From: a virus
Strand: one strand, 5' to 3'
DNA: 32,836 nt
Virus record (IMG/VR): IMGVR_UViG_3300013104_000059
Coordinates: 1 to 32,836 of that record
The notes under the pieces are model-generated. The model was not told the DNA's origin, did not search any database, and saw only the letters and a program-made list of their open reading frames with translations. A program made the translations under genes and the position numbers. Positions 1 through 32,836 of the stretch are shown in pieces; the first letter of the stretch is position 1, and the number at the start of each line of letters is the position of its first letter.

Positions 1-48
1 AATTACTGAATGACTATTTAATTTTTTGGTTATTGAATATTTAAAATT

Positions 49-122
49 GGGGGATTAGCTCATTTGGCTAGAGCGCTTCGCTGGCAGTGAAGAGGTGATC
101 GGTTCGAATCCGATATTCTCCA
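49..122 (+). tRNA. tRNA-Ala, anticodon GGC
   Basis: The sequence folds as a complete cloverleaf. The 7-bp acceptor stem pairs 49-55 with 115-121 and has G3:U70, the known alanine identity element. The anticodon stem encloses the 7-base loop CTGGCAG, so the anticodon is GGC, reading GCC. The T arm carries TTCGAAT. The discriminator base is A122. The following bases are CCC, so the CCA end is not fully encoded. The integrase gene starts about 100 bases downstream and reads away from the tRNA. Confidence 0.95.
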
Positions 123-125
123 CCC
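95..125 (+). other. candidate prophage attachment site (tRNA 3' end)
   Basis: Integrases of this kind often recombine in the 3' half of a tRNA gene and restore it with a copy carried by the element. The integrase lies directly after this tRNA. I saw no second copy of the tRNA 3' end in the window, so the other junction would lie past 32836 and the exact core cannot be set. This is inference from position only. Confidence 0.35.
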
Positions 126-127
126 TT

Positions 128-161
128 AAAAGCCGATTTATTAACTTAGATCGGCTTTTTT
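128..161 (+). terminator. rho-independent terminator after tRNA-Ala
   Basis: AAAAGCCGAT at 128-137 pairs with ATCGGCTTTT at 150-159, a 10-bp stem with a 12-base loop, and the T run continues to 161. It begins six bases after the tRNA and would separate tRNA transcription from the integrase gene. Confidence 0.85.
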
Positions 162-223
162 ATTTCTAAAAAAACAAGGAATATTGTATAATTTCACACA
201 CTTGTTTACTAAAAGTTTACTGG

Positions 224-1516
224 ATGTCTACATTTAAAGCATTAGTTAGACCTGATCAAAAGAAAAAAGATAACACCTGGAATGTCAAAATAAGGCTGAC
301 TCATAATCGTGTTATAAAGTTCATTGATACCCCAATTTTTGTGGTAAAGTCACAGCTCACTAAAAAGTTTGATTTGAAGGATCAATTTGTAACCGATGCT
401 GTTGATGATATTGTTAAAAGCTATCGCCAAGAAGTAACTGCTTTAGGTATGAAAGTTTTCTCAATGACAGCCACTGAGCTAAAACAGCACCTTGAGAACA
501 AGTTTGAAACAAAGCCGGAAACCAAGGAAGAAAGTGTAAACTTCATTGACTTCGCCCGTGGCTATATCATTAAAATCAAGACAGAAGGTAGGGATTCTAA
601 AGCAATGACCTACAACGCTGTTATTAATTCAATTGTGGATTATTTTCGTAGTGAAGATGTTGATATCTCAAAAATCAATTACAAGTTCTTAATTGGTTGG
701 GAAGCGTTTTTGAAAACAGAGCGGAAAATGGATCGAACTGATCAGTTTGGTAAAATCAGAACAATAACCAAGCCGCCCGCGACAGATGCTGGTGTTTTCC
801 ATTACATGAAGGAACTTAGAACATTGTTCAATGAAGCAATTAAGCAATTCAATGATGAGGACTCTGGAGAAATATTAATTAAGCATTATCCGTTCCGTAA
901 ATATAAAATTGGTAATGCTCCTAAAACTAAAAAGCGGAATTTAACAAAGGAAGAGATTAATAAGATAATCAAAATTGATACCTCTTTAGAGAAAAAAGGA
1001 AGCTTGTTAGAGCTAGGCCGAGATGTTGGAATGTTATGTTTCTATCTGATTGGAATGAATACAACAGATATTTTTCACATTGACAAGTTTGAAAATGGCA
1101 GAATATCGTATAACCGGAGAAAGACTCGAGGCGAACGTGCCGACGATGCTTTTATATCGATCAAGGTTGAGCCAGAAGCTGCAGAATTGTTAGCCAAGTA
1201 CAGAGATGATGAAGGGGGTAGAGTGTTTTCCTTTTATAAACGTTATTCCAATGAAAGGACATTTAACAAAGGTGTAAATGACGGATTGAAGCAAGCGGCC
1301 AAGATAACTGATATTGATAAAGACTTAACTTCCGTTTTCTTAAGACACTCATGGGCGACGATCGCAAGGAATAAATGCAATATTGATAAAGATGTGATCG
1401 GCAAGGCTCTTAATCATATTGAGACTATCGGTACTATCACCGATGTTTATATTGAAACTGACTGGTCCATCATCGACGAGGCCAATAGGAAAGTGCTTGA
1501 TTACATAAAAAAGTAA
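224..1516 (+). CDS. int: tyrosine-type site-specific recombinase (prophage integrase)
   Basis: A 430-residue integrase of the type common in Bacteroidota mobile elements. Residues 1-100 form the N-terminal arm-binding region, about 105-215 the SAM-like core-binding domain, and about 237-430 the catalytic domain. Visible catalytic residues are R266 (GRDVGM), K300 (RRKT), R374 (FLRHSWAT), H398 (ALNH) and nucleophile Y409 (DVYIE). The usual first His of the HxxR motif is Val371; relatives in this phylum often lack that His, so I do not read it as inactivating. The ATG at 224 gives the full N-terminal domain. The gene points away from the adjacent tRNA-Ala and has its own terminator. It should catalyse prophage insertion and, with an excision factor not seen here, excision. 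Confidence 0.95.
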   Translation: MSTFKALVRPDQKKKDNTWNVKIRLTHNRVIKFIDTPIFVVKSQLTKKFDLKDQFVTDAVDDIVKSYRQEVTALGMKVFSMTATELKQHLENKFETKPETKEESVNFIDFARGYIIKIKTEGRDSKAMTYNAVINSIVDYFRSEDVDISKINYKFLIGWEAFLKTERKMDRTDQFGKIRTITKPPATDAGVFHYMKELRTLFNEAIKQFNDEDSGEILIKHYPFRKYKIGNAPKTKKRNLTKEEINKIIKIDTSLEKKGSLLELGRDVGMLCFYLIGMNTTDIFHIDKFENGRISYNRRKTRGERADDAFISIKVEPEAAELLAKYRDDEGGRVFSFYKRYSNERTFNKGVNDGLKQAAKITDIDKDLTSVFLRHSWATIARNKCNIDKDVIGKALNHIETIGTITDVYIETDWSIIDEANRKVLDYIKK

Positions 1517-1539
1517 AGCCCGACCAGCAAGTCGGGCTT
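1516..1539 (+). terminator. terminator after integrase
   Basis: AAGCCCGAC at 1516-1524 pairs perfectly with GTCGGGCTT at 1531-1539 around the loop CAGCAA. It overlaps the integrase stop codon. There is little T tract after the stem, so termination may be partial. Confidence 0.65.
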
Positions 1540-1610
1540 AATCGTGATTAACTTCGGTCAGCAAACCAAAGATCACAACAACGCTGCAAAAATAGCATTT
1601 TTTGATCAAT

Positions 1611-1640
1611 AAAAAACCGGCTATCTCGCGACTGCCGGTT
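1611..1640 (-). terminator. terminator of the leftward late operon
   Basis: On the minus strand AACCGGC (1640-1634) pairs with GCCGGTT (1621-1615) and runs on into TTTTTT. It lies 31 bases after the stop codon of the last late gene and should end late transcription before it runs antisense into the integrase gene. Confidence 0.85.
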
Positions 1641-1670
1641 AAACAACAAAACATAACAAAAAAATATATT

Positions 1671-2315
1671 TTAAGGTCTTTTTCGGATTAATAAATAGAT
1701 TCCTAGTCCTACAATTGCTCCTATACCTAACCATATTTTCCAATCCGGTTTATAATCCTTGGTTTTATCGAGATGACTTTCCGACTTCTTGATTTCAATT
1801 TTTGATTTGTCAATGCTATCCTTATCCATCTTTTTAGTGAGTACTGTCGATTTTGATGAATCAACAATTTCTTTATTATTAGTTATGGTCCGATTGATCA
1901 ACAATTCGTTAAATGCGACCTTCTTGGTTTTACCTCCACTTTTGATATTTGCGGTTAAAGTGTTGTTTAATGGATTTCTTGTGATGGTAAGGCTAACACC
2001 TTTGCCAACTAAAGTTAACGCTGTGTCGCCCTTTAAACTCTTAGCTGTGTCGATTCTAAACGAAGCGGTAAGTTCAATCGGCTCTTCATCTACAGATTTG
2101 TAAGAAATCGTTTCCTTTATCGTTGTATTACTTTTGTCGGAAAAATATTTCTGATTTACCGCTAAACTGTCTACCAACTTTGTTTTTACTTGTACATCGT
2201 TTTGAATATTAGCCTGCTCCGACTTCTTATCGAGCAACTTGTGCTTGAGTATCCTACATCCATTGTTTGGAAATATAAGAACGAACGCTAATGCAATAAC
2301 TATTAACTTTTTCAT
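1671..2315 (-). CDS. spanin-like lipoprotein with C-terminal membrane anchor
   Basis: The 214-residue product begins MKKLIVIALAFVLIFPNNGC, a short lipoprotein signal peptide with Cys20 as the likely acylated residue; Asn at -3 is atypical for a lipobox. Residues 25-190 are hydrophilic, Ser/Thr/Lys-rich and look beta-rich. Residues 192-210 (WKIWLGIGAIVGLGIYLLI) are a clear transmembrane helix followed by RKRP. A lipidated N-terminus plus an inner-membrane C-terminus is the architecture of unimolecular spanins such as phage T1 gp11, which fuse outer and inner membranes in lysis. It is the last gene of the lysis cassette and overlaps the preceding gene by ATGA. It could instead be the outer-membrane partner of that coiled-coil protein. 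The role is inferred from topology and position, not from homology. Confidence 0.6.
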   Translation of the reverse strand: MKKLIVIALAFVLIFPNNGCRILKHKLLDKKSEQANIQNDVQVKTKLVDSLAVNQKYFSDKSNTTIKETISYKSVDEEPIELTASFRIDTAKSLKGDTALTLVGKGVSLTITRNPLNNTLTANIKSGGKTKKVAFNELLINRTITNNKEIVDSSKSTVLTKKMDKDSIDKSKIEIKKSESHLDKTKDYKPDWKIWLGIGAIVGLGIYLLIRKRP

Positions 2316-2665
2316 TTCCTTTTCGGTTTGATGATAATTGTACTTTTCTTACTGTTATCAATGTTTAACATTTTCTTAAGCTCTTCATAGGAATTATCGG
2401 TGCGGGATAATAGCAGCCCCTGCAAACTGTCTTTTTCTTTATTGCTTTTGGATATCTGCTGATAAAGGTCAGTAAGCTGGGCGCGGCTATCAATTTTGAG
2501 TTGCACGATCTCTTTCTTTAGATAATCGTTTTCATTCTTTAAAGAATCCTTTTGAATAAATTCTTTATACATAAAATAGATTATAAGAATAAAGCAAACC
2601 GCATAAATCGGATATCTCACAAACTCTTTAAATGTAAATGGCGGCTTTGGAATCGCTTGCATCAT
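2312..2665 (-). CDS. inner-membrane spanin-like coiled-coil protein
   Basis: A 117-residue protein with one transmembrane segment near residues 16-35 (YPIYAVCFILIIYFMYKEF). A charged, heptad-like coiled-coil region at about 38-100 and a basic tail (IIIKPKRK) follow. This is the layout of Rz-type inner-membrane spanins. It sits between the M15 endolysin (9-base gap) and the lipoprotein gene (ATGA overlap), matching an Rz/Rz1-like cassette. I recognise no specific family; the other possibility is a structural membrane protein of unknown role. Confidence 0.6.
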   Translation of the reverse strand: MMQAIPKPPFTFKEFVRYPIYAVCFILIIYFMYKEFIQKDSLKNENDYLKKEIVQLKIDSRAQLTDLYQQISKSNKEKDSLQGLLLSRTDNSYEELKKMLNIDNSKKSTIIIKPKRK

Positions 2666-2674
2666 AAATAATTT

Positions 2675-3142
2675 CTATCCTTTAACCTGGAAGTGCATCC
2701 AGTCGTAATTTTTTTCCCTTCCCAAACTCTCGAATCCATGTTTATAAAAGATATCGATCATTGCTTTATACTCTGGCCTTGCAAATCTTGCCGTTTTGGA
2801 TGTTTCTTTTAAAAGGTTTCTGTTTGGATCATGATCTACCGCTAACGCCCAACTGTGTATACTTAGTTCCGAACCGCCACGCATAAGCCTGTAATTGAAG
2901 CAACCTCCCCACAGATCAATGCCTAACCTTTGAATCTCAACTAAACCATAGTGGGCAAGTATATCTGTATAGATATCGGTTAATTGTTTAGCTACGGACT
3001 TATGACATTGAAAACTGTTAATTACAGTTTTGGTATCCCATGCTAATCGCATTGGAAACGGTAATTTGATCGTAACCAAGTAACCTGCTCCTGTTTTATT
3101 TGGCATGCCATATTTGGCAATCGCCTGTTTCGATGTTAACAT
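2675..3142 (-). CDS. endolysin, peptidase M15 family
   Basis: A 155-residue D-Ala-D-Ala carboxypeptidase/L,D-endopeptidase-like enzyme expected to cut peptidoglycan cross-links at lysis. The zinc site is visible as H96 and D103 in [12 protein letters not shown] (HxxxxxxD) and H150 in DWMHFQ, with D147 as the probable catalytic acid. There is no signal peptide, so release needs the neighbouring holin-like protein. The length is normal for single-domain phage M15 endolysins. It sits between a holin candidate upstream and two spanin-like genes downstream, a complete lysis cassette. A hairpin at 3176-3204 lies in the leader just before its start. Confidence 0.9.
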
Positions 3143-3175
3143 TTTAAATCAGATTGATTATTAATCAAAATTAAA

Positions 3176-3204
3176 CAAAAACATATCTTTTAGATATGTT
3201 TTTG
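3176..3204 (-). promoter_or_regulatory. perfect hairpin between holin-like and endolysin genes
   Basis: CAAAAACATATCT (3176-3188) pairs over 13 bp with AGATATGTTTTTG (3192-3204) around a 3-base loop. The T run is inside the stem, so it may be a partial terminator, an RNA-stability element or a processing site. It stands 34 bases upstream of the endolysin start and 13 bases after the holin-like stop, so it could lower or delay endolysin expression. Confidence 0.6.
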
Positions 3205-3217
3205 CTCAAATGAATAG

Positions 3218-3457
3218 CTAGGATTTATCCAATGTTGAATAATCAGGATCTTTTACCGGTAATTTCGATACTGCTGTAATAACCAAGCCCGCAGTTAAAG
3301 CATAGGAAGCAATGGTTTTTAAAGTTTCTGGAATACCTGGTATTGCAAGAACCGCTGTAGAAGCACCTGATAAATAAAGGCCTAGTCCCTGTAGTTTTTT
3401 GAAAAACTTCGGACTATCCGATGTAATTCTGTTTGTTAATTCTTTGAAAAAATTCAT
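3218..3457 (-). CDS. holin-like small membrane protein
   Basis: A 79-residue protein beginning MNFFKELTNR. It has two hydrophobic stretches, about 24-42 (GLYLSGASTAVLAIPGI) and 47-64 (TIASYALTAGLVITAVSKL), and a polar tail. Two membrane helices, small size and position just upstream of the endolysin suggest a holin, but I recognise no family. A longer frame could start at 3502, but it would overlap the tail-fibre gene by 41 bases and adds a polar N-terminus, so I prefer 3457. Confidence 0.6.
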   Translation of the reverse strand: MNFFKELTNRITSDSPKFFKKLQGLGLYLSGASTAVLAIPGIPETLKTIASYALTAGLVITAVSKLPVKDPDYSTLDKS

Positions 3458-3461
3458 ATAA

Positions 3462-6400
3462 TTATTTAATTGTATAGGTGAATTGAAATCTATAATTTTC
3501 ACTACCGGTACCGTTTGTTACCGTTTCAATAACAACTGTACTGCTGGCTGTCCTATAATAAATATCTACATTTCTGTTTGGCGATGTTGCCGTAGAGGTT
3601 CCAAATCCGCTTGCATCTTCTGTATTAGTTAATGCGCTCGAAATAGGCAACGAAATCCCTATTTGCATAGTACCTGCTGCTGTAGATGCTGCCGATATCC
3701 TACCAATTACTGTTACTTCGTTTCCAACTCTTGTATAATGTGCAGTTAGTGCTGATGTAGATGCATTGTTGAAAATGCCTGTTAAAGTTGGGGTATACGT
3801 GCCGGATGTTGCTATCTCAGTCGACAAAAACGATCTAACTTGTGCGGCGCTCCAATGTTGAGCCTCATTTGAATCGTTGAATCCCGCAAGCCTTGTTAAT
3901 GTTCCTGTAGGATTAGAAAAATCAGTCTGGTATAATTTTGAATTAATCCAGTTTGTACCATTGTATTTAACAAAATCCCCTGTAGCAAGTCCGGTTATGC
4001 CTAATGTCTGTCCATTCCATTTAGTGGAGTTTGGGACTACTGTAGTCGTTTTTAAACCACCTGTTGGATCGGCTAAAACAACCCTATCTCCTGTACCTGC
4101 TAGATTAGAAAAAAGAGCAGCATTAGTCCTAAAATATATTTCGTCTAAAGGATTGGCGTCTACTTCTGTTGCGAATTTTAATTTTCTCTTTCCAACGGCA
4201 TTTGAACGCAAGATATATGCATACTCATTGTCGGTTCTAAGCAATTTTAAATCACCTATAGATGATGTTATATCACCAGTAATTTTAGCATTGCCGCTAA
4301 CTTGAAGTTTATTTATACCGTCATCAACATTTGATCCTACCAATAAGTTGCTGTTTTTTATGGCCATGTATTCTACATTACCATCCGCACTCCTATACTG
4401 ATGTGAGTCAGCATCATAATAATTTGAGGATGTGCCACTTTCTCCGATTATCATTCCAGCTACAGAATTTCTTGCATGAAATAAAGCAGCACTAGGAGTA
4501 GCAGTACCTACAGTTAAGGTTCCGTTTCCTTTAATGTTACCGTTTACATCTAAAGCTTCTGTAGGTATAACATTTACCCCTACATTGCCATCTAACAAGG
4601 TATAACCGCCAGTAACACTTCCCATGACTAAATTTGTTCCTTTTACAAACACGGTACCATCGTTGTTCTGTAGGAATGCGTATGCCGATGATCCGCTACC
4701 AATATCATAGTCTTTATGACCAAACCTAGCAAAACTAGAACCCCCAGCCCAAGTACCCATTTTAGAGGTACCTGTTAAAAAGTTATTTGAGTTTATATCA
4801 CCACCTGACGACCTTTGTACAATTGTACTAGAAGAGTTATTTTCATTAACTCCTAAAAATGCTTTTATTTTAGATGCATCCCACGGCCTTGTTTTTGAGG
4901 TTTCAGCTTCAAAACCAGCAATCCATGATATTGTACCAGTAGCAGGTGAGGTAAAATCTGCTTGTGAACTTCCCCAATTTGTAGCGCTTCCTGCATTACC
5001 CGTAATATCGGTAACATTAACGGCACCTGTCATTCCGTTAACACTAGTAACCTTTGTGCTGTTGTCAACCTTTTGCCAGATCGCACCATTTGAGATGATC
5101 CAGTCGCCGTTTTCAAACGTTAAGCTTTGTTGTGTTCCACCAACTGACACCACATAATATTTACCTTTATTACCTGTAGCAGCTGGCAGAGCAGGCGTAT
5201 TTGTAGATGCATCGTAGTTACCCTGATAAACTACAGCGCCTACTAACGCATCTGGCATTTGGATTATGGGAATTTTGCCTGTACCATCTAAAGAAGCGTA
5301 GCCGTTTGGTTGTGCTTTTTCTGATTTAGTTTGATAGTCACTTATTGTGGAATTAATATCTGACAACAACGCTAATGTGCCCGATTCTGAAGGTAAAGTA
5401 ATTTCGCTCTCTAAAGGGTTTTGAGGTGCGCCTGGATTTAATTTTAATTTTTGAGTTATTTGAGCATCATCTGTAGTCAATTTTAAAAAACCTCTAACAA
5501 CCAAAGCATCTTGTATAGTAGTTTGAGGCAGGTATGCATCTGATCCTTTAAAGTAATATTGGGAGCTATTTACAGCGAAATTAGAAGCGTTTACCGTGCC
5601 GTTTAGTGTTAAATTTCCTGATATTGTTCCTCCTGTTATGGGTAATGCATCACCATCGAACAACACCCTTTTATTATCAGATGTTCTTTTTATTTCATTG
5701 GCACTAAAAATTAACCCACCTGATGAATTTTGAATCTCAAAAGATCCGCCATTAGGATATGTCAATCTCCCATATTGTGTGAGGCCAAAAGTATTTAAGT
5801 CAAGCACCCCGCCAATATTTAGTCTGTGGGTTTCCAACTTGGATTGCGAGCCGTCGTCTGTGTTGGTAACAGACACAATAGCGCCATTAGACTGCTGCGC
5901 ATTCAAGTTACCCCCATTAATGGTAGTAACACCCGTTTCTGTAGCGAAACTTCCAATACCCGGGTTAAACAAAGTGGTAGATGTAGGACTATCAAACCTA
6001 CCTGTTCCGTTAATGTTGAAACTTGCGCTTTGAGCGGTTCCAGTATTATTGTTATGGAGATAATCTGCACTTCCTGATGCTGGAGCTTTTAATGCGAGTA
6101 AAGAATCAACATAGCCTTTTTGTGTATAATCTTTTTTGTCAGAAATGGCAAATAATTGCTCTCCACGTAAACCCCTATTATATTTTTGATCGAATATACT
6201 TACGCCATTTAAGGTATTTACTGATAAGCTTATACCTCCGCCCAGTTGGCCTACGCCCAGACTAACAAAGTTACTATTATCCGCAAAATCTTTACCTACA
6301 ACGAGACTAGACGTATTTGTAGTTGTTGGATTCGTATAAGCTATTTGAGCACCAAAAGTGGAAAATAAATCTATTGCAGCATTTGTTGTCGCCCAACTAC

Positions 6401-6671
6401 CATTTCCACCTAATTTTACTGTATTCCCCGTCTTAGTCAGACCGTTCTGGAAGGTTAAAACATCCTGTTTTAGCTCCAATAGTGAATCGACTCGAGCCTT
6501 TGTAGGAACGACTCGATATTTAAGAGCAGAAGTACCCATCAAGATATTTCCGTTATTTAATAAATAGGGTTGAGCACCATAAGGCTTTGATCCCGTAGGC
6601 AGTGTATCGTAAGTCTGAGCCAATGCTCCAAAGCTTACAAAGAGTAATAAAATTGATAGTAATCGTTTCAT
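3462..6671 (-). CDS. large tail-fibre-like protein with Sec signal peptide
   Basis: The 1069-residue product is low-complexity, rich in Ser, Thr, Asn and Gly, with the alternating beta pattern of phage fibres. Residues 1-19 (MKRLLSILLLFVSFGALAQ) are a textbook Sec signal peptide, odd for a virion protein made in the cytoplasm. Residues around 420-550 carry segments typical of Bacteroidota phage fibres (ESGTLALLSDI, LDGTGKIPIIQMP, KVTSVNGMTGAVN). A unit of about 40 residues recurs at 563-606 and 912-950 (QADFTSPATGT / QTDFSNPTGT, then IAGF / LAGF, then W.A..I..FL). The C-terminus (about 957-1069) may be a trimeric head domain. It begins 5 bases after the preceding stop codon. A start at Met45 (MGTSALKYR) would remove the signal. 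Likely role: receptor binding, or an exported adhesin carried by the prophage. Confidence 0.7.
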   Translation of the reverse strand: MKRLLSILLLFVSFGALAQTYDTLPTGSKPYGAQPYLLNNGNILMGTSALKYRVVPTKARVDSLLELKQDVLTFQNGLTKTGNTVKLGGNGSWATTNAAIDLFSTFGAQIAYTNPTTTNTSSLVVGKDFADNSNFVSLGVGQLGGGISLSVNTLNGVSIFDQKYNRGLRGEQLFAISDKKDYTQKGYVDSLLALKAPASGSADYLHNNNTGTAQSASFNINGTGRFDSPTSTTLFNPGIGSFATETGVTTINGGNLNAQQSNGAIVSVTNTDDGSQSKLETHRLNIGGVLDLNTFGLTQYGRLTYPNGGSFEIQNSSGGLIFSANEIKRTSDNKRVLFDGDALPITGGTISGNLTLNGTVNASNFAVNSSQYYFKGSDAYLPQTTIQDALVVRGFLKLTTDDAQITQKLKLNPGAPQNPLESEITLPSESGTLALLSDINSTISDYQTKSEKAQPNGYASLDGTGKIPIIQMPDALVGAVVYQGNYDASTNTPALPAATGNKGKYYVVSVGGTQQSLTFENGDWIISNGAIWQKVDNSTKVTSVNGMTGAVNVTDITGNAGSATNWGSSQADFTSPATGTISWIAGFEAETSKTRPWDASKIKAFLGVNENNSSSTIVQRSSGGDINSNNFLTGTSKMGTWAGGSSFARFGHKDYDIGSGSSAYAFLQNNDGTVFVKGTNLVMGSVTGGYTLLDGNVGVNVIPTEALDVNGNIKGNGTLTVGTATPSAALFHARNSVAGMIIGESGTSSNYYDADSHQYRSADGNVEYMAIKNSNLLVGSNVDDGINKLQVSGNAKITGDITSSIGDLKLLRTDNEYAYILRSNAVGKRKLKFATEVDANPLDEIYFRTNAALFSNLAGTGDRVVLADPTGGLKTTTVVPNSTKWNGQTLGITGLATGDFVKYNGTNWINSKLYQTDFSNPTGTLTRLAGFNDSNEAQHWSAAQVRSFLSTEIATSGTYTPTLTGIFNNASTSALTAHYTRVGNEVTVIGRISAASTAAGTMQIGISLPISSALTNTEDASGFGTSTATSPNRNVDIYYRTASSTVVIETVTNGTGSENYRFQFTYTIK

Positions 6672-6676
6672 ATAAT

Positions 6677-7117
6677 TTAATTAAAGGTTATTTCTCCTGG
6701 GAAAACAGCATTGAGTATTACAGAATCAATGTTGTTTCCTGTTTTGGTATAAGTCCAGTCCGGTGTATATGGGCGCATTGTGCCACCATCATCCCATACA
6801 CCTTTTACATCGAATATGTGGTTCCCGAATATCTGAACATACCTCCTGTTCGTGCCTGGAACAATGTCGTTTTGCCAATTGATTGTAAAATCTCCTGTTG
6901 TTGGGATAAATGGTTTTATGCCCGACCCGAATGGCACCATCCCAATGCCATCATGATAATGAGGGACACCGGATTTAAAGCCAAAACAATTTGGCCTTTG
7001 ATCATCTTCATTGTCTGCTGTGATTTCTGGTGCTTCAAAAATATTAGCAGCTTTTAAATCATCGTCTTGAACGGTTGTATTGCTTTCCGGTGTGCGTTCG
7101 TATATTAGTTTAGCCAT
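6677..7117 (-). CDS. tail-operon protein of unknown function
   Basis: A 146-residue soluble protein between two fibre/collar-type genes, with 3- and 5-base gaps, so certainly part of the tail operon. It has an acidic N-terminal third and an aromatic, Gly-rich C-terminal part (HYHDGIGMVPFGSG, GNHIFDVKGVWDDGG). The HYH triplet near residue 54 resembles His-x-His metal sites of fibre proteins, but one motif is weak evidence. A baseplate or fibre-associated role is inferred from position. Confidence 0.6.
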   Translation of the reverse strand: MAKLIYERTPESNTTVQDDDLKAANIFEAPEITADNEDDQRPNCFGFKSGVPHYHDGIGMVPFGSGIKPFIPTTGDFTINWQNDIVPGTNRRYVQIFGNHIFDVKGVWDDGGTMRPYTPDWTYTKTGNNIDSVILNAVFPGEITFN

Positions 7118-7120
7118 TTC

Positions 7121-8065
7121 TTATCCTCCTACATATTTAATCCAGTTTCCGACCTTGTATGGGTTCATGATACTAAATGGCTTGGCTACTTTTTCCGTAG
7201 CACCAGATGGTAAATAGCCACCGCTTTTCTCAGTCCAGTTATTTTTTTTGTTGCCGCTTACGTTATCCAGTGGCTCACCTGATCCACCACTTCTGTAATT
7301 GGTTCCTATACCTGGATTACCTGTAGCTGCATGATTGTGTGGAAACATCTCATCTTCAGTATTGGTATGAGTTTTTGAACCGCCTGTTTGCCCTGGTGTT
7401 TTAAAATCGTCATCAGAGTCATTCATCGGCATAGGTAGATAGCCAGTTTGATCAGTATCTATTACCCAACCAGCTGGTATTTTGTCTATTGGTCCAGTCC
7501 ACCAAATGCGACCGTAGGTAACCCCATTTACTGACGGCACAAAAGGTGCAAGCATATTTTTTAGCTCATCAATCTGCTCCTGAAGTTTATCGAAACTGCC
7601 ACCTGAATTACCCGCTGAAGGAGCCATTCCGTCTGGATAAAGTACCACTACTTCGCCTGCCAGTAGATTGAAATTTTTGATGGTAACCTTTCCCGTAATG
7701 GCGTTATAGATAAGTTCGTCATCACGAAAGGCCGCATTATTTAATTGTGTACTGTTAACAGGGTAATCAGTTTTTCCTACTAATCTTAGATCGGATATCT
7801 CTGTGTTAAAAACGCCAGGTGAAACAGTTACTATGGTTACACCTGGATTTCCCAACCTCATTTTAAAAGGGCTACCTAAAAGTGTTCCTGTGCCACCGCC
7901 ACCACCACCCGATCCGAAAGGAAGTTCCGAAATATTGCATCGGCGTAATTTGGCAAGTTGGCTATCCCAAATCCAAATCATATCATCACCCGCTGCATTT
8001 CTACTCAAGGGTGCAGTCGCGGGCATCTTTAATTTAATTACGTCTGGTGGAGTTTCTAATGACAT
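7121..8065 (-). CDS. tail collar / short-fibre-like protein
   Basis: The 314-residue product has an N-terminal attachment region (1-50), a Gly-rich hinge (GSGGGGGGTG, 51-60), a beta-rich domain (65-150), a short coiled coil (158-172) and a collar-type C-terminal domain from about 185. The signature is IPAGWVIDTD (196-205), GYLPMPMN, GSKTHT and PHNHAATG, with H243-x-H245. In T4 gp12-type domains such His-x-His repeats bind metal in the trimeric needle. The gene lies one base after the hub gene and upstream of the large fibre gene. Likely a receptor-binding or baseplate-attached short fibre. Confidence 0.7.
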   Translation of the reverse strand: MSLETPPDVIKLKMPATAPLSRNAAGDDMIWIWDSQLAKLRRCNISELPFGSGGGGGGTGTLLGSPFKMRLGNPGVTIVTVSPGVFNTEISDLRLVGKTDYPVNSTQLNNAAFRDDELIYNAITGKVTIKNFNLLAGEVVVLYPDGMAPSAGNSGGSFDKLQEQIDELKNMLAPFVPSVNGVTYGRIWWTGPIDKIPAGWVIDTDQTGYLPMPMNDSDDDFKTPGQTGGSKTHTNTEDEMFPHNHAATGNPGIGTNYRSGGSGEPLDNVSGNKKNNWTEKSGGYLPSGATEKVAKPFSIMNPYKVGNWIKYVGG

Positions 8066-8066
8066 A

Positions 8067-9458
8067 TTATGCAGCGTTTATAATTTTTATTAATGATTTA
8101 TCTTTTACACTGTCGGCAAGCTTAAGTGTATATAATGAAGGATACATGTAGTTTCTGGTAAACCCAATAACCCTGATCTGTCTGTTGATTCCGATCATTT
8201 CATCCTGAATTGTAATAATCTGTCCTAAGCTGATTTTTTTGCCAGTTTCCTTGAAATAGATGGGATCACAGATTGCAGAAATGAGGGGTGGAATATCTCC
8301 AGATTTGGCATCCAAAAACTCTTGTAGTCTCTGTTTAAGTTCGGCCTCAGCATTAATGATGTATTGCTCCGGCATTATGATATCAATCAGAACGTATTCA
8401 TCACCCACAGCAGCTTTTAAAAGCTCAGACGGAATTTCTATTGTCTGATCGTCTGTGTTTTTGTTAATAGTAAAAGTCTTAGTGAGATTGTTATAATTGC
8501 TAATTGTAAATGTATTCCCTGAAAGTTGGCCCGAATTAAAGGTGATTTTAGCAGGTGTATCGGGCATTTTTATGTCGATATCATTAATGTTAAAATCCAT
8601 TGAAGAGTCCGAAAATATAAATGGTGAAGTCACACTGGTAATCTTTCCATTGCGGCGCGGATAAATGTCCTCGAAAACTTTTATTGATTCGATTACATCG
8701 AAATTCCCAAGGCCATTTTCTATGCCTGTGTTCTTTTCAAGATAAAGGCTATCCTTCATTCGAAGTCTACGTGCACCATTGCGGTAATTGCTGCCAATAT
8801 TTCTACTGCTCCCAAAACCATATATCCTTGTAATCGGGTTGGAATTAGTTTGAGGCTCGATTGTCATTTCGTACAAGCCTTCATTTTTACCGTATTTCAG
8901 AACTATCCCAGAGTTGATTTCTTTTTTGAAAAGGCTTATTTTGTCAATATCAATAAACCATTCGGTTTCAAATTTCTCGGCAAGCATTCCAAGAACCTCT
9001 AAACAGTTATTACCACTAAAGTCCATAGTAACAGTTTCTGAATCAATAACAGATCCTATCACATAACCATAGTTTGGATAAAGCCTTTTTAGGTTTTTAA
9101 TTAGAAGCTCAAGAAAGTCTATTGCTTTGCCGGTGATTGAGAATTCACCTTCTGTAAACCTATTTTGAGAATCTAAGAATAGGAAAAGTACTTTGCCTAG
9201 CTGTTGGGTATCGCTATCGAAAGTAAGACTGTATTCGTAATTACGTTTTGCATTCTTGGTAAATTTAGCAGGGGTGTTAAGTCTGTATTTTTTAGAATCC
9301 AGCATAATGTAATCTCCATACTTGAAGTTGATAGGTACCGGTACCGAGCACTGTAAATTGAATACATCAACGCCCATCACTTCACTTACAAGTTCGCTCG
9401 TTGTGTCTGGCTTAATAACCGCCCTGGTCGTTCCGTTATATGAGTATATGGTAAGCAT
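8067..9458 (-). CDS. tail hub / Tal-like minor structural protein
   Basis: A 463-residue protein matching in size and position the gp27/Tal-type hub at the tip of siphovirus tails. N-terminal residues 1-110 are beta-rich (LTIYSYNG, YGDYIMLDSKKYRLN, YEYSLTFDS). Region 145-200 includes LEVLGMLAEKFETEWFIDID, the typical hub segment where a ligand-binding subdomain meets the barrel. The C-terminus (360-450) has another beta region (DEMIGINRQIRVIGFTRNY). It lacks an obvious lytic domain. Start and upstream stop form TAATG, so it is coupled to the distal-tail-like gene. Confidence 0.7.
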   Translation of the reverse strand: MLTIYSYNGTTRAVIKPDTTSELVSEVMGVDVFNLQCSVPVPINFKYGDYIMLDSKKYRLNTPAKFTKNAKRNYEYSLTFDSDTQQLGKVLFLFLDSQNRFTEGEFSITGKAIDFLELLIKNLKRLYPNYGYVIGSVIDSETVTMDFSGNNCLEVLGMLAEKFETEWFIDIDKISLFKKEINSGIVLKYGKNEGLYEMTIEPQTNSNPITRIYGFGSSRNIGSNYRNGARRLRMKDSLYLEKNTGIENGLGNFDVIESIKVFEDIYPRRNGKITSVTSPFIFSDSSMDFNINDIDIKMPDTPAKITFNSGQLSGNTFTISNYNNLTKTFTINKNTDDQTIEIPSELLKAAVGDEYVLIDIIMPEQYIINAEAELKQRLQEFLDAKSGDIPPLISAICDPIYFKETGKKISLGQIITIQDEMIGINRQIRVIGFTRNYMYPSLYTLKLADSVKDKSLIKIINAA

Positions 9459-9940
9459 TATGCAATTAAAAAATTATCGTCTTCGTCTACTAGAAATACA
9501 TCTGGGATGTTGATGGATGGATCAGTTTCTTCAAATACTAAATCGAAAGTGATGAACATCCTTTTTGCCTCAATTCCCTTTTTGTCGATATTGGCCTGAT
9601 CAACATAAAATAACGTGAAGGTTTTGCCTAAAGCTTCGATATAAAGGTCAAGTGAACCAGGTTGCTTTAATTCCGTAAACAATGCGTTATATTGAGTCCA
9701 GAAATTTTCCTTTTTCTCTTGAATGGTATTGCCGATCGCTTTTAGGACGCATTTTAATCGAAACTGTCTTGGTTCGAAAAAGGGCTCACTAAGATCAACC
9801 TGTTGACCGTTTTGATCGGCCCAGTTTTTTTTTAGGCTTTCTTTGCGCTTTGGAAAGGACAGAAAGTCATCGTAGCCATCCCTTTCGATATACAAACCGA
9901 ATAGTGCTCTTATATCCTTATTATTTAACTTACTTGCCAT
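9458..9940 (-). CDS. distal tail protein-like (Dit position)
   Basis: A 160-residue protein between tape measure and hub, where Dit-type proteins lie in siphoviruses. Visible features are a central FWTQYNALFTELKQPGSLDLYIEALGK stretch, which resembles the first-domain pattern of such proteins, and an acidic C-terminus. It has a 1-base gap after the tape measure gene and a TAATG overlap with the hub gene. Function follows mainly from gene order; I cannot assign a named family. Confidence 0.6.
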   Translation of the reverse strand: MASKLNNKDIRALFGLYIERDGYDDFLSFPKRKESLKKNWADQNGQQVDLSEPFFEPRQFRLKCVLKAIGNTIQEKKENFWTQYNALFTELKQPGSLDLYIEALGKTFTLFYVDQANIDKKGIEAKRMFITFDLVFEETDPSINIPDVFLVDEDDNFLIA

Positions 9941-9941
9941 A

Positions 9942-12900
9942 TTAATATCCGTATTTACCAGCTGCTCTTAGCTGAGTGGCCAATGTGTCTTTAGTGTTTT
10001 GCGCGATATCCTTTAAGTAGGGGAGAGCATCCGCGGTATTATTGGATGTTGCTTTCGTATTTGCTTCAATCTTGTTTGCAACTGCAAGGTTATCAGTTGC
10101 TAATTTTTCCATCCGAGCCATGGATGCAAACTGGTTTCTAAGTATCACATTTGTTTCCAATTGAGTTAATCTCATACCATTGAATGCTCCTACGATTTTC
10201 GAGCCTGTATCCTCAGTCAATGCTGTTACCTGTCCCTGCAAAGTTGTGGATGAACCAGAGCCATTAAACAACACACCAGTTACTTTTTCCAGATCATTAA
10301 ATTTAGATTGACCTTCAGCAATGATTTTATCATACTGTGTCTTAAGTTGCGCTATTTCATCTTTGGTTAACTGGCTTCCAGATTGTGAGAACTCAGCAAA
10401 TTGATCATAGAATTTTTGAAGCTCACCAGCAATAGCTTTAGTTTTAAAGCTGTTTAAAATTGCTTTCTTCATTATGTCTTCGAAGTTCTTGCCGAAATCA
10501 GCTGCAGCTGCATTTCCCTGGGCAAACATATCCACAATACTATCAGCGAATGATTCGAAAGATGTGCCTGTCAATGCTTCTTTTATAGAGTTGGCAGCGT
10601 CAATTGCCTTTTGTTTCAGGTCGATAAGAGATTGGGCAAGTTTTGTGGTAGTATCGTCAAGTTTGCCGGAATCAATCAACTTCTGCAACTCAATCAGATC
10701 GTTTGCATTTACTTTTAGAGCATCAAGTTTAGCTTGATTCTTTTTAATGAATTCTTCGTTGGTTACCCCAAACATTGCCTGCTCACCATTATTGATTTTG
10801 GTCAGCTTTTCATCAAGCTCCTTATTCCCGCTAAGCATGAATTTTTGGCTTAGTTGCGAACTAACATCATCCGTAGCAGAACCAATAGCTTTAATGGCAT
10901 CTGCGTATTTGGTAAGCCTCTCAGTCCCGTATATTTGATTAATTACAGCAAGTTGTCGATCTAACGATCGCATTAATGCTTCGTTCTGTTTTATTTGAAG
11001 ATCATTGTTATATTTTAGCTGTTCAGCTTGTGCTTTGCCTGCTTTAGTAAAAATTCCACTCAAGGTTTCACCAATAGACATAGCAGTGCTAAATAATCCT
11101 AAACCACCAGTTAACTGTCCAAAAACGTCTCCTTTAGGTAATTTTCTTATTTCATCAATCTGTTCCTTTAGCTGCCCGATATTTCCAATAACATTGGAAA
11201 GAGATGAAAGCCACTGACCAAAACCACTATTTATATCACCTACGATGTTGGCAATATTTGTTAGCTCTGTAGCTGCACTTTTTAGCCGTTGTGGTAAACG
11301 GCTTTCTAATGATTGATTCGATTTTAATAGTTGATCAGATATTTGCTTTGCAAGTTCTTTACTTATCTGTCCTGATGAAATAAGCTTTTCTAGCATAGAT
11401 TTCCCATCAGCAATAACTTTTTTTGCAGATTTACCACTCAACTTTTCTATTCCTTCAAAAAGGGATTTATAAGCGTCGAGCTTTTGCGTTTTTTCATCAT
11501 CGAATCTTCCAAGTGCATCTTTAAAGATTTCATCAAGAACAGCAACCTCTTGTGTGTTGCCTTTAGCAACTAGCTTTAACCTATTTTTCTGGTAAGTATC
11601 AATCATAGCTGCCCTAGTCTGCTCATAGCTAACCAGTGACTTAATCAAATCGTCATTTTTTTGATTCTGGATTTTTTCCTCATCATTAGATTGTTTTGTT
11701 AACAAAATCAATCTTTCCTGCAACGGACCAGTGAAGCCTGTTAAAAGTCCTTGTGCATAGGTTAAGGAGTATTGAACCTGAAGCTTTTGTAAATAACTTT
11801 TTGATGTATCAATTTCTTTAGCATAGCGTTCTTTTGCTTTTGAAATGCCCACTTTTGCTTTGTAATCTTCGAACTCATCATATAAAGCTTTCTGTTTATC
11901 TAGTGAATTTTTTAAGGTTTCTGTTTGCTGCCGGTATTGGATATCTCCAGTTTCTGCCTGCTCCATGGCATCAATTCTACCGAAAGTTCCGGCTCCGATT
12001 CTTTGCGCTTTTGGGGCTTTACTATTATATTTCTCCAGCTCTTTCCTTAAGGAGTTGTACTTGTTCCTAGCATCTTCAACCTCTTTTTGGTTTAGAGTTT
12101 TCGATCGTGCAGACAATGCAGCCTCTTCATCTGCAAGGCGGTTTAATATCTCAAGTTTTTTATCACCCCACTTTTCAAGTTCCTTGTTCTGTTTGTCATT
12201 GACGTCAAATGCTAATAATTCAAGTTGAGCAGCTCTAATCTTAGCTTTTAGTGGTGCAGCTTGCTGTTCAAAGTCTTTTAATCCTTTGTCCAATGCATTT
12301 AATGCATCTTGATTATCCTTAACGATCTTTTCATAAAAAGCCCTGTTTTTCGCTGTAGACGGCTTGTTTTCAATTTTAGGCGCACCACCAGTAACCCTGT
12401 TTTTAAGTTGGTCTGCATACTGTTTGTCAACGGCATCAATGATAGCCTGGTCCTGTTGGTTCAATTGCTTCACAATATCTGTTGCTTCATCACGGGCAGA
12501 TGTCATCGCTCTTCCTTTAAAGAAGTTCTTAAGGGAATAACCCAATCTTGTGGTAAAATCTAACCCTTTATCAGTTGGATCAACTAAAGCTTTTGCATTA
12601 CGTTCAGCAATCCTTTTAACCGCATCTGATTTAACGGCATATGCTGCTTCGCCTTGTAGTTTTTGCTCTAGCCATTTTAAATATTCCTTAATGGCCTCAC
12701 TTCCCTCTTTAGTTGCAATGTTTTGAGCATTGAGCCCTTTAAGAAACTCCGGGTTAAGCTCATTTAATTTTTTAATAGCTGTAGCACGGTCTTCGTCGGT
12801 AGACTTTTTGCTCTTGGCAACTTTAACAAGCTCTTCCATCTGCAGCTTTTCTTCAGCTAGCTTTCCTTGGTAAGATGCTGCAAGATCACCTAATGCTTTT

Positions 12901-14021
12901 TGCGAAGCCGCTGCCGCATTTGTAGTTTGGGATAATGAATAGATTGCTACGGTTAAAACAGAAATCAAAGCTGTATAAGCTGCTACCGGTGAAGCGGCCA
13001 TAACGGTATTCATTATTCTTAAAGCTGCTGTTTTGGCGCTGATGGCCGCAAGATGAAGCAGTTCGGCCGTTGTCATTCCAACTGTTCTTGCAGCCGCAAT
13101 CTGAGCAAGCGCGGCTTCTAAAATAAGTGCTGCTCTATATGAGCCATAGACCACAACTAACAGTCCTACGATATCGAGTACTTTCTGGTAATTTTGGATT
13201 AATACGCTTAATCCGGCAATTCCGCTATTCAGGATTCCTTCATTGCTTTTTCCGATTGCATTTAACATGCCATCGAAGCTATCCTCAAGGTTTGACAATT
13301 GGCCAGTCAGTGATTTGGATTGTTCCTGCATCAAGTTGAAAAAGATTCCGGATGATGAAGTCATGGCTTCGAATGCTTTTTGAACTTCTGGAAATCCTAC
13401 TCTGCCAGATTCAACCAATCCCATCACCTCACTATCTGCAACTTTGAATTGTGCTGCAAGCTCTTTTATGATCGGAATACCTCTTCCGGTAAACTGTTGA
13501 ATATCTTTAGCGTAAGCACGGCCCTGTGTCTGTAAAGTGCCGTATAAGTAAACAATATCATTAAGTGGTGCACCAACGCCGCTCGCTATATTGCCGAGCA
13601 TCGAAAGTGTTGGTGTGATGTCCTTTGCAGCTGTTCCGTATGCAAGCAACTGTTTAGCTCCTGTAGCGACATCCTGGAGGCCAAAAGGGGTAGTGGCTGC
13701 AAGCTTGACAACATTGGCCATCAACTTATCAGCCTCTTCCTTGCTTTTTAGCATTGTGGTGAATGCTATTTCAAGCTGTTGGAACTCGCCTCTAACCCTG
13801 ATTATGTTGGAAATAAGTTCTTTACCTTCGGTAAATGTCGCATAACTAGCAGCAAGTCCAGCAAGTTTTTTTGCCCAATTGTCTAGCTCATCACCCTGTT
13901 GCTTCACCTTTTTGCCAAGGCTGGTAAGCCTTGCCTCGATTCTGGCTGCAACGCGATCGATCTCAGCATCATCAATCGTTGCTGTGAACCCTAAACCACC
14001 ATCTGTAACTCTAACTGCCAT
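9942..14021 (-). CDS. tail tape measure protein
   Basis: The longest gene in the window (1359 residues). The N-terminal domain at about 65-210 is the conserved tape-measure domain (FTTMLKSKEEADKLMANV, ATTPFGLQDVATGAKQLLAYG, GRGIPIIKELA). Hydrophobic stretches follow near 280-370 (VGLLVVVYGSYRAALILEAAL, MAASPVAAYTALISVLTVAIYSL), then long Ala/Lys/Gln-rich helices to about 1190 and a short C-terminal tail. Length should set the tail length; at roughly 1.5 angstrom per residue this implies a tail near 200 nm. The ATG directly abuts the stop codon of the frameshift product of the tail chaperone gene, the canonical arrangement. Confidence 0.95.
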   Translation of the reverse strand: MAVRVTDGGLGFTATIDDAEIDRVAARIEARLTSLGKKVKQQGDELDNWAKKLAGLAASYATFTEGKELISNIIRVRGEFQQLEIAFTTMLKSKEEADKLMANVVKLAATTPFGLQDVATGAKQLLAYGTAAKDITPTLSMLGNIASGVGAPLNDIVYLYGTLQTQGRAYAKDIQQFTGRGIPIIKELAAQFKVADSEVMGLVESGRVGFPEVQKAFEAMTSSSGIFFNLMQEQSKSLTGQLSNLEDSFDGMLNAIGKSNEGILNSGIAGLSVLIQNYQKVLDIVGLLVVVYGSYRAALILEAALAQIAAARTVGMTTAELLHLAAISAKTAALRIMNTVMAASPVAAYTALISVLTVAIYSLSQTTNAAAASQKALGDLAASYQGKLAEEKLQMEELVKVAKSKKSTDEDRATAIKKLNELNPEFLKGLNAQNIATKEGSEAIKEYLKWLEQKLQGEAAYAVKSDAVKRIAERNAKALVDPTDKGLDFTTRLGYSLKNFFKGRAMTSARDEATDIVKQLNQQDQAIIDAVDKQYADQLKNRVTGGAPKIENKPSTAKNRAFYEKIVKDNQDALNALDKGLKDFEQQAAPLKAKIRAAQLELLAFDVNDKQNKELEKWGDKKLEILNRLADEEAALSARSKTLNQKEVEDARNKYNSLRKELEKYNSKAPKAQRIGAGTFGRIDAMEQAETGDIQYRQQTETLKNSLDKQKALYDEFEDYKAKVGISKAKERYAKEIDTSKSYLQKLQVQYSLTYAQGLLTGFTGPLQERLILLTKQSNDEEKIQNQKNDDLIKSLVSYEQTRAAMIDTYQKNRLKLVAKGNTQEVAVLDEIFKDALGRFDDEKTQKLDAYKSLFEGIEKLSGKSAKKVIADGKSMLEKLISSGQISKELAKQISDQLLKSNQSLESRLPQRLKSAATELTNIANIVGDINSGFGQWLSSLSNVIGNIGQLKEQIDEIRKLPKGDVFGQLTGGLGLFSTAMSIGETLSGIFTKAGKAQAEQLKYNNDLQIKQNEALMRSLDRQLAVINQIYGTERLTKYADAIKAIGSATDDVSSQLSQKFMLSGNKELDEKLTKINNGEQAMFGVTNEEFIKKNQAKLDALKVNANDLIELQKLIDSGKLDDTTTKLAQSLIDLKQKAIDAANSIKEALTGTSFESFADSIVDMFAQGNAAAADFGKNFEDIMKKAILNSFKTKAIAGELQKFYDQFAEFSQSGSQLTKDEIAQLKTQYDKIIAEGQSKFNDLEKVTGVLFNGSGSSTTLQGQVTALTEDTGSKIVGAFNGMRLTQLETNVILRNQFASMARMEKLATDNLAVANKIEANTKATSNNTADALPYLKDIAQNTKDTLATQLRAAGKYGY

Positions 14022-14258
14022 TTAAAAACCTGCTTCGTCTAACTCGTTTTGTAAATCTGATTTCTCTGACTTATCGTCATCGGTATCTTTTTTTGGGGAT
14101 GGGATTGATGCGAATAACATCTTTAAGTTTGCCCAACTAATATCGTAGAGGCAATAATCCCAAGTAAACCGGAAGTACTTTATAGCTCCTCCAATGATTC
14201 CCCAGAAATTTTGTTGTCGAAGGCTATCATCTCCTTCGTCTTCAGTAGGCTCATCCCT
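14022..14258 (-). CDS. frameshift extension of tail assembly chaperone (T part)
   Basis: Read in the -1 frame relative to the upstream gene, this stretch is open from before the slippage site to a TAA that touches the tape measure ATG. It encodes an acidic linker (DEPTEDEGDDS) followed by WGIIGGAIKYFRFTWDYCLY, DISWANLKML and a charged tail ending in ELDEAGF. It has no start codon of its own near its beginning, so it is best read as the C-terminal part of a fusion of about 222 residues made by -1 slippage, like lambda gpGT. This explains the otherwise empty 158 bases before the tape measure gene. Confidence 0.75.
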   Translation of the reverse strand, partial: RDEPTEDEGDDSLRQQNFWGIIGGAIKYFRFTWDYCLYDISWANLKMLFASIPSPKKDTDDDKSEKSDLQNELDEAGF

Positions 14259-14689
14259 TTTACCAAGATGATAGAATTCATAAAATTTTCTATTCTGCTA
14301 TGATCCACCAGGATCATTAATGTTTTGTGGTAATCGTCGTTGTCAAGGTTTTTAAGAAGGAATCTGACATCTTTATTGCTTGGCTCCTCGTCTGTATCCA
14401 AAAGCAACATTGCAATCATTTTAACTGCAATTAAAGCGTCTGTGCAGATCGCCTTTAGTTGCTCGGAAATGCTCTGATCTTCTGGCCCACCATATGCAGT
14501 TTTTAGACTTAATGCTAATTCTGAGAAGCTTATCAGCGTGGCTAAGCATGCTCGCCTTACTGTGTAAACCCTTTTTGTTTTGTGGAATACCCTTTCTAAA
14601 ATTGTTGGCTTTATGATGTCGATCTCAATATCTATGTATTTGTCATTAACGACATGAGCAGTGCGTTTCAGTAAATCAATCTCGTTCAT
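14180..14689 (-). CDS. tail assembly chaperone, short form (G-like)
   Basis: A 169-residue largely helical soluble protein between tail tube and tape measure, the position of gpG-type chaperones that hold the tape measure during tail assembly. Notable segments are DIDIIKPTILERVFHKTKR near the N-terminus, helices with LISFSELALSLKTAYGG and IAVKMIAMLLLDTDEEPSN, and the C-terminal SGESLEEL. The -1 frame overlapping its last 26 codons is open and continues to the tape measure gene, so some ribosomes probably make a longer fusion. A hairpin at 14702-14723 precedes the gene. Confidence 0.75.
   Translation of the reverse strand: MNEIDLLKRTAHVVNDKYIDIEIDIIKPTILERVFHKTKRVYTVRRACLATLISFSELALSLKTAYGGPEDQSISEQLKAICTDALIAVKMIAMLLLDTDEEPSNKDVRFLLKNLDNDDYHKTLMILVDHSRIENFMNSIILVKGMSLLKTKEMIAFDNKISGESLEEL
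14255..14261 (-). promoter_or_regulatory. candidate -1 ribosomal slippery site A-AAA-GGG
   Basis: In the chaperone reading frame the codons are GTA AAA GGG; the Lys codon is preceded by A, so a tRNA on AAA can re-pair perfectly one base back. The shifted frame is open from here to 14022. Slippage would join residue 144 to 78 further residues. The A-site codon GGG would re-pair less well, so the exact site is a proposal. Confidence 0.5.
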
Positions 14690-14701
14690 AATTTTGAATT
14701 A

Positions 14702-14723
14702 TGCCCCGCCATTTGGCAGGGCA
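14702..14723 (-). promoter_or_regulatory. intercistronic stem-loop between tail tube and chaperone genes
   Basis: On the minus-strand RNA, UGCCCUGCC pairs with GGCGGGGCA around AAAU: 9 bp including one G.U wobble. The same position would be a C.A mismatch in a plus-strand RNA, so the structure fits the late transcript. It fills most of the 39-base gap between the two genes and has no T run after it on the minus strand. It may stabilise the abundant tail tube message or reduce read-through to the chaperone. Confidence 0.6.
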
Positions 14724-14728
14724 ATTTT

Positions 14729-15256
14729 TTAAGCAGGGTCTGGTACTGAAATCGTATATGCTGCAGTATTAGCTTTACTTGGTCCAAGGGCTTTCCAGTT
14801 AAGTACAATCTTACCTAACTCAGCATCTTGAAATGAAAGGTTCCAAACGGGTAAGAGCTGCATACGTGGCACAGCCAAAATGTTTCCGTTCTTACTTTCG
14901 ATTTCACCAGAAACCTCTAATGGTGAAGTACCTCCACCTGGTGGTGTAAATACCTTTCTTTTTGAAGCCCCAGTGCCTACCGATGTAGCGGTGCCACCGA
15001 ACACTTTTACTGCGGTATCTGGATCGATATCGTAGCACTCAAGAACACCACTCATTTGAGATTCTTCTGTTACTGTTGATTCAAATGCCTCCTTTTGTTC
15101 TTCAATGTTAAAGTCCTGAGTTGTTGCTTCAGAACTTGTAGCATTGGTAGAGCCTTTTACCGTTGTACCTAAGGCGGTAAGTGCGGTACCCATTCCTCCA
15201 TCTGGTGCAATTGCACCGATACGGAATGCTTTATAACCTTTTAATGACTTTGCCAT
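14729..15256 (-). CDS. major tail tube protein
   Basis: A 175-residue protein of the right size and position for the tail tube subunit. It has an N-terminal Gly/Thr-rich arm (residues 1-45), a central beta region (EAFESTVTEESQMSGVLECYDIDPDTAVKVFGG) and a C-terminal beta part (GEIESKNGNILAVPRMQLLP, LNWKALGPSK). The pattern of a tube fold ending in a 'target/ground state' Asp-Pro-rich tail is usual. It lies 11 bases downstream of the completion protein gene, and a stem-loop follows its stop codon. Confidence 0.75.
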   Translation of the reverse strand: MAKSLKGYKAFRIGAIAPDGGMGTALTALGTTVKGSTNATSSEATTQDFNIEEQKEAFESTVTEESQMSGVLECYDIDPDTAVKVFGGTATSVGTGASKRKVFTPPGGGTSPLEVSGEIESKNGNILAVPRMQLLPVWNLSFQDAELGKIVLNWKALGPSKANTAAYTISVPDPA

Positions 15257-15267
15257 AATTTAATTTT

Positions 15268-15672
15268 TTAAAGATTTTCGTTTCTAAAACTGATTCTGAA
15301 ATTGTTGAAATGCTCGTTAAAGCCCTCATTTTCCAAGATGTATTCCCATTCGATATTTAAGCTCCAATCATCAACATCAACTTCTTTTAAGATTTCGGTA
15401 ACTAATAAGCTCAGCTCCTTTATTCTTGGATAATTGGCTTGACTGTTATCCTGTTTGCCAGCGATCTCTAATTCAAGATTTGGAACAAACACATTTACAT
15501 TCATGGTGCAGGTTTGAAGCTGATCGCTAGATATTGGTAAAGCATTTATCACAATGCATTCTCCATTGAAAGATTGAGGTTTGTTGCCTTTGAAAATTTC
15601 AAGGGTAATATGTCCGGCAACTAATAGTTTGTAAACTATTTCGATTGCATCTAATGATAATTTTCTAGCCAT
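15268..15672 (-). CDS. tail terminator / tail completion-like protein
   Basis: A 134-residue protein directly upstream of the tail tube gene, where siphoviruses encode the tail terminator. It has a helical N-terminus (LDAIEIVYKLLVAG), a beta core (ECIVINALPISSDQLQTCTMNVNVFVPNLE) and a helix (PRIKELSLLVTEILKEV) before a last strand, consistent with the gpU-like alpha/beta fold. It overlaps the preceding gene by 8 bases. The assignment is from position and secondary-structure pattern. Confidence 0.6.
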   Translation of the reverse strand: MARKLSLDAIEIVYKLLVAGHITLEIFKGNKPQSFNGECIVINALPISSDQLQTCTMNVNVFVPNLELEIAGKQDNSQANYPRIKELSLLVTEILKEVDVDDWSLNIEWEYILENEGFNEHFNNFRISFRNENL

Positions 15673-16102
15673 TGAAATTTCTATTTAGTTGCTTTAAGGC
15701 AGCTTTTAGTAGCTTTTCAACCTCTTCCGATGAATTCGTTATTACATCCTTTCCCTTTGCTTCAACCTTTGCTGCATAATCCATTCCGGCTACACCGATC
15801 AGTACATATCCGCTCGGAAATTCACGGGCGATCTGCTTAGCAATTTTCTTTGCTTCTTTAGGGCCTTTTCCACCAGTTCCAAAGCTTTGAGCTTTCATCT
15901 TTCCGTTGTAAAGGATCATGTAGCCGATCGAATTCCTCAAGTTTCCAGTTCTATCGATATATGTATCTACACTTCTGGCCAGATTGATAAATTGCTCACC
16001 CGCTAATTTTAACCGATCCCCAACAGCATTTCTATAAAGAGCAATCTTTTCTTTAATGGCTCTTCTGATTTCTGCCCTACTAAAGTTTGGAGTTATACCC
16101 AT
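15665..16102 (-). CDS. head-tail joining / virion morphogenesis protein (gp10-like)
   Basis: A 145-residue basic protein resembling HK97 gp10-like or Mu-type morphogenesis proteins: a long N-terminal helix (RAEIRRAIKEKIALYRNAVGDRLKLAGEQF), then VDTYIDRTGNLRNSIGY, a hallmark 'R.GNLR.S' segment, and a C-terminal GVAGMDYAAKVEAKGKDV. These proteins act at head completion or tail joining. It overlaps the neighbouring genes by 8 and 10 bases. Confidence 0.75.
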   Translation of the reverse strand: MGITPNFSRAEIRRAIKEKIALYRNAVGDRLKLAGEQFINLARSVDTYIDRTGNLRNSIGYMILYNGKMKAQSFGTGGKGPKEAKKIAKQIAREFPSGYVLIGVAGMDYAAKVEAKGKDVITNSSEEVEKLLKAALKQLNRNFNG

Positions 16103-16419
16103 AACCTTGAATGAAAACTATCTCTTGAGAATCTTAATAATACCGTGTTCATAATCTGCTCATCCTTTTCAAATACCTCAATTTTGGCATTAGTAGGGAT
16201 GGTTTCAAGCCGCCCTTCAACATAGATAATTGCATCAAACACAATCTTATCACCATCAATACCAGGTATAGTCGTTCCTTTTGAGTTCGGCTGTACTCTA
16301 CAGTTGATATTCTCCCTCACTACCGGAGCGTTAGGCTTAACCCAATCTCCGTTTCCATCTTTTACAGCAGATAAGCCCTGAAAGGTAGCCTTAAGCTTGT
16401 GTGGATACTGAATCGACAT
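16093..16419 (-). CDS. head-tail adaptor / head closure-like protein
   Basis: A 108-residue beta-rich protein in the place of SPP1 gp16-type head-closure proteins. Features include an N-terminal HKLKATFQGLSAVKDGNGDWV, then NINCRVQPNSKGTTIPGIDGD, and a final RFSRDSFHSRLWV. I chose the ATG at 16419 because it forms TAATG with the upstream stop codon; an ATG two codons earlier (16425) is also possible. Function is inferred from order and size. Confidence 0.6.
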   Translation of the reverse strand: MSIQYPHKLKATFQGLSAVKDGNGDWVKPNAPVVRENINCRVQPNSKGTTIPGIDGDKIVFDAIIYVEGRLETIPTNAKIEVFEKDEQIMNTVLLRFSRDSFHSRLWV

Positions 16420-16745
16420 TACCATACATCTGTTCTGTCAATGATTGTGTCCTGAGAGGGATTAAACACATCCTGTTCACCGGTCTCTTTACACAGCACT
16501 GAATAATAGGCTTTGATGCCGTCTATTTTGTACTTAATTGAATAGTCGCCCTGGGAAATATCTGGAGCAAGGAGCAATTCGGGAATTATCGCAATCAAAA
16601 CCTTTTTAACCTGTTTAGATTTTTCAGAACTATATTCCGTCGATGACGTAAGATCCTGATCAATCAATACAGCTTCAAGCTCATCATCAACCATGCTGAA
16701 CTGAAACCTTTTTAGTTTTGCCTGTATATAATTCCCGATTGTCAT
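16419..16745 (-). CDS. head-tail connector-like protein
   Basis: A 108-residue protein with an N-terminal helix (TIGNYIQAKLKRFQFSM), Ser/Lys-rich centre and beta-like C-terminus (DYSIKYKIDGIKAYYSVLCKETG). Its place right after the capsid genes fits a portal adaptor (gp15/gp6-type), and its start looks like a family of small proteins found in Bacteroidota phages (possibly DUF6706; recalled, not checked). TAATG overlaps occur at both ends. Confidence 0.55.
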   Translation of the reverse strand: MTIGNYIQAKLKRFQFSMVDDELEAVLIDQDLTSSTEYSSEKSKQVKKVLIAIIPELLLAPDISQGDYSIKYKIDGIKAYYSVLCKETGEQDVFNPSQDTIIDRTDVW

Positions 16746-17074
16746 TATTCCTGCTCTACCTTTTCAACGTGGCCATTTTCAACGAGTGATGCTAAGCGCT
16801 TAGGATCAAAATCACTTACATCATCACCCACATTATACTCCTTAGAGAAATCCTTGATGTCTCTAAAAGGACCAGTAACCAAATGCTTATATACTTTCGG
16901 TTTCTCCGGTTTTGGATTAGCGATCGCATGATAAATTTCTTCCACTTCGTCTGGAGTGAATTCTTTCGGGTCCTTTGCAATTTCTGCTTTGACCTCATCA
17001 GCTGTCTTACCCTCGGTAAGAAGAATTGCATATAATGCAACTGCTGCTTTTAATGTTGCGTGATGTAAAGCCAT
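16745..17074 (-). CDS. head-region protein of unknown function
   Basis: A 109-residue acidic protein. The first 45 residues are helical (HHATLKAAVALYAILLTEGK, ADEVKAEIAKD), a Pro/Lys linker follows (NPKPEKPKVY), and the C-terminal part (KHLVTGPFRDIKDFSKEYNV, GDDVSDFDPKRLASLVENGH) looks like a small domain that packs on capsid or connector. It is tied by TAATG junctions to the capsid gene upstream and the connector gene downstream. No family recognised. Confidence 0.55.
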   Translation of the reverse strand: MALHHATLKAAVALYAILLTEGKTADEVKAEIAKDPKEFTPDEVEEIYHAIANPKPEKPKVYKHLVTGPFRDIKDFSKEYNVGDDVSDFDPKRLASLVENGHVEKVEQE

Positions 17075-18156
17075 TATGCTTGGATGATGCTTGAATCAAG
17101 TAAGAAAATGTCGTTAATTGAGCTGATAACAGGCACGATACGTGCTTGCGAGTTTACTACCTCAGCAAGGGTAGGGCGGTTAACGCGGAACTGAGATACC
17201 AAAAGGAAATCTTCTGGAGTCTGGTATTTTACACCATCAACCGGACGGTTTTTCTCAGCTGGCTCTTTCCATACCAGTTCACCTAATTGCTCAGTACAGA
17301 TACCAACAACAGCATTCTCGGCCCAAGGCTGATAAGTTGTATTGATGCCGTTTTTTTGAGAAACCATCGAACGGTCTACCACTTCGAAAACATAACCAAA
17401 ACGTTTTTTTGCTGTAGCATTCAATTGCTCAAAATCAGGTTCTGGGATATTTGAGCCCACAAAGTTCTGACTGAAAGCAAATAATTGCTTTGCCTGATCA
17501 GTTGAAGCGATATTCATCAGATCGGTTTCGGTAATCAACCATCTCTGAATGATCCTGCTTTCTTTTTTCGCCTGGGCTTTCGCGCGGTTTAAATCATCAA
17601 ATGGTTTTGCCGTTGGATCAGACCAAAATTTTGTTACCCCAAACTTGTGGTTTGTAGGGTATTTGAAATCCATACGGATACCAGTACCAACATTCTTGTC
17701 ATCTTGTACAAGGGCAACGCCAGTAGACAATCCTTGCAAGAAAGTCGACTCAATGGTTTCATAGACTGCAAGAATTACAATAGGTAAGTGCTCTAATAAC
17801 TTTGCAGCAATTAAAGCTTGTGGTTTACCTAAAGCAATCATTGTGTCGATTGCATCCATTTGAGACTCGTTTAACTGCATCTCAAGACCTGATTTAGGAA
17901 TTGTTCCACTTGCAGAGCTTTGAGAAGGTCGTCTCTTCAAAGGAAGAGGAGAATCCATCGCAACGTAGTCTGCCGTGATGATTTGGCCATTTACAGTGAT
18001 AGCTTCCCATTTGCCATCTACTGAATAGGTTTTTTTTAAGAACCTACGGAACCAGTAAGTTCTAGGGCTATTCTCGCCATTGATAGTCTCAACGATTTTT
18101 AAGACTAAACCTGGGAAGTACGCTTCAACCAGTTCTAAGTATTTTGTAACTTCCAT
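17074..18156 (-). CDS. major capsid protein (gpE-like family)
   Basis: A 360-residue HK97-fold capsid protein of the lambda gpE type, judged by length, by position after scaffold and decoration genes, and by segments such as VAMDSPLPLKRRPS, TMIALGKPQALIAAKLLEHL and a C-terminal LLVSQFRVNRPTLAEVVNSQARIVPV. The region 175-225 (DFKYPTNHKFGVTKFWSDPT, then PFDDLNRAKAQAKKES) matches the pattern in which gpE proteins cover the E-loop and spine. It has TAATG overlaps with the decoration gene before it and the next gene after it. Should form the shell of the head. Confidence 0.85.
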   Translation of the reverse strand: MEVTKYLELVEAYFPGLVLKIVETINGENSPRTYWFRRFLKKTYSVDGKWEAITVNGQIITADYVAMDSPLPLKRRPSQSSASGTIPKSGLEMQLNESQMDAIDTMIALGKPQALIAAKLLEHLPIVILAVYETIESTFLQGLSTGVALVQDDKNVGTGIRMDFKYPTNHKFGVTKFWSDPTAKPFDDLNRAKAQAKKESRIIQRWLITETDLMNIASTDQAKQLFAFSQNFVGSNIPEPDFEQLNATAKKRFGYVFEVVDRSMVSQKNGINTTYQPWAENAVVGICTEQLGELVWKEPAEKNRPVDGVKYQTPEDFLLVSQFRVNRPTLAEVVNSQARIVPVISSINDIFLLDSSIIQA

Positions 18157-18548
18157 TAGTCTGCTCTAAATTGAATTTGAGTTAATGCCGTAATTGCGCC
18201 AGCTGGTGGAGTGAAAGGCGAGGCCACTGGATTCACCGTTCCGTTTGTCAGGATAGCTGCAAAGGGGCGTTTAGTTAAAATTGATGCGATCAATACACCT
18301 TCATAGGTGTGATCTGCGGGAAGCGCTGCATATGCTGTTGCACCTCCGTTAATCGGCATTGGCTTGTAATCGCCTGTTGCCGTTTCTTTAATGATCAAAT
18401 GCCCTGCATTGATCACTTTTGGGGTAAACCCTGTTACATTTAGGGTTCTGCCTCCTCGGATTGAATCCAAATGACGAACGATAACGATGGAATCGTTACC
18501 AGTGTCAATGATGTTACCGTCTTCGTTTAAATCAGCTGTCGTTGACAT
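18156..18548 (-). CDS. head decoration protein (gpD-like)
   Basis: A 130-residue protein immediately before the capsid gene. The centre carries the decoration-type pattern INAGHLIIKETATGDYKPMP, then LPADHTYEGVLIASI and ILTNGTVNPVASP. Such proteins bind the outside of the expanded shell and stabilise it after DNA packaging. The flexible polar N-terminus (1-30) is also usual. It joins the capsid gene by TAATG and lies 9 bases after the scaffold gene. Confidence 0.75.
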   Translation of the reverse strand: MSTTADLNEDGNIIDTGNDSIVIVRHLDSIRGGRTLNVTGFTPKVINAGHLIIKETATGDYKPMPINGGATAYAALPADHTYEGVLIASILTKRPFAAILTNGTVNPVASPFTPPAGAITALTQIQFRAD

Positions 18549-18557
18549 AGTTTAAGT

Positions 18558-19211
18558 TTAAATACTCATGTTACCAATTGCAGCACTTATGTCTGCTTCA
18601 GATGCCTCTTTCGTTGCCTTAGTATTGGCCGATTTAGGCTTTGTTTGTTGGCTCAAGCTTTTGTCTGAAAGATTTTGTCCGTAGTCAGCAGCATCAGCTT
18701 CAACTTCCTCAAGAAATGCATCAAACTCTTCTGGAGTATCGAATTTCATTCTCGAAAAGGCTTTCAATGTCAGTGCACTAAACTTCTCATCAACCCCTTG
18801 CAGCTTCGTTTCCAAAGCTTGTTTCCTTTGATCGACGGTTTTTCCTTGTTCTATTGCATTCAATCGATCGGTAACTTGTTTGTTCGATTCAATTAAAGCT
18901 TTTGCCCAAGCTGGTGTTTCCTTATCATCCTTACCAGGTTTAGGGGAGTTTGGATCTTCATCATCCTCTTTGCCCTTTTCTGCATCAGGTTTAACCCCTT
19001 TCAATGCAAGCTCAGCACGTCTGTCGCCTTCTGATTGGAAAAGTGTAAAGAAGCCCGTTACCAGACCTTCTGCATCTTCTACAGCATCTTCTACTTCCGT
19101 TTCTTCATTCACCCCTTTTTCAATGTGATCTGCAGCCTTATCAAGGATGCTTTTAGGTACATTTTTGTGCTTTGCTTTCAGTTTTTGAAAGATTTCTTTT
19201 CTAAATGCCAT
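18558..19211 (-). CDS. head scaffold protein
   Basis: A 217-residue, strongly charged helical protein: acidic stretch EEVDAVEDAEG-like near 35-50, linker DEDPNSPKPGKDDKETPAW (about 83-101), then coiled-coil segments (ALIESNKQVTDRLNAIEQGK, KQALETKLQGVDEKF) and a Lys-rich C-terminal region. High charge, coiled coil and position before decoration and capsid genes are the marks of an internal scaffold. I see no protease triad, so it probably lacks its own maturation protease. First gene of the left-hand late operon; promoter and operator-like sequences lie upstream. Confidence 0.65.
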   Translation of the reverse strand: MAFRKEIFQKLKAKHKNVPKSILDKAADHIEKGVNEETEVEDAVEDAEGLVTGFFTLFQSEGDRRAELALKGVKPDAEKGKEDDEDPNSPKPGKDDKETPAWAKALIESNKQVTDRLNAIEQGKTVDQRKQALETKLQGVDEKFSALTLKAFSRMKFDTPEEFDAFLEEVEADAADYGQNLSDKSLSQQTKPKSANTKATKEASEADISAAIGNMSI

Positions 19212-19229
19212 ATTTAAAAATTAACGTTA

Positions 19230-19239
19230 ACTAATTAGT
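19230..19239. promoter_or_regulatory. palindromic operator candidate ACTAATTAGT (copy 1)
   Basis: A perfect 10-base palindrome just upstream of the scaffold gene, overlapping the expected start point of the leftward late promoter. The same ten bases recur at 19331-19340 inside a longer palindrome. A perfect palindrome TTAACGTTAA lies beside it at 19221-19230. Binding of the XRE protein is an inference. Confidence 0.45.
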
Positions 19240-19244
19240 AGACT

Positions 19245-19252
19245 CAAAGATA
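19245..19252 (-). promoter_or_regulatory. late operon promoter candidate (-7 element TATCTTTG)
   Basis: The minus strand reads TATCTTTG here, an exact TAnnTTTG match for the Bacteroidota -7 element, 33 bases upstream of the scaffold start codon. No clear -33 TTTG is visible at the right distance, so strength is uncertain or an activator is needed. Confidence 0.4.
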
Positions 19253-19327
19253 AAGCAAAAAGTAAAAAATATATCTTATGGATATGTTTTATTCTCCATT
19301 ATGGTCTTAAATTGCAAATATGGTTAG

Positions 19328-19343
19328 TAAACTAATTAGTTTA
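19328..19343. promoter_or_regulatory. 16-base perfect palindrome TAAACTAATTAGTTTA (copy 2)
   Basis: Its core ACTAATTAGT matches copy 1 at 19230-19239, 101 bases away, roughly ten helical turns, so dimers at both could lie on one face of the DNA. It is flanked by the left arm of the inverted repeat. Confidence 0.5.
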
Positions 19344-19359
19344 TTTATTTTTTGATTTA

Positions 19360-19391
19360 TTTGGAATTGTAATATTTGCTAACCATATTTG
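19360..19391 (+). promoter_or_regulatory. rightward operon promoter candidate
   Basis: TTTG at 19360-19363 is followed after 20 bases by CATATTTG at 19384-19391, one mismatch from TAnnTTTG. The -7-like element lies inside the right arm of the inverted repeat, so a repressor bound there would block it. It would leave a leader of about 70 bases before the XRE gene. Confidence 0.4.
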
Positions 19392-19469
19392 CAAAGCGAT
19401 TACTAATAGAAGCAGCAACTTCTGGTAATAGCAGGACACAACAACAGTGATTAACTTAAATACAGCAAC

Positions 19470-19796
19470 ATGAACACAGAAAAGTGTAATGGGCTTGGTA
19501 TGGGTATAGACCAAGCCAACGGCAAGAAAGACCAAACTTACTTCCAAGAGATAAACGATCTCTTATCGATTAAAAAGTGTGTAAGCCACAACTTTAAACA
19601 CATCAGAAAACAAAAGGGGCTCACTCAACAGAAGTTTGCCGACTTGTTAGGAGTTAACAGGGCCGCATATGCAGCTTATGAGGAACAAAGAGCCGACCCG
19701 CCTTTGAATGTGGTAATAGTGGTTTCAAATCTGACTGGTATTGATATTAACACTCTTCTTACAGATGAGCTTATGGAGGATGTGAACAATGATTAA
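19470..19796 (+). CDS. XRE-family transcriptional regulator
   Basis: A 108-residue protein with one helix-turn-helix domain at about 38-95: VSHNFKHIRKQKGLTQQKFA, DLLGVNRAAYAAYEEQRADP, then the fourth-helix region LNVVIVVSNLTGIDINTLL. The first 35 residues are a polar N-terminal extension. It is the first gene of the rightward operon and faces the palindromic control region, so it probably binds there as repressor or Cro-like switch of its own operon and of the divergent late operon. It has no protease domain, so release would not be LexA-like self-cleavage. It overlaps the next gene by 8 bases. Confidence 0.85.
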   Translation: MNTEKCNGLGMGIDQANGKKDQTYFQEINDLLSIKKCVSHNFKHIRKQKGLTQQKFADLLGVNRAAYAAYEEQRADPPLNVVIVVSNLTGIDINTLLTDELMEDVNND

Positions 19797-20010
19797 TCAA
19801 TCTAAAACAGATCTTCAGGTATTTATGGATGCCTTTGGTAGCAATGTTAAAAACATTAAACCAGGTAGGATAATGTACAAGGCAAAGGATCTTGATCGAC
19901 AGGTTACAACTGCCCGACAACTTATAGAACAGCGTAAACTTAATTTAAGGGTAGTTAATGATGCTGATATGGCTTCATACAATGCTTTTGAAGTTTGGGA
20001 GGGTATGTGA
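19789..20010 (+). CDS. small operon protein of unknown function
   Basis: A 73-residue, basic soluble protein that starts inside the end of the XRE gene (8-base overlap) and ends in TGATG with the PP-loop gene. The middle (YKAKDLDRQVTTARQLIEQR) is helical, and the end (DADMASYNAFEVWEGM) acidic. Its fixed place between regulator and enzyme suggests an early phage role. I recognise no family. Confidence 0.55.
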   Translation: MINQSKTDLQVFMDAFGSNVKNIKPGRIMYKAKDLDRQVTTARQLIEQRKLNLRVVNDADMASYNAFEVWEGM

Positions 20011-21008
20011 TGACTCAAGGCACCCTGTTTGATTCCAATGGTATGATAAATTATGATGTTTACATAGTTTATTTTTCTGGTGGTAAAGATTGTACCGCTT
20101 CGGTATTACGGCTTATAGAAATGGGGGTGCCTAAACAAAAGATTGAATTATGGCATCATCATATTGATGGAATGGGTGACAATTTCATGGATTGGCCAAT
20201 CACTGAGGCTTACTGTCAAGCCTTCGCCGATGCACTTGGCTTAAAGATTTATTTTTCTTGGAAGGAAGGAGGCTTTAAGCGTGAAATGCTTCGAAAAGAT
20301 TCAAGGACAGCTCCCACAACATTTATTACTCCTGATGGAGAATTAATAACTGTTGGTGGAAATGGGGGGAAGGAATCAACAAGAAGAAAATTTCCTCAGG
20401 TCAGTGCTGACCTTAAAGTAAGATGGTGTTCCGCATATTTAAAGATAGATGTCGGTGCTACTGCTATTCGCAATCAGGCAAGGTTTAATGGAATGAAGGT
20501 ATGTACAATTTCGGGTGAGCGTGGCGAGGAAAGCACCGCTAGAAGCAAATATGAAAGGCTTGAGGCTGACAGGTCGGATAATAGAAATGGGAAAACACCA
20601 CGCTTTGTTGACAGGTGGCGTGTAGTATTAGATTGGGCCGAAAATCAAGTTTGGGATATTATTAAACGCCATAAAATCCGCGTACATCCATGCTACTATT
20701 TAGGCTTTAGTAGATGTAGCTGCCTATTCTGCATTTTCGGTAACGCTAACCAGTTCGCAAGTGCAGACTTGATAAATCCAAAAGGTAGTCAAGTGATACA
20801 GAATTTTGAGAGGGACTTTGGTATCACTATTAAAAGGGGCATGTCAATAGGTGAACTCATTAAAATGGGCACACCTTATAAATCAATAACAAAAAAATTG
20901 GCGGCATTAGCCATGTCGGACGCTTATGATCAGCAAATCATAATGCCAGACTCGGAAGAGTGGCTTTTGCCTGCCGGGGCCTTTGGCGAAAGCTGTGGGC
21001 CAGTGTAA
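20010..21008 (+). CDS. PP-loop ATPase, PAPS reductase-like family
   Basis: From the ATG at 20010 the product has 332 residues; GGAGGG lies 8 bases upstream and the start overlaps the previous stop (TGATG). The nucleotide-binding PP loop is YFSGGKDCTAS (S23-D27), followed by the family's IELWHHHIDG strand. RWCSAYLK at 138-145 matches the PAPS reductase substrate motif. A Cys-rich cluster follows: C228 and GFSRCSCLFC (C236, C238, C241), which could bind Fe-S or zinc. Phage members of this family are not shown to reduce PAPS; they may thiolate or otherwise modify a nucleotide or nucleic acid. The context of Nudix, ASCH-like and DUF5131 genes supports a nucleotide-related role. Confidence 0.85.
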   Translation: MTQGTLFDSNGMINYDVYIVYFSGGKDCTASVLRLIEMGVPKQKIELWHHHIDGMGDNFMDWPITEAYCQAFADALGLKIYFSWKEGGFKREMLRKDSRTAPTTFITPDGELITVGGNGGKESTRRKFPQVSADLKVRWCSAYLKIDVGATAIRNQARFNGMKVCTISGERGEESTARSKYERLEADRSDNRNGKTPRFVDRWRVVLDWAENQVWDIIKRHKIRVHPCYYLGFSRCSCLFCIFGNANQFASADLINPKGSQVIQNFERDFGITIKRGMSIGELIKMGTPYKSITKKLAALAMSDAYDQQIIMPDSEEWLLPAGAFGESCGPV

Positions 21009-21030
21009 AAAACAACAAAATCACAACAAC

Positions 21031-21243
21031 ATGAACACAACAGCAACAAAAATTACTGATGAAACGGCTATGCCTTTCGGAAAGTACAAGGGGACAGCAA
21101 TCGCCAACTTACCAGCAGGATATCTGCTATGGCTCTATCGCAATGAACGATCAGGGCAATTAACAGAGTACATCCTTGAAAACTTTGAGGCACTTGAAAC
21201 TGAAGCCGAAAAGGATGAAAAGAAAGGGGGCAAGAAATGGTAG
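21031..21243 (+). CDS. DUF3820 family protein
   Basis: A 70-residue protein with the DUF3820 signature: MPFGKYKG at 14-21 and LPAGYLLWL at about 27-35, then a helical acidic to basic tail ending KKGGKKW. I start it at the ATG at 21031; a longer frame reaches back into the PP-loop gene but adds only a Gln/Asn-rich tail. Members occur in many phages, with nucleic-acid-related roles suspected but not known to me. The next gene begins inside its last codons. Confidence 0.75.
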   Translation: MNTTATKITDETAMPFGKYKGTAIANLPAGYLLWLYRNERSGQLTEYILENFEALETEAEKDEKKGGKKW

Positions 21244-21416
21244 TTCAAACAGTTCTGAAACCAGATACAAAGATTATGTCCCCTGATGGGAACTTAATCG
21301 TGTTCAGTTACGAAGGTGGAATGTATGATCTTCGAACAAACGGGCGACAAATGTTAATCAATGAAGATGCTGTAAATCATCTTATCGAAGAAAGGGTATG
21401 GTCTGTTGAACCATGA
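21237..21416 (+). CDS. 59-residue protein of unknown function
   Basis: An overlooked short gene. AAAGGGGG precedes the ATG at 21237, it overlaps the DUF3820 stop (ATGGTAG), and its own stop forms ATGA with the following lipoprotein gene. The product (MVVQTVLKPDTKIMSPDGNL..., ending IEERVWSVEP) looks like a small beta-rich protein with a helical end. The good ribosome-binding site and both overlaps make it credible despite its length. No family recognised. Confidence 0.65.
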   Translation: MVVQTVLKPDTKIMSPDGNLIVFSYEGGMYDLRTNGRQMLINEDAVNHLIEERVWSVEP

Positions 21417-21697
21417 GAAAGCTACTCACCCTTAGCATCCTTTTAGCAGTAATAACCGGATGCTCCACTTATCGTAACTACCAACAAGTTGAATTTCCGG
21501 CAATTAAATTAACGGGAAAAGTTGATACTGTTTACTACACTTATCGGTGGGAGAAACAATTTAGATGGCTTTTAATTAAAGGTAAAGCCGTACATGTTTG
21601 GGACTTTAAAATAAAGCAGGGTGATTCTGTTACCATCAATATCAGAAGGATGGATCAGAGGCTTTGGGAAAAGAAAGGAGTGGTCAATGGAAAATAG
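21413..21697 (+). CDS. small lipoprotein in the early operon
   Basis: A 94-residue protein with a lipoprotein signal: MRKLLTLSILLAVITGC, lipobox VITGC with Cys17 as lipid site. The mature part of about 78 residues is basic and beta-rich (GKVDTVYYTYRWEKQFRWLL, VHVWDFKIKQGDSVTINIRR). It begins in ATGA overlap with the 59-residue gene and runs 11 bases into the DUF5131 gene. Prophage lipoproteins made from early or lysogenic operons often block receptors or DNA entry of related phages; that role is a guess from type and position. Confidence 0.75.
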   Translation: MRKLLTLSILLAVITGCSTYRNYQQVEFPAIKLTGKVDTVYYTYRWEKQFRWLLIKGKAVHVWDFKIKQGDSVTINIRRMDQRLWEKKGVVNGK

Positions 21698-22727
21698 TAA
21701 AATAGAATGGACTGATCACACTGCTAATTTATGGTGGGGTTGCCAAAAAGTTCACACAGGCTGCAAAAACTGTTATGCTGAAGCATTGGATAATAGGTAT
21801 AACCATGAGAACCCACATTGGGGGCCTGGTTCTTTTCGTAAAATTGTTAGCGGAGTTTGGAAAGACTTAAATAAATTTCAGCGGGAAGCTGCTAAAGCTG
21901 GTGTTTTTGCAAGGGTTTTCGTCGGTTCAATGATGGACATATTCGAAGATCCTATACCGGTAATGGATAACAACAACGTTTTAATTCCGAGGGACACTCG
22001 GATAGACGCGGCCAATGATCCAATGACTACCCAGCATTTAAGAACTATATTTTTTCATAACATCGATACGGGTATGTATCCAAACCTCATGTTTCTATTG
22101 CTGACCAAAAGGCCTGAAAACATTAATAAATATATACCTACAGCCTGGAGGCAATCACCTCCAAAGAACGTGATGTTTGGGGCTTCTGTAGTTGATCAAG
22201 CAACAGCACTGAAGCTTATTCCTGAGTTAATGAAGGTTAAGAATGCAAAACGTTTTCTGAGTTGTGAGCCGCTTGTTGGTCCAATTGATTTTGAGAACGG
22301 TTTGCATATGACTGATGGAGCTAAATACAATCCTTTAACTGTTGTTGATGATTTTTATCCAATTGACGGGGCAATGGGCGGCATTCATTGGGTTATTTGT
22401 GGAGGTGAATCTGGCCACAACGCTCGCCCTATGCATCCTAATTGGGCTACACAAATAAAAGAACAATGCGTTAGAGCATCAGTTCCTTTTTTCTTCAAAC
22501 AGTGGGGCGAATATCAGCCTACTGGATTTTACGATAGCACCGAGCACGTGATTTGGTTTAATAGCGAGTATAAAACGATCCAAAATACTCAGCCAAGAAT
22601 GTTTCAAATGTATGGCGATGATGGCCGAACAAGGGCAATGAAACGGGTGGGTAAAAAAGAAGCTGGTAATCTGTTAGAAGGCCAACAGTACAAGGAATTT
22701 CCTAGAGAGGAGGTGCCTAATGTTTAA
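21687..22727 (+). CDS. DUF5131 / phage Gp37-Gp68 family protein
   Basis: I start the gene at the ATG at 21687, with AAAGGAG 7 bases upstream; the product has 346 residues. The signature is the three-Cys N-terminus WWGCQKVHTGCKNCYAEAL (C19, C26, C29), followed by FVGSMMDIFED, LLTKRPENI, SCEPLVGPI, and WVICGGESGHNARPMHP with VPFFFKQWGEY. The family is thought to resemble radical SAM enzymes, but here the spacing is CX6CX2C and the reaction is unknown. It is frequent in phages and lies here with PP-loop and Nudix genes. It ends 8 bases inside the next gene. Confidence 0.85.
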   Translation: MENSKIEWTDHTANLWWGCQKVHTGCKNCYAEALDNRYNHENPHWGPGSFRKIVSGVWKDLNKFQREAAKAGVFARVFVGSMMDIFEDPIPVMDNNNVLIPRDTRIDAANDPMTTQHLRTIFFHNIDTGMYPNLMFLLLTKRPENINKYIPTAWRQSPPKNVMFGASVVDQATALKLIPELMKVKNAKRFLSCEPLVGPIDFENGLHMTDGAKYNPLTVVDDFYPIDGAMGGIHWVICGGESGHNARPMHPNWATQIKEQCVRASVPFFFKQWGEYQPTGFYDSTEHVIWFNSEYKTIQNTQPRMFQMYGDDGRTRAMKRVGKKEAGNLLEGQQYKEFPREEVPNV

Positions 22728-22968
22728 ACCTGAAGATTTAACATGGTTGCCTGGTGTATCAACAATAATGGCCAATGCTGAGGGTAAAAAGGCTATCGAT
22801 GTAACCATTATTGTAAATGGAAACAATGAGATTATTATGAAAGTGCCAAAGGATTGGTCAGTTGATACATTTTGGAATTCTTTTGCTCAAGGATGTCTTG
22901 CAATGGGTATTGTGCCTACAAAAATCCATGTTCAACGAGCTATTGTAAAGGAGATTAATAATGGATAG
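22720..22968 (+). CDS. operon protein of unknown function
   Basis: An 82-residue protein, overlapping both neighbours by 8 bases, with AGAGGAGG just before its ATG. It has a beta segment (IDVTIIVNGNNEIIMKVPKDW) and helices (SVDTFWNSFAQGCLAMGIVP, VQRAIVKEIN). No family recognised. Tight spacing shows that it is translated as part of the operon. Confidence 0.6.
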   Translation: MFKPEDLTWLPGVSTIMANAEGKKAIDVTIIVNGNNEIIMKVPKDWSVDTFWNSFAQGCLAMGIVPTKIHVQRAIVKEINNG

Positions 22969-23320
22969 TTTACGCAAAATAATTAAGGACTTTTATTCTA
23001 TTGAATATGATGCTAAGTTTTCGAAATCTGGCACTATAACTTTTCACAATCCTGATAGTTCCGAGTTCACCAAGCATGATTATGATTGGTACATCATCGT
23101 TGCTCTAGAAAAAGCAGATAAAGTTACGATCGATCGTCATTTGCTTACCCGAGAGCTATTATTGGGATATCGTTGGGCGATTCGTGAGGGATACCAGCAC
23201 GGTCTTGATGGCAATCTAAAGCGTGAATACGATTATCCACGCAATAAAAATACCATAAAGGGTATTCAAGGGTACATTGATCTAATTAAAAAACTTAGCG
23301 AAAAGGAGTATCAATCATGA
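22961..23320 (+). CDS. operon protein of unknown function
   Basis: A 119-residue soluble protein starting in the overlap with the preceding gene and ending 4 bases inside the Nudix gene. The sequence contains DWYIIVALEKADKVTIDRHL and LLLGYRWAIREGYQHG, probably helical, and a basic C-terminal helix. It has no obvious catalytic motif. I cannot assign a family; its place between DUF5131 and Nudix genes is all that can be said. Confidence 0.6.
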   Translation: MDSLRKIIKDFYSIEYDAKFSKSGTITFHNPDSSEFTKHDYDWYIIVALEKADKVTIDRHLLTRELLLGYRWAIREGYQHGLDGNLKREYDYPRNKNTIKGIQGYIDLIKKLSEKEYQS

Positions 23321-23748
23321 AATTATATGTATTAGGATTTGCATTTAGTGCAAATAAAAAAGAAATCGTTTTAATTGAGAAACAAAAACCAGACTGGCAA
23401 AAAGGAAAATTAAATGGTATTGGCGGCAAAATTGAACCAAATGAAGTGCCTTATTTGGCAATGGTTCGAGAATTTGAAGAAGAAACCGGAGTGAAAACAA
23501 ATATTGCCGACTGGGATTTATTCGGTGAAATGGTTTTTCAAACTGACATTATGGGTGGTGAGGCCAAAATATATCTATTCAGGATGTTCAATGACATTAT
23601 CGATGATTGTGTAACTAAAGAAGAGGAAGAGGTTTTAAGAGTGAATACTGATACAGTATTGAGCGTTTTTAGCTGCATGCATAATCTGCCAATACTAATA
23701 CCTCTTGCATTAAGTGATGAGTTTGGTTTTACAACATTGAAAGATTAA
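23317..23748 (+). CDS. Nudix hydrolase
   Basis: A 143-residue enzyme with a perfect Nudix box: G37 (x5) E43 (x7) R51 E52 F53 x E55 E56 x G58 V59, in GKIEPNEVPYLAMVREFEEE-TGV. The Glu residues bind divalent metal and the enzyme should hydrolyse a nucleoside diphosphate linked to another group. The upstream strand (LYVLGFAFS) and WQKGKLNGIGG are typical. Substrate cannot be told from the sequence; phage Nudix enzymes act on ADP-ribose, NAD-like or modified nucleotides. ATGA overlap with the gene before and a 2-base gap to the ASCH-like gene. Confidence 0.92.
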   Translation: MKLYVLGFAFSANKKEIVLIEKQKPDWQKGKLNGIGGKIEPNEVPYLAMVREFEEETGVKTNIADWDLFGEMVFQTDIMGGEAKIYLFRMFNDIIDDCVTKEEEEVLRVNTDTVLSVFSCMHNLPILIPLALSDEFGFTTLKD

Positions 23749-23750
23749 AT

Positions 23751-24233
23751 ATGACATTAGGATTTTCACAAGAAATAAAAGGTGTTAAGAACTTCTTTTT
23801 AGGGAAAATATGGCAAGGTTTGATAAACTTGGACGAACGTAACCTTGCGCACTATTGCCGTTACATGGATCAACATGATAAGCAATTCGGAAAGCTTTGG
23901 GAAGAGTCGGTTAATCATAAGCCTAAGGTCCACACTATACGTTCTGGTATTGGCCGATGGCGTCCAGGCATGGACATTCACATGGTCATCAATAATCGGA
24001 CTAAAAACCGGTTCCAGTTTGCGCCAACGATTAAATGTAAACGTGTACAGGAAATAAAAATAACATGGCAAAATGGATTCCCTGCAGTATTTGTAGATGG
24101 TGCTTATGTAAATAGACACTTAGTTGAAAAACTGGCTATTAACGATGGTTTTGAATCTGTCGATGATTTCTTCGCCTACTTCAACAAAGACTTTACCGGA
24201 ACATTAATTCACTGGACAGAACTTAAATATTAA
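23751..24233 (+). CDS. ASCH/PUA-like domain protein
   Basis: A 160-residue protein whose pattern resembles ASCH-type beta-barrel proteins that bind RNA or modified bases. It includes KPKVHTIRSGIGRWRPGMDI with HMVINNRTKNRF (ASCH-like 'HTIR...RW.pG..i' region), CKRVQEIKITW, an acidic VDGAYV segment and a C-terminal LAINDGFESVDDFFAYFNKD followed by LIHWTEL. Last gene of the rightward operon; a strong terminator follows. Given its PP-loop and Nudix companions, recognition of a modified nucleotide or RNA is a reasonable but untested idea. Confidence 0.65.
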   Translation: MTLGFSQEIKGVKNFFLGKIWQGLINLDERNLAHYCRYMDQHDKQFGKLWEESVNHKPKVHTIRSGIGRWRPGMDIHMVINNRTKNRFQFAPTIKCKRVQEIKITWQNGFPAVFVDGAYVNRHLVEKLAINDGFESVDDFFAYFNKDFTGTLIHWTELKY

Positions 24234-24239
24234 AACGAT

Positions 24240-24272
24240 AGCCGATTAGTTTATTTAATCGGCTTCTTTTTT
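24240..24272 (+). terminator. terminator of the rightward early operon
   Basis: AGCCGATTA (24240-24248) pairs over 9 bp with TAATCGGCT (24256-24264) around GTTTATT, then TCTTTTTT. It begins 7 bases after the ASCH-like gene stop and overlaps the 3' end of the convergent gene at 24251-24934, so it may work in both directions. Confidence 0.9.
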
Positions 24273-24934
24273 AATTTTTCATTCTCAAGTTTCAACTGCT
24301 TGTTTGAGTTAAGTAGTTCAATTTTCTCGTTATCAAACTTGGCCGCACCATTATCTTTGCCCAAATTGTATGCTTTATCCCAAACAGTCCAGTATCCACC
24401 TATCCCAACGACAAAAATACTCGCCCAGCCTGCGACTTTAATGTAAGACCATAGCGCTTTTGAAAATTTTTCTATTGAAAATCTTTTTTCTTTTTCTATA
24501 TCAGCTAATCTTAGTTGTAGTATTTTATTTTCTGACTTAATCCTATCTAGTTCAATTGTATTGGCCTTAAGAGCGTTTGATAATTTGGTGTTCAGATCAT
24601 TTTGTTGAGTAATAGTCATCCTTTGCTGGAAATCCTTATGGTCTGCTGATTGTACAGTTTCCTCATAAGGAGATATAAGTTGTTTTAATGTATCTAAAAG
24701 CTTTTTTTTGTCTATGTAAAAAGAGGTGTAGTTTATATTTCCACGCAACTCCCCGAATTTTAAAGATTGTATATGATAATATTGCAAGGATTTGTCTGGA
24801 ATCTCAAGTGTCAGCCATCCATACGCCTTGTTTCTTAAATCTTCAGCTTTCTTGACTGATGAGGTAGGCCATTTATTTTCAAACTCAAGCTCTTCTATTT
24901 CCTTTAAAATGGCTTTAATCTTTTGTAGGTTCAT
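24251..24934 (-). CDS. membrane-anchored coiled-coil protein
   Basis: A 227-residue protein. The N-terminal half is helical with KAYGWLTLEIPDKSLQYYHI and a possible globular domain. A coiled coil spans about 105-155 (LNTKLSNALKANTIELDRIK, LQLRLADIEKEK). One transmembrane helix lies near 165-185 (IKVAGWASIFVVGIGGYWTVW), and a second coiled coil follows to the end (LLNSNKQLKLENEKLKKK). Topology suggests a signalling or scaffold role at the inner membrane. No family recognised. It stands alone between the operon terminator and a divergent small gene, in the manner of a moron. Confidence 0.6.
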   Translation of the reverse strand: MNLQKIKAILKEIEELEFENKWPTSSVKKAEDLRNKAYGWLTLEIPDKSLQYYHIQSLKFGELRGNINYTSFYIDKKKLLDTLKQLISPYEETVQSADHKDFQQRMTITQQNDLNTKLSNALKANTIELDRIKSENKILQLRLADIEKEKRFSIEKFSKALWSYIKVAGWASIFVVGIGGYWTVWDKAYNLGKDNGAAKFDNEKIELLNSNKQLKLENEKLKKKPIK

Positions 24935-25033
24935 TTGTATCGGTTTAGTTACTGCAAGGTTAAAATTTTAATAACACCTTTCTTAAATAATTATACACAA
25001 TTGCCTGTTGTCAACATTGGTCTGACTTTTGTT

Positions 25034-25041
25034 TATATTCG
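25034..25041 (+). promoter_or_regulatory. promoter -7-like element TATATTCG before 25045 gene
   Basis: TATATTCG differs from TAnnTTTG by one base and ends 3 bases before the ATG, so transcription would begin at or near the start codon. TTG sequences lie 17-24 bases upstream. It fits a leaderless message. Confidence 0.35.
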
Positions 25042-25044
25042 TGT

Positions 25045-25398
25045 ATGACAGACGAAACATTCAGAATTAAAAGCAATACTGGTGATGATCTAATCGTTTC
25101 GATATGGGAGTATAAAAAGCTTCGCGATAAGATCCGAGCTAATCTTCAACAATTCTATAAAGATTGTGACTTTAGAGATGCTGGAATGGATGATCCAGAT
25201 ATTGTTTTCTTTTGCACCATCTATGGTAAAACGATCATTAAAAAATTCAATGCTGCCGAATGGCTTGAGGCCGAAAGGTCGGGCCAGTTTAATGAGAAGT
25301 ATTACGAATTCACCAAATCAAAAAAGAAATCTTCTGTTTCAATCGGTAGTATGGCCGGTACTGGTGATGGAAAGTTTAGGAGAAAGAAATCATTTTAA
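25045..25398 (+). CDS. small protein of unknown function
   Basis: A 117-residue protein with an ordered first 85 residues (VSIWEYKKLRDKIRANLQQF, DIVFFCTIYGKTIIKKFNAA) and a basic, Ser/Gly-rich C-terminal tail (SKKKSSVSIGSMAGTGDGKF ending RRKKSF) that could bind nucleic acid. It is the first gene of a short rightward unit ending at the tRNA-like element. No family recognised. Confidence 0.55.
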   Translation: MTDETFRIKSNTGDDLIVSIWEYKKLRDKIRANLQQFYKDCDFRDAGMDDPDIVFFCTIYGKTIIKKFNAAEWLEAERSGQFNEKYYEFTKSKKKSSVSIGSMAGTGDGKFRRKKSF

Positions 25399-25410
25399 TA
25401 ACTTTACATA

Positions 25411-25620
25411 ATGGAAAATAATTTCGCCGACCAGGTTGAATCAAAGGCAAGGCTTCAATTTAAGTTACACGTTGCTGATACTAATTTGGAAGAAATGATC
25501 GAAAAAGTTAAGTCTAGTGATGTTTCTGATAAAGTTAAACAAGAGCTCTTTAATTGGATCGATGAAGCGAGACCTAATTTAATGAGGGCAATAGCTTTAA
25601 AAGAAATATATAGGAAATAG
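25411..25620 (+). CDS. small helical protein of unknown function
   Basis: A 69-residue, probably all-helical protein (ADQVESKARLQFKLHVADTN, LEEMIEKVKSSDVSDKVKQE, ELFNWIDEARPNLMRAIALK). It lies 12 bases after the previous gene. A structured, tRNA-shaped stretch begins directly at its stop codon. No family recognised. Confidence 0.55.
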   Translation: MENNFADQVESKARLQFKLHVADTNLEEMIEKVKSSDVSDKVKQELFNWIDEARPNLMRAIALKEIYRK

Positions 25621-25692
25621 TTCCAGTTAGCTCAAAGAAAGAGGGTCCCACTAGATGGGGCAGATGCATGATTGAAAAGTAGTGCACTGGAT
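25621..25692 (+). ncRNA. tRNA-shaped RNA element (degenerate tRNA or novel RNA)
   Basis: The strand folds with tRNA topology. TCCAGT (25622-25627) pairs with ACTGGA (25686-25691). T-A follows. D-like stem CTC/GAG has loop AAAGAAA. A 5-bp anticodon-like stem GTCCC/GGGGC encloses ACTAGAT. After four bases, a 6-bp T-like stem (25666-25671 with 25680-25685, one mismatch) encloses TTGAAAAG. It differs from a working tRNA: no GG in the D loop, C at the U33 place, no TTC in the T loop, only 6 acceptor pairs. A terminator follows at once. Confidence 0.35.
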
Positions 25693-25725
25693 AGCCCTGG
25701 CAATTAATTTTGTTCAGGGTTTTTT
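25693..25725 (+). terminator. terminator after tRNA-shaped element
   Basis: AGCCCTGG (25693-25700) pairs with TTCAGGGTT (25714-25721; two G.T pairs) and is followed by a T run to 25725. It ends the rightward transcript just before the convergent gene at 25727. Confidence 0.75.
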
Positions 25726-25726
25726 A

Positions 25727-25945
25727 TTATGGAAATTGTCCTAAAACAATATAGTCATCATACCAATCGTCGAATGATTCATCTTCATCAGTGCATGTTA
25801 TTATGTTTTCTCCTTTGGTAATGTTTAGAAAATTATTCATGTGGTCTATTTGTTCAGGCCATATATTAACATCTCCGACTGCATCATCGCCAATGGCAAC
25901 AGCGATTTGCTTTGAGTGACATACTAGATAATAAACTTTACTCAT
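25727..25945 (-). CDS. small protein of unknown function
   Basis: A 72-residue acidic protein (KVYYLVCHSKQIAVAIGDDA, EDESFDDWYDDYIVLGQFP). It is joined by TAATG to the gene upstream, so both are one unit. The high acid content, with D/E clusters near the end, is of a kind seen in anti-restriction and immunity proteins, but this is only a composition remark. No family recognised. Confidence 0.5.
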   Translation of the reverse strand: MSKVYYLVCHSKQIAVAIGDDAVGDVNIWPEQIDHMNNFLNITKGENIITCTDEDESFDDWYDDYIVLGQFP

Positions 25946-26166
25946 TATCTTACAAATCTTTTTATCCGATCGGATAGTTCAATTAATACCTCTTTTGCCC
26001 TGGCTTCATCTGCCTCAATCAATCGCTGCTTTCCAGATCCGGCAATCTTCTCATTAATCTTATTGCTGAATACTTTAGCTGCATGCTTTTTATCCGGCCA
26101 CATTAAGTTAGCTAAAGCAGATTCTTTGATCACTTTATTCTCTTCTAAAAATTCTTTCAAGTTCAT
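25945..26166 (-). CDS. small helical protein, possible DNA-binding regulator
   Basis: A 73-residue basic, all-helical protein (LKEFLEENKVIKESALANLM, WPDKKHAAKVFSNKINEKIA, DEARAKEVLIELSDRIKRFV). The pattern of a short HTH followed by a long helix resembles small phage Cro-like proteins, but I cannot place the family. It is first in a two-gene leftward unit, divergent from the gene at 26268 across 101 bases of AT-rich DNA. Confidence 0.5.
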   Translation of the reverse strand: MNLKEFLEENKVIKESALANLMWPDKKHAAKVFSNKINEKIAGSGKQRLIEADEARAKEVLIELSDRIKRFVR

Positions 26167-26211
26167 GTATCAAATAAACAAAATATATATTAGAAAAAAA
26201 AGTAATATTTA

Positions 26212-26244
26212 TTTGGATTGTATTAGAAAATAATCTTATATTTG
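26212..26244 (+). promoter_or_regulatory. Bacteroidota-type promoter (TTTG ... TATATTTG)
   Basis: TATATTTG at 26237-26244 is an exact TAnnTTTG element. TTTG at 26212-26215 and TTG at 26218-26220 lie 21 and 16 bases upstream. The start codon at 26268 is 23 bases downstream. This is the best promoter in the window. Confidence 0.7.
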
Positions 26245-26267
26245 TTCTATACAAAAACGAAAAGATT

Positions 26268-26528
26268 ATGAAAGCTTTAGAAATCAAATTATTAGAAAAA
26301 CAAGTAACTGTTACTTACAACTTTTTTAGAGTTCAAAATGAAAAAGAATTTGTGAATACTGTTGTTTTTGACAACGGATATACTGAAAGATTGGATTCTG
26401 TAGCTAATGAATTAAGATTCGATACTTACAAAAACGAAAAAGCATTCAAAAATGCTTGGTCAAACAAAAAAAGGTTAGAGTTCATCAACGCTAACATCAA
26501 TGCGTTGCCTGATCAATGGACAAACTAA
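26268..26528 (+). CDS. small highly expressed-looking protein of unknown function
   Basis: An 86-residue basic protein (KALEIKLLEKQVTVTYNFFR, VFDNGYTERLDSVANELRFD, KNEKAFKNAWSNKKRLEFIN). It is a single-gene unit with the best promoter in the window and stem-loops behind it, and an A-rich leader, all suggesting strong independent expression, perhaps in the lysogen. Codons are AT-rich and its Asn/Lys/Phe content stands out from its neighbours. No family recognised. Confidence 0.6.
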   Translation: MKALEIKLLEKQVTVTYNFFRVQNEKEFVNTVVFDNGYTERLDSVANELRFDTYKNEKAFKNAWSNKKRLEFINANINALPDQWTN

Positions 26529-26538
26529 AAAACACTTG

Positions 26539-26580
26539 CCCCGACTCCAAAAAGGATCGGGGAAATTCCTGGAGTTTTTG
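26539..26580 (+). terminator. terminator region with two competing hairpins
   Basis: CCCCGA-C-TCC (26539-26548) can pair with GGATCGGGG (26554-26562). Alternatively ACTCC (26544-26548) pairs with GGAGT (26571-26575), extended by AGGA (26553-26556) with TCCT (26567-26570), leading into a T run. The two exclude each other. Position after the 86-residue gene suggests termination. Confidence 0.6.
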
Positions 26581-26581
26581 T

Positions 26582-26630
26582 AATATCGGCTAATTGTCCG
26601 ATATTTTCATTTATCGGGTATTCACCCGAT
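26582..26630 (+). promoter_or_regulatory. two further hairpins before the 26672 gene
   Basis: AATATCGG (26582-26589) pairs with CCGATATT (26598-26605), and ATCGGGT (26613-26619) with ACCCGAT (26624-26630). With the hairpin at 26539 this makes three stem-loops in about 90 bases. They share ATCGG/CCGAT, so partners can be swapped. Confidence 0.6.
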
Positions 26631-26659
26631 ATTATAATTTCTGAAGATTTTGAAATTTG

Positions 26660-26667
26660 TATATTTG
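26660..26667 (+). promoter_or_regulatory. -7 element TATATTTG directly before the 26672 start
   Basis: An exact TAnnTTTG element that ends 4 bases before the ATG. Transcription would begin at or beside the start codon, giving a leaderless message. No clear -33 TTTG is seen at the usual distance. Confidence 0.45.
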
Positions 26668-26671
26668 CCGC

Positions 26672-26890
26672 ATGAACTTACAGGATGTCGCCACATTAGA
26701 AGATTGGTTTAAAAGTGTTGAATTACCAAAGCCGCCGATAATGCTTTTCCCTGGAACGGTAATATCTGACTTAGATAAGTTCTTAGAGGTTCATTTTGCC
26801 GCTTTAAAAGCAAATCCGGATAGCAAGTCTAATGTTCCTGTTTGGCATCGCCTACGGGCATTAAAATTGCTAATAGAATCTAATCTTTAG
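26672..26890 (+). CDS. small protein, possibly DUF6965 family
   Basis: From the ATG at 26672 the product has 72 residues; the -7 element immediately upstream rules against the earlier TTG start at 26657. The sequence (LEDWFKSVELPKPPIMLFPG, TVISDLDKFLEVHFAALKAN, then VPVWHRLRALKLLIESNL) matches my recollection of a short Bacteroidota family with WF....LP..P..L.PGT and a RL..LK end (DUF6965); I have not checked it. It overlaps the 3' end of the convergent HicB-like gene by 11 bases. Confidence 0.6.
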   Translation: MNLQDVATLEDWFKSVELPKPPIMLFPGTVISDLDKFLEVHFAALKANPDSKSNVPVWHRLRALKLLIESNL

Positions 26891-27242
26891 ATGATTTCTT
26901 TCTAGGATAAAACTGATTTTCAAAATCTATTACATGTTGTGGTTTTTCAGTCCAAGTTGGTTTGCCTGTAGTTCTTTGTGGTGCAACATAATTACTTTTA
27001 ACTAAGTGAGCCTTGACGAAAAGAACCACAGGATCATCGGAGCCAGCGTTTCGTAAATGTGCTTGTAGTTTAGCATCCCAATTATTGACAGCCTCGGCAA
27101 CTGATGCACCAATACCTTTTACAGATTCGTGAATATCAGCAGGGAGCAAACAGATAAAACCTGGTGATTCGTTATAAACTTCAGCCCCAAGCTCCCCCGC
27201 TAATCCTTCGAGTTCAATATCAATATGCTTTCTTCTAGGCAT
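26880..27242 (-). CDS. HicB-like protein of unknown function
   Basis: A 120-residue protein. The first 20 residues are basic (MPRRKHIDIELEGLAGELGA). Then YNESPGFICLLPADIHES and KGIGASVAEAVNNWDAKLQAHL recall the HicB pattern of a 'GxG.tveEA..n...ai' helix. The C-terminal third (TTGKPTWTEKPQHVIDFENQ) is polar. It overlaps the DUF433 gene by 8 bases. HicB-like proteins are antitoxins; here it is paired with DUF433, not with a HicA RNA-binding toxin. Resemblance is from a pattern only. Confidence 0.45.
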   Translation of the reverse strand: MPRRKHIDIELEGLAGELGAEVYNESPGFICLLPADIHESVKGIGASVAEAVNNWDAKLQAHLRNAGSDDPVVLFVKAHLVKSNYVAPQRTTGKPTWTEKPQHVIDFENQFYPRKKSSKD

Positions 27243-27453
27243 TGCTGTCGTTTTTATGGTATAGTATTGCGGCAGGGATATCGTCTGGCTCTAAAATAGG
27301 ATGCTCTTTCAAGATCTGTTTGTGGCTCATTCCCGATTCTAGCATTTCGATAATATCCATAACGGTAAAACGATTGGCCCTTATCGTTGGTTTTCCTCCC
27401 ATGAGGCCCGGGACAATTGTAATTCGCGCCAAAAGTTCTTTATCCGTTGCCAT
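27235..27453 (-). CDS. DUF433 family protein (VapB-like)
   Basis: A 72-residue protein with the DUF433 signature: ITIVPGLMGGKPTIRANRFT at 11-30, then VMDIIEMLESGMSHKQILKE and HPILEPDDIPAAILYHKND. These proteins fold as a winged-helix-like DNA binder and often act as antitoxin to a DUF5615 (PIN-like) toxin. No DUF5615 gene is here; the following gene is HicB-like. It lies one base after the SRAP gene. Confidence 0.85.
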   Translation of the reverse strand: MATDKELLARITIVPGLMGGKPTIRANRFTVMDIIEMLESGMSHKQILKEHPILEPDDIPAAILYHKNDSNA

Positions 27454-27454
27454 G

Positions 27455-28177
27455 TTAAAACAAAGTCGTTTTAGGTTCTTCTACCTTCAATAAAGCTTCT
27501 GGTTTATTCCCGATCTTTACTAAATCCCTATTCACTCGATAAGCCGCCATGTTAGAATCATCGCAAGGATTCATTAGATGGATTACCTCTTCTTTACTGG
27601 TTGATGGATCTAGCCAGGAATTTATTTGATCATTTGAAATAATAATTGGTTGCCTTTTTTGACTGTTATGTATGCTTGCCATTAGTACGTTAGCCGGACC
27701 TGTGACGATGCTAAAAGATTTTATCCATTCCTTGGTGTCCGGATTTTTATAAAGAGCGTATAGACACGCCAGATTGAAAAACGGATGCTCTTTCGGATGA
27801 ATAAAATAGGGCAATTTGTCCTCATCCACCTCCTGGTACTCGAAAAAACCATTTACCGGCACAATGCACCGTTTGGTCATTATTGAACCTTTAAAAGATG
27901 ATAGATCAAATATCGTTTCAGATCTGGCATTTAAAGTTTTATTACTTTTTTTTACCATTTCTTCAAGGCTATAGTTCCAGTTAGGCATTAGGCCCCACTG
28001 CATGCGCTCAGTTTGCCGCGCACCATCCTTTGCCGATATTGCAACCAGGTTTGGATGAGCAAAACCGTTTGCATGGTAGTAAATCTGATCTTCTAGATCC
28101 TTTTCATTTAAAACTGGAGCTGCATAGTAATCAGCATACTCGTATGTTTTGGAAGTTTGGGTAGCTCTATAACACAT
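27455..28177 (-). CDS. SRAP domain protein (YedK/HMCES-like DNA-protein crosslinker)
   Basis: The 240-residue product starts MCYRA, exposing Cys2 after Met removal, the residue that forms a covalent adduct with abasic sites in single-stranded DNA. Other active-site residues are visible: N83 and R85 in TLNARSE, E113 in GFFEY, H170 in ASIHNSQKR. The length is normal for the family. It can shield abasic sites from cleavage and is common in phages and near DNA-damage genes. It lies in a leftward operon with small unknown genes and ends one base before DUF433. Confidence 0.93.
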   Translation of the reverse strand: MCYRATQTSKTYEYADYYAAPVLNEKDLEDQIYYHANGFAHPNLVAISAKDGARQTERMQWGLMPNWNYSLEEMVKKSNKTLNARSETIFDLSSFKGSIMTKRCIVPVNGFFEYQEVDEDKLPYFIHPKEHPFFNLACLYALYKNPDTKEWIKSFSIVTGPANVLMASIHNSQKRQPIIISNDQINSWLDPSTSKEEVIHLMNPCDDSNMAAYRVNRDLVKIGNKPEALLKVEEPKTTLF

Positions 28178-28207
28178 ACTCTAAATTAGTGATTAATCTT
28201 TCCATTT

Positions 28208-28495
28208 CTAATTTATTTCTGATTTTGGTGTGCCATGTAGAATAACTGAGCAAACATAATTGCCGTCGTACATAAATGAAACCTCAAGATCGAAGTGCAA
28301 TTTTATACCTGCAATTTTCATGCTTTCAAATGCAAATTCCGCCATAGCCTCATTTGATGCAAAAGGCCTTTCTTTTGGTATAAACAAGAATACCTTATTT
28401 GGCTCTGCTAGCTTTACATCTATTTTTAAAGTTGTAAAAATGTATCTCAGTCTTTCCGCGATAGTATTTAACGCTTCGTTGTACAAACCTTCCAT
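28208..28495 (-). CDS. small protein of unknown function
   Basis: A 95-residue protein with an alpha/beta pattern (LNTIAERLRYIFTTLKIDVK, KVFLFIPKERPFASNEAMAE, KLHFDLEVSFMYDGNYVCSV). It lies 5 bases after the 149-residue gene and 30 bases before the SRAP gene, so part of the same leftward operon. No family recognised. Confidence 0.55.
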   Translation of the reverse strand: MEGLYNEALNTIAERLRYIFTTLKIDVKLAEPNKVFLFIPKERPFASNEAMAEFAFESMKIAGIKLHFDLEVSFMYDGNYVCSVILHGTPKSEIN

Positions 28496-28500
28496 GAGAT

Positions 28501-28950
28501 TTAGTTTATGTAAATTTCTTCAATTTGTTCACTTCCTTCTTTTCCTAAGTAAATTATCAGGTCTTTATCAAACAATACTACATCATATACCTGATCTCGG
28601 ATAACCGATGCAAATTCAGATAAATTTACATCCGGATGGGCGATAAGCTTTAAACTATCGTCTTCGTTCCAGTCCCAACCTAAAAGATCATTAGGATACA
28701 TCTCTTTCAGTGCAAAAGGGAGATTGTAAATAGCAGCTTGCTCTTTTAAAGCCATAGATAAATCTGGAAGTTCATCCCTTAGTAAATCATCATCTGTTTG
28801 CCATCCGAATTCGGCATCATCATCTTTAACCATGGTGCCCAGATAGGCATCTCCAATAGTGACATTATAAACCTCGTCATCCTGATCAATACGAACCAAC
28901 ATAGGTTCTCCTACTTTAATCGGGGTATATGTAAAAGTGCTAGTGTGCAT
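28501..28950 (-). CDS. acidic protein of unknown function
   Basis: A 149-residue, very acidic protein (VRIDQDDEVYNVTIGDAYLG, MVKDDDAEFGWQTDDDLLRD, LLGWDWNEDDSLKL). The strong negative charge and size recall DNA-mimic or anti-restriction proteins, but also simple unknown Bacteroidota proteins. Two halves may be related beta-alpha units. A 14-base gap separates it from the upstream gene. No family recognised. Confidence 0.55.
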   Translation of the reverse strand: MHTSTFTYTPIKVGEPMLVRIDQDDEVYNVTIGDAYLGTMVKDDDAEFGWQTDDDLLRDELPDLSMALKEQAAIYNLPFALKEMYPNDLLGWDWNEDDSLKLIAHPDVNLSEFASVIRDQVYDVVLFDKDLIIYLGKEGSEQIEEIYIN

Positions 28951-28964
28951 AGTTTATATTTTGG

Positions 28965-29294
28965 TTATTTAAAGTTAACATTCTTACTTGGCTTTAGTTT
29001 TAAGTCATAATATTCCCACATCTTTTTCGTATGTTGCTGTATAAACTGGGATGCCCGTAAGATAGTTTCGTTTGCTATATCAAGCCCCTGTCTTGGGTCC
29101 ATCAACACCAGCTGAGGAGCAGAAGCTTGATTTCTGTGAACTTTTATGTCTTCATTTGAAAATGCAAATTCTTCTGGAGTATACCACTTCTTTGTTGTTT
29201 TGCTATATATCCATTGGTTATTTGCTTTTGCTTTTAGTGCCAGATGTGCCCGATAATCGCGGCCAGGATCTGGCTGTGGTCCCCATGAACTCAT
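28965..29294 (-). CDS. small basic protein of unknown function
   Basis: The 109-residue product starts MSSWGPQPDPGRDYRAHLAL. The ATG at 29294 overlaps the previous stop as ATGA, so I prefer it to the TTG at 29300. The central segment (KANNQWIYSKTTKKWYTPEE) and a C-terminal helix (ASQFIQQHTKKMWEYYDLKL) are basic. No family recognised. Confidence 0.55.
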   Translation of the reverse strand: MSSWGPQPDPGRDYRAHLALKAKANNQWIYSKTTKKWYTPEEFAFSNEDIKVHRNQASAPQLVLMDPRQGLDIANETILRASQFIQQHTKKMWEYYDLKLKPSKNVNFK

Positions 29295-29644
29295 TCCCAA
29301 TCTGGATTTTTAACATTAAAAGTATTTTTATATAATTCGCCCCTGCCTCTTACTACTATTCCAAAAGAATATCCTCTGTATCCAATTTTTTTTAAAAAAA
29401 TTCCAAGGTTCGGAATCAAAATTTGTTCGATCATCTTGGGTGCCATATCTTTTACTTTTCCTTTGAAATACCTATCTGTATATAATTCATTAAATCCAAC
29501 TAAATCTATTACAATATCAGCTCCTTGAACTTCAACTAATTTATCTAAACTCAATATCCATGGCCTCATATAGTCATTAAGCCAAAACCAGCTTTGTATC
29601 TGGCGTTCAAGCGCGGGTTTATATCTTCCAAAATTTAATTCCAT
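29291..29644 (-). CDS. small protein of unknown function, first of leftward operon
   Basis: A 117-residue protein with aromatic-rich N-terminus (QIQSWFWLNDYMRPWILSLD), a beta stretch (DIVIDLVGFNELY) and a basic C-terminus (IGYRGYSFGIVVRGRGELYK). It is the first gene of the seven-gene leftward unit that runs to 26880, and divergent from the gene at 29730 across 85 bases. No family recognised. Confidence 0.55.
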   Translation of the reverse strand: MELNFGRYKPALERQIQSWFWLNDYMRPWILSLDKLVEVQGADIVIDLVGFNELYTDRYFKGKVKDMAPKMIEQILIPNLGIFLKKIGYRGYSFGIVVRGRGELYKNTFNVKNPDWE

Positions 29645-29698
29645 AACTATAACCGCACAAAGTTTGCTAATATTTTTAGCAATTCAAAATTATTGATA

Positions 29699-29706
29699 TA
29701 AATTTG
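29699..29706 (+). promoter_or_regulatory. -7 element TAAATTTG before the 29730 gene
   Basis: Exact TAnnTTTG match, 23 bases upstream of the ATG at 29730. No -33 TTTG is seen at the right distance (the nearest, at 29663, is too far). Confidence 0.4.
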
Positions 29707-29729
29707 TAGAGAAATTAAGAGTGATTGTT

Positions 29730-29954
29730 ATGGCTAAGAAATTCAAATTCAGAAAAATGTACTTTCATTGCAGGGATGGTAAAGTAATCGCAGATAATGT
29801 ACAAATGACTAATGCCTATCGTGAAAGGAAAGATGCTGAGGCTACTTTGGGGTACGATGATGGGCACAAAATGTGGGACGATAAAACTAAACCTATCCCA
29901 AAGCGAACTGTAGAGGGCTTTTACCTGGTACATGAGAGTTTATTTGAAAAATAG
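29730..29954 (+). CDS. small basic protein of unknown function
   Basis: A 74-residue protein from the ATG at 29730 (MAKKFKFRKMYFHCRDGKVI); a GTG three codons earlier is possible. Rich in Lys and Asp, with ADNVQMTNAYRERKDAEATL as probable helix and ending GFYLVHESLFEK. First of five short rightward genes behind the MuF gene. No family recognised. Confidence 0.55.
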   Translation: MAKKFKFRKMYFHCRDGKVIADNVQMTNAYRERKDAEATLGYDDGHKMWDDKTKPIPKRTVEGFYLVHESLFEK

Positions 29955-29983
29955 TATCTTTATTTAAAATTAAATTATGCTCT

Positions 29984-30187
29984 ATGACAAAAAATGAATT
30001 AAGAAAAGTGTATTTCTCATACTGGGACAGCATGGGGATTGATCACAAAGGGTACTTTCACGGCATCGGTAATTTCTACAGCGCTGATAAGGAAGGAATA
30101 ATCACTTTGGCGGTAGTTGAAGAGGCTGAAACTGGTAACATGATGAAAACCGAAGTGGATTTAATAAGGTTTGTCGATAAATGGTAG
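29984..30187 (+). CDS. small protein of unknown function
   Basis: A 67-residue protein (ELRKVYFSYWDSMGIDHKGY, FHGIGNFYSADKEGIITLAV, then VDLIRFVDKW). Its pattern looks like a small beta-rich fold. It overlaps the next gene by 7 bases (ATGGTAG). Confidence 0.5.
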   Translation: MTKNELRKVYFSYWDSMGIDHKGYFHGIGNFYSADKEGIITLAVVEEAETGNMMKTEVDLIRFVDKW

Positions 30188-30378
30188 TGAAGTTAGATGA
30201 TGAGTTGGCAGAAAGCATGACTAGGCCACAGTTTTATTTAGATTCAGCAGCTGCACCTGATCGGAACGATTTTTATTATAAAATAACCCATGGAAATGTC
30301 GATTTCGAAGTTAGATGGAGTAAAGACATTGCAGTTACTAATCCTAAATGGCATATTATAGTTACGAAATTGAATTAA
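30181..30378 (+). CDS. small protein of unknown function
   Basis: A 65-residue protein (VVKLDDELAESMTRPQFYLD, FYYKITHGNVDFEVRWSKDI, ending KWHIIVTKLN), joined to both neighbours: ATGGTAG before and TAATG after. This coupling makes it real. No family recognised. Confidence 0.5.
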   Translation: MVVKLDDELAESMTRPQFYLDSAAAPDRNDFYYKITHGNVDFEVRWSKDIAVTNPKWHIIVTKLN

Positions 30379-30623
30379 TGAGGCATTCCGAATCAGAAAT
30401 AATTGAGAAAGCGTTTGACCAATTAGGAAGAGACCGATCGCTTATAATGCACCGTGATCAAACGGTACAAGAAATTTTCTTTATTGAGAAAAATGATACA
30501 GATGTTATTCAGTTTCACAAACATACCTATTTGGTTAAATTCGTGAAGTCCGAAACTTATCCGCATGTATGGGATTTTGATGAGATTATCGATTGGAGAA
30601 TTAGTCCAATGATCAACAAATAA
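30378..30623 (+). CDS. small protein of unknown function
   Basis: An 81-residue protein, started at the ATG that forms TAATG with the previous stop (an in-frame start at 30348 would overlap the preceding gene by 31 bases). Sequence features: ESEIIEKAFDQLGRDRSLIM, a beta stretch QEIFFIEKNDTDVIQFHKHT and aromatic C-terminus YPHVWDFDEIIDWRIS. No family recognised. Confidence 0.55.
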   Translation: MRHSESEIIEKAFDQLGRDRSLIMHRDQTVQEIFFIEKNDTDVIQFHKHTYLVKFVKSETYPHVWDFDEIIDWRISPMINK

Positions 30624-30627
30624 AATT

Positions 30628-30906
30628 ATGAAAACAATATTTGATTATAATCCTTCTGAAAAAGAGTTGATAGAGCTTTTTGGTTTCGATAAAAGGTCAG
30701 ATTCAATGGCTTATGGCTTTTCTGTATTTTTATTGCCAAATAAAAATTACGAAAAAGAAAATACCGACGATGGTAAGTTATTGGACATTGCGAAGCTTTT
30801 GGAATTTAGAGGGCAGAAAGAAGAAGCTGCTGATATTTGGGTCCAAATTCCAGATATTGAAAGACAGTACCGTTCTGGCTTCGATTACCAGGTAGTAACC
30901 GTCTAG
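30628..30906 (+). CDS. small protein convergent with MuF gene
   Basis: A 92-residue acidic protein (PSEKELIELFGFDKRSDSMA, LLDIAKLLEFRGQKEEAADI, WVQIPDIERQYRSGFDYQVV). Its stop codon abuts that of the MuF gene with no base between. Being the last of a set of short unknown genes beside a protein with a toxin-like domain, it is a candidate immunity protein, by position only; immunity genes usually follow in the same direction. Confidence 0.5.
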   Translation: MKTIFDYNPSEKELIELFGFDKRSDSMAYGFSVFLLPNKNYEKENTDDGKLLDIAKLLEFRGQKEEAADIWVQIPDIERQYRSGFDYQVVTV

Positions 30907-32718
30907 CTATTTTTTGTATTTCTCGAAGAACTTCATAAGTTCAAATTGTATCGATCGATAATCCTTCATTAATATTGGGCTTAACTCTTTTAATGCCAGC
31001 TGCTCAGATATTCCATTTGATTCAAGCCTATTTCTGAAATCCCTTATCCATTGGGTATAACCATAGCCATTATCTAGAATGGCTTTTTTATGGGCTGCTT
31101 TTCCACCCAGTTTAGCTAAGAAGTCAGAATATGAATGCCTGGCTACGAACTGGTTTACAGTTTCCATTGCTTGAGTTTGGGCAGTAGTCAGCTGTCGAGG
31201 TGGAGTTTTGGTTTTGGCATGTAATATTTCATGCCATAGCGATTCGATCGAATATTCTTGGTTAAATGTAAGGGGATTGCCAGCTTTGATATTGGACAAC
31301 GCTGCTTTAAATTCTTCAGCAGGATTAAAGCCAATAGTTAAAAAGGTGTTGCTACTGATCGTGATCTTAGCGGGTCCAACCCATTCTCCGGTTGAAGGTT
31401 TATAATTAGCAGAATGCTGCATCATATAACTTCTGGAATTTAGGAATTTTACGGAATCTATACCTGTTCTAAAATCTTCTGGATATTTCTTTGAGTAAGC
31501 AAGTATAATTGATTCAGCTTCTTTGTTTGTGGGTATATCGCCTTTAATAAAGTCACTAAGGTTAATTATATCATCATCATCATCATATTGGTCGACTGGT
31601 TTATTTGAAGCTCCTTGGCGCTTAGTATTGAACTTAAGCCCCTTCTTCATATCGCCATCCTTAAAATTATCCCTAACCCAGAATGGTTTATTTTTGCCCT
31701 CTCGATCTTTATTGGTTTCTACCCATTCTTTAAAGTTTGGCGGCACATCAGAAACGGAATTTTCGGAATCTTTGCCAGAATTTTCGGAATTTCCACGGAA
31801 TTTAGCCTGCTCTTCACGATCTATCTCTTCTGCAGTCTTTAGAATTGATATTGCATGGCAGCGGCATTGTGGGTGCCAGCCAACAAATTTAAATTCCTTT
31901 GGATATTTACCTTTTAAGGCCTCACAAAGCTTGCAGTGGTTTGGATTGTTACTTAACTTAATCTCAATGCCGACAACAAAATCCAATTGATTCCAGCGTT
32001 CATGATCTGCAGCTCTGTAAGCCATATTGGTTTCAGTTCTGGCCACACGTGCAGCATTCATGAATGATGATCGATAAACACCGGTACCTGGATTATAAGC
32101 CGCCATGGCTTTTGATGGCACCAGTCCTCCACGTTTGTTTCTGACTCTCCTGAAGATGTTTGAAGGATCTTTTAAGTGTGTTTTTAATATCCTAGCTAAA
32201 GCAGCTGCAGATTGACCTTCACCTATACCAATATCAAGCGCCAACTCTACTTCTGTTCGCTGATCATTTGCATACCTCCAAATACGATCAGATAACCCTA
32301 GTCTTTTAGGACCATCTTTTCTATTTTGAAATGCTGCCAAGGCATCTGCATTCCGATTAGCGTATTTTTCGATATCAGCCTTAGATAACCGACTTTTACC
32401 GAGTATTGCTTTTACGATCTCATCATTCTTTTCACCCGAAAACTTCCATTCATCCTTGATGCCAGATTGAATGGTTGTTAAAACACCGCTATAAGTATCG
32501 TTAATGATCTTATCAAGCCTTTTTTGCGTTTCTGGGTAATCTTTGAAGTTAAATACTTTGTTTGGATTGAAATTCGTAATAGATGCGCCAAGTTTAGCAT
32601 ATTCATCAAGTGCAGAAAGATAGATATCCTCAACCATTTCCGCATATTTTTCAATACGGGAAAGGTGCTGCTTTTCAAATCTAGCATCATCTATTGATAT
32701 GAATCTACGCTTGGCCAA
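30907..32718 (-). CDS. MuF-type minor head protein with C-terminal HExxH domain
   Basis: A 603-residue protein in two parts. Residues 1-295 are a phage minor head protein (SPP1 gp7/Mu gpF type) with ARVARTETNMAYRAADHERW and the zinc-knuckle-like C262-x2-C265 ... H282-x2-C285-x-C287 (NHCKLCEALKG, GWHPQCRCHAI), which mark this family. A polar linker with a run of Asp (about 300-395) follows. Residues 395-603 are an extra domain with SLWHEILHAK, H496-E497-x2-H500, the HExxH motif of zinc metallopeptidases, and E519 as possible third ligand. In polymorphic MuF systems the C-terminus is a toxin delivered with the phage. It lies 7 bases after the gene that is probably the portal. Confidence 0.85.
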   Translation of the reverse strand: MAKRRFISIDDARFEKQHLSRIEKYAEMVEDIYLSALDEYAKLGASITNFNPNKVFNFKDYPETQKRLDKIINDTYSGVLTTIQSGIKDEWKFSGEKNDEIVKAILGKSRLSKADIEKYANRNADALAAFQNRKDGPKRLGLSDRIWRYANDQRTEVELALDIGIGEGQSAAALARILKTHLKDPSNIFRRVRNKRGGLVPSKAMAAYNPGTGVYRSSFMNAARVARTETNMAYRAADHERWNQLDFVVGIEIKLSNNPNHCKLCEALKGKYPKEFKFVGWHPQCRCHAISILKTAEEIDREEQAKFRGNSENSGKDSENSVSDVPPNFKEWVETNKDREGKNKPFWVRDNFKDGDMKKGLKFNTKRQGASNKPVDQYDDDDDIINLSDFIKGDIPTNKEAESIILAYSKKYPEDFRTGIDSVKFLNSRSYMMQHSANYKPSTGEWVGPAKITISSNTFLTIGFNPAEEFKAALSNIKAGNPLTFNQEYSIESLWHEILHAKTKTPPRQLTTAQTQAMETVNQFVARHSYSDFLAKLGGKAAHKKAILDNGYGYTQWIRDFRNRLESNGISEQLALKELSPILMKDYRSIQFELMKFFEKYKK

Positions 32719-32725
32719 TTATTAA

Positions 32726-32836
32726 TTAGTAAGTTGCCTCGAATGCGTTTGATTGGCTGTCGGCTTTCTTTTCCTCCAAAATCTTATCATAATCGGATTC
32801 ATTACCGCCCCAATTCTTAACGGATTCCAATTGAGA
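32726..32836 (-). CDS. C-terminal end of a gene, probably portal (partial)
   Basis: Only the last 36 residues are seen (LESVKNWGGNESDYDKILEE ... ending NAFEATY); the rest is beyond the window. The reading frame is open to the edge and the stop lies 7 bases before the MuF start. Portal genes normally precede MuF genes, so portal is the best guess, but the visible tail is an unspecific acidic helix. Confidence 0.5.
   Translation of the reverse strand, partial: SQLESVKNWGGNESDYDKILEEKKADSQSNAFEATY

Follow-up and report, generated by a model that had tools for sequence, protein, structure and literature searches.

Gene content and layout of the operon

We analysed a 32,836-nt viral DNA record (the window), which comes from a temperate tailed phage whose host is probably a member of the Bacteroidota. 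Between 19470 and 24233, eleven open reading frames lie compactly on the plus strand, with overlaps or gaps of at most about 20 nt, and they are followed by a strong intrinsic terminator at 24240-24264 (plus strand; a 10-pair stem and a T tract; folding energy -13.7 kcal/mol, z -4.5). The eleven-gene operon proposed in the initial annotation is thus borne out in its operon-like layout. Besides four small unknowns, the operon encodes an HTH regulator, a PP-loop protein resembling PAPS reductase, proteins of the DUF3820 and DUF5131 families, a putative lipoprotein, a Nudix hydrolase and a protein that is probably of the ASCH type.

Two relatives served for comparison: L087, a close relative with a capsid protein 96% identical to that of the window, and L088, a second one (86%). 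All coordinates that follow are on the plus strand. Gene 1 encodes an XRE/RstR-like HTH regulator (19470-19796; PF01381, 3.9e-10; 68% and 57% identical to its counterparts in L087 and L088); it overlaps s73 (19789-20010; 76-78% identity in the two relatives), a small gene whose function has no assignment and which matched no family in family profile searches. The PP-loop gene (20010-21008; PF01507, 4.8e-9; phrog_424, 7e-26) sits in a slot with s73 at its left edge and gene 4, encoding a small DUF3820/QSregVF_b protein, at its right (21028-21243; PF12843, 7.6e-10; 85% and 65% identity in L087 and L088). Next come the small gene s59 (21237-21416; 59-61% identity in the two relatives); gene 6, which encodes a small putative lipoprotein (21413-21697; a weak lipoprotein-signal match, E 0.53); the gene for a 346-aa DUF5131 protein of the Gp37/Gp68 family (21687-22727; PF07505, 2.2e-67); and the small genes s82 (22720-22968; no significant family match) and s119 (22961-23320; 62% identity over 48 aa in L088). 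The last two genes encode a MutT-like Nudix hydrolase (23317-23748; PF00293, 4.7e-10) and a phrog_8581 protein with a probable ASCH/PUA-like fold (23751-24233; phrog_8581, 2.4e-15). These profile matches confirm the PP-loop, DUF5131 and Nudix calls of the initial annotation, and the assignments of genes 1, 4 and 6 go beyond it.

The Nudix protein carries a complete Nudix box (GX5EX7REUXEEXGU: GKIEPNEVPYLAMVREFEEETGV) and scores 40 bits against the PF00293 cut-off of 21.1; its equivalog matches all fall under cut-off, and a sequence search of the PDB gave no match at the E-value limits used. The ASCH/PUA-like call is held up by structure prediction and by its phrog, and finds no support in Pfam (no PF04266 match). 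The protein contains the elements HTIR...NDGF...HWTELKY; phrog_8581 also includes a deposited "ASCH domain-containing protein"; and for its model (pLDDT 75) the top four PDB matches are all ZmASCH, although weak (probability 0.63-0.84, E 0.2-0.5). Within the ASCH superfamily (ZmASCH, YqfB), its predicted fold is nearest to ZmASCH, weakly so (E 0.2), and nucleic-acid binding is predicted for it; a sequence search of the PDB returned chance matches only.

Exchange of enzyme genes within a variable island

The operon belongs to an island between two head genes, encoding a MuF protein (30907-32718) and a scaffold-like protein (18558-19211). Among relatives with both borders in hand, the island ranges from about 1.5 kb up to the 11.7 kb of the window, and its contents on the opposite strand change. 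Single genes or short blocks of the operon are cleanly missing from the close relatives. In L087, the PP-loop gene is precisely missing, as is the stretch from the lipoprotein gene to the ASCH gene; in L088, the PP-loop slot is occupied by another PP-loop protein, which like that of the window matches phrog_424, and the lipoprotein-DUF5131-s82 block is cleanly missing, so that s119 directly follows s59. A search for further phages with the s73 frame gene gave only L087 and L088, and the shared frame is known in these two relatives only.

The PP-loop protein has the SGGKD motif and a cysteine cluster (C236/C238/C241), and passes the curated PF01507 domain score (36.9 vs 22.5 bits); a sequence search of the PDB gave no match at the E-value limits used. 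Its nearest defence models are BrxP (1e-12), DndC (3e-7) and SspD (1e-4), with which it has the PAPS-reductase region in common (TIGR03183, 5.7e-8), but it falls far under the DndC equivalog cut-off (32.1 vs 290.4 bits), and no other Dnd, Brx or Ssp component, including DndA/D/E, was detected among the scanned operon proteins. We therefore rejected a Dnd or BREX system for the operon. A protein 51% identical to the window PP-loop protein is encoded near a DndB homologue in phage KB12-38. The score against the CysH model is likewise far under its cut-off (TIGR00434, 16.1 vs 165.1). The CysH-like PAPS reductases of phages 186 and P2 are distant relatives (24-25% identity), from which the window protein stands apart in a subfamily marked by a conserved C-terminus of its own (LPAGAFGE). 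CysH-like PAPS reductase genes have been described as morons in Burkholderia phages JC1 and CSP3 (PMC9144972, PMC10269572), and that of phage 186 is reported to be nonessential (PMC10269572).

Searched alone against viral sequences, the PP-loop protein gave no match; with an alignment of three sequences as query, 44 loci were recovered. Across 62 loci of PP-loop relatives the neighbours show no conservation, and the PP-loop gene is rare in other DUF5131 records.

The initial annotation had suggested that the PP-loop, DUF5131, Nudix and ASCH-type proteins might together make up a single pathway for modifying nucleic acid or nucleotides and escaping restriction. The single compact transcription unit, the BrxP, DndC and SspD models nearest to the PP-loop protein, and the DNA methylases that recur next to DUF5131 (as read from sequence) would all suit such a pathway. 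Against it, L087 lacks the PP-loop gene and L088 keeps a different one without DUF5131. The gene-neighbour statistics suggested as a check in the initial annotation divide the four families: DUF5131 lies within about 6 kb of the PP-loop family in only one of 62 loci, and no Nudix gene was found in the 49 records searched (47 with DUF5131 and the two closest relatives), whereas, in loci collected by DUF5131, this gene and ASCH-type genes are neighbours far above chance, as detailed below. Independent variation of the neighbours, named at the outset as grounds for abandoning the pathway, is thus seen for the PP-loop and Nudix genes and not for the DUF5131-ASCH pair. Since individual enzyme genes come and go from one closely related phage to the next, the operon is not one fixed pathway, and we regard the joint action of all four enzymes as very improbable.

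DUF5131 and its neighbours in phages and bacteria

At least 597 relatives of the DUF5131 protein were confirmed. Three cysteines in the arrangement CX6CX2C (C19, C26 and C29) are invariant in 60 relatives; this differs from the canonical radical SAM motif CX3CX2C. The match to rSAM mobile pair A (TIGR04471) is weak (1.5e-8; 34 vs a cut-off of 355 bits). For the DUF5131 model (pLDDT 86), the best PDB matches are TIM barrels, DesII among them (E 0.02-0.1), none of them significant in the fold search, and a sequence search of the PDB returned no solved relative at the E-value limits used. A text search of the open-access literature gave no paper naming DUF5131 or Gp37/Gp68, and no description of a DUF5131-ASCH pairing.

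DUF5131 and ASCH-type genes lie near each other more often than expected, and this is the sole repeated partnership that we found. Among 13 DUF5131 records with a detectable ASCH-type gene, 10 have it within 2 kb of DUF5131 (1.2 expected); phrog_8581 is the immediate neighbour, within 80 bp, in five of seven (P about 1e-6). The adjacent genes share a strand, and several ASCH subfamilies take part: for example, in Rhizobium phage RHph_N28_2 the DUF5131 gene ends within a deposited ASCH gene, and in marine virus S20 it is followed by a phrog_8581 gene. In the window, three genes stand between the two. The enrichment holds for loci collected by DUF5131; in the reverse direction the association is weak, since close ASCH relatives occur with DUF5131 in two of 80 loci and without it in the other 78, and an obligate DUF5131-ASCH pair is rejected on this ground.

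In Bacteroidota chromosomes, DUF5131 adjoins TcmP in 22 loci, seven of which also have an HsdS-like gene. The window DUF5131 is homologous to component B of the PADLOC candidate defence systems PDC-M30 and PDC-M41 (PDC-M30B, 1.8e-46; PDC-M41B, 2.9e-45), in which TcmP, the NCBIfam TIGR04474 partner, is component A. The B component is about 245 aa long, whereas the phage protein is longer (346 aa) and has ASCH-type neighbours instead of TcmP. No TcmP was found among the operon genes of the window or in 49 phage records by the same means that found the bacterial TcmP; with the A component missing, a TcmP-DUF5131 system in the window was rejected.

These observations bear on two readings of the adjacency. 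One is that unlinked early genes have gathered in a variable region and that the adjacency is functionally meaningless, as the many close ASCH relatives without DUF5131 would suggest, together with the position of DUF5131 in an accessory block adjoining the integrase in 17 of 80 loci, where small genes accumulate. We hold this to be a serious possibility, somewhat short of even chances; it has to contend with the tight, same-strand spacing of phrog_8581 and with hosts as unlike as those of Rhizobium phages and marine virus S20. The other is that DUF5131 and the ASCH-type protein form a two-part phage module, in which a base is acted on and then recognised or processed, possibly against restriction, with TcmP as the partner in bacteria instead. 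Same-strand adjacency across several ASCH subfamilies argues for it, as do the presence of TcmP in the bacterial loci and its absence from the phage records, and the HsdS-like genes. However, 58 of 80 DUF5131 loci have no ASCH gene within 2 kb at the sensitivity used, the reverse association is weak, and both genes may simply belong to the early phage region. We consider such a module possible, though less likely than not; it is compatible with an accessory operon, as it concerns the function of two genes.

Interpretation of the operon

The operon is probably a set of accessory ("moron") genes within a variable island, independent of each other and with one candidate pair among them. The HTH, s73, DUF3820, s59 and s119 genes would form a conserved frame with slots, and enzyme genes would enter these slots or be replaced there. 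Each enzyme may act on nucleic acids or nucleotides in the conflict between phage and host: DUF5131 might alter or repair a base by means of its three clustered cysteines, and the ASCH protein might recognise or process that base; the PP-loop protein would act separately, by analogy with BrxP, DndC and SspD of defence systems; and the Nudix protein would be an independent nucleotide hydrolase. A nucleic-acid theme for these families is plausible because of the methylases beside DUF5131, the BrxP, DndC and SspD models and the DUF5131-TcmP defence candidate. Against the DUF5131-ASCH part of this accessory-operon reading, close ASCH relatives mostly occur without DUF5131, and in the window the two genes are not adjacent but three genes apart. 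Against the independence of the genes, shared regulation or a common target could be read from the presence of at least three of these families in a single operon, the conserved frame and the reuse of one slot by PP-loop proteins.

The four-enzyme guess is thereby replaced by a testable point: in phages DUF5131 has a recurrent ASCH-type neighbour, and in bacterial chromosomes it has TcmP. We think it unlikely, though worth stating, that DUF5131 and the ASCH-type protein make up an undescribed phage module for editing, repairing or masking a nucleobase, and that this module corresponds on the phage side to the DUF5131-TcmP defence candidate; if so, the same enzyme would serve on both sides of the conflict with different partners. 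DUF5131 is a widespread phage enzyme whose activity has no assignment, and if the pair works jointly, the ASCH-type partner would hint at a nucleic-acid step for assay.

Operon layout and family assignments

The window virus record (32,836 bases) has an integrase gene near a tRNA-Ala. Its minus strand carries capsid and tail genes as far as 19211 and, at 30907-32718, a MuF-type head gene (Pfam match under the curated cut-off), with which 16 related loci were retrieved. Between the capsid/tail-side and MuF head genes lie eleven compact genes on the plus strand (19470-24233), in the order HTH regulator, s73, PP-loop/PAPS-reductase-like protein (20010-21008), DUF3820, s59, putative lipoprotein (a weak signal match), DUF5131 (from an ATG at 21687, to 22727), s82, s119, Nudix (23317-23748), and phrog_8581 (the ASCH-like gene; 23751-24233). 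A strong terminator (24240-24264, plus strand; terminator scan and fold) closes the operon; since promoter scan sites were no more numerous than in shuffles, we claim no promoter. Judged from protein likeness, the host is probably a member of the Bacteroidota, because homologues of the PP-loop protein occur in Bacteroides, Dysgonomonas, Flaviramulus, and Aquimarina, and the annotated phage with the best match to the ASCH protein is Elizabethkingia phage TCUEAP3.

The Nudix box is intact, and the DUF5131 motif, CX6CX2C, is invariant in 60 relatives. The putative ASCH protein has no Pfam match, but the initial assignment gained some support: the four best PDB matches of its structure model are all ZmASCH, though weak, and phrog_8581 also contains a deposited “ASCH domain-containing protein”. 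In sequence the PP-loop protein is similar to BrxP, DndC, and SspD, which are PAPS-reductase-like, but no companion protein of those systems was found in the operon. Pseudoalteromonas phage KB12-38 (L083) encodes a PP-loop protein 51% identical to it alongside another PAPS reductase, a C5 methylase-like protein, and a homologue of DndB (PF14072, 2.8e-59), possibly a phage phosphorothioation-like cluster.

Neighbors of DUF5131

The initial annotation suggested that the PP-loop, DUF5131, Nudix, and ASCH-like proteins could form a modification and anti-restriction pathway or act against a host NAD or nucleotide-based defense; in gene-neighbor counts, only the adjacency of DUF5131 and ASCH held, and from one side. 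Among 47 DUF5131 records we found 13 ASCH genes (PF04266), 10 of them within 2 kb of DUF5131 against 1.2 expected (P of 9e-9, which is approximate because several matches fall under the curated cut-off and records G005 and G006 are near-duplicates); all ten are on the same strand as DUF5131, and nine are downstream. With iterated profiles, an ASCH-type gene was within 2 kb of DUF5131 in 22 of 80 loci and just one of 25 such genes was more than 4 kb away, counts biased by some seeds having been chosen near DUF5131. phrog_8581, to which the window protein belongs, is 15-78 bp from DUF5131 in five of the seven records having it (P of 1e-6). Among annotated isolates, virus S20 has a phrog_8581 gene that follows DUF5131 by about 16 bp, and in RHph_N28_2 a deposited ASCH gene overlaps the DUF5131 end; no ASCH gene was recognized beside DUF5131 in five other annotated isolates viewed. 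In the control set of PP-loop records, ASCH occurred in 5 of 44, two of these beside a DUF5131 gene. The link is one-sided: of 80 loci with a close relative of the window ASCH protein, only 2 have DUF5131 no more than about 6 kb away, and the genes that recur beside these relatives are other early phage genes. In the window, three genes stand between DUF5131 and ASCH. The 115-kb record G064 (that of locus L149) has two phrog_8581 genes, each lying some 0.7 kb or 2.1 kb from a weak match to DUF5131.

Neither PP-loop nor Nudix is linked to DUF5131. Of 62 loci collected by PP-loop, 1 had DUF5131 no more than about 6 kb away, and the commonest neighbor family reached at most five of the 62; PAPS reductase was above the cut-off in 4 of 47 DUF5131 records, and Nudix was found in none of the 49 records searched (the DUF5131 records and two close relatives). 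Script-based neighbor counts use simple longest-ORF gene calls, and the record sets include related phages; the DUF5131 of L009 is split across two frames. Of 80 DUF5131 loci, 17 (including L025, L033, and L060) have a tyrosine-recombinase-like integrase gene less than 3 kb from DUF5131, nearly always downstream.

DUF5131 is also present in 53 of 297 Bacteroidota genomes. TcmP is beside it in 22 fetched chromosomal loci (set L184-L213), the pairing listed in PADLOC as candidate defense systems PDC-M30/M41, whereas none of 49 phage DUF5131 records has TcmP. Seven of the fetched Bacteroidota loci contain a type I specificity-like gene, a putative HsdS from its sequence.

Modularity and the variable island

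The operon is modular, as seen in two close relatives retrieved by capsid proteins 96% (L087) and 86% (L088) identical to that of the window. In L087, some 30 bases separate s73 from DUF3820 and the PP-loop gene is thus missing; the lipoprotein through ASCH genes are absent as well. In L088, the PP-loop slot is occupied by a different phrog_424 protein (2e-11), for which BLAST gives no alignment to the window PP-loop protein, and s119 comes directly after s59, so the lipoprotein, DUF5131, and s82 are absent; the L088 sequence stops within s119, and the comparison reaches that far, short of Nudix and ASCH.

Relatives whose sequence includes both borders have a variable island separating MuF from a scaffold-like gene. 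Its length ranges from about 1.5 kb to 11.7 kb (the window), and most of its genes run opposite to the head genes; they include those for PP-loop proteins, ASCH-type proteins, DUF4942/methylase-like proteins, and ADP-ribosylglycohydrolase. Such an accessory island, differing in contents from phage to phage, lies at 19211-30907 in the window and likewise in the MuF-related phages L089, L090, L091, L093, L094, L097, L099, L101, L104, and L142. A small protein with the motif YFGS..AI.E seems recurrent in most islands and may mark them; the gene in L093 (13528-13854, minus strand) is assigned to phrog_10608, those in L091, L094, L097, L099, L101, L108, and L142 being judged alike by eye. At 26880-27453 (minus strand) in the window, a DUF433 gene overlaps the gene of a 120-aa protein without a family, an arrangement like that of a toxin-antitoxin pair; L087 retains the 120-aa gene (57%) without DUF433. 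The part of the window MuF protein beyond about residue 366 is common to few relatives and has an HExxH-like motif (WHEILHAK); this C-terminal part may be a fused effector or toxin domain.

Going beyond the neighborhood data, we propose that the operon would be an accessory set of separately acting genes, in which DUF5131 is predicted to be a metal- or Fe-S-dependent enzyme acting on a nucleobase, and the ASCH protein would be its probable reader or processor.

What the first reader, a model, noticed from the sequence alone, without database searches (positions are those of the whole stretch)
30907..32718. MuF minor head protein fused to a putative zinc metallopeptidase toxin domain
Residues 262-287 have the Cys/His cluster of MuF proteins and residues 496-500 are HEILH, a metallopeptidase zinc motif with E519 as possible third ligand. 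Fusions of MuF to toxin domains are known (MuF polymorphic toxins), but I cannot name this C-terminal domain. The extra 200 residues follow a low-complexity Asp-rich linker, as a swapped module would. The enzyme could act on the target cell on DNA entry, on lysogens of rivals, or on the head itself in maturation; the scaffold here has no visible protease.
Basis: partly seen in the sequence, partly recalled or inferred. Interest (0 to 1): 0.75.

Follow-up and report, generated by a model that had tools for sequence, protein, structure and literature searches.

The report
Phage head protein carrying protease toxin
A virus of Bacteroidota bacteria carries, on the end of a head protein that is probably injected with its DNA, a swappable domain that looks like a zinc protease toxin, and a small gene facing it on the other strand is very likely its antidote.

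Summary
The ORF is on the minus strand (30907-32718, TTG start, 603 aa). Residues 13-353 are a MuF head protein; residues 384-603 are a separate domain with HEILH (496-500) and E519. Across 48 relatives H496, E497, H500, E519, R527 and Y554 never vary, and the predicted fold (pLDDT 97) has zincin topology. No Pfam, NCBIfam or PADLOC family covers the domain.

It is a swapped toxin cassette. Fourteen MuF relatives (N-terminus 40-47% identical) carry other C-termini (ART, Zeta, GNAT-like) or none. The same domain (43-61% identical) sits on an unrelated Mu-type MuF, and a more distant one on a PAAR-like protein in a type VI secretion locus.

Not in the finding: a small gene on the opposite strand (30628-30906) abuts the toxin's 3' end. 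Relatives adjoin 54 of 59 toxin ORFs (52 tail-to-tail), and none was found beside MuF genes with other C-termini. They evolve with the toxin domain, not the MuF part: the likely immunity gene, placed so that it can be expressed without the late operon.

Best reading: a MuF polymorphic toxin with a new zincin payload and a convergent immunity gene. Proteolysis, toxicity and injection are inferred, not shown.

The parts
30907..32718 (-). MuF-zincin fusion gene, 603 aa, TTG start
   Evidence: open frame; PHROG matches; portal gene directly upstream in L019
31636..32718 (-). MuF head-protein part, residues 1-361 (conserved 13-353)
   Evidence: matches in 17 viral contigs and 28 phage records stop at or before residue 361
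31855..31935 (-). Cys/His cluster of the MuF domain, residues 262-288
   Evidence: sequence
31570..31659 (-). variable Asp-rich linker, residues 354-383
   Evidence: sequence; homology of N-only relatives ends here
30910..31569 (-). zincin-like metallopeptidase toxin domain, residues 384-603
   Evidence: 48-member alignment and AlphaFold2 model pLDDT 97.1
31219..31233 (-). HEILH, residues 496-500: two zinc histidines and catalytic Glu (predicted)
   Evidence: H, E, H invariant in 48 relatives
31162..31164 (-). E519, predicted third zinc ligand
   Evidence: invariant in 48 relatives; on the helix after HExxH
31138..31140 (-). R527, invariant
31057..31059 (-). Y554, invariant
30628..30906 (+). 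candidate immunity gene, 92 aa, convergent, stop codon abutting that of the toxin
   Evidence: family beside 54 of 59 toxin ORFs, 52 of them convergent; coevolves with the toxin domain
29721..30623 (+). four small plus-strand ORFs (77, 67, 65, 91 aa) leading into the candidate immunity gene; possibly co-transcribed
   Evidence: spacing and strand only; no relatives in the fetched loci

Best explanation
This is a MuF polymorphic toxin of a temperate Bacteroidota phage, probably of the Pedobacter family. (1) The MuF part assembles into the head next to the portal (known for MuF proteins; inferred here). (2) The zincin domain rides in the virion and enters the next cell with the DNA (inferred; the published MuF hypothesis, not shown for this phage). 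(3) There it cleaves one or more host proteins, using a zinc held by H496, H500 and E519 with E497 as general base (inferred from invariant residues and predicted fold). (4) The 92-aa protein encoded on the opposite strand binds and blocks it (inferred). Because this gene is convergent to the late operon it can be made from early or lysogenic transcription, and so protects the lysogen, and a newly lysogenised cell, from the toxin. Shown by sequence comparison: the module swap, the near-strict pairing and coevolution with the partner, the invariant catalytic-type residues, and the reuse of a related toxin-partner pair in a type VI secretion locus.
For: Swap in both directions: same N-term with other or no C-term and same C-term on a Mu-type MuF next to a Mu-type portal. 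Invariant H, E, H, E, R, Y. Confident model with zincin order of elements. Partner gene: 54 of 59, none in the loci of MuF with other C-termini, 7 of 7 in an independent survey of 602 genomes, partial Mantel r 0.69 with the toxin domain versus 0.01 with the N-term. A related domain is fused to PAAR-like DUF4280 inside a T6SS locus, followed by a partner 68% identical to that of a phage copy.
Against: No experiment. No significant fold match in the PDB or in BFVD, so the zincin call rests on motif, topology and confidence; zinc geometry could not be measured because no coordinates were available. Five of 59 toxin ORFs lack a recognised partner (L009, L013, L063, L082, L084). No promoter could be shown for the partner.
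Confidence: 0.8

Rival explanations
1. The domain is a virion protease that processes the head, the scaffold or the MuF protein itself during maturation, and is an ordinary structural part.
For: No protease is recognised in the window's scaffold gene; phrog_595, called 'head maturation protease', matches residues 139-523 weakly; P1 DdrB is thought to process itself through a C-terminal metallopeptidase (PMC5512222).
Against: Sister MuF proteins without the domain exist (L003, L006, L016, L017). Phages L045, L047 and L053 carry both the domain and a Mu-like maturation protease. A dedicated convergent partner gene and a T6SS copy have no place in this reading.
Confidence: 0.07
2. The domain is an injected enzyme that helps the infecting phage, for example by destroying a host defence or regulatory protein and so steering lysis or lysogeny; it is not a weapon against rivals. 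The partner limits this activity once lysogeny is set.
For: Jamet et al. propose this for MuF proteins with mild activities such as peptidases (PMC5576092). It shares all evidence for delivery, catalysis and partner.
Against: Reuse of a related domain as a PAAR-linked T6SS cargo points to plain toxicity toward bacteria.
Confidence: 0.25
3. The convergent small gene is not immunity but a chaperone or loading factor for the zincin domain, or an antisense regulator of the toxin gene.
For: It is a small helical TPR-like protein, nearly always adjacent, and overlaps the toxin's 3' end by a few bases in most loci.
Against: A chaperone should be made with the late gene, not against it. Protein-level conservation (codon-position differences 27/16/54) speaks against a purely antisense role. 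Other payloads have different convergent genes, and the ART of L010 is followed by a convergent ADP-ribosylglycohydrolase, the type of enzyme shown to be immunity for Bxa (PMC11699363).
Confidence: 0.12

Closest known systems
Bxa of the Bacteroides stercoris prophage (MuF-ADP-ribosyltransferase) with immunity proteins Bsi and BAH (PMC11699363)
   Same: Homologous MuF N-terminus (phrog_16625, E 1.8e-83); toxin at the C-terminus; adjacent small immunity gene
   Different: Payload here is a predicted zinc metallopeptidase. The paper names ART, glutamine deamidase and alarmone synthetase payloads and no metallopeptidase; its text says nothing on strand.
MuF toxins of Firmicutes temperate phages (Jamet et al. 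2017, PMC5576092)
   Same: MuF gene after the portal gene, swapped C-terminal toxin, small neighbouring ORF; 20% of the 191 have a metallopeptidase domain
   Different: Bacteroidota hosts (not mentioned in that text); this domain family has no Pfam name; the small ORF is on the opposite strand. Whether the domain is among their metallopeptidases could not be checked (supplements not readable here).
MPTase-PolyVal zincins of phage and plasmid polyvalent proteins (PF18818; PMC5512222)
   Same: Element order, HExxH plus Glu on the next helix, injected-protein context
   Different: Profile comparison gives 2% probability; none of the 48 relatives matches the Pfam model
VgrG2b C-terminal metallopeptidase toxin and PA0261 immunity protein (PMC6899460)
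   Same: HExxH metallopeptidase toxin with cognate immunity protein; T6SS delivery, as in L083
   Different: No match to any peptidase Pfam family. VgrG2b acts in the periplasm and its immunity protein is periplasmic; the partner here shows no obvious signal peptide by eye.

Membership tests
MuF polymorphic toxins | MuF domain at the N-terminus | tested here: met
   phrog_7625 5.7e-69 and others; Pfam weak, below cut-off
MuF polymorphic toxins | gene directly after the portal gene | tested here: met
   outside the window, but in the 79%-identical L019 the SPP1_portal gene ends 8 nt before it (E 3e-41)
MuF polymorphic toxins | C-terminal domain swaps among relatives | tested here: met
MuF polymorphic toxins | toxin domain shared with another toxin delivery system | tested here: met
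   DUF4280 fusion in a T6SS locus, L083
MuF polymorphic toxins | adjacent small immunity gene | tested here: met
   a specific small partner gene is adjacent; its immunity function is inferred
MuF polymorphic toxins | temperate phage | tested here: met
   integrase 224-1516 beside tRNA-Ala; relatives integrated in chromosomes
MuF polymorphic toxins | toxic activity and delivery in the virion | not testable with these tools
   needs expression and virion proteomics
Zincin metallopeptidases (gluzincin type) | HExxH and a downstream Glu ligand, both conserved | tested here: met
   invariant in 48 sequences
Zincin metallopeptidases (gluzincin type) | fold: sheet, HExxH helix, Glu helix, with close structural neighbours | tested here: inconclusive
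   element order fits; Foldseek has no hit at E <= 0.001, weak ones include DPP III, TACE, SprT, IrrE
Zincin metallopeptidases (gluzincin type) | zinc binding and proteolysis | not testable with these tools
   needs purified protein
MPTase-PolyVal (PF18818) | sequence-profile membership | tested here: not met
   hhalign probability 2%; no Pfam hit in 48 members
Phage head maturation protease | needed for head assembly, so kept by relatives and not doubled | tested here: not met
   absent in L003, L006, L016, L017; co-occurs with Mu-like_Pro in L045, L047, L053

The most novel reading that the evidence does not exclude
Tail-to-tail immunity is a general design of Bacteroidota phage MuF toxins: whatever the payload, its antidote lies on the opposite strand at the toxin's stop codon, so that the antidote is made in lysogens and freshly infected cells while the toxin is made only late and carried in the virion. 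Infection would then spare only cells that keep and express the incoming phage, or already hold it.
Probability: 0.5. Interest if true: 0.72.

Novelty: new variant of a known kind. Interest (0 to 1): 0.6.

Why it matters
It adds an unnamed, widespread predicted metallopeptidase toxin family, with a specific partner family, to the few MuF toxins that have been studied (Apk2, Bxa). It gives a directly testable toxin-antidote pair whose gene layout suggests when each is made, and so bears on the open question of what MuF toxins are for. The layout may also explain why such antidotes were missed: Zhang et al. 2012 counted toxin and immunity genes as one operon only if on the same strand, and examined opposite strands only when head to head (PMC3482391).

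Tried and rejected
The C-term alone as a single-sequence query found nothing; a four-sequence alignment was needed. No match to the C-term in phage or plasmid records. No solved relative by sequence (the best, E 0.005 to a designed TIM barrel, does not cover the motif). Foldseek with both models gave no significant PDB match. The NDUFA12 Pfam hit (0.0031) around HEILH is below its cut-off and seen in one member only: rejected. The Bacteroidota -33/-7 promoter pattern is no more frequent than chance, so no promoter is claimed; a TAAATTTG lies at 29699-29706 before the plus-strand genes. Head-maturation protease and MPTase-PolyVal membership were rejected as above. PADLOC: nothing. The four other plus-strand ORFs as additional immunity genes: no relatives found, left open.

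Full report
What is there. The window is a 32.8-kb virus record of a temperate phage: integrase at 224-1516 beside a tRNA-Ala at 48-125, a tape-measure gene, and tail and capsid genes on the minus strand that I read from position and sequence. The finding's ORF is on the minus strand, 30907-32718, TTG start, 603 aa. The record ends just upstream of it. In the nearest relative (L019/L070, a prophage of Pedobacter nototheniae; N-term 79% and C-term 76% identical) an SPP1-type portal gene ends just before it.

Two parts. Residues 13-353 match MuF head proteins of many Bacteroidota phages; in 28 phage records the match stops at residue 361 or before. Residues 384-603 form a second domain. Aligning 48 relatives leaves L494, W495, H496, E497, I498, H500, E519, R527 and Y554 invariant. 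W495 is replaced in two further members found later; the H, E, H, E residues are kept in all five of these. AlphaFold2 gives pLDDT 97.1 with the order helix, three strands, helix, HExxH helix, Glu helix, close to the zincin core described by Iyer et al. 2017 (PMC5512222). No fold match to the PDB is significant, and no Pfam, NCBIfam or PADLOC family covers the domain; PHROG 35295 holds it under 'unknown function'.

The domain is a swapped module. Fourteen viral MuF proteins 40-47% identical to the window over the N-terminal part have other C-termini (ART in L004, Zeta toxin in L018, GNAT-like in L014, others unassigned) or none (L003, L006, L016, L017). Conversely, the window's C-term is 43-61% identical to that of Mu-type MuF proteins with no significant N-terminal similarity; in L022 that gene follows a Mu-type portal. 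In L083, from a Lentimicrobiaceae genome, a more distant relative of the domain is fused to a PAAR-like DUF4280 protein between VgrG and other type VI secretion genes. This domain is 64% identical to that of phage locus L067, and the small genes beside the two are 68% identical, while the rest of the two proteins shows no similarity.

The partner. All-against-all comparison of neighbouring ORFs brought up one cluster: an ORF of about 75-130 aa on the opposite strand, tail to tail with the toxin and usually overlapping its end by a few bases. In the window it is 30628-30906, 92 aa; the two stop codons abut. Counting both partner families, which profile comparison joins at 92% probability, 54 of 59 distinct toxin ORFs with room downstream have it, 52 convergent and 2 same-strand. 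It was not found in any locus of MuF with other C-termini. In 602 genomes of two bacterial families, 7 hold the toxin and all 7 have an adjacent convergent partner, six in family 1 and one in family 2; no clear orphan partner was found. The Fisher p of 1e-13 counts only the six and ignores kinship. Distances of partner and toxin domain correlate after removing N-term distance (r 0.69, p 0.0004, 15 loci), while partner and N-term do not after removing toxin distance (r 0.01). Codon-position differences of 27/16/54 between window and L019 show that it is a coding gene. Its model is helical and TPR-like.

The layout may go further than this toxin. Several other payloads in the same phage group also have a small convergent ORF at the toxin's end, each with a different sequence (L004, L010, L011, L014, L015, L018). 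Behind the ART-like payload of L010 the second convergent gene is an ADP-ribosylglycohydrolase (3.5e-35), the kind of enzyme shown to be immunity for Bxa (PMC11699363). Two of the four MuF genes without extension (L016, L017) run on to a same-strand gene, probably the scaffold. This is a small sample, and those ORFs were not tested for conservation.

Mechanism and limits. A protease toxin carried in the head, delivered with DNA, and blocked by a partner that can be made outside the late operon fits all of this. Not shown: zinc, proteolysis, target, toxicity, packaging, neutralisation. The maturation-protease rival is unlikely because sister phages do without the domain and some phages carry both it and a Mu-like maturation protease. 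A milder role, in which the injected enzyme helps the infecting phage, is not excluded and is listed as a rival.

Known versus new. MuF polymorphic toxins, including metallopeptidase ones, are known (PMC5576092), and so are Bxa and its immunity proteins. New here, as far as the papers and libraries at hand show, are this domain family as a named entity, its partner family, their use in both phage heads and a T6SS, and the convergent arrangement. That search covers open-access text only, and the supplements of Jamet et al. were not readable, so the domain itself may be in their tables.

Noticed in passing
window 19212-30906: About 11.7 kb of mixed-strand, non-structural genes (HTH, PAPS-reductase-like, DUF5131, NUDIX-like, SRAP) separates MuF from the scaffold and capsid genes that should follow it, so the late operon is split.
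   Followed up: no
L004, L010, L011, L014, L015, L018, just after the MuF stop: Other MuF payloads (ART, Zeta toxin, GNAT-like, unassigned) each have a different small convergent ORF at the stop codon; L010 adds a convergent ADP-ribosylglycohydrolase.
   Followed up: partly
L083:5329-6797: PAAR-like DUF4280 protein with the same kind of zincin domain plus a partner gene inside a Bacteroidota type VI secretion locus (Lentimicrobiaceae genome).
   Followed up: yes
L081:3509-4381 and 6437-6829: In a Deferribacteraceae genome the partner family occurs next to the toxin and again nearby as a 290-aa ORF that seems to hold repeated partner units.
   Followed up: no
L084:78-4263: Bacteroidales genome fragment with a zincin domain behind a MuF-tail remnant, without a recognised partner; looks like displaced toxin C-termini.
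   Followed up: no
window 19470-19796: HTH protein with a weak MqsA-antitoxin match (Pfam E 6.9e-6, below cut-off), possibly the phage regulator.
   Followed up: no
window 48-125 and 224-1516: tRNA-Ala beside the tyrosine integrase, the probable attachment site.
   Followed up: no
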